A stretch of DNA of 64,000 nt, from assembly GCF_016863555.1 (NCBI RefSeq), contig NZ_BOPC01000013.1, positions 124,001 to 188,000 on the forward strand, given 5' to 3'. The translations under genes and the position numbers were made by a program. Under the pieces are notes generated by a model that worked only from the letters and a program-made list of their open reading frames with translations, made no database searches and had not been told where the DNA came from. Below are positions 1 through 64,000 of this stretch, one piece after another. How positions within the stretch are numbered: the first letter of the stretch is position 1; every line of letters starts with the position of its first letter. Origin of the DNA: Micromonospora qiuiae. GTDB taxonomy: Bacteria > Actinomycetota > Actinomycetes > Mycobacteriales > Micromonosporaceae.

Positions 1-41
1 ACGAGCCGCCCGGCTGGGAAGAGGTGGATCTCTCCACCTGA
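1..41 (+). CDS. 3' end of an unidentified gene (partial)
   Basis: One forward frame enters the window at base 3 and stops at TGA 39-41, giving the tail EPPGWEEVDLST. A hairpin with 7-bp arms (22-28 and 33-39, loop TCTC) overlaps the stop codon, which suits a gene end. The fragment is too short to identify. It converges on the methyltransferase that ends at base 79. Confidence 0.35.
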   Translation, partial: EPPGWEEVDLST

Positions 42-78
42 CGGCGGCCTGCCTGGTGGCGGTGGTCGTGGCGGCGGG

Positions 79-1107
79 TCAGTGGTTTGGGCGATGCACG
101 CCGAGGCGTACCGCCATGGTCACCCGCACCGGCTCGCCCAGCGCGGCGATCCGGGCGGCCAGTCCCGCCGGGTCGGCGTGCCATGCGCTCGGGCCCATGC
201 CGACCAGCGTGGCGACCTCCGCTCCGGAGAGGATCAGCTCCTGCCGGTGCACGGCGGCCGATTCCTCGGTGAAGTGCCCGCCGAGGCTGATCGCGACCCG
301 GTCCGCCTTGGCCGGGTCGACCCGGAGCAGGCCGAGGGCGTCGACGAGTTCGGTGAGGTGGTCGGCGGCCGGGGTCACCACCAGCAGCCGGCCGGCCGGG
401 TCGAGGACCCGGTGGAACTCGGCGCCGTTGCGGGGCGCGAAGACGTTGAGCAGCAGCGCCGTGGAGGCGTCCGCCAGCGGCAACCGCTGCCAGGTGTCGG
501 CCAGCGCCGCGGTGACGCGCGGGTGGATCCGCGCGGCTCGGCGCAACGCCGGCTTGGAGACGTCCAGGGCGAGACCGACCGCGCCCGGCAGCGCCGCCAG
601 CACCGCCGCGAGGTGCCGACCGGTCCCCGCGCCGGTCTCCACCACCAGGGGGTACGACCCAGCGGGGCCGCCGTGTTCTCGGGTGTCGCCGTGTCTCCGG
701 CCGCCGGTCACTCCGTCTCGCGTGCCCTTTGCTCTGCTTACCTCAGCGCAACGGTCTCGCCCGGTTTCCGTTGCGTGGGCTGAAGCAGAGCAAAGGCCGC
801 GTGGGAGGGACTGGTGGGGTGCGTCCGCCGCCCCGGCGGGCAGGGCGCTGCGGGCGGCGGTGGCGAGCGCGGCGGAAATGATGTCGTAGTGGCCGGCGGC
901 CAGGAAGTCCGCTCGGGCGGCGACCATCTCGGCGGTGTCTCCGCCGTGCGGGGCACGGCCGGCGAGCAGATTGACGTAGCCCTGACGGGCGATGTCGAAG
1001 CTGTGCCGGCGCGGGCACCGCAGCGCGCGGGCCGCACCGGCGGCGACCTCGGCCAGGGGCTCGGCGCAGACCGGGCAGCGCAGCCGGTCGACGACTCGAC
1101 GCTCCAT
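79..1107 (-). CDS. RlmA-type 23S rRNA (guanine-N1-)-methyltransferase with an internal insertion
   Basis: The product resembles RlmA/TlrB enzymes that methylate a guanine of 23S rRNA using S-adenosylmethionine. The N-terminus holds a zinc-ribbon pattern (CPVC, then CPRRH) followed by FDIARQGYVNLL and the GD-x-AEMVAAR-x-DFL-x-GHYD block usual for the family. A class I SAM site follows (VVETGAGTGRHL, about residues 155-166). The protein is longer than usual because about 45 residues (roughly 105-152, rich in R, G and T) separate the zinc domain from the SAM domain. Part of this stretch is encoded by a strong palindrome at 726-796. GTG 1110 and ATG 1107 are both possible starts; ATG was chosen. 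The gene diverges from add. Confidence 0.75.
   Translation of the reverse strand: MERRVVDRLRCPVCAEPLAEVAAGAARALRCPRRHSFDIARQGYVNLLAGRAPHGGDTAEMVAARADFLAAGHYDIISAALATAARSALPAGAADAPHQSLPRGLCSASAHATETGRDRCAEVSRAKGTRDGVTGGRRHGDTREHGGPAGSYPLVVETGAGTGRHLAAVLAALPGAVGLALDVSKPALRRAARIHPRVTAALADTWQRLPLADASTALLLNVFAPRNGAEFHRVLDPAGRLLVVTPAADHLTELVDALGLLRVDPAKADRVAISLGGHFTEESAAVHRQELILSGAEVATLVGMGPSAWHADPAGLAARIAALGEPVRVTMAVRLGVHRPNH
726..796. repeat. 71-nt palindromic repeat inside the rRNA methyltransferase gene
   Basis: Nested perfect arms are visible: 726-739 pairs with 783-796 (14 bp, CCTTTGCTCTGCTT), 744-746 with 780-782, and 747-754 with 768-775 (8 bp, CGCAACGG), around a 13-nt loop. Two 4-nt bulges separate the stems. 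The whole element is read through in frame. It has the form of a REP-like or RPE-like mobile palindrome. I have the impression that similar sequences recur in Micromonospora, but that is memory and not a search. Confidence 0.75.
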
Positions 1108-1181
1108 CACCGCAGCAGGTCGCAGGCCGGTTCCACGTGCCCGAGCGTACCGAGTGCATCGCCGCGGACTAGGGTCTGGTC

Positions 1182-2261
1182 ATGGTCGCGAGGATCCGCT
1201 ACGAGGACATCGTCAAGGCGCCCAAGGCGCTGCTGCACGACCACCTGGACGGCGGCCTGCGGCCCGCGACCATCGTCGACCTGGCCGCCGAGGTCGGTCA
1301 CGAACTGCCCACCACCGACCCGGTGGCGCTGGGCGGGTGGTTCGTGGCGGCGGCCGACTCCGGGTCGCTGGAGCGCTACCTGGAGACGTTCGCCCACACC
1401 GTGGCCGTGATGCAGACCGCCTCCGCGTTGCGCCGGGTGGCCCGCGAGTGCGCCCTGGACCTCGCCGCCGACGGGGTGGTCTACGCCGAAGTGCGGTTCG
1501 CCCCGGAGCAGCACCTGGAGCGGGACCTGACCCTGGACGAGGTGGTCGAGGCGGTGCTGGCCGGCTTCGTGGAGGGCAGCGCGCTCGCCGCCGAGGCTGG
1601 TACCCCGATCCGGGTCGGCACGCTGCTCACCGCGATGCGGCACGCGGCCCGGTCGCAGGAGATCGCCGAGTTGGCCGTACGGCACCGCGACCACGGCGTG
1701 GTGGGCTTCGACATCGCGGGCGCGGAGGCAGGTTTTCCGCCCACCCGGCACCTGGATGCCTTCGAGTACCTCCAGCGGGAGAACTTCCACTTCACCATCC
1801 ACGCCGGCGAGGCGTTCGGGCTGCCCTCCATCTGGCAGGCGATCCAGTGGTGCGGGGCAGACCGCCTCGGCCACGGCGTACGCATCGTCGACGACATCAC
1901 TGGCGGTCCCGAGCCGGTGCTCGGCCGGCTGGCCGCGTACGTGCGGGACAAGCGGATCCCGCTGGAACTCTGCCCGTCGTCCAACGTGCAGACCGGCGCC
2001 GTCGCCTCGATCGCCGAGCACCCCATCGGGCTGCTGCGCGATCTGCGGTTCCGGGTCACCGTCAACACCGACAACCGACTGATGAGCGGCACGTCGATGT
2101 CCCGGGAGATGGCCCTGCTCTGCGAGGCGTTCGGCTACGGCTGGCGCGAGGTGCAGTGGTTCACCATCAACGCGATGAAGAGCGCTTTCATCCCGTTCGA
2201 CCAGCGGCTGCAGATCATCGACGAGGTGATAAAGCCCGCGTACGCGAAGCTGCTGGCGTGA
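1182..2261 (+). CDS. add: adenosine deaminase
   Basis: This 359-residue protein hydrolyses adenosine or deoxyadenosine to inosine or deoxyinosine and ammonia in the cytoplasm. Family hallmarks appear in order: zinc ligands HDHLDGG at residues 19-25, [10 protein letters not shown] near 205, [11 protein letters not shown] near 228, ELCPSSN near 262 and [11 protein letters not shown] near 293. Length and motif spacing match bacterial Add. It is transcribed away from the rRNA methyltransferase across a 70-bp gap. With deoC, upp and the mutase elsewhere in the window it fits a nucleoside salvage route. Confidence 0.93.
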
Positions 2262-2296
2262 GGGCGACGCGGCAGCGGCGCGTGGGCGGGGAGAAC

Positions 2297-2905
2297 TCAG
2301 CGGGCCTGTGGGTGCCCGGCGGCGAGCAGGCCCGCCACCCGGCGCAGCACGTCCCGGCCACGGGCCGCCTCCGCGCCCAGGCCGGTCTGCCGGCGCAGCA
2401 CCGCCGGCTCCGCGCGCAACAGCGTCAGGCCGCGACGGAGCAGCACCCCGGGCCCCTTACGCTGCTCGGCGAGGTCGCGGGCCAGCCGGCGGAGAAAGGT
2501 CGCGCCGCGCGGTCGCCGCAGGGCGTACGCCCCGGCGAGCAGGCCCCGATGCCGGCATTCCTCGACAATCTCGGCGGCGAATATCCCTTCGGCCACAAAA
2601 AGTGGCGAGTCGGCCAGTTCGAACAGTCGGGTGGCGACCCGGCGATCCTGGTTGATCGCATAGACCGGCACGTCTGCCCGGCCATTCCGGACAAGTTGGG
2701 TAATGACCTCGACAGCGGTCGCCGCATCCCACGAGCCGGGTGACTCCCAGTCGATCTGACCGTTCCGTCGCGGTAACGTTGGGTCATCCCCGTTCTTGTA
2801 AAAATCGTCCAGGCAAAGGACTGGTAACCCAGTTTGTCGAGCTATGTACGACTTTCCGGAGCCGGAGGGGCCGGCAAGTAGCACGACTCTGCGAGGGAAT
2901 TCCAT
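2297..2905 (-). CDS. uridine-kinase-like P-loop protein
   Basis: This 202-residue P-loop protein has a Walker A motif GPSGSGKS at residues 12-19 and the CLDDFYKNGDD stretch typical of the uridine kinase/phosphoribulokinase fold. A segment reading DWESPGSWD follows. The probable role is phosphorylation of a nucleoside or related small molecule. The substrate cannot be read from sequence, and actinobacterial proteins of this size are usually called uridine-kinase-like. It is convergent with add (35-bp gap) and divergent from the conservon. Base composition around 2560-2900 is somewhat less GC-rich than its neighbours. Confidence 0.65.
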   Translation of the reverse strand: MEFPRRVVLLAGPSGSGKSYIARQTGLPVLCLDDFYKNGDDPTLPRRNGQIDWESPGSWDAATAVEVITQLVRNGRADVPVYAINQDRRVATRLFELADSPLFVAEGIFAAEIVEECRHRGLLAGAYALRRPRGATFLRRLARDLAEQRKGPGVLLRRGLTLLRAEPAVLRRQTGLGAEAARGRDVLRRVAGLLAAGHPQAR

Positions 2906-3098
2906 AACTTTCAGTGACTCCGGACAGACGGACCGCGAGCAAATTGCATCAACATCTCATCACACCTCCGGTTGGGGACAACCTGGGCTTTCTCTTTCCC
3001 GGACGGCGTGATGGAATCTCGGATGGTCCGGCCCCGCGGGGTCGGCTGCTAGGCGTTGCCCGAGGCAACGCGGACGCTGCAATCACGAGGGCGGTGAC
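2906..3098. promoter_or_regulatory. divergent intergenic region with a hairpin before cvnA
   Basis: This gap separates the uridine-kinase-like gene from the conservon. It contains an 8-bp stem with a 3-nt loop (GCGTTGCC 3053-3060, CGA, GGCAACGC 3064-3071) that ends 27 nt before the cvnA start. It also holds a weaker GC-rich inverted repeat at about 3029-3046. No clear -35/-10 pair was recognised. Confidence 0.35.
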
Positions 3099-6000
3099 GT
3101 GAGCAAACGGCCGAAGACGGCAGGCTCTTTCCTGTCGCGTCTGCGCCGGCCGGCTGGTCGGCTCCGCGACATGCCGATCTGGTCCAAGCTCGGTCTCATC
3201 ATGATCGTGCCGACCATCGCCACGGTTGTCGTGGGCACCAGCGGCCTGATCGACCACCTGGATTCGCTGAGCAACGCCAACCGGGCCGGCGATCTCGCCG
3301 AGCTCATCGGGCACTCCGGCGCGCTGGTGGACGGCCTCCAGGACGAGCGGACCGCGGCCGTGTTGCTGCTCGGCGTGACGCCGCAGTCGGGCCAGGCCGA
3401 GTCGGAGGAGAAGAAGCGCTACTCCGCCCTCTACACAGAGGTGTCGGCGCGGGTGGACGACGCCAAGGCCCCCTACTCACAGCAGCGGAGTGACCTGAGT
3501 GACCTGCCCGAAAGCCTGGAGACGTTGCTCAACCAGATCAACGAGCGCCTAGGTGACCTACCGGGCACCCGGAGCCAGGTGCTGAACGGCAAGTTCAAGA
3601 TCACCGACGCCCTTCAGTCGTACGACGAACTGATCAACCAGTTGCTCACCGTCCGGGATTCGGCCAGCCAGCTGGCCGGAGACAGCGAACTCAGCGACCG
3701 GATGCGGGCCGCTGCCGCCGTGTCCAGAGAGAAGGAGTGGCTCTCCATCCGCCGGGTGGTGGTGCACCGTGCCCTGATCCAAGGCGGCATGAGTGCCACC
3801 CTGCGGACCGACTACATCTCCAGTGAGACCGGCCAGCAGCAGGCGCAGCAGAGCTTCAACGCGGTGGCCACCGAGGCCGAGTCGGAGTTCCACGCCCAGA
3901 CCATCGGCGGCGGTGACCGCCGGCAGGCCACCATCTACATCAGTCAGGTCAACGCCGACACCTCCGAGAACCTCTCCGGCATCTCGTTCCGACCGGAGCA
4001 GTGGGACGCGGCGCTGGTGGCAAACGCCAAGTTGATCCGGACGGTCGAGTCGAAGTTCGACTCGGACATCGTGGCGCAGGCCGGCGAGATCCGCTCCGGC
4101 GTGCAGCGTCAGGTCTTCCTGGAGACCGGCCTGCTGCTGACCATGTTGCTGCTGGCCATCTTCCTGGCCTACCTGGTCGCCCGCTCGATGGCCCGTTCGC
4201 TGCGCGAGCTCCGCCTGGGCGCGCTCTCCATCGCCCAGTACGGGCTGCCCCACGCGGTGGCCCGGCTGCGTGACCCGCAGGTGACCGGGCAGCTCTCCCC
4301 GGTGCAGTTGGCCAACCAGATCGCCGAGCCGCTGCCGGTGCGCAGCAAGGACGAGTTCGGCCAGGTGACCGAGGCGTTCAACGCGGTCCACCTGGAGGCG
4401 GTCCGCACCGCCGCCGAGCAGGCCGCGCTGCGGGCGTCCGTCGCGACCATGTTCGTCAACCTGGCCCGCCGTTCCCAGATCCTGGTCGACCGGCTGATCG
4501 GGCACCTCGACCGGCTGGAGCGCGGCGAGGAGGACCCGGACCGACTGGCCGAGCTGTTCCAGCTGGACCACCTCGCCACCCGGATGCGGCGCAACGACGA
4601 GAACCTCCTGGTTCTTGCCGGCGCGGACTCGACCCGGGTGCAGCGGGAGCCGGCCGCGCTGATCGACGTGCTCCGTGCCGCCCAGTCCGAGGTAGAGCAC
4701 TACACCCGGATCGAGTTCGGAGTGATCGACCGGGACATAGAGGTCGCCGCGCACGCAGTCAACGACCTGGTCCACCTCGTCGCCGAGCTGTTCGACAACG
4801 CCACCGCCTTCTCGCCGCCGGACTCGCAGGTGCTGGTCGAGGCCCGCCGGGTCGGTGACCGCGCCTCGCTGTACGTCGAGGACCGGGGCATCGGCATCAG
4901 TCCCGAGCAGTTGGCCGACCTGAACGAGCGGCTGGCCACGCCGCCGCAGGTGGACGTCGCCGTCTCCCGGATGATGGGTCTGGTCGTGGTCGCCCGGCTG
5001 GCGTCCCGGCACGCCGTCAAGGTCGAGCTGCGTCAGGGCAGCAGCGATCGGGGCACGGTGGCCGAGGTCGCGCTGCCGCCCACGGTGCTGGTGCCCCGGG
5101 CGCTCTCCGGTCGGGGGCAGCAGCCGCCCGCGCTGTCTGCCGCACCGGCGCCGGTGTCCGGGCCGAACCCGGCGTTCGGTGCGCTGCCTGCGCTGGGTGG
5201 CGGGACGGCTGCGCCAGCGACGCCCGCCCCGCGTCCCGGTGGCTCGGGCAACCAGGTGACCCTGGGCGGCCGATCCTTCGATCCGGCCAGCCGCAACGGT
5301 TCCGGCACGCCGGCCCAGGCGGCGGGCGCGGCAAACCTGCCCGCCTGGTCGGACCTGACCGGCGCCAGCGGGGTCAGCGGCGGGAGCGGCTTCACCCCGC
5401 GCAGCTCCAACGGCCAGCCGACCGATCCGCTGCCGCAGCGCCGGGCCGCTGACGAACCGGCCGTCACCGACCAGCACCCGACCATCCCTCGTCAGTTGCC
5501 GAGCAGCCCCGAGGCCGGGCCGTACGCGCCTTCGGCCTCTTCGTCGCCCCCGATCTCGGGTACGCCCTACTCCGCCCCGCCCGTCTCGGCCGCTCCGGTC
5601 TCCGGCCAGCCCGTGTCGTCCGCTCCGATCTCGGCGGCGCCGATGTCGGGTTCGCCGGTCTCGACGCCGCCCGGTGGTCCGCTGCCGCAGCGGCCCGTCT
5701 CGGCGGCACCCACCGCCGGGCCGGCGAACACGTACGCCGCGGCACCGCCGGCGTGGCCACCGGTCGCCGGGGAGCCGGCCACGCCGCCCGTGCCCGAGCG
5801 GCTGGCCGCCGCGCTGGACATGACCACCGAGCTGCCGCGAGTGCAGCGCCCGGCCGCACCCGCCCGACCCGCCCAGCCGACCATGCCGCAGGCCCAGAAC
5901 CGACAGCGGTACGCGGATGAGACGATGGAGCTGCCGATTTTCCGGGAGCTGGAGTCGGCGTGGTTCCGCACCCGCCGCCCCGGCCCCGAAGAGTCGGCGG

Positions 6001-6569
6001 GTGCCCGGCAGCCGGCGGCGAACGGCGTGACCCAGCAGCTTTCCACGGTCGACAACGCCGGTCGGCCGGCCGTACAGCAGAGTCCGAGTGGGACGACAGG
6101 TAACGAGCCGATGGCAGAGACTCCGACGGCCGCGGGGGCGTCCGGCGGGTACGCGGCGGCAAGCGGTGGTGCCCGCCCAGGCGCCGCCGAGAGCAGCTCC
6201 TCGTACCGCTCGTCGCCGCAGGAGAGTGTGTGGCAGACTGCCGCCGACGACGGCTGGCGGGCGGCCAGCGCCGCCAGTCAGGTGTCGGCTGCGGGAACCA
6301 CCCCGACCGGGCTGCCGAAGCGTACGCCGATGGCCCAGCTCGTTCCGGGTGCGGTAGAAAAGCCGACCACCTCGGTGCAGCGGCGTAACCCGGAGTCGGT
6401 GCGCGGCCTGCTCTCCGCCTACCACCGGGGTGTCCAGCGAGGGCGTAGCAGCAGCCACTCCTCGGACAGCAACCCGACCGGCCCGGAGGAGACTTCGGGC
6501 GGGCAGCAATCCTCGCAGTCTGGCTCAGGCCCGGTGGCCGGGAGCGGGCAGAAGGAGCAAGAAGGATGA
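3099..6569 (+). CDS. cvnA: conservon sensor-kinase-like protein (CvnA)
   Basis: This 1156-residue membrane protein is the histidine-kinase-like member of a conservon. It has a membrane segment at about 30-50, an extracellular alpha-helical region of about 290 residues, a second membrane helix near 341-361 followed by a HAMP-like stretch, and a GHKL ATPase domain with an N-box ([12 protein letters not shown], about 562-573) and DRGIGIS. The segment before the ATPase (NLARRSQ) stands where an ordinary kinase would carry its histidine, so true autophosphorylation is doubtful, as in other CvnA proteins. Residues about 660-1150 are Pro/Ala/Ser-rich and presumably disordered, with SAPVSxxPVS repeats. 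Within the tail lie AWF (about 955), [14 protein letters not shown] (about 1071-1084) and YHRGVQRGR. Start is GTG; the stop overlaps the next ATG. Confidence 0.85.
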
Positions 6570-6970
6570 CTAGTACGCAGGATCTCGGTTGGCTGCTGGC
6601 CAACTTCGCCGATCGGGTGCCCGGTGTCGCGCATGCGGTCGCCGTCTCTGCGGACGGCCTGCTCCTGGCGTCGTCACGCGACCTTCCGCGGGACCGGGCG
6701 GACCAGCTGGCGGCGATCGCCTCCGGGCTGGTCAGCCTTACCCAGGGCGCGGCCCGCTGCTTCGAAGGAGGCGCGGTGCTGCAGACCGTGGTCGAGATGG
6801 ACAACGGCTTCCTGTTCCTGATGTCGATATCGGACGGCTCGTCGTTCGCGGTGCTCGCCGCACGCAGCTGCGACGTCGGGCAGGTTGGTTATGAAATGGC
6901 TCTACTCGTCGACCGGGTGGGCGATGCCCTGACTCCACAGCCACGTACGGCTGTCGGGATGATGGGCTGA
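6566..6970 (+). CDS. cvnB: roadblock/LC7 protein (CvnB)
   Basis: This 134-residue roadblock/LC7-family protein is the second component of the conservon. It is thought to bind the CvnD GTPase and link it to the sensor. Features: the N-terminal [22 protein letters not shown] helix-strand start and the DGLLLASS strand typical of MglB-like folds. It starts within the cvnA stop (ATGA), so the two are translationally coupled. Length and position are exactly those expected from conservons in Streptomyces. Confidence 0.9.
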
Positions 6971-7070
6971 TCGTCGCGCCATCCGGTGAGACGAGTAGGT
7001 CGAGAACACTGCACACGATGGATTGCACCGGTGGAATCCGGTGCCGGGTACGAAGGAGGTGAGCGGCGAC

Positions 7071-7448
7071 ATGACCGATCGTGACGAGCCGACCGGCGCT
7101 CTGGTCCGTCCATACGCCGTGACCCGCGGTCGTACCCGTCCCCGCCTCGACATCGCCCTGGAGGCGCTCGTCGAGACAACGGTGCGCGGTCGGGCCGCTG
7201 CCACAGGCAACGGTGGTCATGGCCGTGAGCACCAGTACATCGCCGCGCTCTGTGACGGACGGGTGCAGTCGCTCGCTGAGATTGCGGCGCGGTTGCAGCT
7301 TCCGCTCGGCGTGGCCCGGGTGCTCATCGCCGACATGGCGACGGACGGCCTGGTCGCGGTCCACGAGCCGACCATTCTGGACGACTCGGACGACGCGGTG
7401 GGCACTGAACTGCTGGAGAGGGTGCTGAGTGGACTTCGCAGGCTCTGA
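7071..7448 (+). CDS. cvnC: DUF742 protein (CvnC)
   Basis: This is the third conservon component, about 125 residues, of the DUF742 family. The family signature is visible as LVRPYAVTRGRTRP near the N-terminus. A winged-helix-like C-terminal part follows (SLAEIAARLQLPLGVARVLIADM). The ATG at 7071 was chosen because it follows a GGAGG at about 7055-7060 and begins MTDRDEP. An upstream in-frame start at 7023 would add unsupported residues. The gene overlaps cvnD by 20 nt. Confidence 0.88.
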   Translation: MTDRDEPTGALVRPYAVTRGRTRPRLDIALEALVETTVRGRAAATGNGGHGREHQYIAALCDGRVQSLAEIAARLQLPLGVARVLIADMATDGLVAVHEPTILDDSDDAVGTELLERVLSGLRRL

Positions 7449-8043
7449 CATGTCGCACCGCCCGCCGACCCCAAGCGGGCGCGTGACGTCGGCGAAGATC
7501 GTTATCGCCGGTGGATTCGGCGTCGGCAAGACGACTCTGGTCGGCTCGGTCTCGGAGATCACGCCGCTGACGACCGAGGCCATAATGACCTCAGCCGGGG
7601 TCGGCGTTGACGACACCCGACAGGTGCCGGGAAAGACGACGACCACGGTGGCCATGGACTTCGGCCGCATTTCGATCGATCGTGACCTGATCCTGTACCT
7701 GTTCGGTACGCCGGGTCAGACTCGGTTCTGGTTCATGTGGGATGAACTGGTCCGGGGCGCGATCGGCGCGGTCGTGCTGGTGGATACCCGTCGTCTGGCC
7801 GACTGCTTCGCGGCGATCGATTTCTTCGAACATCGGCGGCTGCCGTACCTGGTGGCCATCAACTGCTTCGACGGCATGCAATACCACGATCCGCAGGACG
7901 TCCGGGACGCGCTCGCGATCTCCAGCGACGTTCCGGTGGTGGCCTGTGACGCCCGGAACCGGGAGTCGACGAAGCACGTGCTGATCTCGCTGGTCGAGTA
8001 CGTGCTCACCATGCGTCGCTCCCGCGCCGTCGCCCCGGCCTGA
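7429..8043 (+). CDS. cvnD: conservon GTPase (CvnD)
   Basis: This 204-residue small Ras-like GTPase closes the conservon. The P-loop is GGFGVGKT (residues 28-35), a switch region includes VDDTRQVPGKTTTTVAMDFG, and the G3 motif is LFGTPGQ. In family terms it cycles with CvnB and is controlled by the CvnA sensor at the membrane. The GTG start at 7429 has GGAGAGG upstream; ATG 7450 is an alternative. The gene ends at a convergent junction with the lipoprotein gene. Confidence 0.9.
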   Translation: MDFAGSDMSHRPPTPSGRVTSAKIVIAGGFGVGKTTLVGSVSEITPLTTEAIMTSAGVGVDDTRQVPGKTTTTVAMDFGRISIDRDLILYLFGTPGQTRFWFMWDELVRGAIGAVVLVDTRRLADCFAAIDFFEHRRLPYLVAINCFDGMQYHDPQDVRDALAISSDVPVVACDARNRESTKHVLISLVEYVLTMRRSRAVAPA

Positions 8044-8056
8044 CGATCGGTGCCGT

Positions 8057-8085
8057 GCCCGGTGACGCTGCTGTCGACACCGGGC
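8057..8085. terminator. hairpin between convergent cvnD and lipoprotein genes
   Basis: An 8-bp perfect stem (GCCCGGTG 8057-8064 with CACCGGGC 8078-8085) sits 14 nt after the cvnD stop and 31 nt before the stop of the opposing gene. There is no T-run, so this is a candidate bidirectional GC-rich terminator of the actinobacterial kind. Confidence 0.4.
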
Positions 8086-8115
8086 GCTGGTCGCTGTCCG
8101 TGGTGTCCCGGCGGG

Positions 8116-9333
8116 TCAGCTGAGCCGGTTCCAGGCGCCACCGTCCACTCGGTACACACCGAGGGAGTGGCGCTCCATGCCGCTGTGCCGGATCGGGGTG
8201 AAGGAATACAACCCCGCCATCCCGTCGGTGATCTGGTTCTGCAGGTAGGCCCGCAGCCGGCCCCGGTCCACGCTGGCTGCGAGCTTGGCGGCGGTGGTGA
8301 TGATCAGCAGGGCGTCCGAGGCGTACGGCGCGAAGCCGTTGTAGGCACCGTGCCGGCGGACGTACTGCGAGACGAGTTCGCGGTACGCCCGCCCGGTGGC
8401 GCTGCTGTTGGCCAGAGTGGAACCGCCCAACGAGGCCGGATGGATGGCGTAGGCACCCTCGACGGCGGGGGCGTTGTGGCTCTCCAGCGTCTCCTCGGCG
8501 ACTGCCCCGGCGTCGAAGAACAGCCGGCCGGTGAATCCGGCGCTGCGTAGCGCCCGTGCGGCGGCGCCGGAGTTCGGCGCGGTGGCCCACACCACCACTC
8601 CGTCCGTTCGCGCCGCCACGGCCTCCTCAGCGGCCCGCGCGACGCCGTCCTTCGACCGGGGCAGCCGTACCGTTCCGGCGAGCGCGACCCCGGCGGTGCG
8701 CAGGGCCCCGGTCATGGCCCGGGCTCCGGAGTCGCCGTGCAGCCCCTCCTCGGCCAGCAGCACGACCCGGCGCAGCCCTTCGGTGTCGATCACCTGGGCC
8801 AGCCGGCGGGCCACGTCTCCGGCCTCGGGAGTGACCTTGTAGATGAAGGCCCGCTGGGCAAGTGGAACCGTGATCGCATCGCCGAACGCCAACGACACGA
8901 AGGGCAGCCGCAGCTCCTGTGCCACCCCGATGACCGACATCGAGGTCTCCGCGAGCGTGCCGCCGAGCAGGGCGTGCACGTCGTCGCGCCGACCCAGCTC
9001 GGTGGCCTGCCGGGCGGCCAGCCGGGGATCGCTGCGATTGTCCAGCACTTCGAGCCGTACCGTCCGGCGGATGTTGCCGACCATGACACCCTTGGCGTTC
9101 ACGGCCTCCGCGCTGATGGCCAGCGCGCGCTCCTGGGCCACCCCCAGAGCGGCTCCGGGGCCGCTCAGCTCCAGCGTCGCCCCGATGACCAGCTCCGGCC
9201 CGCCGCCGGCCCGGACGGCGGCGGCCTCGGGCTTCCCGTCGCGCCCGCAGGCACCCAGCAGCAGGGTGCCCGCGGCAGCGGCCAGAACCCCCCGCCGGGT
9301 GAGCACGGATGGGCCGCTTGCCGGTGTTGCCAT
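8116..9333 (-). CDS. ABC-type substrate-binding lipoprotein (LivK-like), Tat signal
   Basis: This 405-residue type 1 periplasmic-binding-fold protein resembles the branched-chain amino-acid/amide binding proteins. The N-terminus has a twin-arginine (LTRRGVLAAAAGTLLLGAC) and a lipobox LGAC, so it is probably exported folded and lipid-anchored outside the membrane. The mature part begins PELVIGATLELSGPGAALG, and later HALLGG and VVLLAEEGLHGDSG, as in LivK-like receptors. No permease or ATPase genes adjoin it. It may therefore be a sensor or orphan receptor, perhaps for the neighbouring conservon; that link is only inferred from position. Confidence 0.75.
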   Translation of the reverse strand: MATPASGPSVLTRRGVLAAAAGTLLLGACGRDGKPEAAAVRAGGGPELVIGATLELSGPGAALGVAQERALAISAEAVNAKGVMVGNIRRTVRLEVLDNRSDPRLAARQATELGRRDDVHALLGGTLAETSMSVIGVAQELRLPFVSLAFGDAITVPLAQRAFIYKVTPEAGDVARRLAQVIDTEGLRRVVLLAEEGLHGDSGARAMTGALRTAGVALAGTVRLPRSKDGVARAAEEAVAARTDGVVVWATAPNSGAAARALRSAGFTGRLFFDAGAVAEETLESHNAPAVEGAYAIHPASLGGSTLANSSATGRAYRELVSQYVRRHGAYNGFAPYASDALLIITTAAKLAASVDRGRLRAYLQNQITDGMAGLYSFTPIRHSGMERHSLGVYRVDGGAWNRLS

Positions 9334-9460
9334 GACTCGCCTTCCCGCCCGGCGACCTGCCGCCGGTCGTTCCGCGGGTATGCTCCCGGCCCCTGCGACC
9401 CGGCGTCAAATTATCGGGGTGTGGGCCTAAACACGCAGGTGAGCGGGGGTGCGGGGGCCG

Positions 9461-11776
9461 TCAGGAGCGGTAGCCGGCAGAGCGGTATTCATACTCCCGA
9501 TCGTCGTCGCGGTCACCGGTGTCCCGGCTGAAGTCCCAGCCGCCGGCCGACTCCCGCCCCGGGCGGCCACCGACCGCGAACCCGCCGATCTCCTGCCCCC
9601 GGCGCCAGCCGCGGAAGTAGCCGGTGGTGTTCTCGGCCAGGCTGGCCGCGTCCCGAACGATGCGCAGTGGACGTTCCTCGCGCAGCGGAGACCCGGGCAC
9701 GAGATTGGCCTGCGGCACACGCTTGGGCAGACCGGCTGGGGTCTCGGCCCCCACCGCCGGGCGGGCCGCCTGCTCGGCGGCCTGCCAGCCGCTGTCGGCC
9801 AGGGACGACCAGTCCAGATCCGAGTCCTCCCCGTGCCCGACGAACCAGGCCGACCTGGCCTGGGCGAAGATCAGCAGGTCGCCGTCACCCTCGTCGGAGA
9901 CCGGTGGCGGTCGGCGCTCGACCGGCGGCTCCGGCCGGCGTGACGGCGGCGTGACGTCCAGCCGCTCGGCGGGCCGGTCACTGCGCTCTGTGCCCTCCCG
10001 ATTCACCAGGCGCAGCGGCGGGGTGTCCAACTGCGATTCCGCCCCGGTGCGCAGTGCCCGGTCGGCCAGCGGCGGGGGCTCGACCAGCCGCAGCACCGGC
10101 GGCTCCGGCGGTAGGTCGTCAGCGAGCCACGGCGGGGTCACCCTGCGCTCGGCGGTGGGATCGTCGGCCGGTGAGTCGGCGGCCGCCCGCCGGGCGCCCT
10201 CGTAGGGACCGGCGGGCGGGTTGTTCGCCGGGCTCTCGGCCGGACTCTCCGGGTTGTTGACCAGCGGCCAGTTCGCCCGGGAACCGGGCGCGGGTAGCTC
10301 CTGGCCGGGCCGGGACGTCGGCATCGGGATGCTCAGGTCGGTGGCGCTGAAGCCGCCCGTCGGTGCCGGTGGTTCACCGTTCGTCTTCGGTCGCGACGGT
10401 ATGACGGTGCGTTGGCGTTCGGCGCGGGCGCTGTTGATCGCCGCGGTGGTGAGGGTCGGCCGGAACGGTTCGCCCGCCTCGGCGGGCGGCACCGAGCCGC
10501 GCTGCGCGGGCGCGATCGGGGTGATCCCGGGCGGAGGCGGCGGTGGCGCGGAGATCGGCCGGTTGGTCGGGCCGTCGATCCGCGACGGGAGGGGCTCGGG
10601 TCGCGACGGCGGCGCCGAGACGGGCGGACCGGCGGCCGCGGCCGGCGCCACCGGAGCGGGTGCGACCGGCGGCGGGGTGACCGGGGCGGGCGCCACCGGC
10701 GGCGGACCCATCGGTCGGGGCGACGGAGGCGTCCCGCTTCCCGGCACCGGCTCGGGTCGGCTGCGGCGCCCACCGCTCGGCTCGGGCCCGGCGGGACGCA
10801 CCGCACGCAGACCGGTCCCGGGACCGGCGGTCGACAGCTCACCGGCTGGCTCACCGTGCCGGTCGACGGCCCGCCGGCCGGGCAACTGCACCGGCGCGGT
10901 GCGGGCGTGCAACGCGCCGACCAGCGCCTGGCAGCCGGCGTCACAGGCGCGTACGGAGGCGACCGCCTGTCGGATCGTCTCGGCCGCAGCAGAGGTGAGG
11001 GCCCGGTTGACCGCGGACCGACGGGGGGTTTCGGCGATCGCCACTCGCAGGGCGGTCACGGCCTCGTCGATCGCGTCGGCGTCGCCCAAGCCGTCGGCCG
11101 CGAGCTGAGCGGCGACGGCGTCGGCGGTGACCGCGGCGTCGCGGCCGCGGGCGGCATCGGTGAGCATTCCCGGGTCGGGGAGGACGTCCAGCACGGCCAG
11201 CGGAATCAGGTCGGCGGGGTCGGGATAGGCGCGCAGCGCGGCCGGGTAGAGCTCGCGGAGCACCTCGCGGAGCGCGACCGCGGCGGCGTGCCGCCCGCTG
11301 GTCAGCGCCGCATGCGCCGCGAGCACCTGCTTGTAGCCGGCGAGGTCCCGGGGCGCCGGTAGGGTCACCGCCGACAGCGCGCCCGCCTGTAGCGCGCGGG
11401 CCAGGCCCACGGCCCGGCGTACGGCCGGCGGCGACTGCATCTCCTCGATCGAATCGTCATCAGCGAACCGTTCGGCGAAGTCGTCGACCGAGTCGTCGTC
11501 GGCGATCGCCAAGGGGCGCCCGGCGGCGCTGAGCAGAGAAGTGACGCTGTGATCGTCGCTGTCGGCGGCTATCGCCGCGCCGCTCGGCCCGCCGGAGCGT
11601 TCCACGAGCAGCGTGACCAGCCGGGCGTAGCCCGCCGGGTCGTCGCCGACCTCGCAGACATGCAGCAGACGGCCTGCGTCGTCGACCACAGCGGACGTCA
11701 GCGCCGAACCGGCCGGAGCCGATCGGTCGGCCGGATCCGCCGAGGCCAGACCGCAGTACACGCGCACGAGCGCCAC
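9461..11776 (-). CDS. chimeric protein: degenerate IS110-transposase-like N-domain with a CvnA-like tail
   Basis: This 771-residue protein is not a standard family member I can name. Residues about 1-300 follow the layout of IS110-type transposases: SAVVDDAGRLLHVCEVGDD, a mid LARALQAGAL segment, a long helix (SGRHAAAVALREVLRELYP) and VGALHARTAP. The acidic catalytic positions look lost: GLA instead of GID at the first site, and PPAVRRA where the Asp pair is expected. Residues about 300-620 are Pro-rich. The C-terminus repeats motifs of the CvnA tail in the same order: LLIFAQARSAWF (about 630), DSGWQAAEQAA, GLPKRVPQANLVPG (about 679-692) and GYFRGWRRGQ (about 717). Start is GTG with GGAGGGAGG upstream. 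No inverted repeats flank it. A regulatory or adaptor role is more likely than transposition. Confidence 0.55.
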   Translation of the reverse strand: MALVRVYCGLASADPADRSAPAGSALTSAVVDDAGRLLHVCEVGDDPAGYARLVTLLVERSGGPSGAAIAADSDDHSVTSLLSAAGRPLAIADDDSVDDFAERFADDDSIEEMQSPPAVRRAVGLARALQAGALSAVTLPAPRDLAGYKQVLAAHAALTSGRHAAAVALREVLRELYPAALRAYPDPADLIPLAVLDVLPDPGMLTDAARGRDAAVTADAVAAQLAADGLGDADAIDEAVTALRVAIAETPRRSAVNRALTSAAAETIRQAVASVRACDAGCQALVGALHARTAPVQLPGRRAVDRHGEPAGELSTAGPGTGLRAVRPAGPEPSGGRRSRPEPVPGSGTPPSPRPMGPPPVAPAPVTPPPVAPAPVAPAAAAGPPVSAPPSRPEPLPSRIDGPTNRPISAPPPPPPGITPIAPAQRGSVPPAEAGEPFRPTLTTAAINSARAERQRTVIPSRPKTNGEPPAPTGGFSATDLSIPMPTSRPGQELPAPGSRANWPLVNNPESPAESPANNPPAGPYEGARRAAADSPADDPTAERRVTPPWLADDLPPEPPVLRLVEPPPLADRALRTGAESQLDTPPLRLVNREGTERSDRPAERLDVTPPSRRPEPPVERRPPPVSDEGDGDLLIFAQARSAWFVGHGEDSDLDWSSLADSGWQAAEQAARPAVGAETPAGLPKRVPQANLVPGSPLREERPLRIVRDAASLAENTTGYFRGWRRGQEIGGFAVGGRPGRESAGGWDFSRDTGDRDDDREYEYRSAGYRS

Positions 11777-11841
11777 GGCGATCGTCCTCCCTCCGGGACA
11801 CAGGGCTTCCTCTGCCAGAGACTGATGCTCCCTGGTGCGGG

Positions 11842-12780
11842 TCAGTCGCGCCAGTCCACGACCGCAGAGATCTTCCCGACAATGGTCCGCCAGCCCAGAC
11901 TTGCGGTTTGTGCCCCGATTTTCTTCAATCGACGACGACCCATGAATCCGCCGATCCCGCCATTGATCGACGCCCGCAGCGCCTCGTCCAGATCATCGAG
12001 GCTGGAGCCGCTGGAGAGCATGTCGAGCACGGCGGGCAGGCGCAACGCGTACGCCACGTCGCGGGCCACCTCGCCAGCCTCGATGAGCAGCGTCGGATCC
12101 CAGCTGTCGTGCCCGCCGCGGAGGTTTTCCACCACGAGATCGAGCTCGTAGACGTCCTCGTCGCGCGGCGCGATGTCGGCCGGTTCCACCCGTTCGGACA
12201 ATTCATTCCAACTGTCCAGCTGAGACAGATCGTTGGGTGCGCCGGAACGGACGAAGCTCACCAGCGACTCGGGGGTCTTGAACAACAGCAGTCGGCCCCG
12301 GTGGCTCAGGAATACCGGCACTTCCTCGTCGCCGGCCTCGTCGGCCGCCTTCGTGTCGGCGTCATCTTCGTCGGCGTCGCTCTCCTCGGCGTCGCCCTTT
12401 TCGGCGTCACCCGCGCCGCGTCCGGCGGGCTTCTCCTCGTCGTCGCTCTCGGCGAACTCCCGGGCGACCTCATCGTCGAGGATCACCACTTCGCCGTCCT
12501 CGTCGTCCTCGGCCTCCACCACCTGACGGCGGGCCAGGAAGGGGTCGTCGGCGTCGCGTTCGGCCACATCGGTCGGAGTCAGCTCACGGGCCGGGCGGTA
12601 CGCCCGCAGGGTGTAACCGGTGCCGGCGGGCAGGGCGATCTCCACCGGGTCGATCCGCAGCTCGTCCCAGAGCGCGCGGGCCGCGTCGGCCGACGCGGCG
12701 GCGTCCGGCTCGGCGGGACCGCTCGTGTCATCGAGCTCTGGCTCGTCGGCGTCCGGCCGTTCAGGCGACTGGCGGGCCAC
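11842..12780 (-). CDS. acidic conserved protein of unknown function
   Basis: About 312 residues with no recognised enzyme motif. The N-terminal half is strongly acidic, including a low-complexity D/E/A block (about residues 105-165 of this product). A folded part follows (VFLSHRGRLLLFKTPESLVSFVRSG, then a helical region) and a basic glycine-containing end (GGIGGFMGRRRLKKIG). GTG 12780 was chosen because GGAGGT lies 4 nt upstream; a longer in-frame start at 12846 lacks this support. It lies on the same strand as, and 65 nt upstream of, the chimeric protein gene, so the two may be co-transcribed. Confidence 0.6.
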   Translation of the reverse strand: MARQSPERPDADEPELDDTSGPAEPDAAASADAARALWDELRIDPVEIALPAGTGYTLRAYRPARELTPTDVAERDADDPFLARRQVVEAEDDEDGEVVILDDEVAREFAESDDEEKPAGRGAGDAEKGDAEESDADEDDADTKAADEAGDEEVPVFLSHRGRLLLFKTPESLVSFVRSGAPNDLSQLDSWNELSERVEPADIAPRDEDVYELDLVVENLRGGHDSWDPTLLIEAGEVARDVAYALRLPAVLDMLSSGSSLDDLDEALRASINGGIGGFMGRRRLKKIGAQTASLGWRTIVGKISAVVDWRD

Positions 12781-12903
12781 GGTGACCTCCGTGTGCGTCG
12801 GGCTTGCCCACCCACTGGCGCGGTGCCGGTGGGTGACTCTGGGCACATACCCTAGTTGGCTGCGCTGGGTAACGGGGGCCGGCCCCGGTGGCGGCGTCGC
12901 CCC

Positions 12904-12925
12904 TTGACAGGTAGCTTGTCTACCT
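12904..12925 (+). promoter_or_regulatory. TTGACA box and GGTAG-N5-CTACC palindrome before padR
   Basis: A TTGACA hexamer (12904-12909) abuts a palindrome (GGTAG 12910-12914, CTACC 12920-12924) that runs up to the ATG of the PadR gene. The position suggests an autoregulatory operator. The same half-sites with the same 5-nt spacing occur upstream of cydA at 19910-19924. Confidence 0.5.
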
Positions 12926-13267
12926 ATGAACGCCCAGGCGCTGCACGGACACCTCGACGCACTGCTGCTCGCCGTGCTCGAGCGGGGCGCCCTGCACGGC
13001 TACGCCATCATCGAGGCGTTGCGGGCCCGCAGCGACGGCCGGCTCGACCTGGCCACCGGCACGGTCTACCCGGCCCTGCGGCGGCTGGAGCGGGCCGGCC
13101 ACGTGGCCAGCGCCTGGAGCACGGTCAACGGCCGTGAACGGCGCACCTACGAGCTGACCGACGCGGGCCGACGCGCGCTGGCCGATCAGCGGTCGGGATG
13201 GCGTGAGTTCAGCGCGACCGTCGCCCGTTTCCTCGACTCGGGGCCCTCGTCCGCGCCGGCAGGCTGA
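12926..13267 (+). CDS. PadR-family transcriptional regulator
   Basis: This 113-residue winged-helix repressor has the PadR pattern: LLAVLERGALHGYAIIEAL, then GTVYPALRRLERAGHV and RRTYELTDAGRRAL. The family binds DNA as a dimer and is often paired with a membrane protein that carries a permease-prefix domain. Such a gene follows here in convergent orientation. The ATG directly follows a palindrome, so the transcript may be nearly leaderless or repressed by its own product. Confidence 0.88.
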   Translation: MNAQALHGHLDALLLAVLERGALHGYAIIEALRARSDGRLDLATGTVYPALRRLERAGHVASAWSTVNGRERRTYELTDAGRRALADQRSGWREFSATVARFLDSGPSSAPAG

Positions 13268-13351
13268 TCGGCGTTGCTCACTCATCCGCGTCGGGCGGGC
13301 TGATCGGCGCTGATCACTCGGCCGTGCCGGCGGGCTGATCGACGTTGCTCA
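13259..13351. repeat. three imperfect direct repeats at a convergent junction
   Basis: The unit GGCTGATCGRCGYTGMTCA occurs three times (starting at about 13262, 13301 and 13334). The first copy supplies the TGA stop of padR, and the last overlaps the stop of the opposing membrane gene. Each unit contains the arms TGATC and GATCA or close variants. Possible function as a transcription end signal is only inferred. Confidence 0.45.
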
Positions 13352-14023
13352 GCGGACGGCGAGCAGCCAGGTGTGCGCCGCCCGGCCCAGCCAGACATGG
13401 GCGGCTCCGGCGGCGAGCATGCCGACGATCATCGGTGGCCAGGTGAGCGCCGCGTCCCAGAGCAGGATCGACCAGCCGAACAGTGCCGCACCGGTCAACG
13501 CGCCCAGCACGGCGGCAGCGGTCAACAGACCGCCCACCGCGTGGGCGAGCGTGGTGAGCGCGGGTCGGGGCGAGCGCGCGGTCGCCGCCACGAGCACCAG
13601 ACCGGCCGCGCCGAGCAGGAACGCCATCGCCCAGATCCACTCCACCGACTGCGACACCAGCAGGTAGCCCGCGGGCGGTGGCGGACCCTCGCCGCTCCAG
13701 CTCGACCCCTGCCAGGTCAGGTCGCCGGCGAGCGCGGTGGCGCCGGCGAAAGCGAGGATCCGCAGCGACAGTCCGCGTAGCGCCGCCACCGCCAACTCGG
13801 CCTGGTACGCCGGGGCGAGTTGCTCCGGCGTACCGAAATCGGCGACCGCGCGCCGGGCGGCCTCGTGGGCGGGCAGACCACCATCCCGGTACGCCTCGAC
13901 GGCGTCCAGCAGCCCGTGCCGCGCCTCGGTCATGAGATCCGCCCGCACCCGGCGTGGCCCACGTAGTCGGCCGGCCAACTGCCGCAGGTGCTCGTCGACC
14001 AACACGTCATCCCGGACCGGCAT
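13349..14023 (-). CDS. PadR-associated membrane protein (permease-prefix type)
   Basis: About 224 residues. The N-terminal 75 residues form the permease-prefix helical region (DEHLRQLAGRLRGPRRVRADLMTEARHGLLDA, then ARRAVADFGTPEQLAPAYQAEL). Four to five membrane helices follow. The start MPVRDD at 14023 is preferred over an upstream ATG that adds 12 residues. In this family the gene usually lies beside a PadR regulator, which may respond to its state. The transported or sensed ligand is unknown. It converges with padR and has the same orientation as cydC. Confidence 0.65.
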   Translation of the reverse strand: MPVRDDVLVDEHLRQLAGRLRGPRRVRADLMTEARHGLLDAVEAYRDGGLPAHEAARRAVADFGTPEQLAPAYQAELAVAALRGLSLRILAFAGATALAGDLTWQGSSWSGEGPPPPAGYLLVSQSVEWIWAMAFLLGAAGLVLVAATARSPRPALTTLAHAVGGLLTAAAVLGALTGAALFGWSILLWDAALTWPPMIVGMLAAGAAHVWLGRAAHTWLLAVR

Positions 14024-14125
14024 GCGTCCCACCCTGCCACCCAGCGCAAGCGGATTCACCAGGGGTTGCCCCGGATCTTGGTGCGAAAGTGCCCCCGGAG
14101 GGGCGCTCCCGCACGAAGATCCGTT

Positions 14126-15931
14126 CTAGGCGGAGCGGGTGGAGAGTGCCAGGTAGCCGTGCTCGGCGGCCTGCTGGAGCAGCCACTGGTCGCGGTACCA
14201 GCCGGCAGTCGCGACCAGATCGGCGTGCCGGCCGCGTTGGACGATTCGACCGGCGTCCAGTACCACGATCTCGTCCAGCTCGGCGAGACCGCTGAGCCGA
14301 TGGGAGATCAGCAGCACCGAGTGCCCGGCCGGCACAGCGGCGAGGGCGCCGGCGAGCACCTCGTCGGCGGCGACCGGGTCGAGGCCCTCGGTCGGCTCGT
14401 CCAGCACCAGCACCGCGGGCGCCGCGAGCAGCGCCCGGGCCAGCGCGAGCCGCTGTCGCTGGCCGCCGGAGAGCTGCCCGCCCTGCTCGCCGACCACGGT
14501 GCCCCAGCCCTCCGGCTGGTCCCGGACCCAGTCCGCCAACCCGGCCGCGTCCGCCGCCCCGGTGAGCGCCGCCTCGTCGGCGCCGGCACGGCCGAGCAGC
14601 AGGTTGTCCCGGACCGAGGCGTGGAAGACGTACGCCTCGGCGAGCAGCCCGCCGACCAGCCGCGGCAACACGTCGGGCGGGAAACTCGACACGTCCCGTC
14701 CGTCCAGGGTCACCCGGCCACTGTCGGGATGTACCGCGCCGGTCAGGACGGCGGCCAGGCTGCTCTTGCCCGCGCCGCTGGGCCCGACGACCGCCACCCG
14801 GTGGCCGGGCGGCAGGTCGAGGTCGAAGTCGTCCAGCGCGGCGGGGGCACCGGCCCGGTACCGGACGGTGACCCGCTCGAACCGCACGTCCGGCGCGCCG
14901 GCAACCACGTCGCCCGCCGCCACGTCGCCCGCAACCACTGCCCGACCCGCCTGCGGCCCGGCCTGCGGGGCGGTCTCCGGCCCGGTCTGCGGGCCGGGAG
15001 CCACGAGCCGGGCGATCCTGACCAGGCCGGTGCGCAGCCCGGTCCACTGCCGAGCGGCACCGACCAGCGCGAGGGCGATCTCCACCGCGGCCAGCGTGCC
15101 GACCGCCAGGACGCCGACCAGCACCCCGTCCAATCCGGCGCGAAGCGCGACGAGCACCACCGCACCGGCGGTCACCCCGGCCACCAGGACCCCGGCGGCA
15201 TCGACGGCGAAACCGAGCGCGGCGAGCCGGCGCTCCAGCCGAGCCAGCCGGCGGGCCCGCCGACCGGCGGCGCCGAGCGCATCGCCGGTGGCGCCGAAGG
15301 CGGCCAGATCGGCGGCGCCGTGGGTCAGGTCGACGGCGTCGGCGGCGAGTGCGCCACGCAGCGGGGCCACCTCCGCACCGGCCCGCCGGGTGAGGAGGGT
15401 GGCCAGTACCGGCAGTGCCACCCCGGCCAGTAGCAACCCACCGGTGAGAACGAGCGCGGCCGGCGGGGAGACGAGCGCGGTCAGGCCGACCGCCAGTACG
15501 CTCACCAGCCCGGCCGCCGCGCCCGGGACGAGTACGCGCAGCAGCAGGTCCTGCACCGCCTCCACGTCGGAGACCAGCCGACTCAGCGCGTCACCGGTGC
15601 GTGGCGGCGCGCCGCGTCGTTCGGCCAGCGTGGCGAAGACCCGGGTGCGTACGTCGGTGACGAGGCGGAGCACCGCGTCGTGACCGGCGAGCCGTTCGGT
15701 GTAGCGCAGCACGCCCCGGCCGACGGCGAGCGCCCGCACCGCGACGATCGCCACGGTGAGGCGGTCCAGCGGCGGTTGACCGGCGGCGGTCATCAGCAGC
15801 CAGGTCGCGGTGGCCATCAGGGCCAGCCCGGCGAACTCGGTGGCGGCGGCGAGCAGTCCGGCGCCGACCAGCCGTTTCAGGTACGGCCGGGCCAAACGCA
15901 GCACCGTCAGCTCGGGTGAGGGACCGCTCAT
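14126..15931 (-). CDS. cydC: ABC exporter subunit CydC (cytochrome bd assembly)
   Basis: About 601 residues: an N-terminal six-helix membrane domain and a C-terminal ATPase with Walker A GPSGAGKSS, signature LSGGQRQRLALARA and Walker B VLVLDEPTEGLD. CydDC exports cysteine/glutathione-type thiols and is needed for assembly of cytochrome bd. The start ATG overlaps the cydD stop by 4 nt (ATGA). A Pro/Gly/Thr-rich low-complexity linker with PQTGPETAPQ-like repeats separates the two domains. It ends the cyd operon. Confidence 0.9.
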   Translation of the reverse strand: MSGPSPELTVLRLARPYLKRLVGAGLLAAATEFAGLALMATATWLLMTAAGQPPLDRLTVAIVAVRALAVGRGVLRYTERLAGHDAVLRLVTDVRTRVFATLAERRGAPPRTGDALSRLVSDVEAVQDLLLRVLVPGAAAGLVSVLAVGLTALVSPPAALVLTGGLLLAGVALPVLATLLTRRAGAEVAPLRGALAADAVDLTHGAADLAAFGATGDALGAAGRRARRLARLERRLAALGFAVDAAGVLVAGVTAGAVVLVALRAGLDGVLVGVLAVGTLAAVEIALALVGAARQWTGLRTGLVRIARLVAPGPQTGPETAPQAGPQAGRAVVAGDVAAGDVVAGAPDVRFERVTVRYRAGAPAALDDFDLDLPPGHRVAVVGPSGAGKSSLAAVLTGAVHPDSGRVTLDGRDVSSFPPDVLPRLVGGLLAEAYVFHASVRDNLLLGRAGADEAALTGAADAAGLADWVRDQPEGWGTVVGEQGGQLSGGQRQRLALARALLAAPAVLVLDEPTEGLDPVAADEVLAGALAAVPAGHSVLLISHRLSGLAELDEIVVLDAGRIVQRGRHADLVATAGWYRDQWLLQQAAEHGYLALSTRSA

Positions 15932-17592
15932 CGGACCTCCCCGGCCGGCGCGAGTTCGGTGACCCGACCGTCGGCGACCCGCAGGACGCGGTCGACGCCC
16001 TTGAGCAGCGCGGGCCGGTGCGCGACCAGCAGCGCGGTGCGGCCGGTGACCAGTCGGTGGGTGGCCGACAGCACCGCCTCCTCGGCGGCGGCGTCGAGGC
16101 GCGCGGTCGGTTCGTCGAGCAGGACCACCGGCGCGTCCCGTAGGAACGCCCGGGCCAGGGCCACCCGCTGCCGTTGCCCGCTGGACAGGCCATGCCCGCG
16201 CTCGCCCAGCCTGGTGTCCAGCCCCTCGGGCAGCGCGGCGACCACGTCGTCGAGGGCGGCGTCCCGGACCGCGGCGGCGATCTGGGCCGGTTCGGCGTCG
16301 GGGGTGCCGAGCCGGATGTTGTCGGCCAGCGACGTGGCGAACAGGTGCGCCCGCTGCGGCACCCAGGCCACCTGCCGGCGCCAGCCCTCCAGTTCGGCGT
16401 CGGCGAGATCGACCCCGCCGACGGTGACCCGGCCGCTGGTCGGTGCCACGAAGCCGAGCAGCAGGTTCAGCAGCGTGCTCTTGCCGGCACCGCTCGGGCC
16501 GATGACCGCGATCCGCTCGCCCGGCCGGATCGTGAGCGTGACGTCCCGCAGTGCGGTGGTGCGCTCGTACGCGACGGTCACCGACTCGAACCGGATCTCG
16601 CCGCGCCCGTCGGGCAGCGCCCCGGTGCGGCCGGTCGGTGCCGGCGCGGAGCCGGAGAGGGTGAGCGCCTCGTCCAGTGCGGTGAGCCCCTCCATGCTGG
16701 CGTGGAACCGACTGCCGGCCGCCCGCAGCGGCAGGTACGCCTCCGGGGTGAGCAGCAGCACCAGCAGCGCGGTCTGCAGGGTCAGCCCGCCGCCGAGCAG
16801 CCGGACGCCCACCGGCACCGCGACCAGCGCCACCGACAGGGTGGCGACGAGTTCCAGCACCAGCGCGGAGAGGAACGCGATGCGCAGCGTCTTCATGGTG
16901 GATACCCGGTGACCGTCGGCCATCCGGCGTACCGCCTCGGTCTGGGACCGGGCGCGGCCGAAGGCCCGCAACGTGGGCAGCCCGGCCACCATGTCCAGGA
17001 AGTGCCCACCCAGCAGGGACAGCCGCCGCCACTGGCGTTCGGTGGCGGCCTGGGCCTGCCAGCCGAGCAGCGCCCCGAAGACCGGGATGAGCGGCAGGGT
17101 CAGCGCGATGATCACCGCCGAGCTCCAGTCGGCGAGGAAGATCCGGCCCAGCACGGCGAGCGGCACGGTGACGCTCAGCACGAGCTGCGGCAGGTATCCG
17201 GTGAAGTACGCGTCCAGGGCGTCCAACCCGCGACCGGCGAGGGTGGCCAGTTGCCCGGCCCGCTGCCCGGCGACCCAGCCCGGCCCGTGCCGGGCCACCG
17301 CGCCGAGCAGGTCGGCCCGGAGCGCGGCCTTGACCGTGGCGGCCAGCCGTGCCGACACCGCGCCCTGCGCCCAGACCAGCACCGACCGGGCCGCCACGGC
17401 GGCCACGAAGCCGGCCAGCGCGGCCCGGTCGAGCCGCCCGGCGAACGCCGTGGCCAGCAGCGTCGCCAGAGCGGTGGCCTGCGCGACGATCAGCCCGGCG
17501 GCGAGCAGACCGAGCAGCGCGAGCAGGACGAGGTCACGTCGGGCCGCGGGGACCCGGCGTAGCAGCCGCGGGTCGAAGGGGCGGCGGTTCAC
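15928..17592 (-). CDS. cydD: ABC exporter subunit CydD (cytochrome bd assembly)
   Basis: This 554-residue partner of CydC has six membrane helices and an ATPase with Walker A GPSGAGKST, signature LSSGQRQRVALARA and Walker B VVLLDEPTARLD. Start ATG overlaps the end of cydB by 4 nt, and its own stop overlaps cydC, so cydB-cydD-cydC are translationally coupled. The heterodimer sits in the cytoplasmic membrane. Confidence 0.92.
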   Translation of the reverse strand: MNRRPFDPRLLRRVPAARRDLVLLALLGLLAAGLIVAQATALATLLATAFAGRLDRAALAGFVAAVAARSVLVWAQGAVSARLAATVKAALRADLLGAVARHGPGWVAGQRAGQLATLAGRGLDALDAYFTGYLPQLVLSVTVPLAVLGRIFLADWSSAVIIALTLPLIPVFGALLGWQAQAATERQWRRLSLLGGHFLDMVAGLPTLRAFGRARSQTEAVRRMADGHRVSTMKTLRIAFLSALVLELVATLSVALVAVPVGVRLLGGGLTLQTALLVLLLTPEAYLPLRAAGSRFHASMEGLTALDEALTLSGSAPAPTGRTGALPDGRGEIRFESVTVAYERTTALRDVTLTIRPGERIAVIGPSGAGKSTLLNLLLGFVAPTSGRVTVGGVDLADAELEGWRRQVAWVPQRAHLFATSLADNIRLGTPDAEPAQIAAAVRDAALDDVVAALPEGLDTRLGERGHGLSSGQRQRVALARAFLRDAPVVLLDEPTARLDAAAEEAVLSATHRLVTGRTALLVAHRPALLKGVDRVLRVADGRVTELAPAGEVR

Positions 17593-18596
17593 CAGTACAC
17601 CGGCGCTCTACTGTCTGTCCGTCCCCGGAAAATCCACCAGCACATCGCCTGGAAGCCTAGTAGGGCCGGCAGCAGCGGCAGCGCCAGCCAACCCAGCAGG
17701 CGTAGTGTCGGGGCGCTCGCCGCCGCGTCGGCCACCGTCAGGGACGCTGCCGGGTCGACGGTCGACACCAGCACGTACGGCCACAGGGTCGCGCCGACCA
17801 GCACGACCGGCAGCGCGAGGGCGGCGGCGGTGGCGGCGAAGGCCACCCCGTGCCGCCGCCGGCCGAGCGCCGCCCGTGCCAGCAGCAGGGCCGCGACCAG
17901 CGACACCCCCAGCAGTACGCCGACCGCGGGGCGTTGCGCGGCGCCGCGTACCCGATCGGAGAGCAGGCCGACGGCGGCGGCCGCGGCGACCGCGATGATC
18001 GCGACAACGATCAGCCGGCGGGCCAGCGGCCGGAGCCGGTCGCCCTCGGTGGCCGGCAGTCGCAGGGCGAGGAAGGCCGCACCGTGCGCGGCGACCAGGG
18101 CGACCACGGCCAGCGCGGTGGCGGCGGCGAACGGAGTGAACAGGTGCGCCACCCCGGCCACGTGGCCGTCGGCGTGCAGCGGTACGCCCTGGAGAAGCCC
18201 GGCGAGCACGGTGCCCCAGCCGAGCGCGGCGAGCAGGCTGCCCACCGTGATCGCCCGGTCCCAACCGGCCCGGGCCCACCGGCTGGCCGGCCGGCTGCGC
18301 AGCTGCACCCCGGCGGTCACCAGGATCACCCCGGCCAGCGCACCCAGCACGGCCGGATAGCTGCCGGCGAGCAGTTCCCCCTCCAACAGAGGGAATGCGC
18401 CGAACAGGATGCCCACGGCGGCCACCAGCCACACCTCGTTGCCGAGGAAGAACGGCCCGACCGCGTTGAGGGCCGCCCGCCGCCGGGCGGGATCGGCGCC
18501 GCGCGCGAGCAGCAGCCCGACGCCGTAGTCGTAGCCGCCGAGCACCAGGTATCCGGCGAAGAAGAGGCCGAGCAGGGCGTACCAGGCGAGTTCCAT
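17589..18596 (-). CDS. cydB: cytochrome bd ubiquinol oxidase subunit II
   Basis: This 335-residue protein with about nine membrane helices starts MELAWYALLGLFFAGYLVLGGYDYGVGLLL, the family's typical N-terminus with the GGYDYGVG motif. It forms the structural partner of CydA in the high-affinity terminal oxidase. It begins 10 nt after cydA. Confidence 0.93.
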   Translation of the reverse strand: MELAWYALLGLFFAGYLVLGGYDYGVGLLLARGADPARRRAALNAVGPFFLGNEVWLVAAVGILFGAFPLLEGELLAGSYPAVLGALAGVILVTAGVQLRSRPASRWARAGWDRAITVGSLLAALGWGTVLAGLLQGVPLHADGHVAGVAHLFTPFAAATALAVVALVAAHGAAFLALRLPATEGDRLRPLARRLIVVAIIAVAAAAAVGLLSDRVRGAAQRPAVGVLLGVSLVAALLLARAALGRRRHGVAFAATAAALALPVVLVGATLWPYVLVSTVDPAASLTVADAAASAPTLRLLGWLALPLLPALLGFQAMCWWIFRGRTDSRAPVYW

Positions 18597-18606
18597 GGCG
18601 GTCTCC

Positions 18607-19863
18607 TCAGGCGAAGGCGGGTTCGGGGCGGCTGTCGTCGGCGGCGGGCTGCGCCGGTGGGCGGCCGAGGGCAGGGTCGGCGGTGCCCCGGGCGGCGTGC
18701 CGGGCCAGCAACACCCAGTTGGTGACGGCGAGGGTGCCGAGCAGCAGGGTGAAGCCGATCAGTGAGACGGCCATCAGCCATCCGCTGATCGGGGAGACGG
18801 CCTGGTCCACCGGCAGCAGCCCGTACGCCACCCAGGGCTGGCGGCCGACCTCGCGGGAGATCCAGCCCAGGATCAGCGCCACGAAGGGCAGCGGTACGGC
18901 CAGCATGAGCAGCCACAGCGGAAACCGGAGCCGGATGATCCAGTCCCGCCAGAGCAGCGGCAGCAGCAGCCAGAGCAGGCCGAGGCCGAGGCCGATGAGG
19001 ATCATGAATCCGAGCCCGACGTTGGCCAGTGTGGGCGGCAGGTAGTCGCCGGGCCCGAACCGGGCGCTCCACTCGGCGATCAGCGCCTCGGCCTCCGGGC
19101 TCGTGCCACCGAACTTGGTCGGCTGCACCGAAAGGACCGGCCCGAACTGCGCGAAGCCGAAGCCCTGCACCAGGCTGATCGCCAGCGTGGCGGTGACCAC
19201 GCCGATCCGCAGCGAGGTCCGGAACAGGTCGTGATCGGGGGTGCGTCGGAGCAGGTGCCAGGCGCTGATCCCGGCCATCAGCAGCCCGCCGGTGAGCAGG
19301 GCCGCCGACACCACGTGCCCGAGCGCCATGCCCAGGGCCGGGTTGGTCAGCAGCGCGGAGAAGTCGGTCAGGTGGGCGACGCCGTCGCGTACCTCGTAGC
19401 CGACCGGGTTTTGCAACCAGGAGTTGGCCACCATGATCCAGAACGCCGAGGCGTACGCGGTGAGCGCCACGCCGTACAGCAGCGCGAGGTGTACGCCTCG
19501 GCGCAGCCGGTGCCAGCCGAAGATCCACATGCCGAGGAAGGTCGACTCCAGGAAGAACGCGACCAGGGTCTCGATCGCCAGCGGGGCGCCGAAGACGTTG
19601 CCCACGTAGCGCGACAGACCGCTCCAGTTCAGCCCGAACTGGAATTCCATCACGATGCCGGTGGCGATGCCGAGCACATAGTTGATCACGTAGAGCTGGC
19701 CCCAGAACCGGGTCAGCCGCTCCCAGCGGGGATTGCCGGTGACCACCCAGGCGGTCTGCAGTCCGACGAGGAGGGTGACCAGGCCGAGGGTGACGGCCAC
19801 GAAGAGGAAATGAACCGAGGCGGTCGCGGCGAATTGCAGGCGGGCGAGGAGCAGGGTGTCCAT
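18607..19863 (-). CDS. cydA: cytochrome bd ubiquinol oxidase subunit I
   Basis: This 418-residue catalytic subunit binds the b- and d-type hemes and oxidises menaquinol to reduce oxygen. The N-terminal helix carries the heme-ligand histidine (ATASVHFLFVAVTLG). GRQPWVAYGLLPVDQA and the helix pattern agree with CydA. At 418 residues it is short compared with the enterobacterial protein, which fits the short quinol-loop class. GGAGAG lies 6-7 nt before the ATG. The 115-bp upstream gap contains the palindromes listed separately. Confidence 0.93.
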   Translation of the reverse strand: MDTLLLARLQFAATASVHFLFVAVTLGLVTLLVGLQTAWVVTGNPRWERLTRFWGQLYVINYVLGIATGIVMEFQFGLNWSGLSRYVGNVFGAPLAIETLVAFFLESTFLGMWIFGWHRLRRGVHLALLYGVALTAYASAFWIMVANSWLQNPVGYEVRDGVAHLTDFSALLTNPALGMALGHVVSAALLTGGLLMAGISAWHLLRRTPDHDLFRTSLRIGVVTATLAISLVQGFGFAQFGPVLSVQPTKFGGTSPEAEALIAEWSARFGPGDYLPPTLANVGLGFMILIGLGLGLLWLLLPLLWRDWIIRLRFPLWLLMLAVPLPFVALILGWISREVGRQPWVAYGLLPVDQAVSPISGWLMAVSLIGFTLLLGTLAVTNWVLLARHAARGTADPALGRPPAQPAADDSRPEPAFA

Positions 19864-19904
19864 GGCCAGCTCTCCTGGGGTGGGGGCCTGATTTAGTAGG
19901 GAGG

Positions 19905-19924
19905 CTACCGGTAGGCAACCTACC
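19905..19924 (-). promoter_or_regulatory. palindromic operator candidates upstream of cydA
   Basis: Two overlapping perfect palindromes are visible: CTACCGGTAG (19905-19914) and GGTAGG-CAA-CCTACC (19910-19924). The latter matches the padR upstream site in half-sites and spacing (GGTAG-N5-CTACC). The position 41-61 nt before the cydA ATG suits repression or activation. PadR or BlaI are candidate binders; neither is proven. Confidence 0.45.
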
Positions 19925-19978
19925 TATAGGGTGTCGCGCGGCCCGATCCCGGGAAGATCAGGGTCAGTTCAGGGTGGC

Positions 19979-20884
19979 TCAGCTCAGGAACAGGGAGATC
20001 GGCAGGGCGGCAGCGGTGGTGGTCACCGCGAGCGCGACGGCACCGAGCAGGCGCGGCGGGCGTTCGTTGACCATCAGCCGCTGCATTCGTACGGCCAGGT
20101 CCCGGTCGCCCATGCCGAGCGCGCCCGCCGGAGTGATCCGGTTGCCGGCGGTGGCGAAGCGCTGCAGCGCCCCGGCCAACGGTGCATCGGCGTGCAGTTC
20201 CCGGGCCTTGTCGTCGGCGCGCATCTCGACCAGCAGCGAGACCCGATCGTGCGCCTTCCTGACCCAGCCCAGCCAGGGCAGTGCCCGGCACAGCGCGGTG
20301 AACGGCAGCAGCACCAGGTCGTGCCGCTCCTGCGCGTGTGCCCGCTCGTGGGTGAGCACCGCCTCCAGTTCGGCTCGGCTGAGCAGGTCGAGCGCGCCCG
20401 CGCTGACCACCACCCGGGGCCGCACCCCGGGCAGGCAGTACGCGGCCGCACCCGGATGGTCGAGCACCAGCGCGCCGGGCACGGTGGGATCCCGTCGAGC
20501 CACCAGGGTGAGCAGGTCGCGGTGCCGGCGCTGGGCGCGTACCGCACCGTGGATGCTGCGTACCGTGGTGGTGAGCAGCACCGCCCCGATGCCGAAACCG
20601 ACGCCCACCAGCCCCAGGTGCACGGCGCCCAGACCGGCCGGCAGGGTGCTGTGCCACAGGTCGTCGGCGAGCGCGAGCAGGGCGCTGCCGGTGCCCCGTT
20701 GGTACGGGGCCAGCCCGAGCGACATCGGCAGGCCCACCGCGGAGAGGCCGGCACCCAGGCCGACCGCCTGCCAGCAGAGGATCGCCACCCGGGGGCTGCG
20801 CCACGTCCAGGTGGAACGGGCCAGCACCTGCGCTATCAACCAGCACGCCAGCATCGACGCGGCGAAGTGCAGAGTGTGGGCCAT
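19979..20884 (-). CDS. M56-family (BlaR1-like) membrane metallopeptidase
   Basis: This 301-residue protein has several membrane helices and the zinc site THERAHAQERHD (HExxH form, about residues 178-186), with a downstream EMRADDKA stretch. M56 proteases paired with BlaI sense a signal and lead to cleavage or release of the repressor. It follows blaI by 10 nt. There is no extracellular penicillin-binding domain, as in other short actinobacterial homologues, so the ligand is probably not a beta-lactam bound in the BlaR1 way. Confidence 0.82.
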   Translation of the reverse strand: MAHTLHFAASMLACWLIAQVLARSTWTWRSPRVAILCWQAVGLGAGLSAVGLPMSLGLAPYQRGTGSALLALADDLWHSTLPAGLGAVHLGLVGVGFGIGAVLLTTTVRSIHGAVRAQRRHRDLLTLVARRDPTVPGALVLDHPGAAAYCLPGVRPRVVVSAGALDLLSRAELEAVLTHERAHAQERHDLVLLPFTALCRALPWLGWVRKAHDRVSLLVEMRADDKARELHADAPLAGALQRFATAGNRITPAGALGMGDRDLAVRMQRLMVNERPPRLLGAVALAVTTTAAALPISLFLS

Positions 20885-20894
20885 GGCGTCGCCC

Positions 20895-21266
20895 CTACCG
20901 CTCCGCCGCCTCGTCGGCCAGGGCGGCCCGGAGCACGTCCGCCTCTGTGCCGGTGACCGAGCGGGCGAACCGGATCAGTGCCGCGTCCCGGCTGCCGCCG
21001 AGATCCAGCGCGGCGAGCATGAGCTGGGCGATGTGCGCCTCACGGCTCGCGGCGGGCCGGTAGCGCCAGGCGCGGCCCTCTCGCTCACGCTGCACCATGC
21101 CCTTGCCGGCGAGCCGGTCCAGCACCGTCATCACGGTGGTGTACGCCAGTTCCCGCCCGGCGAGGGCGTCGGCCACCTCGCGCACAGTGGCGCCGTTCGA
21201 CGTGGCGGGGACGGAGTCCCACAGCACGTCCATCACCGCGCGTTCGAGATCACCAAGCCGAGTCAC
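20895..21266 (-). CDS. BlaI/MecI-family transcriptional repressor
   Basis: This 123-residue winged-helix repressor has LGDLERAVMDVLW, TVREVADALAGRELAYTTVMTVLDRLAGKGMVQRER and the C-terminal dimer helices of the BlaI/MecI/CopY family. The GTG start follows metX by only 9 nt, so it may be read with the methionine genes. The sequence TACTAC-N5-GTAGGA (21274-21290, minus strand), which encodes the end of MetX, is a possible operator, but it also supplies ribosome-binding purines. Adjacent M56 and cyd genes suggest control of respiration or of the envelope. Confidence 0.85.
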   Translation of the reverse strand: MTRLGDLERAVMDVLWDSVPATSNGATVREVADALAGRELAYTTVMTVLDRLAGKGMVQREREGRAWRYRPAASREAHIAQLMLAALDLGGSRDAALIRFARSVTGTEADVLRAALADEAAER

Positions 21267-21275
21267 CCCCTGATC

Positions 21276-22430
21276 CTACCTCCCGTAGTAGACGCCTCCC
21301 AAGGCTCCCCGGACCACCGCCGCGACCTGCTCGGCCTCGATCAGGAAGCCGTCGTGACCGAAGTCGGACCGAATGGTGATCAGGGGCCGGGCGGTCGGTG
21401 CGGCGGCGAGCAACGCACCCTGCTCCGGCGGGAACAGTCGGTCGGAGTCGACCACGGCCACGGTGAGTTCGGCCCGGATCCTCGCCAGGGCCGCGTCCAC
21501 CCCACCCCGCCCACGCCCGATGTCGTGGGCGTTCATCGATTCGGTGAGCACCAGGTAGGAGTTCGGGTCGAACCGCCGGCCAAGCTTGTCACCGTGGTGG
21601 TCCAGGTACGACTGCACCGCGAACCGGCCTCCCTCGGCCGGCTGCTCCCCGGGCTGCGGGGCGCGACCGAACCGCTCGTTCAGCTCGCGCGCCGAGCGGT
21701 ACGTGACGTGGGCGATCTGCCGGGCGACCGCCATTCCGGCCAGGGGCGGCGGCCCGTCGTAGTAGTCGCCACCTCGAAAGTTCGGATCTGTTCGGATGGC
21801 GGCGAGCTGCGGCACGCTCCAGGCGATCTGATCGCCGGAGAAGTACGGCGTGGTGGCGATGGCGACACACCGGCGGACCCGCTCCGGGTACATGATCGCC
21901 CATTCCAGTGCCCGCATGCCGCCCATCGAGCCGCCGATGACCGCGGCGAACGACTTGATCCCGATCAGATCGGCCAGCGCGGCCTCGGCCCGTACCTGGT
22001 CCCGAGGGGTCAGGCGCGGGAAGCGCGACCCCCACGGCTTGCCGTCCGGCGCGGGCGTGGCCGGCCCGGTGCTGCCACGGCAGCCGCCGAGGACGTTCGC
22101 CGCGACGACGAAGTACCGGCGGTCGTCCAACGGCGCGCCGGGGCCGATCAGCCCGTCCCACCAGCCGGGCGTCGGCTGGTCCGGACCGGCCGGGCCGACC
22201 ACGTGCGAGTCCCCGGTGAGGGCGTGCAGCACCAGCACCGCATTGTCGCCGGCGGAGTTCAGCGTGCCCCAGGTCTGATAAGCCATCCGTACGTCGGGCA
22301 GCACCCGCCCGGACTCCAGAGTCAGCTCGCCGATCTGGGCGGATCGCCGACCGGACACACCCGTGTCGAGGCCGGGCGGCTGCCCGGCCTCGGCACGCAG
22401 TGGGATGAGGGTCATCGCCGGATCAGGCAT
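21276..22430 (-). CDS. metX: homoserine O-acetyltransferase
   Basis: This 384-residue alpha/beta-hydrolase-fold enzyme transfers acetyl from acetyl-CoA to homoserine, feeding MetY. The nucleophile is Ser168 in IGGSMGGMRALEW; the acid is in DSDRLFPP and the histidine in DFGHDGFLIE near the C-terminus. The start overlaps the metY stop by 8 nt, so the two form an operon. The last codons (YYGR, stop) overlap a small palindrome before blaI. Confidence 0.93.
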   Translation of the reverse strand: MPDPAMTLIPLRAEAGQPPGLDTGVSGRRSAQIGELTLESGRVLPDVRMAYQTWGTLNSAGDNAVLVLHALTGDSHVVGPAGPDQPTPGWWDGLIGPGAPLDDRRYFVVAANVLGGCRGSTGPATPAPDGKPWGSRFPRLTPRDQVRAEAALADLIGIKSFAAVIGGSMGGMRALEWAIMYPERVRRCVAIATTPYFSGDQIAWSVPQLAAIRTDPNFRGGDYYDGPPPLAGMAVARQIAHVTYRSARELNERFGRAPQPGEQPAEGGRFAVQSYLDHHGDKLGRRFDPNSYLVLTESMNAHDIGRGRGGVDAALARIRAELTVAVVDSDRLFPPEQGALLAAAPTARPLITIRSDFGHDGFLIEAEQVAAVVRGALGGVYYGR

Positions 22431-23757
22431 CCTTGGCGGCGATGAACCCGGCCTCCAGGTCGGCCAGGATGTCGTCGATGTGCTCGATTCCGACAGCGAG
22501 CCGGATCATCCCGGGGCCCACCCCGGCGGCCCGCCGCGCGTCGTCGGTGAGCTGCGCGTGGGTGGTCGACGCCGGGTGGATCACCAGCGATCGCACGTCG
22601 CCGATGTTGGCGACGTGGGAGTGCAGCTTCAGCGCGTCCACGAAGGCGATGCCGGCCTCGACCCCACCGCTCAGCTCGAAGGTGAGCAGGGCGCTGGCCC
22701 CGCGGGGGAGGTACTGGCGGGCACGGTCGTACCACGGGCTGGAGGGCAGGCCGGCGTAGTTGACGCTCACGACGTCGTCGCGCTGCTCCAGCCACTCGGC
22801 GACGGCCTGGGCGTTGGCGGCGTGCCGTTCCATCCGCAGCGACAGGGTCTCGATGCCCTGCAACAGCAGGAAGGCCGAGAACGGGGAGATCGCCGGACCG
22901 AGATCCCGCAGCAGTTGGACCCGCATCTTGATCGCGTACGCGCCGGGCCCCAGCGCCGGCCAGTACCGCAGTCCGTTGTACGTGGGGTCGGGCTCGACGA
23001 ACTCAGGGAACCGCTCGGGGTGCGCGGAGAAGTCGAAGCTGCCACCGTCGACGACCACACCACCGATGGCGGTGCCGTGACCGCCGAGGTACTTGGTCGC
23101 GGAGTGGATCACCACGTCCGCGCCGTGTTCCAGCGGGCGCAGCAGGTAGGGCGTGGCGACGGTGTTGTCCACGAGCAGCGGGACGCCGACCTCGTGGGCA
23201 AGATCGGCGACCGCCCGGATGTCGAGGATGTTGCTGCGGGGGTTGCCGATGGACTCGCCGAAGAAGGCCTTGGTGTTCGGCCGGACCGCCGCCCGCCAGG
23301 CGTCGAGGTCGTCGGGGTCCTCGACGAAACTCACCTCGATGCCGAACTTCGGCAGGGTGTGGCGGAACAGGTTGTAGGTGCCGCCGTACAGGCTCGCGCT
23401 GGACACGATGTGGTCACCGCTGCGGGCCAGGTTGAGGATCGCCAGGGTCTCCGCGGACTGGCCGGAGGCCACGGCCAGGGCCGCGACACCGCCTTCGAGG
23501 GCGGCGACCCGCTGCTCCAGGACATCCTGGGTCGGGTTGTTGATCCGGGTGTAGATGTAGCCCGTCTCGGCCAGTGCGAACAGGCCCGCAGCGTGGTCGG
23601 CGTCGCGGAAGGCGAACGAGGTGGTCTGGTAGATCGGGGTTGCCCGGGCGCCGGTGGCCGGGTCCGGAGCGGCGCCCGCGTGCACCTGCAGCGTCTCGAA
23701 GGACCAGGTCGCTGGTGTGGGCTCGGCTGCAGTGGTGTCCGAGTCGGAGGTGGTCAT
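22423..23757 (-). CDS. metY: O-acetylhomoserine sulfhydrylase / aminocarboxypropyltransferase
   Basis: This 444-residue PLP enzyme converts O-acetylhomoserine and sulfide to homocysteine. The PLP lysine lies in IHSATKYLGGHGT (about residue 222). Other family blocks: YTRINNPTQDVLEQRVAALEGG and SGQSAETLAILN. AAGGAG lies 5 nt before the ATG. The mRNA leader is about 300 nt and contains a small leader ORF and a terminator-like hairpin, pointing to attenuation by sulfur status. Confidence 0.93.
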   Translation of the reverse strand: MTTSDSDTTAAEPTPATWSFETLQVHAGAAPDPATGARATPIYQTTSFAFRDADHAAGLFALAETGYIYTRINNPTQDVLEQRVAALEGGVAALAVASGQSAETLAILNLARSGDHIVSSASLYGGTYNLFRHTLPKFGIEVSFVEDPDDLDAWRAAVRPNTKAFFGESIGNPRSNILDIRAVADLAHEVGVPLLVDNTVATPYLLRPLEHGADVVIHSATKYLGGHGTAIGGVVVDGGSFDFSAHPERFPEFVEPDPTYNGLRYWPALGPGAYAIKMRVQLLRDLGPAISPFSAFLLLQGIETLSLRMERHAANAQAVAEWLEQRDDVVSVNYAGLPSSPWYDRARQYLPRGASALLTFELSGGVEAGIAFVDALKLHSHVANIGDVRSLVIHPASTTHAQLTDDARRAAGVGPGMIRLAVGIEHIDDILADLEAGFIAAKDA

Positions 23758-23852
23758 GACGTATCTCCTTCAGGCCGGGTGGGCGGCCGTGTCGCTGCGG
23801 GCTACAGGGGCGAGGTCACCGGTCCGGATCTGACCGGACGGAGTCGGAGCGC

Positions 23853-23907
23853 AGAAAACAGGACCCGCCAGCGTCGATCACGAGATCGATGATCTGCAGC
23901 TGGCGGG
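23853..23907 (-). terminator. terminator-like hairpin in the metY leader
   Basis: On the minus strand a 9-bp perfect stem (arms 23899-23907 and 23864-23872) is followed within a few bases by TGTTTT (23855-23860). It lies between the leader ORF stop (23959) and metY, as an attenuator would. The loop contains GATCA/TGATC arms that could form an alternative structure. Confidence 0.5.
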
Positions 23908-23958
23908 CGGCGAGCCGCTCGGCTTGTCCCAAGGTGCCGATCTGGGGCGTCGCGCAAA

Positions 23959-24054
23959 TCAGGCGCGACAGAGCGCGGTGGTGACACGCATCAGGTCGAC
24001 GTGACGCCGTGAGCAAAGGCGCATCCGCAGCTGCGGGACCTGTGCGTGCGACAT
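23959..24054 (-). CDS. 31-codon cysteine-containing leader peptide upstream of metY
   Basis: A small ORF, ATG 24054 to TGA 23959, encodes a peptide ending RRHVDLMRVTTALCRA. Cysteine codons occur at positions 14 and 29. The RRHVDL...ALCR pattern is the one I know from actinobacterial putative leader peptides upstream of sulfur-assimilation genes. A shorter start at the internal ATG (codon 11) is possible. It is followed by a terminator-like hairpin and then metY. Ribosome stalling at the last cysteine codon when cysteine is scarce is the expected mechanism (inference). Confidence 0.6.
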   Translation of the reverse strand: MSHAQVPQLRMRLCSRRHVDLMRVTTALCRA

Positions 24055-24079
24055 GTCGGGCTCCACTGACATCATGATC

Positions 24080-24106
24080 ATTTAAGCTCGGTCTGTTAAA
24101 TGTCAA
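24080..24106 (-). promoter_or_regulatory. promoter of the metYX operon
   Basis: On the minus strand TTGACA (24106-24101) is followed after 15-16 nt by TTAAAT/TAAATG (24085-24079). The region is unusually AT-rich for this genome and lies about 26 nt before the leader ORF start, as expected for a housekeeping sigma promoter. Confidence 0.55.
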
Positions 24107-24127
24107 ACGCTAGCCTACCCGGCCGGG

Positions 24128-24148
24128 TTCGAGACGAATCGTCTCGAA
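24128..24148 (-). terminator. perfect 9-bp hairpin after the deoC-aldehyde dehydrogenase operon
   Basis: TTCGAGACG (24128-24136), AAT, CGTCTCGAA (24140-24148). It lies 28 nt downstream of the last dehydrogenase stop and just before the metY promoter. This is a candidate terminator that insulates the two units. Confidence 0.55.
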
Positions 24149-24175
24149 GTGTGGATCCACGGTGACGGGCATAAC

Positions 24176-24994
24176 TCAGACGCCCTTCGGGTGCCACACG
24201 GTCTTCGTCTCCAGCAGCCACGTCATCCGGCCCAACCCCGGGTCCCCCGACCAGTCGTGATCCGCCGGCCGGAGCACCCGCTTGAGGTTCTCTGCCGCCT
24301 TGACCTCCAGGTCGGCAGCCAGCTCGGGATCGGTCACCCCGGTCAGGTCGATCGCGTTGACGTCCATGTGCGCGGCCAACGTCGGCACGGTCTCGGCGTG
24401 GCGGCCGGTCAGGATGTTCACCACCCCGCCGGGCAGGTCCGAGGTGGCCAGCACCTCGGCCAGGGTCACCGCGGCGAGGGGAGCCGCCGGCGAGGCGGAC
24501 ACCACCACCGTGTTGCCGCTGACGATCGCCGGGGCGATCACGCTGACCAGGCCGAGCAGCGCCGGCGCCTCGGGGGCCACCACCGCCACCACGCCGGTCG
24601 GCTCGGGCGCGGAAAGATTGAAGTACGGCCCGGCCACCGGGTTCGCGCCGCCGTACACCTGCGGCAGCTTGTCGGACCAGCCCGCGTACCAGACCCAGCG
24701 GTCGGTCGCCGCGTCCACCTCGTCGCCGGGCACACCGAGGGCGACGAACTGCTCGCGCCGGCCCTCCAGCATCTCCGCCACCCGGTAGAGGATCTGACCC
24801 CGGTTGTACGCGGTCGCCCCGGCCCACCCCCGCACGGCGGCGCGGGCGGCGATTACCGCGTCCCGCGCGTCCTTGCGGGAGGCCAGCGACACGTTGGAGT
24901 CCTGCACGAGATACGACCGTCCCGACTCGCTGCGCGGGAACTTCCCGCCGATGAAGAGCTTGTACGTCTTGCGTACCGCGACCCGCTCAGACAT
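24176..24994 (-). CDS. truncated aldehyde-dehydrogenase-like protein (ALDH16 C-terminal-half-like)
   Basis: At 272 residues this is little more than half of a normal aldehyde dehydrogenase. The N-terminal fold is recognisable (LFIGGKFPRSESGRSY, RGQILYRVAEML, PAIVSGNTVVV, LPGGVVNILTG), but the protein ends before the catalytic-cysteine domain. It finishes with RMTWLLETKTVWHP. Such a degenerate second half is typical of ALDH16 proteins. Here it is a separate gene overlapping the full-length dehydrogenase by 8 nt. It is probably a structural partner rather than an enzyme (inference). Confidence 0.7.
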   Translation of the reverse strand: MSERVAVRKTYKLFIGGKFPRSESGRSYLVQDSNVSLASRKDARDAVIAARAAVRGWAGATAYNRGQILYRVAEMLEGRREQFVALGVPGDEVDAATDRWVWYAGWSDKLPQVYGGANPVAGPYFNLSAPEPTGVVAVVAPEAPALLGLVSVIAPAIVSGNTVVVSASPAAPLAAVTLAEVLATSDLPGGVVNILTGRHAETVPTLAAHMDVNAIDLTGVTDPELAADLEVKAAENLKRVLRPADHDWSGDPGLGRMTWLLETKTVWHPKGV

Positions 24995-26417
24995 TGAGGT
25001 ACGCCTCCAGCCCGTGCCGGCCGCCCTCGCGACCGTAGCCCGACTCCTTGTAGCCCCCGAAGGGCGAGGTCGGGTCGAACTTGTTGAACGTGTTGGCCCA
25101 GACCACTCCGGCGCGCAGCCGGTCGGCCATCCACAGGATCCGGGAGCCCTTCTCGGTCCAGATCCCGGCCGACAACCCGTACGGCGTGTTGTTCGCCTTC
25201 TCCACGGCCTCGGCCGGGGTGCGGAAGGTCAGCACGGAGAGCACCGGGCCGAAGATCTCCTCCCGGGCGATCCGGTGCGCCTGGGTGACCCCGGTGAAGA
25301 TGGTCGGCGCGAACCAGAAGCCCCGCTCGGGCAGTTCGCACGGCGGCGACCACTGCTGCGCACCCTCGGCGGCGCCAGCGTCGGTCAGCTCCCGGATCCG
25401 GGCCAGCTGGGCGGCGGAGTTGATCGCACCGATGTCGGTGTTCTTGTCCAGCGGGTCACCGACCCGCAGCCGGGCCATCCGCCGCTTGAGCGACTCCAGC
25501 ACCGTCTCGGCGACGGACTCCTGGACCAGCAGCCGGGAGCCGGCGCAGCAGACGTGCCCCTGGTTGAAGAAGATCCCGTTGACGATGCCCTCGACCGCCT
25601 GGTCGACCGGGGCGTCGTCGAAGACGATGTTGGCGGCCTTGCCGCCCAACTCCAGGGTGAGCTTCTTGCGGCTGCCGGCGACCGCGCGGGCGATGGCCCG
25701 GCCGACCTCGGTGGAGCCGGTGAAGGCAATCTTGTCCACACCCGGGTGCTCGACCAGCGCCCGGCCGGTCTCGCCCGCCCCGGTGACGATGTTGACCACG
25801 CCGGCCGGCAGGTCGGCCTGCTGGCAGATCTCGGCGAAGAGCAGCGCGGTCAGCGGGGTGGTCTCGGCCGGTTTCAGCACCACCGTGTTGCCGGTCGCCA
25901 ACGCCGGAGCGATCTTCCAGGCCAGCATGAGCAGCGGGAAGTTCCACGGGATGACCTGCGCCGCCACGCCCAGCGGCTTCGGGTCGGGACCGAAGCCGGC
26001 GTAACCGAGCTTGTCCGCCCAGCCCGCGTAGTAGAAGAAGTGCGCGGCGACCAACGGCAGGTCGACGTCCCGTGACTCCTTGATCGGCTTGCCGTTGTCC
26101 AGCGACTCCAGCACGGCCAACTCGCGGGAGCGCTCCTGGATGATCCGGGCGATCCGGTACAGGTACTTTGCCCGGTCCCGGCCCGGCATCGGGCCCCAGA
26201 CCTGCTCGTACGCCTTCCGGGCGGCCCGGACCGCGCGGTCCACGTCCTGGCTGCCGCCCTCGGCGATCTCGGCGAGCACTTCCTCGGAGGCCGGATTGAT
26301 CGACTTGAAGCTGCCGCCGTCGGTCGGGTCGACGAACGTCCCGTCGACGAACAGGCCATAGGACGGCTTGATGTCCACCACCGAGCGCGACTCGGGGGCG
26401 GGGGCGTATTCGAACAT
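24987..26417 (-). CDS. aldehyde dehydrogenase (ALDH16-like catalytic subunit)
   Basis: This 476-residue NAD-dependent aldehyde dehydrogenase has the cofactor motif PWNFPLLMLAWKIAPALATGNTVVLKPAE, GSTEVGR, a general-base glutamate in LELGGKAAN and the catalytic cysteine in GHVCCAG (about residue 290). The N-terminus (LFVDGTFVDPTDGG) resembles the first domain of ALDH16. It starts 5 nt after deoC, so oxidation of the acetaldehyde made by DeoC is a reasonable role (inference from the operon). Confidence 0.85.
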   Translation of the reverse strand: MFEYAPAPESRSVVDIKPSYGLFVDGTFVDPTDGGSFKSINPASEEVLAEIAEGGSQDVDRAVRAARKAYEQVWGPMPGRDRAKYLYRIARIIQERSRELAVLESLDNGKPIKESRDVDLPLVAAHFFYYAGWADKLGYAGFGPDPKPLGVAAQVIPWNFPLLMLAWKIAPALATGNTVVLKPAETTPLTALLFAEICQQADLPAGVVNIVTGAGETGRALVEHPGVDKIAFTGSTEVGRAIARAVAGSRKKLTLELGGKAANIVFDDAPVDQAVEGIVNGIFFNQGHVCCAGSRLLVQESVAETVLESLKRRMARLRVGDPLDKNTDIGAINSAAQLARIRELTDAGAAEGAQQWSPPCELPERGFWFAPTIFTGVTQAHRIAREEIFGPVLSVLTFRTPAEAVEKANNTPYGLSAGIWTEKGSRILWMADRLRAGVVWANTFNKFDPTSPFGGYKESGYGREGGRHGLEAYLNV

Positions 26418-26422
26418 CGCGG

Positions 26423-27514
26423 TCAGTCCAGGGTGAAGTAGTCGGGGCCGGCGTAGACGCCGGTCTTCAGCTTGGTGCGCTGCATCAGCAGGTCGTTCAG
26501 CAGACTGGAGGCGCCGAAGCGGAACCAGTCCGGGTCCAGCCAGTCCGGCCCGACGGTCTCGTTGACCATGACCAGGTACTTGATGGCGTCCTTGGTGGTC
26601 CTGATGCCGCCGGCCGGCTTCACGCCGACCTGCCGTCCGGTGGCGGCCCGGAAGTCGCGGACCGCCTCCAGCATCACCAGCGTCACCGGCAGGGTGGCCG
26701 CGACCGGGACCTTGCCGGTGGAGGTCTTGATGAAATCGCCGCCGGCCAGCATCGCCAGCCAGGAGGCGCGGCGCACGTTGTCGTAGGTGGCCAACTCGCC
26801 GGTCTCCAGGATCACCTTAAGGTGGGCTCGCGGTCGCCCTTGGCGACCGGCATCAGCACCGCCGCAGGCATCCTTGATCGCCACGATCTCGTCGTACACC
26901 TCGCCGTAGCGACCGGCCAGGAAGGCACCTCGGTTGATCACCATGTCGATCTCGTCGGCCCCGGCCTCGACCGCCGCGCGGGTGTCGGCGAGCTTGACCT
27001 CCAGCGGCGCCTGACCCGACGGGAACGCCGTCGCCACGCTGGCCAGGTGCACTCCGCCGAGTCCGGTCGGCGCGGCGCCGCCCGCCGGTTCCGATCCGTC
27101 GGATGGCCGTCCGGTGGCGCTGCCGGGTCCCGGTCCGTCGGATGGCCGTCCGGGCCCGGTGGCGCGCAGCACCTCGGCCGCGTACGGGACCATCGAGGGA
27201 TAGACGCAGACCGCGCCGACGTGCGGGCAGGACGGGTCGGCCGGATCCGGTCGCAGTGCCTTGGCGGCGAGCGCCCGCACCTTGCCCGGGGTGTCCGCCC
27301 CCTCCAGCGTGGTCAGGTCCACCATCCGAATGGCGAGGTCGATCGCCTGGGCCTTGGCGGTGGTCTTGATGGATCGGGTGCCGAGTTGGGCTGCCCGCTG
27401 CTCCGCGCCGACCTGGTCCACGCCCGGTAGGCCGTGCAGGAAGGCTCGCAGAGCAGTCTCGGATCGTCCCAGTTCGGAGAGGTCCGACCGGGCCGACGTC
27501 GCTGTCGCCGTCAT
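26423..27514 (-). CDS. deoC: deoxyribose-phosphate aldolase with a Gly/Pro-rich insertion
   Basis: This 363-residue enzyme cleaves deoxyribose 5-phosphate to glyceraldehyde 3-phosphate and acetaldehyde. The Schiff-base lysine is in DFIKTSTGK, with LKVILETGEL and VGVKPAGGIRT as further hallmarks. About 35 residues (roughly 117-151) rich in G, P, S and A, including two GRPSDG copies, interrupt the usual sequence between PYAAEVLRA and GGVHLASVATAFP. This makes the protein longer than most bacterial DeoC. It leads the deoC-aldh-aldh operon. Confidence 0.9.
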   Translation of the reverse strand: MTATATSARSDLSELGRSETALRAFLHGLPGVDQVGAEQRAAQLGTRSIKTTAKAQAIDLAIRMVDLTTLEGADTPGKVRALAAKALRPDPADPSCPHVGAVCVYPSMVPYAAEVLRATGPGRPSDGPGPGSATGRPSDGSEPAGGAAPTGLGGVHLASVATAFPSGQAPLEVKLADTRAAVEAGADEIDMVINRGAFLAGRYGEVYDEIVAIKDACGGADAGRQGRPRAHLKVILETGELATYDNVRRASWLAMLAGGDFIKTSTGKVPVAATLPVTLVMLEAVRDFRAATGRQVGVKPAGGIRTTKDAIKYLVMVNETVGPDWLDPDWFRFGASSLLNDLLMQRTKLKTGVYAGPDYFTLD

Positions 27515-27552
27515 GGCTGGAAGTCTACGCGGGCCGACCCGCAGTGATCTTG

Positions 27553-27612
27553 GTCGCTGCCGCTGCCGCTGCCGTTGTCGCTGTCGTTGTCGTTGTCGTT
27601 GTCGCTGCCGTT
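27553..27612. repeat. hexanucleotide microsatellite (GYCGYT)10
   Basis: Ten consecutive 6-bp units of the form G[CT]CG[CT]T fill most of the gap between divergent deoC and upp. The variation among units is limited to C/T changes. It starts 38 bp before the deoC start codon and could change promoter spacing by slippage. Confidence 0.75.
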
Positions 27613-27723
27613 GCCCGAGCGAGTGCTGATCGGGTTCGGACTGTGGCGGTTCGCGGGTGAGCGACGCCGCTGGTCCGGGCGGGCCCCGCGCGCCGGCGGC
27701 CGGGCGGGGTAGGTTGACCGATC

Positions 27724-28356
27724 GTGGACGTACTCGTCATTGACCATCCGCTCGCCCAGTCTCGGCTGACCGCCATGCGGGACGAACGGACCGACGCCGC
27801 CTCGTTCCGGGCGGCGCTGCACGAACTCACCACCATGCTGGTGTACGAGGCGGCGCGCGCCTTCCCGGTCGAGAAGTACCCGGTGCAGACCCCGGTCACC
27901 GCCACCGAGGGCACCCGGCTGGCCAACCCGCCGCTGCTGGTGCCGGTGCTGCGGGCCGGGCTCGGCATGGCCGACGCCGCGCTGGGGCTGCTGCCCGAGT
28001 CGTCGATGGGTTTCGTCGGGCTGGCCCGCGACGAGGAGACGTTCGAACCGCGCGCCTACATGGAGTCGCTGCCCCGGGACCTGAGCGGCCTGCCGGTGCT
28101 GGTCCTCGACCCGATGCTGGCCACCGGCGGGTCGCTGGAGCACTGCTGCCGGCTGCTGGCCGAGCGTGGCTGCACCGACATCACCGTGCTCTGCGTACTG
28201 GCCGCGCCGGCGGGCATCGAGCGGCTGGAGCGTTCCGGCCTGCCTCTGCGTCTGGTCACCGCCTCGATCGACGAGGGCCTCAACGACAGCAAGTTCATCG
28301 TGCCCGGCCTCGGCGACGCCGGCGACCGCCAGTTCGGCGGCATGCCCCGCTTCTAA
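27724..28356 (+). CDS. upp: uracil phosphoribosyltransferase
   Basis: This 210-residue enzyme makes UMP from uracil and PRPP. The PRPP loop reads [13 protein letters not shown] (about residues 122-134), and [27 protein letters not shown] and the C-terminal [12 protein letters not shown] are typical of Upp. The start is GTG at 27724. It diverges from deoC across the microsatellite. Confidence 0.93.
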
Positions 28357-28379
28357 CGGAGCCGGCGCCCGGCACCTCA

Positions 28380-28444
28380 CCGTTGATCATGAGGTTAGCG
28401 GCAGTGGTTGATCTCCGTACTGCCGCTAACCTCATGATCAACGG
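28380..28444. terminator. 26-bp perfect inverted repeat after upp
   Basis: The arms 28380-28405 and 28419-28444 are perfectly complementary over 26 bp (beginning CCGTTGATCATGAGG) around a 13-nt loop. It lies 24 nt after the upp stop and before the opposing DUF397 gene, so it can end transcription from both sides. The outer half resembles the palindrome at 44412-44481, suggesting a dispersed repeat family. Confidence 0.65.
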
Positions 28445-28485
28445 GACGCTGGCGGCGACGCCTACCGGTGAGCCGGTCAGCAGGG

Positions 28486-28689
28486 TCAGCGGGGCAGTTG
28501 ATCGGACCGGACGGCGGTGACGAAGGCGGACCAGGCGGCGGGTGCGATGGTGAGCGCCGGTCCGGCCGGGTCCTTGCTGTCCCGGATGCCGACGACACCG
28601 GGCAGGTTGTCGGCAACCTCGACACAGTCGCCGCCGTTGGTGCCGCTGCGGGTGCTGGTGCGCCAGCGGGCGCCGGTCAGGTCACTCAT
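28486..28689 (-). CDS. DUF397 domain protein
   Basis: About 67 residues of the DUF397 family: WRTSTRSGTNGGDCVEVADN, VGIRDSKDPAGPAL, then FVTAVRSDQL. It starts at ATG 28689 with GGGGAGAG upstream and overlaps the end of the XRE gene by 8 nt. In actinomycetes such small proteins accompany DUF5753-type XRE regulators (WhiJ-like systems). Some pairs affect development, but the biochemical role here is unknown. Confidence 0.85.
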   Translation of the reverse strand: MSDLTGARWRTSTRSGTNGGDCVEVADNLPGVVGIRDSKDPAGPALTIAPAAWSAFVTAVRSDQLPR

Positions 28690-29566
28690 AGCACTCTCCC
28701 CGGATGGCATCGATCAGTTCCACTGATTGTCGCTCATCCAACGCGAGCGACTCCAGCCCTCGCCAGACCCGTTCATAGGCGGCGATTTCCGCCGGCTGGT
28801 CGAGGTAGAGCGCGCCGGTGAGCCCTTCGACGTAGACCGTCGGCGGCTCGCTGGGGGTGCCCAGTGTCGAGTCGGGAAAGTCGAGCAGGACGAAGGTGCC
28901 CGCCTCGGCGGCCAGCGGTGGACCGGCCGCCAGCGGCAGCACCCGGATCGTGATGTTGTGTCGTTGGCCGACGGTGAGCAGGTGCCGGAGTTGGTCGGCC
29001 ATCACCGGCCGGTCCGGCACCGGGCGACGCAGCACCGCCTCGCTGAGCATCACGGTCAGGTGCGGGGCCGGCGGTAGCCGTCGGGCCAGCAGGCCCTGGC
29101 GCTGGATCCGTAGGTTCACCGCCTTCTGCCGCTCCTCCTCCGCCAGCTCCGGCCGGTTCTTCAAAAAGAGCGCGGTGGCGTACCCGGGGGTCTGCAACAG
29201 TCCGGGCACCAGTTCGGCGTTGTAGTGCCGGACGCTGCTGGCCACGCTCTCCAACCCCATGTAGAGCGAGAACCAGGCCGGGATGGAGCGGCCGTACGCG
29301 TGCCACCAACCCTCCGCCCGGCCGACCTCGGCGAGCCCGAGCAGCACGCTCGCCTGCTCCGGGGTGGCTCGGTACAGCTCGCAGAGCACTCGGACGTCCG
29401 GGGTCCGCGCGGCGGTGTCGCCCCGTTCGATGCGCCAGATCTTCTGCCGCGAGCAGCCCAGCTCCTCAGCGGCCGCGTCCATGCTGACCTGGGCGTCCAT
29501 CCGAAGTTGAGTGAGCAGCCTGCCGAGTTGCCGTCGCGGCACCGTCGAACTGTTTGTTGCATGCAC
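28682..29566 (-). CDS. XRE-family regulator with DUF5753 domain
   Basis: About 294 residues. An N-terminal helix-turn-helix (LGRLLTQLRMDAQVSMDAAAEELGCSRQKIWRIERG) is followed by a long DUF5753 region (YNAELVPGLLQTPGYATALF through the C-terminus). GTG 29566 is preferred: it has GGAGGG 9 nt upstream, while an upstream ATG at 29623 adds 19 residues of poor quality. The start codon lies in a TGTTGCA-N7-TGCAACA palindrome, suggesting autorepression. Co-transcribed with the DUF397 gene. Confidence 0.85.
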   Translation of the reverse strand: MHATNSSTVPRRQLGRLLTQLRMDAQVSMDAAAEELGCSRQKIWRIERGDTAARTPDVRVLCELYRATPEQASVLLGLAEVGRAEGWWHAYGRSIPAWFSLYMGLESVASSVRHYNAELVPGLLQTPGYATALFLKNRPELAEEERQKAVNLRIQRQGLLARRLPPAPHLTVMLSEAVLRRPVPDRPVMADQLRHLLTVGQRHNITIRVLPLAAGPPLAAEAGTFVLLDFPDSTLGTPSEPPTVYVEGLTGALYLDQPAEIAAYERVWRGLESLALDERQSVELIDAIRGECYE

Positions 29567-29575
29567 CGTGCAACA
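29555..29575 (-). promoter_or_regulatory. palindrome over the start codon of the XRE gene
   Basis: TGTTGCA (29555-29561), 7-nt spacer, TGCAACA (29569-29575), overlapping the GTG start. A further TGCAAC half-site lies about 20 nt upstream (about 29591). Probable operator for the regulator itself (inference). Confidence 0.4.
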
Positions 29576-29640
29576 CCCTCCGTCCCAGAATGCAACGCAT
29601 ACGGTTGAGCGGTGAAACGCCAAAAACCGTATTGCCCGCT

Positions 29641-30415
29641 AAAAGCGGAATATGACGATGGCTGATGTGGTGATGCTATTTGGTAGAGCCCTGAGTGAGC
29701 AAGCCGCAACGGAGTGTTGTTCTGGCGGGCGTCATCTTCCGGTCGTACCGTCCGAGCTATGCCTCGTCATCGGCGACCGCCACAACGAGGTCGGCGTCGC
29801 CTCTCCTATCAACTCGCCCGACTCCAGGCGCTCGATCATCGCCGATCGCCGATCGCCGATCGCCGTTTCGCCGTGATGGCGCCATCCCGACCGATCAGAC
29901 ACCGCCATACCGACGAAACGGAGTCGATGAACTGGCAGCGAAAGTCAGCGGCCGATCACTGAGAGGACGCACAGTGGAGGGGGTGAGGGCGGGCTGACTC
30001 ATCCACTCCGTCAGCGCCGCGGAGCCAACGCCTCCCGCGATTAGCCGATATTCGCCTGTTAGCGGCAGAACCTTTGGTCGGGTGTCAAGTGAGTCCGGCA
30101 GTAGAGCGATGGTGACGTCCCGGCCCGTGCAGCGACCGGCCGATCTGCCTGAGGCGCTCTCTTCCGGCACCGTCGCCCAAGACGCCGCAAGTCGCGGGTC
30201 TGGGCACGAGATGCCGCGACTTGCGGCCTCAGCGAACCCGGACACCCCGACATGCCGCAAGCCGCGCCGCTCACCGGGCGGGATAGCGCGGCATGCCGCA
30301 ACTCGTGCCCACCCGGTCGGCCGGAACGCCCCGACATGCCGCATCCCGCGCCATCCACCACCCCAGGCACAGAGCATTACCGGGCATGGACCCCGACCTC
30401 GCCTATTGCCGGTTT
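29641..30415. other. repeat-rich intergenic region without a convincing gene
   Basis: About 800 bp lie between the XRE gene and the mutase. Forward and reverse ORFs here have no family features and lower third-position GC than real genes nearby. Visible content: about four GATCGCC heptamers (about 29834-29865), and a cluster of GCCGCAAG-type palindromes (30184-30345) with perfect 14-bp arms at 30184-30197 and 30214-30227. The motif ACATGCCGCA occurs at 30250 and 30334. No RNA gene was recognised. Confidence 0.6.
30184..30345. repeat. cluster of GCCGCAAGTCGCGG palindromes
   Basis: A perfect inverted repeat (GCCGCAAGTCGCGG 30184-30197 with CCGCGACTTGCGGC 30214-30227) is followed by degenerate copies with ATGCCGCAA at 30251, 30293 and 30336. 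GGGCACGAG (30202-30210) can also pair with CTCGTGCCC (30302-30310). It looks like nested REP-type sequences. Confidence 0.6.
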
Positions 30416-30472
30416 GTTAAAAGGGGGCCCTTCCTATACACGAGGCGTTAAAAAGGGGCCCTTCCTTACACG
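30416..30472. repeat. composite AAGGGGCCCTT element, copy A (terminator-like)
   Basis: Two direct units of the form GTTAA-N-AAGGGGCCCTTCC followed by TATACAC/TTACACG, separated by GAGGC. Each unit contains a GGGCCC-centred palindrome. The TAA stop of the mutase gene falls in the second unit. Related copies lie at 53014-53068 and, in the opposite direction, 56744-56800. Confidence 0.7.
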
Positions 30473-32196
30473 CCCAGGGCGTGGGCGATTTCGGTGCGTA
30501 GGGTTGCGACGGCGCTTGTGGCGTGCGAACGCGCCGCGGCCACGTCGCCGTCGGCGACCGGTTCCACCACTTCGAGGTACGCCTTGAGCTTCGGTTCGGT
30601 GCCGGAGGGGCGGATCACCACCCGGGCGGTGCCGGTACGCAGGATCAGCACATCCGCCTCGGGGAGCAGGTCCCGGGTCTCGGTGACCGGCTGGCCGAGC
30701 AGCGTGGTCGGGGTGGCGGCGCGGACGCGGGCCATCGCGTCGGCGATCAGCCGCAGGTCGTCGACGCGCACCGAGAGCTGATCGGTGTGGTGCACGCCGA
30801 ACTCGGCGGCCAGCTCGTCCAGCCGGTCGGTGAGCGTGCGGCCCTGTGCCTTGAGGCCGGCGGCCAACTCGGCGACGGTCAGCGCGGCGGTGATGCCGTC
30901 CTTGTCCCGAACGTGCTCGGGGGCGACGCAGTAGCCGAGCGCCTCCTCGTAACCGAACACCAGCGGCTCGGCGCCACCGCCGGCTCGCACGATCCACTTG
31001 AAACCGGTCAGCGTCTCGTCGTACGGCAGACCCCGCGCGGCGCACATCGCCTGCAGCAGCGACGAGGAGACGATGGTGGTGGCGTACAGGCCGGTCACCC
31101 CACGCCGCATCAGATGGTCGGCGAGCAGTACGCCCAGCTCGTCCCCGCGCAGCATCCGCCAGCCGGGTCGCCCCGGCGCGGCCTGCGGACCGCCGGCACC
31201 GGCGCTGCCGTCCGATGTGACCGGACCGTTGCCGGGGTCGGGGACCGCGACGGCGCAGCGATCGGCGTCGGGATCGTTGGCGATGGCCAGGTCAGCGCCG
31301 GTCGATTCGGCAAGTGCGACCAGGCGGTCCACCGCTCCCGGCTCCTCGGGGTTGGGGAAGCTCACGGTGGGGAAGTCCGGGTCGGGCTCGGCCTGGTCCG
31401 GCACCACCCCGGGCACGGCGAACCCGGCGGCGGCGAAGGCGGCGGTGAGGACGGTCGCCCCGACGCCGTGCAGCGGGGTGTACGCCACGTTCAGGTCCCG
31501 AGCACCACCGGCGGGCACCACCTGCACCGCCCGGGCCACGTACCCGGCGACGAGGTCGTCGCCGAGCACCTGCCCGGTCGGGCCGAGCGGCACTTCGGCG
31601 AGCGGGCCGACGGCGCGGATGGCGGCCTCGATGCCGGCGTCGGCGGGCGGCACGATCTGCGCCCCGGCGCCCAGCGCCCCGCCGAGTTCGGCACCGAGGT
31701 AGACCTTGTAGCCGTTGTCCTGCGGCGGGTTGTGGCTCGCGGTCACCATCACTCCGGCGACCGCGCCCAGGTGCCGCACGGCGTAGGCGAGCACCGGGGT
31801 GGGCAGTGGGCGGGGGAGCAGCAGCGCCGGGCGTCCCGCCCCGGTGGCGACCTGGGCGGTCCGCTCGGCGAACTCGCGAGAGCCGCGCCGGGCGTCGTAC
31901 CCGATCACCAGCGGGCCGGTGCCGCCCTGGGCCGCGAGCCAGGCGACCAGCCCGGCGGCGGCCTGGGTGACCACCGCCAGGTTCATCCCGTTGGGGCCGG
32001 CACGCAGCGGCCCGCGCAGCCCGGCGGTGCCGAAGGTCAGCGGCCCGGCGAACCGGTCGGCCAACTCGGCTGCGCTGGCCGGGAGGCGATCGAGCACCGC
32101 CCGCAACTCCGCCCGGTCGGCCGGGTCGGGGTCGTCGGCGAGCCAGCGCTCGGCCCGCTCGCGGAGGATGTCGAGGTCAGTGGTGTCCGCCGCCAT
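30466..32196 (-). CDS. phospho-sugar mutase (phosphoglucomutase/phosphomannomutase family)
   Basis: This 576-residue alpha-D-phosphohexomutase-fold enzyme has the phosphoserine loop TASHNPPQDNGYKVY (about residues 150-164), the magnesium loop NDPDADR (about 308-314), the sugar loop GYEEALGY and the phosphate loop RPSGTEPKLKAY. Its length and N-terminal extension resemble the PmmB class, which includes phosphopentomutases. With upp and deoC nearby it could interconvert ribose or deoxyribose phosphates. The exact substrate cannot be fixed from sequence. Confidence 0.85.
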   Translation of the reverse strand: MAADTTDLDILRERAERWLADDPDPADRAELRAVLDRLPASAAELADRFAGPLTFGTAGLRGPLRAGPNGMNLAVVTQAAAGLVAWLAAQGGTGPLVIGYDARRGSREFAERTAQVATGAGRPALLLPRPLPTPVLAYAVRHLGAVAGVMVTASHNPPQDNGYKVYLGAELGGALGAGAQIVPPADAGIEAAIRAVGPLAEVPLGPTGQVLGDDLVAGYVARAVQVVPAGGARDLNVAYTPLHGVGATVLTAAFAAAGFAVPGVVPDQAEPDPDFPTVSFPNPEEPGAVDRLVALAESTGADLAIANDPDADRCAVAVPDPGNGPVTSDGSAGAGGPQAAPGRPGWRMLRGDELGVLLADHLMRRGVTGLYATTIVSSSLLQAMCAARGLPYDETLTGFKWIVRAGGGAEPLVFGYEEALGYCVAPEHVRDKDGITAALTVAELAAGLKAQGRTLTDRLDELAAEFGVHHTDQLSVRVDDLRLIADAMARVRAATPTTLLGQPVTETRDLLPEADVLILRTGTARVVIRPSGTEPKLKAYLEVVEPVADGDVAAARSHATSAVATLRTEIAHALGV

Positions 32197-32268
32197 GGCC
32201 TCTTGATAGCACGACGGCGGATCACCACGGACGCGCGCCCTGGCTGAGCCGGATGCGCGCGCCCTGGC

Positions 32269-34449
32269 TCAGCCGGCGGCGGTGAGCTGGAACGACTTCA
32301 GCATCTCGTCGTAGATCGGCTTGCTCTCCGCGAACCGGGAGTCGTTCGCGGTGAGGTAGAAGGAGTACATCCGGCCGTCGTGGGCCACCCCGTGCCACAC
32401 ACCGTGCCGCATGTCGTCACCCTCGCCGCAGGTGTACTCGAACTCGGCCGACGGCTTGCCGGCGAGTTCCTTGGTCTCCATGGAGATCTGGGTGTACGGC
32501 TTGGCGCAGGAGGTGGCCTTGTCGCGCAGGAAGTTCTCCGCGCTCTGCGCCCAGCGGGCCGAGTCGCCGCGCCACTCCTCGTTGAGGATGCGGACCCGCC
32601 GGCCGCTGTCCTCCGGGTCGGTGTAGTCGACGTAGACGGCACCCTTGGGCGCGGCCTTCTTCCAGCCCTTGGGCACCAGCACCCGCACACCGCGCGCCGA
32701 GTGCTCCTGCATCTCGACGCCGGGGCCCTCCTCGCTGGTGTTGGCCGGGTCGGCGACCGGGGTGGTGGGCGGCGCGTCGTCGCCGCCGGAGAGCGCCACG
32801 ACGCCGATCACCAGGAGCAGCACGAGGCCGCCGGCCGCAGCGAGTTGGATCTTGCGCGGCCAGCCCTTCACCGTGGCGACCAGACGGGCGCCGGTGGCCT
32901 TCGCCCGGTCGAGCGGGCTGCTGCCGCCACCACCGCCGGCCGGTGGCTGTGCACCGTACGGCTGGCTCGGCGCCGCCGGCCACTGGCCGGCACCGTAGCC
33001 GCCGCCGAGATGCTGGGTGGCCTCCGGCGCTCCGCCGCCGTAGCCGAACACCTCGGGCCCGACGCGCTGGGTCGCGTCCGCGCCGATGCGCTGGGTGCTG
33101 TCGGCGCCGATGCGCTGGGTCGCTTCGGCCCCGCCGATCCGCTGGGTGGCTTCGGCCCCGCCGATGTGTTGGGTGGCTTCGGCCCCGCCGATGTGTTGGG
33201 TCGCCTCCGCCCCGCCGCCGTAGGTGCCGCCGTAGGTGCGGCCGACTGGTGTGGGGGACGTGACGTTCTGCGGCGCCGGTCGGGCCAGCGCGTCGGCGTT
33301 GGTGTCATCCATCGCGGCGGCGCTGACCGGGGCGACCTGCCCGGGGCGCTCACCGCGGCGCAGCGCGGCGAGCCGGTCGGTCAGCGACTCGCCCGGGGCG
33401 AGCATCGCAGGGCCGCCGATCTGCCCGCTCGGCTCGGGCTTCTTCGCCGGCGGCGCGGTGATCGGCGCGGGCTGCGGCATCTGCATCACCGAGTACGGGT
33501 CGGTCATCGAGTTGACCGCAGCGGCGTTGCTGCTCAGCGGCCCGGCGAGCAGTTCGCGCAGCATGGCGCGGGCGGTGTGCACGTCGAGCCGGCGGGCCGG
33601 GTCCTTCTCCAGCAGCCCCATCAGCACCCGGGTCAGCGGGCCGCTGCGCTGCGGCGGGGCGGGCGGGTCCTCGACCACCGCGTGCATGGTCTCGATCGGG
33701 TCGCCCCGGTCGAAGGGCGGGCGACCCTCCACCGCGGTGTAGAGCGTCACGCCGAGCGAGAAGAGATCGCTGGGCGGGCCGAACTCCTGGCCCATGGCCC
33801 GCTCGGGCGAGATGAAGTGCGGTGAGCCGAGCACCATGCCTGGCGTGGTGAGCTGAACGTCGGTGGGCATCCGCGCCACCCCGAAGTCGGTCAGCACGCA
33901 ACGCCCGTCGGAGCAGATCAGCACGTTGGCGGGCTTGACGTCGCGGTGCAGTACGCCGATCGCGTGAGCCACCTCCAGCGCGCCGAGCAGGGCAATCCCG
34001 ATCTTGGCGACCACCCGCTGGGCGATCGGACCGTCCTCGATCACCATGTCGGCGAGGCTGCGGGCGTCGAGGAGTTCCATCACGATCCACGGCCGACCGC
34101 CCTCGGTGACCACGTCGTACACCTGCACAACGGCAGGGTGGGCGAGGGCGGCGGCGGCGCGGGCCTCGCGCAGGGTGCGTTCGTACATCGCGTCGCGGTC
34201 GCTCGGGGCCAGGCCCGGCGGGAGGACGACCTCCTTGACCGCCACGTCGCGGCGCAGAAGTGTGTCTGTGGCCCGCCAGACCGTGCCCATGCCACCGTTG
34301 CCGACCGTGGAGCGCAACGAGTACCGGTCACCGATGACGGTGCCGGGTGTCGCGCGGTCGTTGGTGGGGATGCTGACTGGTCCGCCGCTCCACGTCGGGA
34401 TCTGAGTCACAGAAAAGCCACCGGGGGAAGTCGAGGGGGGCTGGGACAC
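32269..34449 (-). CDS. transmembrane Ser/Thr protein kinase with TQ repeats
   Basis: This 726-residue Hanks-type kinase has the glycine loop VGNGGMGTVWRA, catalytic loop HRDVKPANVL and TDFGVARM activation start, all within about residues 40-300. Residues about 410-475 consist of 9-residue repeats (GGAEATQHI and variants, seven TQ sites including one after a break). A membrane helix follows (LAAAGGLVLLLVIGVVAL, about 530-548), then an outer domain of about 170 residues starting ARGVRVLVPKGWKKAAPKG. The tandem Thr sites sit on the cytoplasmic side and could be autophosphorylated to recruit FHA proteins (inference). GTG start. Confidence 0.88.
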   Translation of the reverse strand: MSQPPSTSPGGFSVTQIPTWSGGPVSIPTNDRATPGTVIGDRYSLRSTVGNGGMGTVWRATDTLLRRDVAVKEVVLPPGLAPSDRDAMYERTLREARAAAALAHPAVVQVYDVVTEGGRPWIVMELLDARSLADMVIEDGPIAQRVVAKIGIALLGALEVAHAIGVLHRDVKPANVLICSDGRCVLTDFGVARMPTDVQLTTPGMVLGSPHFISPERAMGQEFGPPSDLFSLGVTLYTAVEGRPPFDRGDPIETMHAVVEDPPAPPQRSGPLTRVLMGLLEKDPARRLDVHTARAMLRELLAGPLSSNAAAVNSMTDPYSVMQMPQPAPITAPPAKKPEPSGQIGGPAMLAPGESLTDRLAALRRGERPGQVAPVSAAAMDDTNADALARPAPQNVTSPTPVGRTYGGTYGGGAEATQHIGGAEATQHIGGAEATQRIGGAEATQRIGADSTQRIGADATQRVGPEVFGYGGGAPEATQHLGGGYGAGQWPAAPSQPYGAQPPAGGGGGSSPLDRAKATGARLVATVKGWPRKIQLAAAGGLVLLLVIGVVALSGGDDAPPTTPVADPANTSEEGPGVEMQEHSARGVRVLVPKGWKKAAPKGAVYVDYTDPEDSGRRVRILNEEWRGDSARWAQSAENFLRDKATSCAKPYTQISMETKELAGKPSAEFEYTCGEGDDMRHGVWHGVAHDGRMYSFYLTANDSRFAESKPIYDEMLKSFQLTAAG
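33061..33219. repeat. 27-bp tandem repeats in the kinase gene
   Basis: Successive units of 27 or 24 bp encode G(G)AEATQ(H/R)I-type peptides, the first two translated units being nearly identical in DNA. They are in frame and keep the reading frame when units are gained or lost. The spacing is that of coding repeats; there are no spacers as in CRISPR arrays. Confidence 0.8.
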
Positions 34450-35131
34450 AACTCCCCTATCTTGCTAGTTCAGACGCCCGATGCGAAAGCCGGCGCGGGG
34501 GACGTTTAACTTACTCAGCAGTACGCGTCCTCGCGCTCACCTTCGGTGATGGGCGTCCGTGGACCATGCGCCAGTATGCCGGCTTTCGGCGCCGCCACCG
34601 AGTCCAACGCGCGGTGCCGCCGGTGTTGCGAGCCGGCGCGACGGGCCCCTCGTGCTCTCGCACCCGGACGCGGGCATGCGGCTGTGTCGTGACGGCCGAT
34701 TGCGGGTATCGGGTCGGAATGGGCGGCCGTTGCACTCTGAGTGACCGTTGACGCACACGATGTGCGGTTGCGAATCGGCGGGTCGTGTGAGGGTCCACGG
34801 ACGCCGATCGCCGAGCGCGGTCGGGTAGTTGTCGTAGGTCGTTCCGCTGGTGCGACCAATGCGACAATTCGGAACGAGGCTGCGGGGATCCGAGGAGATT
34901 CTTGACCCGCGGACCCGGTTACGCGTTGTAGGAGGTGTGCGGCGGATGGCGGGCCTTGACCGTGATCTACCTGCTGTCCTGCGCGACGACGAGGGCTCTC
35001 AGCAGGGCATACGTGACGCTGTGCGGTCCGATCATCACCAGAACGACGTTGCGCAGAGTTACCATGGTCGGTCTACCCTGTCTGCTGTTCTTCCCGGTGA
35101 TCCATTCAGTCCTAGTGATCGAGAATCCGAC
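34450..35131. other. long divergent intergenic region holding a 260-bp element with terminal inverted repeats
   Basis: The gap separates the kinase from the amidohydrolase operon. ORFs on both strands lack family features. It includes the inverted-repeat-bounded segment 34549-34808. Before the operon lies a TTGACC...TGTAGG promoter-like pair at about 34902-34931, followed by AGGAGG. Third-position GC of the frame opened by that AGGAGG is about 50%, so it is probably an untranslated leader. Confidence 0.5.
34549..34808. mobile_element. possible MITE-like element with 18-bp terminal inverted repeats
   Basis: The ends 34549-34566 and 34791-34808 are inverted copies matching over a continuous 14 bp (GGCGTCCGTGGACC) with two extra end bases (AT). 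They bound about 260 bp without a transposase. No clear target duplication flanks it. It contains the motif CAGTATGCC-SGC-W-TTCGG, which also occurs in a palindrome at 42771-42797. Confidence 0.4.
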
Positions 35132-36415
35132 GTGACGAGTGCGTTGACGGCGCCCGGCGGCGCTTGGACGTCATCCTCGCCGGCGACCTCACCCGCCGTG
35201 CAGCCACTGCCCGACGGCCTGGACGAGCTGTTGACCCGGCAGGTACCAGCCCTCGTCGCGACCCGTCGGCACATCCACGCCCATCCCGAGTTGGCCGGTG
35301 CGGAGTTCGAGACCACCGCCCTGGTGCACCGGCGGCTGACCGAGATCGGCCTGCGGCCCCGGCTGCTGCCCAAGGGCAACGGCGTGATCTGTGACATCGG
35401 CGCCGGGGATGGCCCGCTGGTCGCCTTCCGTGCCGATCTGGACGCCCTGCCGATGACCGACGGCAAGGACGTCGACTACCGGTCGACCGTGCCGGGCGTC
35501 TGCCACGCCTGCGGTCACGACGCGCACACCACGATCCTGCTCGGACTCGCGCCGTTGCTCGCCCGCCTCGTCGATCGGGGCCGGTTGCCCGGGCGAGTGC
35601 GGTTGATCTTCCAGCCGGCCGAGGAGGCGGTGCCCTCGGGCGCCCCGGAGGTGATCGAGGCGGGCGGCCTGGACGAGGTCTCGTCGATTTTCGCCGTGCA
35701 CTGCGCACCGCAACTGCCGGTGGGTTCGGTCGGGGTGCGTACCGGCCCGTTGACGGCAGCCTCGGCCACCCTGGAGGTCCGCCTCGGCGGCCCGGGCGGG
35801 CACACCGCCCGCCCACACCTGACCACCGACCTGATCGACCTGCTCGGCCGGGTGGCCGTCGACCTGCCCGCCCAACTCGCCCGGCGGATGGATCCGCGCT
35901 GGCCGGTCTCCGTCGTCTGGGGTGCGGTGCACGCCGGGGTGGCGTTCAACGCCATCCCCGCCCAGGGGTACCTGCGTGGGACGGTCCGTTCGCTGCACCG
36001 CGAGGCCTGGCAGGACGCCGGTGAGATCATCGCGAAGCTGGTGTCGGACCTGGTCAGCGGCACCGGGGCCGACGTCGAGGTGGAGTACGTCCGAGGATTC
36101 CCGCCGGTCGTGAACGACAAGCACGCCACCGATCTGATCAGCGCCGCCGCCGCCCGCGGGCTGGGTCCCGAGAACGTCTTCGAGGCCGAGGTCAGCATGG
36201 GTGGCGAGGACTTCTCCTACTACCTCGAGCGGGTGCCCGGATCGATGATCCGACTCGGGGTGGCGCCGCCCGGCGCGACCGCCTGGTGCGACACCCACCA
36301 CCCCGGCTTCGACATCGACGAGCGGTCGATCGAGTACGGCGTACGGCTTCTCGCGCACACCGCTCTCGCTGCTCTCGGCGCCCCGCCACCGGCGGACACG
36401 GGAGGTGCCCGATGA
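35132..36415 (+). CDS. M20-family amidohydrolase/peptidase
   Basis: About 427 residues. The amidohydrolase (hippurate hydrolase/IAA-amino-acid hydrolase) subgroup of M20 is indicated by RRHIHAHPELAGAEFET, metal ligands in CHACGHDAHT (about residues 125-134), PAEEAVPSGA, FAVHCAPQLPVG and MGGEDFSYYLERVPG. It would remove acyl or amide groups from amino-acid conjugates in the cytoplasm. Start GTG 35132 is preferred: the 62 codons between ATG 34946 and this point have untypical codon use, although ATG 34946 has a good AGGAGG. Its stop overlaps the next ATG. Confidence 0.85.
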   Translation: MTSALTAPGGAWTSSSPATSPAVQPLPDGLDELLTRQVPALVATRRHIHAHPELAGAEFETTALVHRRLTEIGLRPRLLPKGNGVICDIGAGDGPLVAFRADLDALPMTDGKDVDYRSTVPGVCHACGHDAHTTILLGLAPLLARLVDRGRLPGRVRLIFQPAEEAVPSGAPEVIEAGGLDEVSSIFAVHCAPQLPVGSVGVRTGPLTAASATLEVRLGGPGGHTARPHLTTDLIDLLGRVAVDLPAQLARRMDPRWPVSVVWGAVHAGVAFNAIPAQGYLRGTVRSLHREAWQDAGEIIAKLVSDLVSGTGADVEVEYVRGFPPVVNDKHATDLISAAAARGLGPENVFEAEVSMGGEDFSYYLERVPGSMIRLGVAPPGATAWCDTHHPGFDIDERSIEYGVRLLAHTALAALGAPPPADTGGAR

Positions 36416-37173
36416 ACCCCACCCTGTCGCACCCCGACGACCTCGTCGATCAGGTGGAGGAGTTGATCGAGGCGTTGACACCCGGCTCCTCGCCGGAACC
36501 GCCCACGGACATCTGGTACGTCTGCTACGGCTCCAACATGAGCCTCGACCGGCTGTCGTACTACCTGGTCGGCGGGCGTCCCCCGGCGGGCGCGCTGACC
36601 TATCCGGGCTGCCGGGACAAGAGCCTGCCGAGCGACAGCCGGGCCGTCCGACTGCCCGGCACGATCTACTTCGCCCTGGAGGCGCGCGCCTGGACCGGCG
36701 GGATGGCCTTCTACGACCACGAGCACCCCGGCGGGACGCCGGCGCGGGCCTACCGGCTCACCGTCTCGCAGTTCTCCGACATCATCGCGCAGGAGATGTG
36801 CCTGGAGCCCGGGGACGACATCGACCTCAGCGAGGCGATGAGCCACGGACGGTTGACCCTCGGCCCGGGCTGCTACCAGACCCTGCTACACCTCGGTGCG
36901 CTCGCCGGGCTGCCCGCCTTCACCTTCACCTCGCCCTGGCGCAGTCACGAGGTCGAGCATCGCAAGCCGGCCGCGGTCTACCTGCGCCACCTGGCCACCG
37001 GGCTCGCCGAGGCGCACCGCTGGTCGCCGTACCGGATCGCCGCCTACCTCAGCAGCCGGCCCGGCTCGATGGGCAACTGGACGCCGGACGAGGTTCGGCT
37101 CCTGCTGACCGAGCCCGATGCTGCACCGGCATCCCCAGCAGCAAAGGAGGACCGGTCGTGCACCCCAGCGTGA
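36412..37173 (+). CDS. gamma-glutamylcyclotransferase-like protein
   Basis: This 253-residue protein has the substrate-loop motif YGSNMS (residues 39-44) of the GGCT/BtrG fold and the EARAWTGGMAFYDHE and AYRLTVSQF blocks. Family members release 5-oxoproline from gamma-glutamyl amines or peptides, or act in related transfers. The start overlaps the upstream amidohydrolase stop (ATGA). The end overlaps the next gene by 16 nt, indicating a tight operon. A second, smaller GGCT-like gene lies at 42384. Confidence 0.75.
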   Translation: MNPTLSHPDDLVDQVEELIEALTPGSSPEPPTDIWYVCYGSNMSLDRLSYYLVGGRPPAGALTYPGCRDKSLPSDSRAVRLPGTIYFALEARAWTGGMAFYDHEHPGGTPARAYRLTVSQFSDIIAQEMCLEPGDDIDLSEAMSHGRLTLGPGCYQTLLHLGALAGLPAFTFTSPWRSHEVEHRKPAAVYLRHLATGLAEAHRWSPYRIAAYLSSRPGSMGNWTPDEVRLLLTEPDAAPASPAAKEDRSCTPA

Positions 37174-38195
37174 CAACGGCCGACCCGGACACCACCGGCC
37201 TGTTCCTGAAGCACCAACGGGAACACGACTGCTCCGACTGCGGCCACCCGTACCTCGACGCCGACCTCACGTCCGTCGGCCCACACGTGCGTCGACTGCG
37301 AGTCGGCGGCGGCACCATCGTGGCCGACGCCACAGCCCCGGTACGCGAACTGCACGTCCTTCCGCACTGCGGCACCGAGCTGCCGCCGGACCTGCTCGCC
37401 GCCGTCGACCCGGCGGACTACGGGAAGCTGGCCCAGTTGGTGCACGACAACCTGGATCTCGGCACCGCCGCCATCTACCGGCACCTGGTGGAGGACATCG
37501 TCGCGGGGCGAGCGCCCGGGGTGGCGGTCGCCGGCTTCCACCTGTCCCGCATCCTGCTCGACGCCAACCGGGACGCGGCCCACGAGCAGGTTCCGGAGAA
37601 CCCGTACGCCGGCAGCGCCGAACTGTACCGGGACTACCACCTCAGCGAGGGGCTGCGGCTGCGGGAGGAGGAGCTGCTGCCCTGGCTGACGGCCGTCGAC
37701 GACCTGCTGCGGGAGATGGACGGCCAGGGCGCCGTCTACCACCACCACACCTACGACGTGTACTCGATCAGCCCGCGTCCCTGGGACCGGGGCTTCACCA
37801 CCAAGCGCCCGGCCTTCCAACTGATCTGGCGACGGTCGCCGGTGGACCGGGCCGGTAACTATCTGGCCGCGGGCGACCCGGGACTGGCCCGGTTGGCCGA
37901 CATCGAGGCGGTCCGCGACGACATCCGCGACTTCCTGGAGCAGGAGATCGGGGTCGGTAACGGCACCGGCCAGGTCGACTACCCGTTGCTGCTGCCGGTG
38001 CTGCCGTTCCGTGGCACCCGGCAGGGCGATCCGGCCTCCCCGCGCCACCTCGTCTACGACCTGCGCAAGGATCTGCTCGCCACGGAATCGCAGATCCGCT
38101 CCTGGGTGACCACGGCCCCGTGGCGTTTCCGGGAGACGAGCCATGCGGAGGTACGCTCGGACCCAGCGGCCACCCCCTCCGCCAACCTGAGCTGA
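37158..38195 (+). CDS. N-formylglutamate-amidohydrolase-like protein
   Basis: 345 residues, beginning at GTG 37158 with AGGAGG 7 nt upstream. The N-terminus has a short CSDCGHPY pair of cysteines. Features like N-formylglutamate amidohydrolase include VLPHCGTELP, FHLSRILLDANRDAAHE and a histidine-rich AVYHHHTYDVYS that could bind metal. Assignment to the family is by motif style only. In the operon it follows an M20 amidohydrolase and a cyclotransferase, so all three are likely to act on N-acylated or gamma-linked glutamate-type compounds (inference). Confidence 0.55.
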   Translation: MHPSVTTADPDTTGLFLKHQREHDCSDCGHPYLDADLTSVGPHVRRLRVGGGTIVADATAPVRELHVLPHCGTELPPDLLAAVDPADYGKLAQLVHDNLDLGTAAIYRHLVEDIVAGRAPGVAVAGFHLSRILLDANRDAAHEQVPENPYAGSAELYRDYHLSEGLRLREEELLPWLTAVDDLLREMDGQGAVYHHHTYDVYSISPRPWDRGFTTKRPAFQLIWRRSPVDRAGNYLAAGDPGLARLADIEAVRDDIRDFLEQEIGVGNGTGQVDYPLLLPVLPFRGTRQGDPASPRHLVYDLRKDLLATESQIRSWVTTAPWRFRETSHAEVRSDPAATPSANLS

Positions 38196-38642
38196 CCTCG
38201 CACGGGGAGGGTCGAAGTGGTGGTTCGACCATGAGTCTGCCGCGAGGTGTCCATTCTGCTCGCCGACCTCCGTACCGAGGCGCTCGATCTGATCACCTTG
38301 AAGGCTGCGGAGAGCAGCCCGGACGGGATCGCAGTCCCCGTACGTGAGGTGGCCGGTCAACTCGTCGCGCTCGCGGAGCGTGGATCTGAACCCGTGTAGC
38401 TCGCCCCGGTCGTCCACCGCGTAGCCGAGGAACACCACGGACGAGTCGATCACCGCGAAGTTGACGTTCAGCCAACGCAGGAAGATCAGCATGGTCAGGA
38501 AGATCAGCGGCGCCGCCCAGTTCAGGCTCTCGATGAAGATGTTGTCGGCGATGCTGACCGCCAGGGCCACGACGAGAGCGAAGGTGATGAGCCGGGACTC
38601 CAGCTCCTCCATCCGGGGATGCTCGATGCGGTCGCTCGGCAA
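38196..38642 (-). CDS. small membrane protein with unclear C-terminus
   Basis: TTG 38642 with GGGGAGGTGG upstream (or ATG 38612) opens a frame encoding two hydrophobic helices (LITFALVVALAVSIADNIFI and APLIFLTMLIFLRWLNV), then SSVVFLGYAVDDRGELHGFRSTLRERDELTG. No stop occurs until 37044, deep in the opposite-strand gene, which is unlikely to be real coding. The true end is therefore unknown. A frameshift or decay near 38200-38300 is possible. The given left boundary is arbitrary, placed at the end of the opposing gene. Confidence 0.4.
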
Positions 38643-38803
38643 GGGACGCCACCTCCCCGGAGATCGACGACGCCCATCATGACGGGCTGTCACGCCGAGT
38701 ATGGCGGAGCGCCGCCGTACGTGTTGCCGTCCGCAGTGGACCCGGCCCAGTGGTGACCGTTCGGCCGGCGCGAACGGCCACCACCGTTTCCCGAAATGGC
38801 CCG

Positions 38804-39781
38804 TCAGGAGGACGACCGGGTGTGCGGCACCGGCGTCGGCGCCCCGCCCTCGGGCGGTGGCGCAGCGGCGGGCGGTGGCGTGGTGACGAGCGGTGCGACG
38901 GGGGTGGCCTCCGGGCGACGCTTGCCGTGCCGACGGCGCAGCCACCACAGCACCCCCAGCGGTACGCCGAGCACCAGCAGCCACGGCAGGACCGCCCCGA
39001 GCACGGTGAGCAGGACGGTCATCGAGGTCAGGAAAACCTTCCAACCGCCGCGGAGCCCGACCAGGAAGCCGATCTCGTTCTTCTCCTCGGCGATGCTCGC
39101 ATCCGGCCCGACCAGGGTGACGGTGACCGCCGACAGTGCGGTCAGGTCGGTCAGCCGCCGCTTCTTCGCCTCCAGCGAGGCGAGGTCGGCCTCCCGCCGG
39201 CCCAGTTCGTTTTCCAGAGTGACCAGATCGCTGATCGAGCTGGCCCGCTCGAGCAGCCGCCGCGCGCTCTCCACCCGGGCCCGCTGGCTGGTGATGCGGG
39301 CATCGAGGTCGATGCTCTCCTCGGTGACATCCTGAGTGTTGATCTCACGCTGCTGCTGGACGCCGAGATCCGCGAGCTCTTCCACCACCGCGTAGAACCG
39401 GTCCGCCGGCACCCGCAGCTGCAACTCCGCGACCGCGTCGGCGTCGGAACTGCGTCGCTGGTCCGCGCCGACGAAGCCACCGGCCCGGGTGGCCGTGGCG
39501 GCGGCCCTGCGCGCGGCCGCCGCGACATCGTCCACCTTCACCTGGAGCGATCCGGTGTAGATGATCGAACGCTGGTCGACCCGGGTGTCGGTCGCCGCTC
39601 CGGTGCCGCCCTGCCTCTCCTCCGGGGCGGCGTTGCCGCCCTCGTGCGCCGGCCCGGCGGCGGCCCCCGCGTCGGTCGCCGTCGTACTGTCGCTGCCGCT
39701 GCCGCTCCCGCAGCCGGCGAGCAGCAGCAGGACGACCGCCACCGCCACCGCCGGAGATCGCCGCGATCTTCGCACGCTCAT
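38804..39781 (-). CDS. DUF4349 lipoprotein
   Basis: 325 residues. A signal with lipobox (VVLLLLAGCGSGSG) begins the protein, so it is probably lipid-anchored outside the cell. The DUF4349 domain follows (IIYTGSLQVKVDDVAAAARR, ELQLRVPADRFYAVVEELADLG, with a long coiled-coil ERASSISDLVTLENELGRREADLASLEAKKRRL). Near the C-terminus is a membrane helix (VLLTVLGAVLPWLLVLGVPLGVLWWL) and a Pro-rich tail. ATG 39781 is preceded by GAAAGGGG. Function unknown; it diverges from the MBL gene. Confidence 0.8.
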   Translation of the reverse strand: MSVRRSRRSPAVAVAVVLLLLAGCGSGSGSDSTTATDAGAAAGPAHEGGNAAPEERQGGTGAATDTRVDQRSIIYTGSLQVKVDDVAAAARRAAATATRAGGFVGADQRRSSDADAVAELQLRVPADRFYAVVEELADLGVQQQREINTQDVTEESIDLDARITSQRARVESARRLLERASSISDLVTLENELGRREADLASLEAKKRRLTDLTALSAVTVTLVGPDASIAEEKNEIGFLVGLRGGWKVFLTSMTVLLTVLGAVLPWLLVLGVPLGVLWWLRRRHGKRRPEATPVAPLVTTPPPAAAPPPEGGAPTPVPHTRSSS

Positions 39782-39896
39782 CCCCGTTCCCCTTTCATTT
39801 TTCCCGCATCGGTGATAGCTCGGACGGCCCGCGCCACCCCACGGGTTCCGGCAGACTGCGCTCAGGACGTCACGATTCGATATGGGAGGCATCACG

Positions 39897-40529
39897 ATGC
39901 GGCTCACCAAGTACGCCCACTCGTGCCTGCGGGTCGAGCACGACGGAGGGGTGCTGGTCGTCGATCCGGGAATGTTCAGCGAACCGGCGGTGGCGCTGGA
40001 CGGGGTCGACGCGGTGCTGATCACCCACGAGCACCCCGACCACGTCGATGTCGAAGCGGTCAACCGGCAGTTGACGCGGCGCCCGTTCGTCATCCACGCC
40101 CCGGCCGCGCTCGCCGACACCCTGGGGGACGCGGCCGAGATGCTGCGTCCGGTCGTGCCGGGGGAGTCGTTCACCGCCGCCGGCGTCCCGGTACGCGCCT
40201 ACGGCGGCCGGCACGCGGTGATCCACCCCGACATCCCGGTGGTGGAGAACCTCGGTTACCTGATCAACGATGTCGTCTACCACCCCGGCGACGCCCTGTT
40301 CGTCCCGGACGACGTTCAGGTCGACACCCTCTTCGCGCCGATCCACGCGCCCTGGTCGAAGTTCTCCGAGGTGGTCGACTTCATCCGCGCGGTGTCCCCG
40401 CGCCGGGTCTTCGCCCTGCACGACGCGCTGCTCAACGACAACGGGTACGCGGTGCTCGACCGGCAGTACACCGCCCTGTCCGGCAGCGCGTACCAACGGC
40501 TGGAGCCGGGCAGCCGGATCGACGGCTGA
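39897..40529 (+). CDS. MBL-fold metal-dependent hydrolase
   Basis: 210 residues of the UlaG-like metallo-beta-lactamase fold. The metal site HEHPDHVD is at residues 44-51; further histidines occur in YGGRHAVIH and YHPGDALF, and ALHDAL near the end. ATG 39897 was chosen over 39882 because GGGAGG lies 7 nt upstream. Substrate unknown. It is followed after 4 nt by a coiled-coil protein gene, suggesting co-transcription. Confidence 0.82.
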   Translation: MRLTKYAHSCLRVEHDGGVLVVDPGMFSEPAVALDGVDAVLITHEHPDHVDVEAVNRQLTRRPFVIHAPAALADTLGDAAEMLRPVVPGESFTAAGVPVRAYGGRHAVIHPDIPVVENLGYLINDVVYHPGDALFVPDDVQVDTLFAPIHAPWSKFSEVVDFIRAVSPRRVFALHDALLNDNGYAVLDRQYTALSGSAYQRLEPGSRIDG

Positions 40530-40533
40530 ACCG

Positions 40534-41466
40534 ATGCCCGACCTCCCGCGCGACCTCGTCGAGCGGCTCTACCGAACGCCGCCGGACCGGTTCGTCGCCG
40601 CCCGGGACACCGCCGCCGCCGAGGCGCGTCGCGCCGGCGACCCCGGGTCCGCTCGGCAGATCGCCCGGTTGCGCCGGCCCACGGTGGCCGCCTGGCTGGT
40701 CAACCTGCTCGCCATCGAACGCCCCGAACTGGTGGCCGACCTGGTGCAGCTGGCCGATGCTCTGCGCGACGCCCAACGCGAACTGCGCGGCTCGCGCCTG
40801 CGGGAACTGTCGGGGCAGCGGCGGGCCGCGGTCGGCGCGCTCGTCGCCGAGGTACGCCGGCTCGCCGCCGGGGTCGAAGGGGCGCCCGCGGGCGGAAAGC
40901 TGCCGCTGGGCGAGGTCGAGTCGACGCTGAACGCCGCGCTCTCCGACGCGGAGGTGGCCGAGCAGGTGCGTGCCGGCCGGCTGCTGCGGTCCGTGCACTA
41001 CGCCGGGTTCGGCGAGGTGCCCAGGCCCCAGCTGCGCCTGGTGACCGGCGGTGAGGAGCCGCCGGCCGCCACGGCCCGCGAGCGCCGGCCGGACCGGGGC
41101 GCGTTGCGGGCCGAGCAGGCGCGGCGGGCGGCGCGGGCGGAACTGGCCCGCCGCCGTACGGCACTGGAGAAGGAACTGGCACGGGCGCGTACCGACCAGG
41201 AACGGGCCGAGGCGGAGCTGGCCGGCGCGGCGGCGACCGAGCGGGACGGGAGCGCCGCCCTGGACGCCGTCGAGACGGAACTGGCCGAGCTGGAGCGTCA
41301 CCGAGCCATCGCCGAGCAGGAACTGAGCCGAGCGCGGTTGGCCCGCCGGGCGGCCGAGCGGGCCGCCAGTGCCGCCCGGCGCCGTACCGGTGAGGTCGAG
41401 GCCGCGATGGAGGCGTTGGCAGCCGAGGAGGGGGATGCCGGCGGCGGCGACGGGGCGGCAGACTGA
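40534..41466 (+). CDS. conserved coiled-coil protein of unknown function
   Basis: 310 residues. The N-terminal 150 residues are helical with RLYRTPPDRFVAARDTAAAEARRAGD and RPTVAAWLVNLLA, a pattern I know from unnamed actinobacterial proteins. The second half is an Arg/Glu/Ala-rich coiled coil (ALRAEQARRAARAELARRR onward to EAAMEALAAEEG). No catalytic motif is seen. It begins 4 nt after the MBL gene. Confidence 0.7.
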   Translation: MPDLPRDLVERLYRTPPDRFVAARDTAAAEARRAGDPGSARQIARLRRPTVAAWLVNLLAIERPELVADLVQLADALRDAQRELRGSRLRELSGQRRAAVGALVAEVRRLAAGVEGAPAGGKLPLGEVESTLNAALSDAEVAEQVRAGRLLRSVHYAGFGEVPRPQLRLVTGGEEPPAATARERRPDRGALRAEQARRAARAELARRRTALEKELARARTDQERAEAELAGAAATERDGSAALDAVETELAELERHRAIAEQELSRARLARRAAERAASAARRRTGEVEAAMEALAAEEGDAGGGDGAAD

Positions 41467-41551
41467 TTCTCGTGGACGGACCTACCGCCGGATCCCTCAT
41501 GGACGGTGCTGCGGACGAATTCCTCGTGGGCGGGCGTTCGGGCGGAGCGGG

Positions 41552-42289
41552 ATGACCCCGGAACAGGCGGCCGCGGCCGGCAAACCGGCGGTGCTGGCGC
41601 TCGGAGAGGCCTACAACCGGTGTCCCACCACCCTGAACCGGGCCCGGTTGCTCGGCATCTCGGGCTGGGCGTTCTACATCACCGGCCGGGCCGGCGCGCT
41701 GGGCGACGTCCGAGCCGAGACGGTGGCCGCCGCGCTCGGCTTCATCGCCCCCGACGCGGTCGCCGACGGCTGGGACGCCGCCGTCCGCACCGCACGGCCC
41801 TTCGAGGTGGCCGCCGCCAGCCTGGCCGAGTGCTGCCGCTGGGGCGACGAGAACCTGTCCGCGCTGCCCGGCGTCGACCGGCTCGCCACGCTGGTCGAAC
41901 GGGCGGTCGCGGCAGCCGACGCCAGCGGGATGCCGCTGTTCGCGGCGTGGCGGGCCATGCCGCCGCAGGCGCAGCACCCCGGTGCCCGGGCCGCCGCCGG
42001 GCTGCGCCTGCTCCGGGAGCATTTCACCGGCGCCCATCTGGTCGCCGTGCGGGCCAGCGGGATGAGTCCGCTGGAGGCGGTGCTGGCCGGCCCGGAGGGC
42101 GAGAGCGGCGCGGTCGCCTGTGGGTGGCCGCCGCCGTACCCACCGGTCGGACCGCTGGTCCGGCGCCGGCTGTGGGCCGAGGCGGTGACCGACCGGCTCG
42201 TCTCACCCGCGTTCGGGGCGCTTGGTCCCGGCGACTGCGCCGAGCTGCTGGAACTACTGGCCGTGACGCGGGCGCACACCCAGGGCTGA
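41552..42289 (+). CDS. SCO6745-family helical protein
   Basis: 245 residues. Blocks match the SCO6745-type family as I remember it: GWAFYITGRAGALGDVRAETV near residue 38, ALGFIAPDAVADGW, MPLFAAWRAMP and LREHFTGAHLVAVRASGMSPLEAV. The family is helical and of unknown activity. The ATG start gives the usual length. Confidence 0.65.
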   Translation: MTPEQAAAAGKPAVLALGEAYNRCPTTLNRARLLGISGWAFYITGRAGALGDVRAETVAAALGFIAPDAVADGWDAAVRTARPFEVAAASLAECCRWGDENLSALPGVDRLATLVERAVAAADASGMPLFAAWRAMPPQAQHPGARAAAGLRLLREHFTGAHLVAVRASGMSPLEAVLAGPEGESGAVACGWPPPYPPVGPLVRRRLWAEAVTDRLVSPAFGALGPGDCAELLELLAVTRAHTQG

Positions 42290-42383
42290 CGAACCGCCCG
42301 AAACGGGTACGGACCACCCGGGCTTCGGGGCCGGGGCCCGGTCCGACGGCGGCCGATAGCAGACTGGGGGCGTGGAAGACGTA

Positions 42384-42839
42384 CTACGCCGACGCGGTGC
42401 CGGTGGGGCGGGACCGCAGCTCGAGGACGTAGTCGTCCGGCGCGCCCGCCTTCTCGGCGGCGTTCGCGATCTCCGACAGGTACCACGAGGTGGGCAACCC
42501 GCCCTCGTAGCCGTCGAAGACGTAGACCCAGGCGGTCACGTCGCCATCCAGAGTCGACACGCGGACGGTCAGCTTCCGGTAGGTGCCGGAGGTCACGCCC
42601 TCGATCTCGTCCAGCTGGGCCGCGTCGTAGGGGTGGATGTCGTAGAGCGCGACGAACACCCGGTCGCCGGGCGACTCGACCACCGTGCTGACCGCACCCT
42701 CCCAGCCGATGACGTCCTCACCGGCGAAGGTGAGGCGCCATCCTTCCAGCCAGCCGATGCCCACCATTGGCGAATGCGGGCAGTATGCCCGCATTCGGGC
42801 GGGGTCCAGGTTCGAGCCGTAGGCGGCGTAATGACGCAC
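42384..42839 (-). CDS. small gamma-glutamylcyclotransferase-family protein
   Basis: About 151 residues: YAAYGSNLDPARM near the N-terminus (the GGCT substrate loop), then VFVALYDIHPYDAAQLDEIEGV and VYVFDGYEGGLPTSWYLSEIA, all typical of the fold. It may cleave gamma-glutamyl amines or act in glutathione turnover. The GTG at 42839 was chosen because the family starts just before the YGSN loop. No strong ribosome site is seen. Codons for RAYCPH span an 11-bp palindrome. Confidence 0.82.
   Translation of the reverse strand: MRHYAAYGSNLDPARMRAYCPHSPMVGIGWLEGWRLTFAGEDVIGWEGAVSTVVESPGDRVFVALYDIHPYDAAQLDEIEGVTSGTYRKLTVRVSTLDGDVTAWVYVFDGYEGGLPTSWYLSEIANAAEKAGAPDDYVLELRSRPTGTASA
42771..42797. repeat. 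11-bp palindrome within the cyclotransferase gene
   Basis: CGAATGCGGGC (42771-42781), AGTAT, GCCCGCATTCG (42787-42797): perfect arms in coding sequence. The core AGTATGCC-SGC-W-TTCGG is shared with the start of the 260-bp element near 34571. Confidence 0.5.
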
Positions 42840-42945
42840 GGCGATGACGATAGCCCGGCTGGCGCGTGGGGGAGAATACGGCGGTGCGTGTCGCACGTGT
42901 CGAGAAGAAGAAAATCACTGTGAGCATGGACGAGGGGCGGTCGTG

Positions 42946-44349
42946 GTGAGCCGGATCGTGATCATCGGCGGGGGGCCGGCGGGCTACGAGGCGGCACTGG
43001 TCGCCGCCCAGATGGACGCCGACGTCACCGTGGTGGAGGCCGACGGCGCCGGCGGTGCCTGCGTGCTCTCCGACTGCGTACCGTCGAAGACCTTCATCGC
43101 CAGCTCGGAGGTGGTCACCGGGTACCGCGACACCGAGGTGTTCGGGGTGCACTCCGGCGGCCTGGACGCCGTCACCGTCGACGCCCGCGCGGTCCACGAG
43201 CGGGTCAAGCGCCTCGCCCTGGCCCAGTCCGCCGACATCCACGCCAAGCTGCTCAAGGCGGGGGTCACGTTCGTCTCCGGCCAGGCTCGGATGGGCGAGG
43301 ACACCCTCGGCCACACCCACCGCGTGATCGTCACGCCCGGCGGCGAGGAGGCGGCGTACGCGATCGACGCCTCGACGGTGCTGATCGCCACCGGCGCGAC
43401 CCCGCGCCAGCTGCCCACCGCGGTGCCCGACGGCGAACGCATCCTGACCTGGCGGCAGGTGTACGACCTGCCTGAGCTGCCGCAGCACCTGATCGTGGTG
43501 GGTTCCGGCGTGACCGGTGCCGAGTTCGCCAGCGCGTACCTGGCGATGGGGATCGAGGTGACCCTGGTCTCCAGCCGGGACCGGGTGATGCCGCACGAGG
43601 ACGCCGACGCCGCGCAGGCGATCGAGCGGGTTTTCCGCTCCCGGGGCATGACCATCCTGAACAACTCCCGCGCCGAGGGCGTCCGCCGCACCTCCGACGG
43701 CGTCGAGGTCGAGCTCTCCGACGGGCGCAAGGTGTACGGCTCGCACGCGCTGATCGCGGTCGGTTCGATCCCGAACACCGGCGAGCTGGGGCTGGCCGAG
43801 TACGGCGTCGAGCTGGCCCGGGGCGGCTACGTCACGGTCGACCGGGTCTCCCGTACCAACGTGCCCGGCATCTACGCGGCCGGTGACTGCACCGGGGTGC
43901 TGCCGCTGGCCAGCGTCGCCGCCATGCAGGGCCGGATCGCCATGTGGCACGCGCTCGGCGAGGCGGTCCGGCCGCTGCGGCTACGGACGGTCGCGGCGAA
44001 CGTCTTCACCGACCCGGAACTGGCCACCGTGGGCGTCTCCCAGAACGAGGTGGACGCCGGCAAAATCCCCGCCCGGCAGGTGATGCTGCCGTTGGCCGGC
44101 AACGCCCGAGCGAAGATGGACGAGGTGGCCGACGGCTTCGTCAAGCTCTTCTGCCGCCCCGCCAGTGGCCAGGTCATCGGTGGCGTGGTGGTCGCCCCGA
44201 AGGCCAGCGAGCTGATCCTGCCGATCACCATGGCGGTGGAGAACAACCTCACCGTCAACGAGCTGGCCCAGACCATCACCATCTACCCGAGCCTCTCCGG
44301 CTCCGTCACCGAGGCCGCCCGCCAGCTCATGCTCCACGAACTCGAATAA
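42946..44349 (+). CDS. NAD(P)H-quinone dehydrogenase-type flavoprotein (LpdA-like)
   Basis: About 467 residues of the pyridine nucleotide-disulfide oxidoreductase family. The FAD loop is IGGGPAGYEAA (residues 7-17), the NAD loop VGSGVTGAEFASAY, and the second FAD site YAAGDCTGVLPLASVA. A CxxxxC pair (C39 and C44, in GACVLSDCVPSKT) is present, unlike in mycobacterial LpdA as I recall it. The final catalytic His-Glu pair of lipoamide dehydrogenase is absent; the C-terminus is TIYPSLSGSVTEAARQL. Start GTG 42946 sits 8 nt after GAGGGG. Confidence 0.85.
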   Translation: MSRIVIIGGGPAGYEAALVAAQMDADVTVVEADGAGGACVLSDCVPSKTFIASSEVVTGYRDTEVFGVHSGGLDAVTVDARAVHERVKRLALAQSADIHAKLLKAGVTFVSGQARMGEDTLGHTHRVIVTPGGEEAAYAIDASTVLIATGATPRQLPTAVPDGERILTWRQVYDLPELPQHLIVVGSGVTGAEFASAYLAMGIEVTLVSSRDRVMPHEDADAAQAIERVFRSRGMTILNNSRAEGVRRTSDGVEVELSDGRKVYGSHALIAVGSIPNTGELGLAEYGVELARGGYVTVDRVSRTNVPGIYAAGDCTGVLPLASVAAMQGRIAMWHALGEAVRPLRLRTVAANVFTDPELATVGVSQNEVDAGKIPARQVMLPLAGNARAKMDEVADGFVKLFCRPASGQVIGGVVVAPKASELILPITMAVENNLTVNELAQTITIYPSLSGSVTEAARQLMLHELE

Positions 44350-44545
44350 CCCCACCCCCCACCCCTCACCCTCCCCACCCGCCACGCTCCCCGCCACCCC
44401 CACCTCTTCGTCGATCATGCAGTTGTGGTCGCTGGTTCGTCCCGATTCGCGGCTTTTGCGGCGACCAAAACTGCATGATCGCGGGAAGCGGGGAGGGGGC
44501 GGCGGGGGGTGGGGAGGGGGGTGGGGAGGGTGGCGAGGAGGGTCA
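44347..44545. repeat. C-rich/G-rich inverted tracts around a 21-bp hairpin
   Basis: A pyrimidine-rich run (44347-44405) faces a purine-rich run (44485-44545) around an inverted repeat: 44412-44432 with 44461-44481, 20 of 21 pairs, sharing the GATCATG core with the repeat at 28380. The G-tracts (such as GGGGTGGGGAGGGGGG) could form a quadruplex. The tracts cover the end of one gene and encode the C-terminus of the other. Confidence 0.65.
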
Positions 44546-45143
44546 GGAGGGTTACCTCGGTGAGGATGAGGGCGCGTTCGATGAGGCCGTAGAGGGCTCG
44601 GTCGCCGGGGTAGGCGGACCAGACCATCGCCACGGCCAGCAGCAGGCTGGCCAGGGTCAGGGCGCGCAGCCAGCGGCGGGCGCGGATGCCGGGGGAGAGT
44701 CGGTCGGCGAGCAGCCAGCCGGCGATCGGCAGCGCCAGAAAGGCAGCCACCGAGGCGTACCGGTGCACGTAGGCGGCAGTGCCCATGCCGGTGCCGGGCG
44801 GGTTGGTCGGCACCAGCCCCGACACCAGCAGACCGCCCGCCCAGATCGCCAGCAGCCACTCGGCCACCCGACCGCGGCGACCGACCGTGACGGCCGTGCC
44901 TGCGGGCGCACCACAGTAGGGGCGGCCGAGCCTGTTCAGGGCCGGGATGAGCACGGCCGAGGCTGCGGCGAGCAGCAGCATCGCCACATGGATCAACCCG
45001 CCGGACTCGGAGACGGCGTAGTCGCTGACGGTCAGGCGCAGTGGGTCCAGGTCGTCCACGCCGGTGTGACCGATGACGGCGAGCAGTGCCGCGAGGGCGA
45101 TCCCGCCGAGGGCCAGTACACCGTGGTTCCGGGTTCCAGGCAT
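44415..45143 (-). CDS. DUF998 integral membrane protein
   Basis: 242 residues with six predicted membrane helices, starting VLALGGIALAALLAVIGHTG and containing LTVSDYAVSESGG and ALNRLG. DUF998 proteins have no known activity. The last 24 residues (from PASRDHAVLVAAKAANR on) are encoded by the palindrome 44412-44481, so the tail looks acquired with the repeat. The preceding stretch (TLPTPLPTPRRPLP) comes from the G/C-rich tract. It is convergent with the flavoprotein gene. Confidence 0.75.
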   Translation of the reverse strand: MPGTRNHGVLALGGIALAALLAVIGHTGVDDLDPLRLTVSDYAVSESGGLIHVAMLLLAAASAVLIPALNRLGRPYCGAPAGTAVTVGRRGRVAEWLLAIWAGGLLVSGLVPTNPPGTGMGTAAYVHRYASVAAFLALPIAGWLLADRLSPGIRARRWLRALTLASLLLAVAMVWSAYPGDRALYGLIERALILTEVTLLTLLATLPTPLPTPRRPLPASRDHAVLVAAKAANRDEPATTTA

Positions 45144-45550
45144 GCCTCAGCCTGGCCCCAGCGGCACCCCAGACGGATCCGGGACGAGCACGGAAAATCA
45201 CCCCGGGGACCTCCCCTACCGGCTGCCGCCGCCCGGTCTGGGATTGCCCTGAGGACGTGTCCGACATCACCGTAATGATCCCCGACGGACGTGAGCAGCG
45301 ACAGCTCGCCATGCGGCCGCGAGCGGACGGCCCGACCTGCGTACATCGAAGTTGATTAGTGGCGGGTCGTGGTCGCCGGATGGCGCTGCAGCGGCGTACC
45401 GTTGTCGGCGTGCGGCCCGCGTCGGGTCCCCCGTTCCTGACGCCGCAGGCCGCCGCCGGGCCGCTGACAGGTCCCGTGTCAGCGGCCCGGCCTTCCCGAA
45501 GACAGGGCCTGCGGCCTTCCCCGGGAGCAGGGCGCCCGGCAACGCGGCGA
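45144..45550. other. intergenic region with terminator hairpin
   Basis: About 400 bp upstream of the DUF998 gene and downstream of the ABC operon, without a convincing ORF. A perfect 15-bp stem (45455-45469 with 45477-45491, loop 7 nt) and an outer GCCGCAGGC/GCCTGCGGC pair lie about 60 nt after the ABC gene stop. They are the likely end of that operon. Confidence 0.5.
45455..45491 (-). terminator. 15-bp hairpin downstream of the ABC exporter operon
   Basis: Perfect arms GCCGGGCCGCTGACA and TGTCAGCGGCCCGGC around a 7-nt loop. No T-run follows; this is a GC-rich actinobacterial-type terminator candidate. Confidence 0.55.
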
Positions 45551-47590
45551 TCAGCCTGCGGTGGACGCCGCCGCAACGGGCATCGGGTCGTCGCCCCCGG
45601 CCGCCTGATGGAACTGGGACTGGTAGAGCCGGTGATACGGGCCGTGCGCGGCGAGCAGTTGCTCGTGGGTGCCCTGCTCGACGATGCGGCCGTGCTCCAT
45701 CATCAGGATCAGGTCGGCGTCGCGGATCGTGGAGAGCCGGTGCGCGATGACGAAGCTGGTCCGCTCCGATCGCAGCGCCGCCATTGCCCGTTGGAGCAGC
45801 ACCTCGGTACGGGTGTCCACCGAGCTGGTCGCCTCGTCGAGGATCAGCAGTGCGGGTTCGGCGAGGAACGCCCGGGCGATGGTGATGAGCTGTTTCTCGC
45901 CGGCGCTGACGTTGCTGCCCTCCTCGTCGATCACCGTGTCGTAGCCGTCCGGCAGGCTGCGTACGAAGCGGTCCACGAAGGTGGCCCGAGCGGCGGCGAG
46001 GATCTCCTCCTCCGTCGCGTCGGGCCGGCCGTAGGCGATGTTGTCGCGGATGGTGCCGCCGAACAGCCAGGTGTCCTGGAGCACCATGCCGATCCGGCCG
46101 CGCAGGTCGTCGCGGCGCAACTCGGTGATGTCCACCCCGTCGAGCGTGATCCGGCCGGCGTCCAGCTCGTAGAAGCGCATGATCAGGTTGACCAGGGTGG
46201 TCTTGCCGGCGCCGGTCGGCCCGACGATGGCCACGGTGTGACCGGGCTCGGCCACCAGGGACAGCTCCTCGATCAGCGGCTTGTCCGGGTCGTACCGGAA
46301 CGAGACGCGTTCGAATTCGACCCGGCCGTGTGGGTCGGTGAAGCGTACCGGTGCGGCCGGGTCCGGGATCTGCTCGTCGGCGTCCAGCACCGCGAAGACC
46401 CGCTCCGCCGAGGCCACCCCGGACTGAAGCAGGTTGGCCATCGAAGCGACCTGGGTGAGCGGCTGGGTGAACTGACGGGAGTACTGGATGAACGCCTGCA
46501 CGTCGCCGAGGCTCATCGCGCCGGAGGCGACCCGCAGCCCGCCGACCACCGCGATCGCCACGTAGCTGAGGTTCCCGATGAAGAGCATCGCCGGCATGAT
46601 GATCCCGGAGATGAACTGGGCGCCGAAGCTGGCCTGGAACAGCTGCTCGTTCTTGGCGTGGAAGGCCGCCTCCACCTCGCGCCGCCGGCCGAAGACCTTG
46701 ATCAGGTCGTGGCCGGTGAACGCCTCCTCGATCTGCGCGTTCAGCTCCCCGGTGTGGGTCCACTGCGCGATGAACTTCCGCTGCGACCGCTTGGCGATCT
46801 GCCCGGTCACCACGACCGACAGCGGCACCGCGACCAACGCGACCACGGCGAGCAGCGGCGAGATCCAGAACATCATGCCGAGCACACCGACCACGGTGAG
46901 CAGCGAGGTGAGCAGTTGGCTCAGGGTTTGCTGGAGGCTCTGCGAGATGTTGTCGATGTCGTTGGTGACCCGGCTGAGCAGCTCACCGCGCGGCTGCCGA
47001 TCGAAATAAGGCAGCGGTAGCCGGTTGAGCTTCTCCTCCACCTCCGCCCGCAGCTGGAACACGGTCCGCTGGACCACCCCGGTGAGCAGCCAGCCCTGCC
47101 ACCACATCAGCAGGCTGGCCGCCAGGTAGAGGCCCAGCGCCAGCAGCAGCACCCGACCCAGGGCCGGGAAGTCGATCCCTGCCCCGGGCACCACGTCCAT
47201 CCGGGCGAGCATGTCGGCGAAGTTGTGGTTGCCGGCCGCTCGGGCCGCGGCGACGGCATCGTCGGCGCTGGTGCCCGATGGGAGCTGTTGGCCGATCACC
47301 CCGGTGAAGATCAGATCGGTGGCGTACCCGAGCACCTTGGGTCCGATCACGGTGAGCCCGACGCTGACCACCGCGAGCCCGATGACCGCACCCAGGTGCA
47401 GACGTTGCGGGCGTAGCCGGCGCAGCAGCCGGCGGGCGGTCGGCCCGAAGTTCAGGGAACGTTCCGCAGGCATCCCCGCGCCCATCCACGGTGGCCCGCC
47501 GCGCTGGCCGCCGGCCGGCAGTCGCTTCGGCGTGGGCCCGTCCGGAGCCGACGGCTGGGCCGGTACGCCGCGAACTCGTTGCTCACTCAT
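45551..47590 (-). CDS. ABC multidrug-type exporter, catalytic half
   Basis: This 679-residue half-transporter has a Pro/Gly-rich N-terminal extension of about 70 residues, six membrane helices and an ATPase with Walker [10 protein letters not shown], signature [14 protein letters not shown] and Walker [13 protein letters not shown], where the catalytic Glu is intact. It pairs with the upstream half-transporter to form a heterodimer in the membrane. Substrate unknown; the MarR gene ahead suggests drug or toxic-compound export. The start is coupled (ATGA) to a 27-codon ORF. Confidence 0.9.
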
Positions 47591-47670
47591 GCCGGCTCTC
47601 CGCTTCGCTGCGTGCCGGCCTGAGGCACAAGCACGCTGAGTTGATGATTCGTTCGCTGGCGTTCACTCAT
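47587..47670 (-). CDS. 27-codon ORF coupled between the two ABC genes
   Basis: ATG 47670 overlaps the TGA of the upstream ABC gene, and its own TGA (47587-47589) overlaps the ATG of the next (ATGA at both ends). It begins MSERQR, like the next gene's MSEQR, and ends GEPA, like the upstream gene's EVPA. It lies in an 80-bp insertion bounded by 14-bp direct repeats (TCACTCATGCCGGC at 47583-47596 and 47663-47676). It may merely keep ribosomes moving; a function for the peptide is not implied. Confidence 0.5.
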
Positions 47671-49400
47671 GCCGGCACCTCCGTGGTCTGCTGGGACGCC
47701 ACGATCTCCGCGTATGTCGGACAGTTGGTCAGCAGGTCGTCATGCCGGCCCATCCCGACCACGCCGCCGTTCTCCAGGACGATGATCTGGTCGGCACCGA
47801 CGATCGTGGAGACCCGTTGGGCGACGATCACCACCGCTGCGGTGGCGGTGACCGGCCGTAGGGCCGCTCGCAGCCGGGCGTCGGTGCCGAGGTCGAGCGC
47901 GGAGAACGAGTCGTCGAACAGGTAGATCTCCGGCCGACGGACCAGGGCTCGTGCGATCGCCAGCCGCTGCCGCTGGCCGCCGGAGACGTTCGTACCGCCC
48001 TGGGTGATGGGTGTGTCCAGGCCCTCCGGCATGGCCTCGACGAAGTCCCGGGCCTGGGCGATCTCCAACGCCGCCCACAGTTCCTCGTCGGTGGCGTCCG
48101 GGTTGCCGTAGCGCAGGTTGGTCGCCACCGTCCCCGTGAACAGGTACGGCCGCTGCGGCACCAGCCCGATCCGGCGCCACAGCTCGTCCGGCGCGAGTTC
48201 CCGCACGTCGACGCCGTCGACGAGCACCGCGCCGGCGGTGACGTCGACCAGCCGGGGGATCAGGTTGAGCAGGGTCGTCTTGCCCGCGCCGGTGCTGCCG
48301 ACGATCGCCGTGGTGGTGCCGGGTGTGACCCGGAACGAAACGTCTTTCAGCACCGGTTCGGCGGCGCCCGGGTACTGGAACCGCACGTTCCGCAGCTCCA
48401 ACTCGGCCCGGGTCGACACCTCGGTGATCGGCGCCGGGGCGGGCACCACCGAGGAGGCGGTGTCGAGCACCTCCACGATCCGTTCGGCGCAGACCGCCGC
48501 GCGGGGCACCATCATCAGCATGAAGGTGGCCATCATGACGGCCATCAGGATCTGCATCAGGTATTGCAGGAAGGCGGTGAGCGCGCCGACCTGGATCGCT
48601 CCGGCGTCCACCCGTTCCGCGCCGAACCAGAGCACCGCCACGCTGGAGACGTTGAGCACCAGCATCACCACGGGGAAGATCAACGCCATCAGTCGGCCGG
48701 TGCGGAGGGCGGTCGCGGTCAGGTCGGCGTTCGCTGCGGCGAAGCGTCTCACCTCGTACGGCTCCCGGACGAAAGCCCGAACCACCCGGATCCCGGTGAT
48801 CTGCTCCCGGAGCACCCGGTTGATCGCGTCGATGCGGGTCTGCATGAGCCGGAAGCCGGGCACCATCCGCCGGATGACCAGGCCCAGCAGGATCGCCAGC
48901 ACCGGTACGCAGACCAGCATCAACCAGGAGAGCCCGACATCCTCCCGCAGCGCCATCACCACACCGCCGATGCTCATGATCGGAGCGGCGACCAGCATGG
49001 TGCAGCTCATCAGCACGAGCATCTGCACCTGCTGCACGTCATTGGTGTTCCGGGTGATCAGCGACGGGGCGCCGAAACGGGCGACCTCCCGCGCCGAGAA
49101 GGTGTTCACGTGTCCGAAGACCGCTGCCCGTACGTCCCGGCCGAAGCCCATGGCGATCCGTGCGCCGAGACGGACCGCCACGATTGCGCAGACGATCTGC
49201 ACCACGCTCACCGCGAGCATCCACCCGCCGGTGCGGGTGATGTAGCCGGTGTCACCCCGGGCGACGCCGAGGTCGATGATGTCGGCGTTGAGGCTGGGCA
49301 GGTAGAGCGAGGCCATGGTGCCGACGAACTGGAGCAGCACCACGGCCGCCAGCAGTCGTTGGTACGGCCGCAGGTGACCGCGCAGCAACCGGATCAGCAC
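47667..49400 (-). CDS. ABC multidrug-type exporter, degenerate half
   Basis: This 577-residue half-transporter has six membrane helices and an ATPase with Walker A GSTGAGKTT, signature VSGGQRQRLAIARA and Walker B IYLFDDSFSALD. An Asp replaces the catalytic Glu after Walker B, as in the degenerate subunit of heterodimeric exporters (TM287/288, BmrCD types). It overlaps the marR stop by 7 nt. The partner gene follows after the 27-codon ORF. Confidence 0.9.
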   Translation of the reverse strand: MLIRLLRGHLRPYQRLLAAVVLLQFVGTMASLYLPSLNADIIDLGVARGDTGYITRTGGWMLAVSVVQIVCAIVAVRLGARIAMGFGRDVRAAVFGHVNTFSAREVARFGAPSLITRNTNDVQQVQMLVLMSCTMLVAAPIMSIGGVVMALREDVGLSWLMLVCVPVLAILLGLVIRRMVPGFRLMQTRIDAINRVLREQITGIRVVRAFVREPYEVRRFAAANADLTATALRTGRLMALIFPVVMLVLNVSSVAVLWFGAERVDAGAIQVGALTAFLQYLMQILMAVMMATFMLMMVPRAAVCAERIVEVLDTASSVVPAPAPITEVSTRAELELRNVRFQYPGAAEPVLKDVSFRVTPGTTTAIVGSTGAGKTTLLNLIPRLVDVTAGAVLVDGVDVRELAPDELWRRIGLVPQRPYLFTGTVATNLRYGNPDATDEELWAALEIAQARDFVEAMPEGLDTPITQGGTNVSGGQRQRLAIARALVRRPEIYLFDDSFSALDLGTDARLRAALRPVTATAAVVIVAQRVSTIVGADQIIVLENGGVVGMGRHDDLLTNCPTYAEIVASQQTTEVPA

Positions 49401-49861
49401 GTCGGGCCTCCCGCCGCCCCGCCGGATGCCTCGTCGCTGCCGATGACCTCCAACAGGAACTGCCGGATGACGGCTGCCTTCGCCGGATCGGCGTCGACCG
49501 AGGTGAGCGGTTGCCCGGACCGGATCGCGGCGGTGAGCGCGGCCACCCGCTCCCGACCGGCCGTCGTCAGCGTGAGGTTGACACTACGTCGGTCCGTGTC
49601 GTCGCGATGTCGCTCCACCAGGCCGTCCCGTTCGAGGGTGTCCACGATGCCGGTGAGAGTGGCCGGGCGGACGAAGCACACCTCGGCCACTCGCCGGTGT
49701 GGCAGCTCACCATGCTCGGCGAGGGCCAGCAGGGTGGCCATGCCGGCCTGGGTGAGACCGTGCTCGTCGGCGAGGTAGCGATTCCACCGTTGGCCGGTGA
49801 GGTGGCCGGCGACCACCAACAGCCGACCGAGCGGCACGTCCGCCAGCTGAATCAAAGTCAT
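49394..49861 (-). CDS. MarR-family transcriptional regulator
   Basis: 155-residue winged-helix regulator: LTQAGMATLLALAEHGELPHRRVAEVCFVRPATLTGIVDTLERDGLVERHRDDTDRRSVNLTLT shows the family's recognition helix and wing. It heads the marR-ABC-ABC operon. A CCTGA-TTG-TCAGG palindrome 17-29 nt upstream is the likely operator, so the exporter is probably derepressed by a ligand (inference). Confidence 0.88.
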   Translation of the reverse strand: MTLIQLADVPLGRLLVVAGHLTGQRWNRYLADEHGLTQAGMATLLALAEHGELPHRRVAEVCFVRPATLTGIVDTLERDGLVERHRDDTDRRSVNLTLTTAGRERVAALTAAIRSGQPLTSVDADPAKAAVIRQFLLEVIGSDEASGGAAGGPTC

Positions 49862-49877
49862 GTTCGCACATTAGCCT

Positions 49878-49890
49878 CCTGACAATCAGG
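49878..49890 (-). promoter_or_regulatory. palindromic operator candidate before marR
   Basis: CCTGA-CAA-TCAGG (plus strand), perfect 5-bp arms, overlapping the GGAGG ribosome site of the regulator gene on the minus strand. Typical position for autorepression. Confidence 0.4.
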
Positions 49891-49936
49891 GGCCGAACGA
49901 ATTTCCGCTCCAGGCCGCTCCGTGCCGAGCCGCGGG

Positions 49937-51445
<1,509 letters not shown>

Positions 51446-52042
51446 TCATTCGAGCAGCAGTGCGACCGCCACCAGCACCATCACCACCGCGATCACGCCG
51501 TCGAGGACCCGCCAGACCCGAGCCCGGGCGAGCAGCGGAGCGAGCCGGTACGCACCGGCACCCAGCGCGGTGAACCAGACCACGCTGGCCGCCGCCGCGC
51601 CGAGACCGAACACCCAGCGATGCTGGTGCTGCTGGGCCAGGCTGCCGAGCAGCAGCACGGTGTCCAGATACACGTGCGGATTGAGATAGGTGAAGGCCAG
51701 ACAGGCCGCCAGCGTGGCGCCGAGCCGGGCCGGCGGTCGTTCGGTGGGTGTCAGCGTGCCGGGGCGCAGCGCGCGGCGGGCGGCCAACGCCGCGTACGCG
51801 AGCAGGAACGCCGCACCGCCCCACCGGATCGCGGTGAGCAGGTCGGGGCGCCCGGTCACCACCGAGCCCACCCCGGCGATACCGAGGCCGATCAGCAGTG
51901 CGTCCGAAGCCGCGCAGGTCAGCACGACCGGCACCAGGTGCTCGCGACGCAGGCCTTGGCGGAGCACGAAGGCGTTCTGCGCGCCGATGGCGACGATCAG
52001 GGCGATGGCCAGCGAGAAACCGGCGATGGCTGAGGTGAGCAC
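51446..52042 (-). CDS. LysE/ArgO-family amino-acid exporter
   Basis: 198 residues with six membrane helices. The family signature IVAIGAQNAFVLRQGLRREH is at residues 17-36, and FTYLNPHVYLDTVLLLG near 117. It exports lysine and/or arginine. It is divergent from the LysR-type regulator, the classic lysE-lysG arrangement. Confidence 0.92.
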   Translation of the reverse strand: MLTSAIAGFSLAIALIVAIGAQNAFVLRQGLRREHLVPVVLTCAASDALLIGLGIAGVGSVVTGRPDLLTAIRWGGAAFLLAYAALAARRALRPGTLTPTERPPARLGATLAACLAFTYLNPHVYLDTVLLLGSLAQQHQHRWVFGLGAAAASVVWFTALGAGAYRLAPLLARARVWRVLDGVIAVVMVLVAVALLLE

Positions 52043-52112
52043 GCACCGACGGTAGGAGCACGTGCCAGCGCCGGTCCAGCTAAAGATTCTTCAGATGATT
52101 AAGGTCCGCTTC
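52043..52112. promoter_or_regulatory. lysE-lysG divergent control region
   Basis: This 70-bp gap has an AT-rich centre (TAAAGATTCTTCAGATGATT, 52081-52100) in which AAGATTCTTC and GATGATT arms give a LysR-type T-N11-A-like site. LysG would bind here to activate lysE when lysine or arginine is high. Confidence 0.5.
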
Positions 52113-53018
52113 ATGAATGGCCTGGATTCCATCCAGCTTCGTACGCTTGCCGCGATCGTTGCCGAGGGCAGCTTCGAGGCGGCGGCGCGGCTGTTGCACG
52201 TGACCCCGTCGGCGGTCAGCCAGCGGATCAAGGCGCTGGAGGAGACCGTCGGCCAGGTGCTCGTCCGGCGGCATCGGCCCTGCGACGCCACCGAGGCCGG
52301 CCGCCCGCTGCTCCGCCTCGCCGGTCAGCTCGCCCTGCTCGAACGGGAGGCGTTGGCCGAGGCGCGAGGGGCGGGCGTCGACCCCGGTCGTACCCGGGTC
52401 GCCGTTGTGGTCAACGCCGACTCGCTCGCGACCTGGTTCCCCGCGGCGCTGGCCCGGCTGCCGGCCGAGCCCGGGTTCTCCTTCGACCTCCGGCAGGACG
52501 ACCAGGACCACAGCGCCGAACTGTTGCGTGCCGGCACGGTGATGGCCGCGGTGACTGCACAGCGCGAACCGGTGCAGGGCTGCCGGGCACGAACGCTCGG
52601 CGCGATGCGCTACCGGGCCCTGGCCGCCCCGCCGGTGGTGGACCGGTGGTTCGCCGACGGGCTCACCCGGGCGGCGCTCGCCGCCGCGCCGGTGGTGGTC
52701 TTCGACCGCAAGGACCGCCTGCAACACCGCTTTCTGCGTACGGTGGCTGGACGCGTCCTCGATCCGCCGGTGCACTACGTGCCGTCGGTGCCCGCGTTCA
52801 GCGCGGCGATCCGGCTCGGCCTCGGTTGGGGGCTGGTGCCGGAGCAGATCGCCGAGGACGACGTGGCCGTCGGCAGTTGCGTGGACATCGCACCCGGCCG
52901 GGTGGTGGACATCCCGCTCTACTGGCAGCACTGGCATCTCGACTCGCCGATGCTCATCGCGCTCACCGCCGCCGTCCGCGCAGTCGCCGCCGAGACCCTC
53001 CGCCCGGTGACCGGTTAG
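52113..53018 (+). CDS. lysG: LysR-family regulator of the LysG/ArgP type
   Basis: About 301 residues. Helix-turn-helix: LDSIQLRTLAAIVAEGSFEAAARLLHVTPSAVSQRIKALEETVGQVLVRR. The effector domain begins RVAVVVNADSLATWFPAAL, which is characteristic of ArgP/LysG. ATG 52113 gives the standard N-terminus; an upstream frame start at 52062 lies in the control region. The gene ends in a composite AAGGGGCCCTT element. Confidence 0.9.
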   Translation: MNGLDSIQLRTLAAIVAEGSFEAAARLLHVTPSAVSQRIKALEETVGQVLVRRHRPCDATEAGRPLLRLAGQLALLEREALAEARGAGVDPGRTRVAVVVNADSLATWFPAALARLPAEPGFSFDLRQDDQDHSAELLRAGTVMAAVTAQREPVQGCRARTLGAMRYRALAAPPVVDRWFADGLTRAALAAAPVVVFDRKDRLQHRFLRTVAGRVLDPPVHYVPSVPAFSAAIRLGLGWGLVPEQIAEDDVAVGSCVDIAPGRVVDIPLYWQHWHLDSPMLIALTAAVRAVAAETLRPVTG

Positions 53019-53068
53019 AAGGGGCCCCTTTCAATACACGAGGCGTTAAGAAGGGCCCCTTCCTTTCA
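53014..53068. repeat. composite AAGGGGCCCTT element, copy B (bidirectional terminator)
   Basis: Located between the convergent lysG stop (TAG 53016-53018) and accA3 stop (53071). Two GGGCCC palindromes (AAGGGGCCCCTT at 53019-53030 and AAGGGCCCCTT at 53051-53061) flank ATACACGAGGCGTTAAG. Same unit structure and orientation as 30416-30472. Confidence 0.7.
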
Positions 53069-53070
53069 CC

Positions 53071-54825
53071 TCACCCGTCGATGGTGCAGATGATGGCGCC
53101 GGCGGTGATGACCGCGCCGACCTCGGCCGACAGGCCGCTGACCGTGCCCGCCTTGTGGGCGTGCAGGGGCTGCTCCATCTTCATCGCCTCCAGGACCACG
53201 ACCAGGTCGCCCTCGGCGACGGTGTCACCCTCGGCGATCGCGATCTTGACGATGGTGCCCTGCATCGGGGAGGTGAGAGCCGCACCGCCCGCCGGCCCGC
53301 TGGCCATGGTGCCGCCGCCTCGGCGGGTGGGCTTCTTCGCGGCAGGTGCGCTGGCGGTCGGAGCCGCGCCGAGGCCGGCGGGAAGGGTCACCTCCAGCCG
53401 CTTGCCGCCCACCTCGACCACGACGGTCTCCCGCTCGGCCGCGACCACCTCGGCACCGGCGGTGCCGCTGAACGGCGGCACGGTGTTGTCGAACTCGGTC
53501 TCGATCCAACGGGTGTGCACGGCGAACGGCTCGGCGGTGAAGGCCGGGTCGCGCACCACCAGGCGGTGGAACGGCAGCGCGGTCGCCATCCCTTCGACCA
53601 CCAGCTCGTCCAGCGCCCGGCGGGCCCGTTCCAACGCCTCGGTACGGGTCTCCCCGGTGACGATCACCTTGGCCAGCAGGGAATCGAAGTTGCCGCCGAT
53701 CACGTCGCCGGCCGAGACGCCGGTGTCCACCCGCACGCCCGGACCGGTGGGCAGCCGCAGCGCGGTGACCGTGCCGGGGGCGGGCAGGAAGTTGCGCCCC
53801 GGGTCCTCGCCGTTGATCCGGAACTCGATGGAGTGCCCGCGCGGCACCGGGTCCCCGGTGAACCGCAGCTTCTCGCCGTCGGCGATGCGGAACTGCTCGC
53901 GTACCAGGTCGATGCCGGCGGTCTCCTCGGTGACCGGGTGTTCCACCTGGAGTCGGGTGTTGACCTCCAGGAAGGAGATGGTGCCGTCGTTGCCGACCAG
54001 GTATTCGACCGTGCCGGCGCCGTGGTAACCGGCCTCCCGGCAGATCGCCTTGGCGCTCTCGTGGATCTGGGCCCGTTGGGCGTCGGAGAGGAACGGCGCC
54101 GGCGCCTCCTCGACCAGCTTCTGGTGCCGGCGCTGCAACGAGCAGTCCCGGGTGCCCACCACGATCACGTTGCCGTGCTGGTCGGCCAGGACCTGCGCCT
54201 CGACGTGGCGCGGCCGGTCGAGGTACCGCTCGACGAAGCACTCACCCCGGCCGAACGCGGCGACCGCTTCCCGGGTGGCCGACTCGAACAGCTGCGGGAT
54301 CTCCTCCATGCTGCGGGCCACCTTCAGGCCCCGCCCGCCCCCGCCGAACGCCGCCTTGATCGCCACCGGCAGACCGTGGTCGACGGCGAAGGCCATCACC
54401 TCGTCGGGGCTGCCGACCGGATCCGGGGTGCCGGGCACCAGCGGAGCGCCGGCCCGCTGGGCGATGTGCCGGGCGGTGACCTTGTCACCGAGGTCGCGGA
54501 TGGCCTGCGGGGTGGGGCCGATCCAGGTCAGCCGCGCGTCGATGACGGCTTGGGCGAAGTCGGCGTTCTCGGCGAGGAAACCGTAGCCGGGGTGCAGCGC
54601 GTCGGCGCCGGACCGGGTGGCGATGTCGATAAGCTTGTCGATGCGTAGGTAGGTGTCCGCAGCGGTCTCACCGCCCAGGGCGTACGCTTCGTCGGCGAGC
54701 ATGGCGTGCAGGGCCTCCCGGTCGGAGTCCGCGTACACCGCGACGCTGCCCAGGCCGGCATCCTGGCAGGCGCGGATGATGCGGACGGCGATTTCGCCCC
54801 GGTTGGCGATGAGTACCTTGCGCAC
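53071..54825 (-). CDS. accA3: acyl-CoA carboxylase alpha subunit (biotin carboxylase + BCCP)
   Basis: 584 residues. N-terminal biotin carboxylase ([27 protein letters not shown]-grasp loop [27 protein letters not shown]) and a C-terminal biotin carrier domain with EAMKMEQP, biotin on Lys549. It supplies carboxybiotin to acetyl/propionyl-CoA carboxyltransferases for fatty and branched or mycolic-type precursors. The layout is that of actinobacterial AccA3/AccA1. The epsilon subunit and maf lie further right on the same strand, matching the known accD5-accE5-maf-accA3 neighbourhood. Confidence 0.92.
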
Positions 54826-55008
54826 CTTGGTGACTCCTCCCGGTGGTTACTGACCGGGAGTTTATAGCTCACCCTGGTGGCCCTAACGATCGCTCAGTGT
54901 GCGATGGCGCACCTGCCCGTCGGGCCCGCCAGGCGAAACCTTGTCGTACGTGTGTGGTCGGGTGACGGTGATGAGATGGCCGACGGTGGCTTCGAACGGG
55001 GAGTGCAA

Positions 55009-55968
55009 ATGATCGAGACCAGAGGGCTGCGGAAGTCGTTCCGCAGCCGTGCCGGTCGGGAGACGAAGACGGTGGAGGCGGTACGCGGCGTCGACCTCGA
55101 CGTGTCGGCGGGCGAGATCTTCGGGTTCCTCGGCCCGAACGGCGCCGGCAAGACCACCACCCTGCGGATGCTGGCGACGCTCATCGAGCCGGACGGTGGT
55201 CAGGCCACCATCGCCGGGGCCGACCTGCTCAAAAATCCCGGTGAGGTGCGCCGCCGGATCGGCTACGTCGCCCAGGGCGGCAGCACCTGGGACGAGTCCA
55301 CCGCGCGGGAGGAACTGGTCCTCCAGGCCCGGATGTACGGCATCGCCAAGGCTGAGGCGCAGCGGCGGGCCGCCCGGGCGCTGGAGGCGTTCCAGCTCAC
55401 CGAGTTCGCCGACCGCAAGTGCAAGACGTACTCCGGTGGGCAACGACGCCGCGTCGAGATCGCACTCGGCATCATCCACGAGCCGAAGATCGTCTTTCTG
55501 GACGAGCCCACCACCGGGCTCGACCCGCAGAGCCGGGCCCACATGTGGGACGAGATCCGGCGGCTGCGTACCGACGGGATGACGGTTTTCATCACCACGC
55601 ACTACCTGGACGAGGCGGACGCGCTCTGTGACCGGATCGCGATCATGGATCACGGCGAGGTGGTCGCCGAGGGCACGCCGGCCGAGCTGAAGCGGGAGAT
55701 CTCCGGCGACGTGGTGCAGGTCGGCCTCGACCTCACCGCCGCCAACGCGGTCGGAAAGCTGCTCGAGGGCGAGGAGTACGTCAACCGGCTGGAGCCCCTC
55801 GACGAGGGCGCACTGCGTCTCTTCGTCGACGACGGCGCCACCGCCATCCCCCGGATCCTGCGTCGCATCGACGGGGCCGGGCTCGACCTCAAGTCGATCG
55901 AGCTGCACCGCCCGAGCCTCGACGACGTTTTCCTCACCAAGACCGGCCGCTCGCTGCGCGAGTCCTGA
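55009..55968 (+). CDS. ABC transporter ATP-binding protein (DrrA-type)
   Basis: 319 residues. Walker A GPNGAGKTTT, signature YSGGQRRRVEIALG and Walker B IVFLDEPTTGLD; a C-terminal domain of about 90 residues as in daunorubicin-resistance ATPases. ATG 55009 has GGGGAG 5 nt upstream; upstream in-frame starts (54976 and 54877) are less supported. It works with the permease that follows after 18 nt. The pair diverges from accA3. Confidence 0.9.
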   Translation: MIETRGLRKSFRSRAGRETKTVEAVRGVDLDVSAGEIFGFLGPNGAGKTTTLRMLATLIEPDGGQATIAGADLLKNPGEVRRRIGYVAQGGSTWDESTAREELVLQARMYGIAKAEAQRRAARALEAFQLTEFADRKCKTYSGGQRRRVEIALGIIHEPKIVFLDEPTTGLDPQSRAHMWDEIRRLRTDGMTVFITTHYLDEADALCDRIAIMDHGEVVAEGTPAELKREISGDVVQVGLDLTAANAVGKLLEGEEYVNRLEPLDEGALRLFVDDGATAIPRILRRIDGAGLDLKSIELHRPSLDDVFLTKTGRSLRES

Positions 55969-55986
55969 CACCGCCCAGGAGATCCC

Positions 55987-56742
55987 ATGAAGCTCGCCCG
56001 TGACACCTGGCTGATCTTCCAGCGGCAGCTGCACCTGCTGCTGCGCAACCCCGTGTGGGTTTTCGTCGGCGTCTTCCAGCCGGTGATGTATCTACTGCTG
56101 TTCGCCCCGCTGCTCAAGCCCGCACTGAACGCGCCGACCCAGGCAGAGGCGTACAAAATCTTCGTGCCCGGCCTGTTGGTGCTGCTGGCCATCTTCGGCG
56201 GCCTGTTCCAGGGCTTCGGTCTGATCGCCGAGCTGCGCGCCGGGGTCATCGAACGCTCCCGGGTCACTCCGGTCAGCCGGCTCGCCCTGCTGCTCGGCCG
56301 CTCACTGCGCGACGTGGTGTCGCTGCTGGCCCAGGCGGTCATCATCACCGTGCTCGCGCTCCTGTTCGACCTGCGCGTCTTCATCGGTGACCTGCTGCTC
56401 GCGTACCTCATGCTCGCCCTGATCGCGCTGATGACCTCGGCGGTCTCCTACGGCGTCGCGCTGAAGGTCAAGAGCGAGGACGCGCTCGCCCCGCTGATGA
56501 ACACGGTGGCCCAGCCGGTGCTGCTGCTCTCCGGCATCCTGCTGCCGCTCGCCTTCGCGCCCGGCTGGTTGCAGGGCATCGCCAGGTGGAACCCGTTCTC
56601 CTGGGCGGTCGACGGCACCCGGGCATTGTTCAACGGGGACATCGGCAACGACCGGGTCTGGCAGGGCTTGACCATCATCACCGTGCTGGCCGCCGCCGGC
56701 GTCTTCTGGGCCGCCCGCCAGTTCGCCCGCAGCGTCCGCTGA
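55987..56742 (+). CDS. ABC-2 type permease (DrrB-type)
   Basis: 251 residues, six membrane helices; WLIFQRQLHLLLRNPVWVFVGVFQPVMYLLLFAPLL start and VAQPVLLLSGILLPLAFAPGWLQGIARWNPFSWAVDGTRALFNG are typical of DrrB-like exporters. It forms an exporter with the preceding ATPase; substrate unknown (drug or lipid). It converges with the O-methyltransferase across repeat copy C. Confidence 0.88.
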   Translation: MKLARDTWLIFQRQLHLLLRNPVWVFVGVFQPVMYLLLFAPLLKPALNAPTQAEAYKIFVPGLLVLLAIFGGLFQGFGLIAELRAGVIERSRVTPVSRLALLLGRSLRDVVSLLAQAVIITVLALLFDLRVFIGDLLLAYLMLALIALMTSAVSYGVALKVKSEDALAPLMNTVAQPVLLLSGILLPLAFAPGWLQGIARWNPFSWAVDGTRALFNGDIGNDRVWQGLTIITVLAAAGVFWAARQFARSVR

Positions 56743-56743
56743 A

Positions 56744-56800
56744 GTGTAAGGAGGGGCCCCTTATTAACGCCTGCGGTATAGGAGGGGCCCCTTATTAACC
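56744..56800. repeat. composite AAGGGGCCCTT element, copy C (inverted, bidirectional terminator)
   Basis: Read on the minus strand, it has the same two-unit structure as copies A and B: GTTAATAAGGGGCCCCTCC, TATACCGCAGGC, and again GTTAATAAGGGGCCCCTCC then TTACAC. It begins 2 nt after the permease stop and ends 18 nt before the methyltransferase stop. Confidence 0.7.
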
Positions 56801-56817
56801 CGCTGGCGTGCGACCGG

Positions 56818-57471
56818 TCAGTGCACCCGCGCGAGGGTCAGGCCGTCCGCGATCGGCAACATGACCGCGTCGACCCGCACGTCGGCCAGGACATCGTCGT
56901 TGAACGCGGCTACCGCCCGGTCGTCGGCGCTCTGCGGCGCGATCACCCGGCCATGCCGCAGCACGTTGTCGACAGCGATCACGCCACCCGGGCGCATCCG
57001 CGGCACCAGCTCGTCCCAGTAGATCGGATAGCCGATCTTGTCGGCGTCGATGAACGCGAAGTCCAGGTACCGCTCGTTCGGCAACTCCCGCAGTCGCTCT
57101 CCGGCCGGCCCGATGCGCAGCTCGATCCGGTCGTCCACACCGGCGCGCGCCCAGTACCGGCGCGCAACGTTGGTGTACTCCTCCGAGATGTCGAAGCAGG
57201 TCAGCCGGCCGCCTTCGGCGAGCCCACGGGAGATCGCCAGCGAGGAGAGACCGGTGAAGGTGCCCACCTCCACCGCCTCCCGTGTGCCGAGCAGCCGGGT
57301 CAGGAACGTCAGGAAGGCGGCCTGCTCCGGTGCGATCTGCATGGAAGCCTGCGCGGGTAGGAGGGCCAGCGTCTCCTCGGCCAGGTCGCGGACCACAGCG
57401 TCCGGCGGCGCGCCGTGCGCGACGAGGTACGTGTGCAACTCGTCGGTGAGCGGGATCGACTTGAGCGTCAT
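56818..57471 (-). CDS. O-methyltransferase (class I, COMT/CCoAMT-like)
   Basis: 217 residues. SAM-binding EVGTFTGLSSLAISRGL (about 76-92), CFDISEEYTNVARRYW, AFIDADKIGYPIYWDELVPRMRPGGVIAVDNVLRHG: the standard metal-dependent O-methyltransferase pattern. Substrate unknown; catechol-like compounds are usual in the family. It follows maf by 9 nt, so they are co-transcribed. Confidence 0.88.
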   Translation of the reverse strand: MTLKSIPLTDELHTYLVAHGAPPDAVVRDLAEETLALLPAQASMQIAPEQAAFLTFLTRLLGTREAVEVGTFTGLSSLAISRGLAEGGRLTCFDISEEYTNVARRYWARAGVDDRIELRIGPAGERLRELPNERYLDFAFIDADKIGYPIYWDELVPRMRPGGVIAVDNVLRHGRVIAPQSADDRAVAAFNDDVLADVRVDAVMLPIADGLTLARVH

Positions 57472-57480
57472 GCTTGGACG

Positions 57481-58137
57481 TTAACCGAGCGGCTCGATCA
57501 ACTGGTTGCCCGGCGCGACCTTCGTCCACAGATCCGTGATCCGCAGATCCAAGTCGGCGAGCAGCCGCCGCAGCAGCGGTAGGGAAAGCCCGACGACGGT
57601 GCCCGGGTCGCCCTCGATCCGCTCCACAAAGGCCCCGCCGAGCCCGTCGATGGTGAACGCGCCGGCCACCGCGAGCGGCTCGCCCGTGCCGACGTATGTT
57701 GCGATCTCGTGGTCGCTGATGTCGGCGAAGTGCACGACCGTGGAGGCCACCGCCTCGGCCCGACGCCCGCCCTCCACGTCGATGAGACAGTGGCCGCTGT
57801 GCAGCACGCCGTTGCGGCCGCGCATCCGTTCCCACCGCCGGGTAGCGTCGCCGGCATCCTCGGGTTTGCCGAGAATCTCGCCGTCGAAGGCGAGCACCGA
57901 GTCACATCCCAACACGAGCGTGCGCTGGTCGTCGGTGGGCCGCAACCGGGTCAGCACCGCCTGCGCCTTGAGCCGGGCCAGTTCCAGGCAGAGTTCCTCG
58001 GCCTGCTCGGTCACCACGAGCGATTCGTCGACCCCGCTGACCAGCACCTCCGGCTCGATGCCGGCGGCCTGGAGGGTCTTGCGGCGGGCAGGACTCGCCG
58101 AGGCGAGCACCAGACGGAGCGGCAGGGCATCAGACAC
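57481..58137 (-). CDS. maf: Maf-family nucleotide pyrophosphatase
   Basis: 218 residues. LVLASASPARRKTLQAAGIEPEVLVSGVDE start, LGCDSVLAFDGEILGKP and GAFTIDGLGGAFVERIEGDPGTVVGLSL are family hallmarks. It hydrolyses non-canonical NTPs or dTTP/UTP-type nucleotides to monophosphates. In mycobacteria maf lies beside accE5; here about 3 kb of ESX-like genes separates them. Confidence 0.92.
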   Translation of the reverse strand: MSDALPLRLVLASASPARRKTLQAAGIEPEVLVSGVDESLVVTEQAEELCLELARLKAQAVLTRLRPTDDQRTLVLGCDSVLAFDGEILGKPEDAGDATRRWERMRGRNGVLHSGHCLIDVEGGRRAEAVASTVVHFADISDHEIATYVGTGEPLAVAGAFTIDGLGGAFVERIEGDPGTVVGLSLPLLRRLLADLDLRITDLWTKVAPGNQLIEPLG

Positions 58138-58234
58138 GCCGCCGAGGTTACCGGTTGCCTAGCGCGCCACGCGCCCACTACCGCCTGGATCTCGTCGTCC
58201 GTCACGGGCGGTAACCCCGTGGGCCCGTCTTTCT

Positions 58235-58295
58235 TGAGAGCGTTATGTCATACAGAAATAAATATGTCACAGTGAAATATCGTCCAAAAGGAAGA
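58235..58295. promoter_or_regulatory. AT-rich island upstream of maf
   Basis: About 60 bp with far higher A+T than the surroundings, holding two spaced copies of ATGTCA (ATGTCATAC near 58243 and ATGTCACAG near 58263). It lies between the mycosin stop and maf and probably contains the maf promoter; exact hexamers are not resolved. Confidence 0.35.
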
Positions 58296-58364
58296 TGGCC
58301 TCCCGCCCCTGATCGGGCCCGTGCCAGCTGCTCCGATCGGGGATGCCGCCTCCGCCTGGGCGCC

Positions 58365-59543
58365 TCAGCGGCTGATCCGCGGTGGCGGATCATCGGATCT
58401 GCGCCGGCGACGAGCAAACAACCCCCAGGCACCGCCAGCCGCCAGCAACACGCCGAGGGTCACCAGGCCACGCACCGTCGCGGCACTGCTCTCTTGGTCG
58501 GCCCGCGGCCCATCCGCCGCCGTGGTCGGGCCACCGTCGTCCGGCGCGGTCGCCGGCACCGATTCAAAACCCCTCGGCGGTACGTCTGCCGTCAGCGCCG
58601 CCACCAGGTCGATCACCCCGTACCCGTACTGGTCGTCGCGGCCAGGCGGCCCTTTGTCGATCGCAGTAGCGGTCAACCGATGCGCCACCTCGTCCGCCGG
58701 AAGGTACGGATACTTCGCCCGAATCAACGCCGCCGCCCCCGCCACAATCGCCGCAGCCCCAGACGTACCCGTGCCAACTCGATATCCGCCGTTGATGCCA
58801 GTGCTGTAAATCTCAACTGCTGGCGCTACAATGTCAATCTCTTGTCCGATTACTGAAACGTCGGCATGTCTTCCGTCTCGGTTAATGCCGCCAACGGCAA
58901 TCACATTCGGATAGGCTGCAGGGAACCCGATGTGCTGGTCATCCGGTTGGTTTCCAGCTGCTGCGACAAGCACGATGTCCGCTTGAGCTGCCGCCTGAAC
59001 TGCCTGTTGAACCTCGGCGCCAGGAGCGCCAGTGGACGAAATGCTAATTACACGAGCCCCATTCTGGGTCGCGTAGCCGATAGATTGAGCAAGTCCGCCT
59101 GCCTCTCCATGAGGGCCATCTATTTTGAAGCGAACCGGCAGTATCTTCGCCTCTGGTGCAACGCCCAGTGCTCCTTTGTCTGGCGTTTGGCCATGGGCGG
59201 CTATGAGCCCGCCCATTCCAGTGCCATGGCCGTCTCGATCCTGTCGGCCGTCGCCGCTTTCACCAGGGATGACATTAGCGCCTGAAAGCAGGTTACTCCG
59301 AAGGTCTGGGTGTGGATCGACTCCCGTATCCACTACGGCAACGACTACCCCATCGCCTCTGCTGATCGCGTGGGCGCTGCTGATCCCGAGAAAATCGAGA
59401 TGCCATTGCTTATTACGAATCTTGCTGGCCTCCGTTGCTATTGCTGGTGCGATCAACGCATTAGCCTGCAAAGACAAGGTGGGAGTCGGAATGAGTAGCG
59501 AGGTGCAGATAAAGCTAGCCCACACCCTTGTGGCGTAAATCAT
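58365..59543 (-). CDS. mycosin-like S8 serine protease (type VII secretion associated)
   Basis: 392 residues. A secretion signal (about 1-30), subtilase domain with catalytic Asp72 (VVDTGVD), His106 (DGHGTGMGG) and Ser261 (GTGTSGAAA), and a C-terminal membrane helix followed by RRRRR, the anchor of mycosins (MycP). Mycosins process or stabilise ESX machinery. Genes for EccB, C, D and E are absent in this window. ATG 59543 overlaps the upstream stop (TGATG). The N-terminal half (58800-59540) has more A/T-rich codons than neighbours, suggesting later acquisition. Confidence 0.85.
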   Translation of the reverse strand: MIYATRVWASFICTSLLIPTPTLSLQANALIAPAIATEASKIRNKQWHLDFLGISSAHAISRGDGVVVAVVDTGVDPHPDLRSNLLSGANVIPGESGDGRQDRDGHGTGMGGLIAAHGQTPDKGALGVAPEAKILPVRFKIDGPHGEAGGLAQSIGYATQNGARVISISSTGAPGAEVQQAVQAAAQADIVLVAAAGNQPDDQHIGFPAAYPNVIAVGGINRDGRHADVSVIGQEIDIVAPAVEIYSTGINGGYRVGTGTSGAAAIVAGAAALIRAKYPYLPADEVAHRLTATAIDKGPPGRDDQYGYGVIDLVAALTADVPPRGFESVPATAPDDGGPTTAADGPRADQESSAATVRGLVTLGVLLAAGGAWGLFARRRRRSDDPPPRISR

Positions 59544-60916
59544 CACCGATTAATGCCGATAGCGGGGCCGGGGTCGATTGGCCCCTCGTCGTCGGGTGGT
59601 TGAACCACCGGGCTCACTCCTCGATCCGTCTCCCAGGGATTGTCCGGGTCCCACTGGCGCAGCTCTTCGTAATCTTTTTTGTTGTCGCCGGGCCGAGCGG
59701 GCGCGCCGCCTATCCCGCTCGCGTTCGAGATTCCCATTTGGGGCGGTGGCGTGCTGGCAATTGGGAACTTTTGGGTTCCGTTAAATCCCTTGCCCCCGGC
59801 CGGGCGTGAACCAGCTGCGCCCGTCGGGGCGGTGCCGGCTCCACCACCGCCGATTACCCCACCGATTGGATTGACCCGTCGGGGCTGGTCGCCGCTCGCT
59901 GCGGGGCGGCTTAGGTTGGAACCTGGGTCTCCGCCGATCACGCCTCCATATGGCATCGATCGCGGGTTTGGCCTTTCACCGCTTGGCCGGCCGACCTGGC
60001 CAGCTTGGATATGCCCGGGGTTTGGGATAGCGGGTCGTGGTAGCCCGGGGGGCAGCGGTGCCGACGGCGTACCTAGGCCTGACGGCGGCGAGGTGGGCGA
60101 TCCCACGAGATTTGTGGGATTGGGAGGGGCGGGCGCTGGGCCGGGGGTGGCCATACCCAGAATTGGGCCCGCCTTGGGAGCGCTGGACATTGGTACCGGC
60201 CGCGTCGGCGAGGGCAGGCTGCTAGGTGATTGAGCGCTGCGGGGCGCAGTTAGTGGCACGGGCACGATAGGGGGAATGATCGGGACCGCGGCTGTGGGAA
60301 GATTTCCTTCGAACGGCGGCTGATCTCTGGCTGGTTGGGCTCGCTGTGGCGGTGGGGGTTGGCGGAGCATCACTTGGGCTTGCTGGAGTTCTCCGCTGAG
60401 TCCGTACATGATGCCGCGTGCCTGGATGTTCAGGCGTTCCAGGTCGGTGTCGGTGACCGGCGGCTGGCTCGTCCTGCTGCCGGCGGCGGCCTTCGGGTCG
60501 GCTGCTGACTCTTCCCATGCTCGCTTCTGTTGGAGCTTGCTGGCGTACTCGTCGTAGATCTTCTTCAGTTCGCTGCGGGTGCTGGTGAGCGCCTGGGTGG
60601 CGGCCGACAGTGCGCTCTGGTTGGCGGCGGCGGCATCGTGCGTGTGTTGTACCTGCTCGATCAGGTCGTCCAACTCGGCGAGGTACACGCGGGCTGCGGC
60701 GTTGGTCTCTGGCGGCCAGGCCTTTGCCAGGCCGTCGCGGTATGTCCGGAGCCGGTCGAGGTGTTGGCCGGCCAGGTCGCAGACCTTGCGCCAACCGGCC
60801 ACGTGCCGCCAGTGGTGATCGGTCTGGTGGTCCTGGAGGCAGGCCCACATGTCGGCGACGTTCATGAGGTACCAGTCGGTGAGGCCGCCGCTGCGGCCGA
60901 CGCCGGGTTCTCTCAT
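59543..60916 (-). CDS. PPE-like/ESX-associated protein with a Pro-rich tail
   Basis: 457 residues. The first 185 are helical with DHHWRHVAGWRKVCDLAGQHLDRLRTYRDGLAKAWPPE (a W-x-G-like helical pair region). Then comes a Pro/Gly-rich region (GGVIGG repeats) and a C-terminal DNPWETDRGVSPVVQPPDDEG, a motif form I associate with secreted ESX substrates of Micromonosporaceae and Frankia. Probably a type VII substrate; this is inferred from layout. The start overlaps the end of the upstream helical protein (ATGA). Confidence 0.6.
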   Translation of the reverse strand: MREPGVGRSGGLTDWYLMNVADMWACLQDHQTDHHWRHVAGWRKVCDLAGQHLDRLRTYRDGLAKAWPPETNAAARVYLAELDDLIEQVQHTHDAAAANQSALSAATQALTSTRSELKKIYDEYASKLQQKRAWEESAADPKAAAGSRTSQPPVTDTDLERLNIQARGIMYGLSGELQQAQVMLRQPPPPQRAQPARDQPPFEGNLPTAAVPIIPPIVPVPLTAPRSAQSPSSLPSPTRPVPMSSAPKAGPILGMATPGPAPAPPNPTNLVGSPTSPPSGLGTPSAPLPPGLPRPAIPNPGHIQAGQVGRPSGERPNPRSMPYGGVIGGDPGSNLSRPAASGDQPRRVNPIGGVIGGGGAGTAPTGAAGSRPAGGKGFNGTQKFPIASTPPPQMGISNASGIGGAPARPGDNKKDYEELRQWDPDNPWETDRGVSPVVQPPDDEGPIDPGPAIGINR

Positions 60917-61374
60917 GGCAGCACCACCGGGTTCACGTTGTCGGGTCCGGTGGGGTCGGTGAGCGACGGCGATGGCCCGGGTCGCATGGAGGCGGCCCCG
61001 GCCCGGTTGAGTGCCTGCTCGACGTCGGTCACCCGCGCGGCGGAGAACGCGTCCGCCGTGCCGTACCGCTCGGCGACCTGGCCTGCGGCAGCGGCCAGGT
61101 GGCCGGTGGTGTGGCCGAGGCCCCAGACGGCGTTCGCGGCGGCCTGCTGGGTCTCCCAGTGCGCCCGCATGAAGTGCACCAACTCGATGAACGCGTCTGC
61201 CGGGTCGGGCACCTTGGCGAGCATGTCGTTGGCGATGTACGGCAGGTGGGTCGCGTAGTTTTTCTCCACCTCGGCGTGTAGCCGGTCGGCGAACTCCCGC
61301 AGCTGCCGGATATCCGCATCGATGCCGCCGGAACCGCGTAACCAGGACGCTGGTCGATCCTCCTCGGGGATCAT
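60913..61374 (-). CDS. small helical ESX-like protein
   Basis: About 153 residues, mostly helical: GGIDADIRQLREFADRLHAEVEKNYATHL, then AFIELVHFMRAHWETQQAAANAVWGLGHTTGHLAAAAGQVAERYG. It resembles the EspB/WXG100-type partners that precede PPE-like proteins, but lacks a clear central WxG. ATG 61374 is preceded by GGGAGG. Tight coupling with the next gene suggests the two products form a complex. Assignment is tentative. Confidence 0.5.
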   Translation of the reverse strand: MIPEEDRPASWLRGSGGIDADIRQLREFADRLHAEVEKNYATHLPYIANDMLAKVPDPADAFIELVHFMRAHWETQQAAANAVWGLGHTTGHLAAAAGQVAERYGTADAFSAARVTDVEQALNRAGAASMRPGPSPSLTDPTGPDNVNPVVLP

Positions 61375-61498
61375 CGGCCCTCCCAAACTGTCACGGCTTC
61401 GTTCCCCTGAGTGAGGTTAGTGGGTGCCCGCCGCCCTCGGGAGCCCCAGCCGCCAAGCCGGGACCCGGCGCGTCGGGGCGCCGCCGGGCGCTTCGGGG

Positions 61499-61711
61499 TC
61501 AGTTCGGCAGCCCGGAGGCGCGCCATGCGCCAGGACCGGGCAGGTGGCCCGTGCCCGCCGGGCGGCCACTGCGCGCCCAGGCCGAAGCCGGAGCCGGGGA
61601 CGGCGGGGCTGCCGGGCGGGATCGCGCGAGGAGCGCGCCGACCAGCGCGGCCACCTCCTCGGCCGTCGGGGCGCCGCGCACGATCCGGAACAGCGGCTCA
61701 TCCACAGGCAT
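61499..61711 (-). CDS. accE: acyl-CoA carboxylase epsilon subunit
   Basis: About 70 residues: LFRIVRGAPTAEEVAALVGALLARS then a Pro/Ala linker and SAWARSGR...GPGAWRASGLPN, the standard pattern of AccE/PccE. It binds the AccD beta subunit and raises carboxylase activity. Start either ATG 61711 or GTG 61705 (GAGGA upstream favours the latter). Normally flanked by accD5 and maf; here accD5 is not in the window and maf is displaced by the ESX-like genes. Confidence 0.8.
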   Translation of the reverse strand: MPVDEPLFRIVRGAPTAEEVAALVGALLARSRPAAPPSPAPASAWARSGRPAGTGHLPGPGAWRASGLPN

Positions 61712-61802
61712 GTCCTCAGCGTACGCGGCATGGCCTTGATCTTCGTCGCACAGTGGCGTGCCGGCGGTGTGACCTTCAGCGTTGCCGGGTACCGTCTCAG
61801 CG

Positions 61803-63920
61803 ATGTCTGACGCTTCCTCCCCCCAACTCGTCGCCGACCGGTACCGGCTCATCTCGCCGCTCGGTCAGGGCGGCATGGGCCGGGTTTGGAAGGCCCGCGA
61901 CGAGGTGCTGCACCGCGACGTCGCGATCAAGGAACTCGTACCGCCGCCGGGTCTGACCGACGACGAGCGCCGCGAGATGCGCGAGCGTTCGCTGCGCGAG
62001 GCCCGGGCCATCGCCCGTCTCAACAACATCAATGTGGTACGCATCTTCGACGTGCTCCGCACCGACGGCGACCCGTGGATCGTCATGGAGTACGTGGCGT
62101 CCCGGTCCCTGCAGGACACTCTCGCGGCGGACGGGCCGGTGTCCCCGGCGCGGGCGGTGGAGATCGGGCTGGGCGTGCTGAACGCGCTGAAGGCCGCGCA
62201 CAAGGCTGGCATCATGCACCGCGACGTCAAGCCCGGCAACGTGCTGCTCGGCAACGACGGCCGGGTGGTGCTGACCGACTTCGGCCTGGCGACGATCCCC
62301 GGCGACCCGAACGTCACCCGCACCGGCATGGTGCTCGGCTCGCCCGCGTACATCGCTCCGGAACGCGCCCGGGACGGCACGTTCGGGCCCGAAGCCGACC
62401 TGTGGTCGCTGGGCGCCACGCTCTACGCCGCGGTGGAGGGCAAGTCGCCGTACGCGCGCCCGTCAGCGATCGCCACCCTGGCCGCGCTCGCCACCGAACC
62501 GGTGCCGCCGGCGCGCAACGCCGGCCCCCTCAAGCAGGTGCTCGCCGGGCTGCTCCGCAAGGATCCCCAGGAGCGCATCACCGCCGAGTCCGCCGAGCGC
62601 ATGCTGCGCAAGGCGAGCGGCCGGCGGGCACGCGGCATCTCGCTGCTCGACGGCGTACGCCGGCCGGGGCCGAACGGTCCGCGTGAGCCGCGCCCGCCAC
62701 TGGTGCCGGGGCCACGACCGGCCGGGGAGCGGACGGCCACGCCGTCCGCCCCGGTCACTCCGCCCGCGCCCCGTACGCCCCCGCTGTCCGCCCTCGCCGC
62801 TGGCGTTGCCGGCTCCGCGCAGGACCGCTCGACCGATGCCCCGTCCGGCTCGGACACGACGCCGACGGCGAAGGTGGACAGCGCCGCCCCGGATGCGGTC
62901 ACCGCCCCGACGACCAGGGTGGACGCGCCCACCGTCGAGCCGGATGCCGCGCCGACGGCGAAGGTGGACGCCGTGGAGACAGCCGCCCCGGCGGGCGAGC
63001 AGGACACCTCGCCCACTGCTGCAAGCAAGGACTCCGCCGCCGGGGAGAAGGACGGCGACGAGGACGTGCCGGGCCACGACGTGTCGGGTGAGCGGGGGGA
63101 CTCGCCGCCACCGGCGAAGGACGTCGCTCGGGCCGTACCTCAGCGGACCTCGCTGCTGCCCGCGGCGCCGGTGAGCCCGGCACCGGCTCGCGGCTCCGTC
63201 TTCAGAGCCGGCCAGCTGCGATCGGAGAAGACCCGTCGCGCCGTCCTCGTGGGTGCCCTGGTCGCCCTGCTGTTGGTAGGTCTGGTGGTGATCGTGCCGC
63301 TGCTCAGCAGTGGCGACGGAAACGAGGGGGAGACCCCGCAGGGCACGGCCGGCACCTCCGAGGCGAGCCCTGCGGCGACCTCCGAGGCACCCGCCCCACC
63401 ACCACCCACCAGCGCCGCTCCGCCCAGCCCGTCCGCTTCGCCCAGCCCGTCCGAGGCCGCCGCCGGTGGCCTGCCGCAAGGGTGGACGATGCGTAGCGAC
63501 CCGGTGGGCTTCAAGGTGGCGGTGCCGGACGGCTGGCGGCGCAGCGCCGGTGGCACCTGGGTCAAGTACCGGGACCCGAACGGCGTCAGCGAACTGACCA
63601 TCGACCGCACCGACCGGCCGCAGCGGGACGCCGCCGCGACTTGGCGGCAGCTCGAACCGGGCCGGAAGAACGTCCGTGGCGTGCAGGATTACCGGCTGAT
63701 CGACATCTCGCCGCTGGACTGCAAGTGGCGGACCTGCGCCGACTGGGACTGGTACCAGACCCGCAACGGGGTCAAGATCCGGGTCCGTAACCGGGGTTTC
63801 GTGACCGCCAGCAACCGGGGTTTCGCGCTGCGCTGGGAAGTGCCGGACAGCGAGTGGGCAGCGCAGCTGCCGAACTTCGAGACGGCCTTCCGGGAGTTCG
63901 TGCCGGACCGTCAGGATTGA
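61803..63920 (+). CDS. transmembrane Ser/Thr protein kinase
   Basis: 705 residues. Kinase domain (about 12-275): LGQGGMGRVWKA, HRDVKPGNVLL, TDFGLATI. A Pro/Ala/Thr-rich linker with PTAKVD repeats (about 355-400), a membrane helix (LVGALVALLLVGLVVIVPLL, about 480-500), a Ser/Pro stretch, then an outer domain from LPQGWTMRSDPVGFKVAVPDGWRR to the end. This domain shares the VPxGW and YxDP pattern with the kinase at 32269. ATG 61803 gives the standard N-terminus. Confidence 0.9.
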   Translation: MSDASSPQLVADRYRLISPLGQGGMGRVWKARDEVLHRDVAIKELVPPPGLTDDERREMRERSLREARAIARLNNINVVRIFDVLRTDGDPWIVMEYVASRSLQDTLAADGPVSPARAVEIGLGVLNALKAAHKAGIMHRDVKPGNVLLGNDGRVVLTDFGLATIPGDPNVTRTGMVLGSPAYIAPERARDGTFGPEADLWSLGATLYAAVEGKSPYARPSAIATLAALATEPVPPARNAGPLKQVLAGLLRKDPQERITAESAERMLRKASGRRARGISLLDGVRRPGPNGPREPRPPLVPGPRPAGERTATPSAPVTPPAPRTPPLSALAAGVAGSAQDRSTDAPSGSDTTPTAKVDSAAPDAVTAPTTRVDAPTVEPDAAPTAKVDAVETAAPAGEQDTSPTAASKDSAAGEKDGDEDVPGHDVSGERGDSPPPAKDVARAVPQRTSLLPAAPVSPAPARGSVFRAGQLRSEKTRRAVLVGALVALLLVGLVVIVPLLSSGDGNEGETPQGTAGTSEASPAATSEAPAPPPPTSAAPPSPSASPSPSEAAAGGLPQGWTMRSDPVGFKVAVPDGWRRSAGGTWVKYRDPNGVSELTIDRTDRPQRDAAATWRQLEPGRKNVRGVQDYRLIDISPLDCKWRTCADWDWYQTRNGVKIRVRNRGFVTASNRGFALRWEVPDSEWAAQLPNFETAFREFVPDRQD

Positions 63921-63983
63921 TCCGAGGCATGCCCTCCTCCGTTTCGGGGTACTTGATCTCCGACGACGGAAGGGAGGCCCGAA

Positions 63984-64000
63984 ATGGGTTACCGAGAATG
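63984..64000 (+). CDS. start of a further gene (partial)
   Basis: ATG 63984 with GGGAGG 7 nt upstream opens a frame (MGYRE) that runs off the window. Only six codons are visible; not identifiable. Confidence 0.35.

What the first reader, a model, noticed from the sequence alone, without database searches (positions are those of the whole stretch)
9461..11776. Dead IS110-like transposase fused to a conservon sensor tail
The N-terminal 300 residues follow IS110 transposase layout but seem to lack the DEDD acidic residues. The C-terminus repeats, in order, motifs of the CvnA tail 5 kb away: IF..-SAWF, D-x-GW, GLPKR-x-P-x-A-x-LVPG and Y/F-x-RG-x-x-RG. The two tails are separated by unrelated Pro-rich sequence, so the motifs are probably docking sites for a common partner. 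A domesticated transposase that joins a GTPase signalling system would be new to me.
Basis: partly seen in the sequence, partly recalled or inferred. Interest (0 to 1): 0.75.

Follow-up and report, generated by a model that had tools for sequence, protein, structure and literature searches.

The report
Dead transposase wearing a sensor-kinase tail
A gene found in nearly every sampled genome of one bacterial family joins the disarmed front half of a jumping-gene enzyme to the tail of the sensor of a Ras-like switch system, which suggests that a mobile element was recruited into bacterial G-protein signalling.

Summary
Window 9461-11776 (-) encodes a 771-aa protein, here X. Its first ~275 residues are homologous to the RuvC and coiled-coil parts of IS110 transposases. 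The first DEDD aspartate is lost in 47 of 47 homologues, the third and fourth in most, and the serine-bearing Tnp domain is absent. Its last ~140 residues are homologous to the CvnA tail. In the loci checked that tail was seen only before cvnB genes, in CvnA-type loci, and in X.
X is a core gene: 148 of 150 family genomes, under purifying selection. A convergent conservon lies beside it in 87 of 92 loci; in 15 of the 92, mostly deep lineages, a private CvnB-like roadblock gene follows X, with a 4-bp overlap in 5 of 14 examined, like cvnA/cvnB of the window. There X holds the cvnA position of a kinase-less two-gene module.
Best reading: a captured, disarmed IS110 protein turned soluble scaffold that docks CvnB-type roadblock proteins and tunes a CvnD GTPase. 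Architecture is near certain; partner and function are inferred. The acidic N-domain argues against DNA/RNA binding.

The parts
9461..11776 (-). Gene X, 771 aa: IS110-derived N-domain, variable Pro-rich linker, CvnA-type tail
   Evidence: 148 of 150 family genomes
10910..11776 (-). N-domain (residues 1-289): RuvC-like fold plus coiled-coil region of IS110 transposases, catalytic site lost
9890..10909 (-). Variable Pro-rich linker (dN/dS 0.20-0.34 in 7 pairs)
9464..9889 (-). C-terminal tail (residues 630-771) homologous to the CvnA tail; conserved but predicted disordered (pLDDT 47); dN/dS 0.06-0.09 in 7 pairs
9692..9733 (-). GLPKRVPQANLVPG, the most recognisable tail motif (residues 682-695)
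3099..6569 (+). cvnA: NIT, HAMP, HATPase_c sensor kinase of the neighbouring conservon
5928..6443 (+). CvnA tail region homologous to the X tail
6566..6970 (+). cvnB, roadblock/LC7; its ATG overlaps the cvnA stop by 4 bp
7023..7448 (+). cvnC, DUF742
7429..8043 (+). cvnD, small GTPase
11842..12846 (-). Upstream partner gene 'next', 334 aa, same strand, 65 bp before X; in 119 of 120 X loci

Best explanation
X is a host-transposase fusion. At or before the root of the family, the RuvC and coiled-coil part of an IS110 transposase was joined to the linker and tail of a duplicated CvnA that was followed by its own CvnB, giving an operon next-X-cvnB' facing a complete conservon (the homologies and gene orders are shown; the duplication route is inferred). 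The catalytic centre and the serine domain were lost (shown). The dimer-forming part and the tail were kept (homology shown, dimerisation inferred). X is a soluble, kinase-less stand-in for CvnA: a dimeric platform that presents two flexible tails, each docking a roadblock protein (CvnB' in deep lineages, a conservon CvnB in trans in Micromonospora), and so competes with or complements CvnA in setting the nucleotide state of CvnD (inferred). My confidence by step: architecture and origin 0.95; tail binds a CvnB-type protein 0.6; X acts as CvnA surrogate or competitor 0.45.
For: IS110 origin: one X orthologue, in G012, 42.8 bits over the Pfam cut-off of 29; two more, 26.5 and 23.0 bits, below it; the X profile finds IS110 transposases in other families of the order, best E 4e-26, some in identical copies; fold consistent. 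Dead. Not a relic: 148 of 150 genomes, dN/dS 0.09-0.19 N-domain and 0.06-0.09 tail in 7 of 7 pairs. Tail specific to conservon sensors: 20 of 20 non-X tail loci that I chose have a CvnA kinase core and cvnB; of 59 returned tail loci 49 have cvnB beside the tail, 8 are X, 2 unclassified; ordered motifs in 0 of 786 controls. Position: convergent cvnD in 87 of 92 loci, 'next' in 119 of 120, CvnB' directly behind X in 15 of 92, with a 4-bp overlap in 5 of 14 examined, as cvnA/cvnB of the window. CvnB' is a roadblock protein, 7 of 7 scanned, and one clade, 100/100, for the 14 put in a tree. The four loci L117, L118, L124, L125 that lack an adjacent conservon come from genomes (G012, G050, G004, G083) with a cvnD 80-82% identical elsewhere. 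No hydrophobic segment in X (max KD 1.2 against 2.4 in CvnA). Literature: CvnA9 was reported to bind CvnB9 and CvnC9 (PMC8510531, passages); the IS621 coiled coil mediates dimerisation (PMC11208158, passages).
Against: No interaction was tested. Adjacency of the tail to cvnB in CvnA loci may only reflect operon order. Most crown genomes, including the window, lack CvnB' (no significant roadblock remnant in 7991-9480), so the partner there must act in trans. The tail could bind CvnC, CvnD or something outside the conservon. The N-domain model is of modest confidence and its IS110 match is tied with Spt6. The tree root rests on a long IS110 outgroup branch (warning).
Confidence: 0.55

Rival explanations
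1. The N-domain still binds a nucleic acid (an RNA descended from the bridge RNA, or DNA), so that X feeds a nucleic-acid signal or a DNA-tethered location into the conservon.
For: RuvC and coiled-coil parts are retained. Basic positions in the coiled-coil region are kept: K or R at X 162 (46 of 47), 170 (40 of 47), 182 (41 of 47), where R is also the commonest residue in IS110.
Against: Median pI falls from 9.07 (range 6.08-10.67) in 27 IS110 proteins to 4.64 (4.48-7.78) in 47 X, median net charge from +1.0 to -4.8 per 100 residues. The Tnp domain is gone. No Rfam match in window 1-20000.
Confidence: 0.17
2. The tail is a localisation or assembly signal (membrane, pole, cytoskeleton or another shared factor) and not a CvnB docking site; X is a second client of that factor.
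For: Tail conserved though predicted disordered; kept in crown lineages that lack CvnB'.
Against: The non-X tail loci checked all have cvnB beside the tail (20 of 20; 49 of 59, the rest being X or unclassified X-like), and X has its own CvnB' in deep lineages.
Confidence: 0.22
3. X is a decaying IS110 remnant whose open frame persists by chance.
For: IS110 copies and fragments exist in the genome (4 matches).
Against: 148 of 150 genomes, fixed synteny, dN/dS well under 1, conserved tail.
Confidence: 0.01
4. The N-domain is a RuvC/YqgF-like domain unrelated to IS110.
For: Spt6 and Tex YqgF-like domains score Z 8.1-10.1 against the model, the best of them tied with the IS110 proteins; the PDB sequence search put ISCro4 and IS621 first only at E 0.17 and 0.23, next to a chance hit at 0.28.
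Against: Sequence profiles match IS110 specifically, through RuvC into the coiled-coil region.
Confidence: 0.03

Closest known systems
IS110-family transposase / bridge-RNA recombinase (IS621, ISCro4)
   Same: RuvC and coiled-coil homology over about 255 columns; same fold in the model
   Different: DEDD site lost except the second acidic position, Tnp serine domain absent, mostly single copy at a fixed place, acidic, fused to a linker and CvnA tail
Conservon sensor CvnA (actinobacterial G protein system)
   Same: Homologous C-terminal tail behind a Pro-rich linker; stands before a roadblock gene in 15 of 92 loci, with a 4-bp overlap in 5 of 14 examined as in cvnA/cvnB of the window
   Different: No NIT, HAMP, HATPase or hydrophobic segment; a dead transposase domain instead
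Conservon accessory proteins CvnE (P450) and CvnF (GAF)
   Same: Extra protein linked to a conservon
   Different: No P450 or GAF hit; X carries the CvnA tail; its neighbour CvnA has a NIT sensory domain, whereas PMC13343842 (passages) reports CvnE/F with CvnA lacking sensory domains
Eukaryotic host-transposase fusion proteins (recalled, not searched)
   Same: Transposase domain captured in frame by a host gene
   Different: There usually a DNA-binding domain is kept for transcription (recalled); here the domain has become acidic and is linked to a GTPase system

Membership tests
IS110 transposase | RuvC-like (RNase H) domain of the IS110 kind | tested here: met
   by sequence; fold consistent
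IS110 transposase | DEDD catalytic residues | tested here: not met
   D1 0 of 47, position 2 acidic 44 of 47, D3 4 of 47 D and 3 of 47 E, D4 3 of 47; acidic in 27 of 28 IS110 at each
IS110 transposase | Coiled-coil region after RuvC | tested here: met
   profile alignment runs to X residue 274; that it forms a coiled coil was not tested
IS110 transposase | C-terminal Tnp domain with catalytic serine | tested here: not met
   X continues into a Pro-rich linker and the CvnA tail; no Pfam hit in full-length X
IS110 transposase | Mobile, multi-copy element | tested here: not met
   mostly one copy per genome, fixed place beside 'next' in 119 of 120 loci
IS110 transposase | Bridge RNA | tested here: inconclusive
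   no Rfam match in window 1-20000; no dedicated search made
CvnA sensor kinase | HATPase_c kinase core, NIT/HAMP, membrane anchor | tested here: not met
   no Pfam hit in X; no hydrophobic segment
CvnA sensor kinase | C-terminal tail | tested here: met
Conservon operon | Gene order A-B-C-D | tested here: not met
   in 15 of 92 loci X is followed by a roadblock gene; no C or D on the X strand was seen in the 21 loci listed
CvnE/CvnF accessory proteins | P450 or GAF domain | tested here: not met
   no Pfam hit
Roadblock/LC7 (CvnB' behind X) | Robl_LC7 domain | tested here: met
   7 of 7 scanned, best E 1.9e-19

The most novel reading that the evidence does not exclude
X-CvnB' is a kinase-less conservon in which a disarmed RNA-guided recombinase has replaced the sensor kinase, so that a Ras-like GTPase switch is controlled by a domain that once read a bridge RNA and may still bind an RNA ligand.
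Probability: 0.15. Interest if true: 0.92.

Novelty: new variant of a known kind. Interest (0 to 1): 0.72.

Why it matters
It would be a bacterial case of transposase capture into a signalling protein, and it gives the CvnA tail, which has no Pfam family, a second, kinase-free bearer. That makes an open question of conservon biology, how CvnA passes its signal to CvnB, C and D, directly testable with a soluble protein that has the tail and a roadblock partner but no kinase. Searches of the held open-licence paper library showed no IS110 domestication of this kind and no conservon-transposase link (judged from listings, 15 of 28 papers shown and 15 of 24).

Tried and rejected
Rejected: decaying relic; generic RuvC domain; tail as a common actinobacterial motif; membership of CvnE/CvnF. 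Tried with weak or no result: Pfam and NCBIfam on the full-length window protein (none for X); hmmsearch of PDB sequences put ISCro4 and IS621 first, but only at E 0.17 and 0.23, next to a chance hit at 0.28; Foldseek best E only 0.013; Rfam on window 1-20000 (none); AF2 of the tail gave a disordered prediction (pLDDT 47); the tail has no Pfam family (17 tails, two hits at E 0.099 and 0.18). X outside the family: in 249 order genomes (family members included) every match over 240 bits lies in the family and the best other scores 93 bits; in 246 class genomes the best other scores 108 bits (E<=1e-10). Both searches scored at most 10 candidates a genome. Of those other matches I read 15 (12, 3): by eye IS110 transposases, one truncated (L327), one with a longer chance open frame (L326). 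CvnB' outside the family: best scores in 118 class genomes are at most 115 bits and fall on ordinary CvnB, but the two family genomes in that sample lack CvnB', so there was no positive control. 'Next' in 10 loci of other families of the order has no conservon or X within the 11.5-16 kb fetched, so the pre-fusion locus was not found. A first motif census used badly cut stretches and was replaced; two first extractions of IS110 proteins failed or were partial and were replaced. Names of the deep genera (g4, g11 and so on) are not known here; that some may be Glycomycetaceae is only a guess.

Full report
What is there. The minus strand of window 11776-9461 encodes X, 771 aa. A conservon lies convergently at 3099-8043: CvnA with NIT, HAMP and HATPase, CvnB roadblock, CvnC DUF742, CvnD GTPase. 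Between them is a periplasmic-binding protein gene (8116-9333, -). Upstream of X on its strand, 65 bp away, is a 334-aa acidic protein, 'next'.

N-domain. The full-length window protein gives no Pfam or NCBIfam hit, but its family does. One orthologue (G012) scores 42.8 bits on PF01548, over the cut-off of 29; two more score 26.5 and 23.0. Of 25 diverse members, 16 match PF01548 at E<=1, best 1.1e-10, the window's at 0.12, and 2 match NCBIfam IS110, best 2.2e-8. Profile-profile alignment with 16 IS110 transposases gives E 8e-17 over 255 columns (a single pairwise test). Conversely, the X profile finds IS110 transposases in other families of the order, best E 4.0e-26 (419 aa), some in identical copies (for instance three of 414 aa in G334 and four of 443 aa in G221). 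The AlphaFold2 model is modest (pLDDT 63, pTM 0.48); Foldseek ranks ISCro4 first at E 0.013. The structure therefore shows the fold, and the sequence shows the IS110 link.

Loss of catalysis. In a joint alignment of 47 X and 28 IS110 proteins (12 of these chosen because the X profile found them), the four DEDD columns are acidic in 27 of 28 IS110. In X, column 1 has no D (A 40, T 4, V 2, S 1); column 2 is acidic in 44 of 47; column 3 is D in 4 and E in 3; column 4 is D in 3, R in 38. The passage read in PMC11208158 says that mutating D11, E60, D102, D105 or S241 abolished IS621-mediated activity (the passage is cut there). X lacks the Tnp domain that carries the serine. The N-domain has turned acidic: median pI 4.64 in 47 X against 9.07 in 27 IS110.

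Tail. Window X and CvnA tails align at 42% over 74 residues, E 1e-10. A profile of 17 X tails finds the neighbour CvnA tail at 8e-18, one on contig C17 at 1.4e-17, and four weaker ones (3.5e-11 to 0.0014) in the own genome. In 148 class genomes, 53 have hits at E<=0.001. The 20 non-X tail loci that I chose for fetching all hold a CvnA-type kinase core and cvnB. The two searches returned 59 loci, best hits first and capped at 30 a call: 49 have cvnB beside the tail (38 of these show the kinase within the 1.5-kb flank), 8 are X, and 2 (L194, L201) were not classified but score 162-164 bits as X tails do. Among open frames of at least 300 residues from the window and 52 loci, 63 match the tail profile: 21 X and 42 in the conservon loci; of the 786 others (many not genes) none carries the ordered motifs, though 33 hold GLPxR alone. 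The tail is predicted disordered, yet by dN/dS it is the most constrained part: 0.06-0.09, N-domain 0.09-0.19, linker 0.20-0.34 in seven pairs.

Distribution and synteny. X is in 148 of 150 sampled family genomes; the two misses are drafts of 780 and 440 contigs. Named relatives are Micromonospora, Verrucosispora, Phytohabitans and Asanoa. No comparable match was seen outside the family (limits under Tried and rejected). Of 120 X loci, 119 have 'next' upstream. Of the 92 with at least 6.5 kb downstream, 92 have the tail, 87 a convergent cvnD, 36 the binding-protein gene, and 15 a same-strand CvnB-like gene directly behind X. The five without a conservon are L117, L118 (g12), L124, L125 (g4) and L130, a second copy in G073. 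A search of 12 genomes for cvnD found a copy 79-82% identical (in G050 as two pieces) in all 5 g4 and 4 g12 genomes tried; it lies 140 kb to 5 Mb from X on the same contig in G004, G083, G050 and G070 and on another contig in G012, G086, G066 and G097, while the place of X in G046 was not listed. Most of the 120 loci are Micromonospora, so these counts are not independent.

CvnB'. It is a roadblock protein (7 of 7 scanned); 14 of the 15 were put in a tree and form one clade, 100/100, apart from 39 conservon CvnB. Its start overlaps the X stop by 4 bp in 5 of 14 loci examined, follows within 15 bp in 5, at 118 bp in 1, and was not resolved by my pattern in 3. The window's cvnA/cvnB pair overlaps by 4 bp as well (6566/6569). 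On the X tree the bearers of CvnB' form the deep branches plus L294, in line with an ancestral operon and later loss; the root is on a long branch. The window shows no significant remnant (best E 0.12).

Interpretation. Shown: homology of both parts, loss of catalytic residues, constraint, synteny, and the X-CvnB' gene pair. Inferred: dimerisation through the kept coiled-coil region, docking of roadblock proteins by the tail, and a role as CvnA surrogate or competitor. PMC8510531 (passages) reports that CvnA9 could interact with CvnB9 and CvnC9. PMC13343842 (passages) reports that accessory proteins CvnE/CvnF go with CvnA lacking sensory domains; the words transposase, C-terminal and tail do not occur in its main text.

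Novelty. Paper searches for IS110 with domestication or exaptation, conservon with Micromonospora, and roadblock with transposase gave nothing of this kind, within an open-licence library and judged from listings.

Noticed in passing
11842-12846 (-): 'Next' has a C-terminal half with a weak match to mycobacterial SatS (NF050072 E 4e-10, 39 bits against a cut-off of 700) and stays upstream of X in 119 of 120 loci; in 10 fetched loci of other families of the order it stands without X or conservon nearby.
   Followed up: partly
8116-9333 (-); L253:10127-11200: A periplasmic-binding protein gene lies between X and the conservon in 36 of 92 loci, and a 30% identical homologue lies beside another conservon of the same genome (contig C17).
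   Followed up: no
L254, L257, L258: CvnA-type kinases with tail and cvnB but no cvnC or cvnD found by the window's queries in about 13 kb: possible two-gene A-B systems, a parallel to X-CvnB'.
   Followed up: no
L130:8094-9521 (genome G073): A second, long-branched X copy with tail but without 'next', CvnB' or conservon nearby.
   Followed up: partly
L055, L110, L297: X reading frames that end early (378, 506 and 383 aa); frameshift in the linker or assembly error.
   Followed up: no
whole genome G000: 11 roadblock genes but only 6 non-X tail hits, so some roadblock loci seem to have a CvnA without this tail, or none.
   Followed up: no
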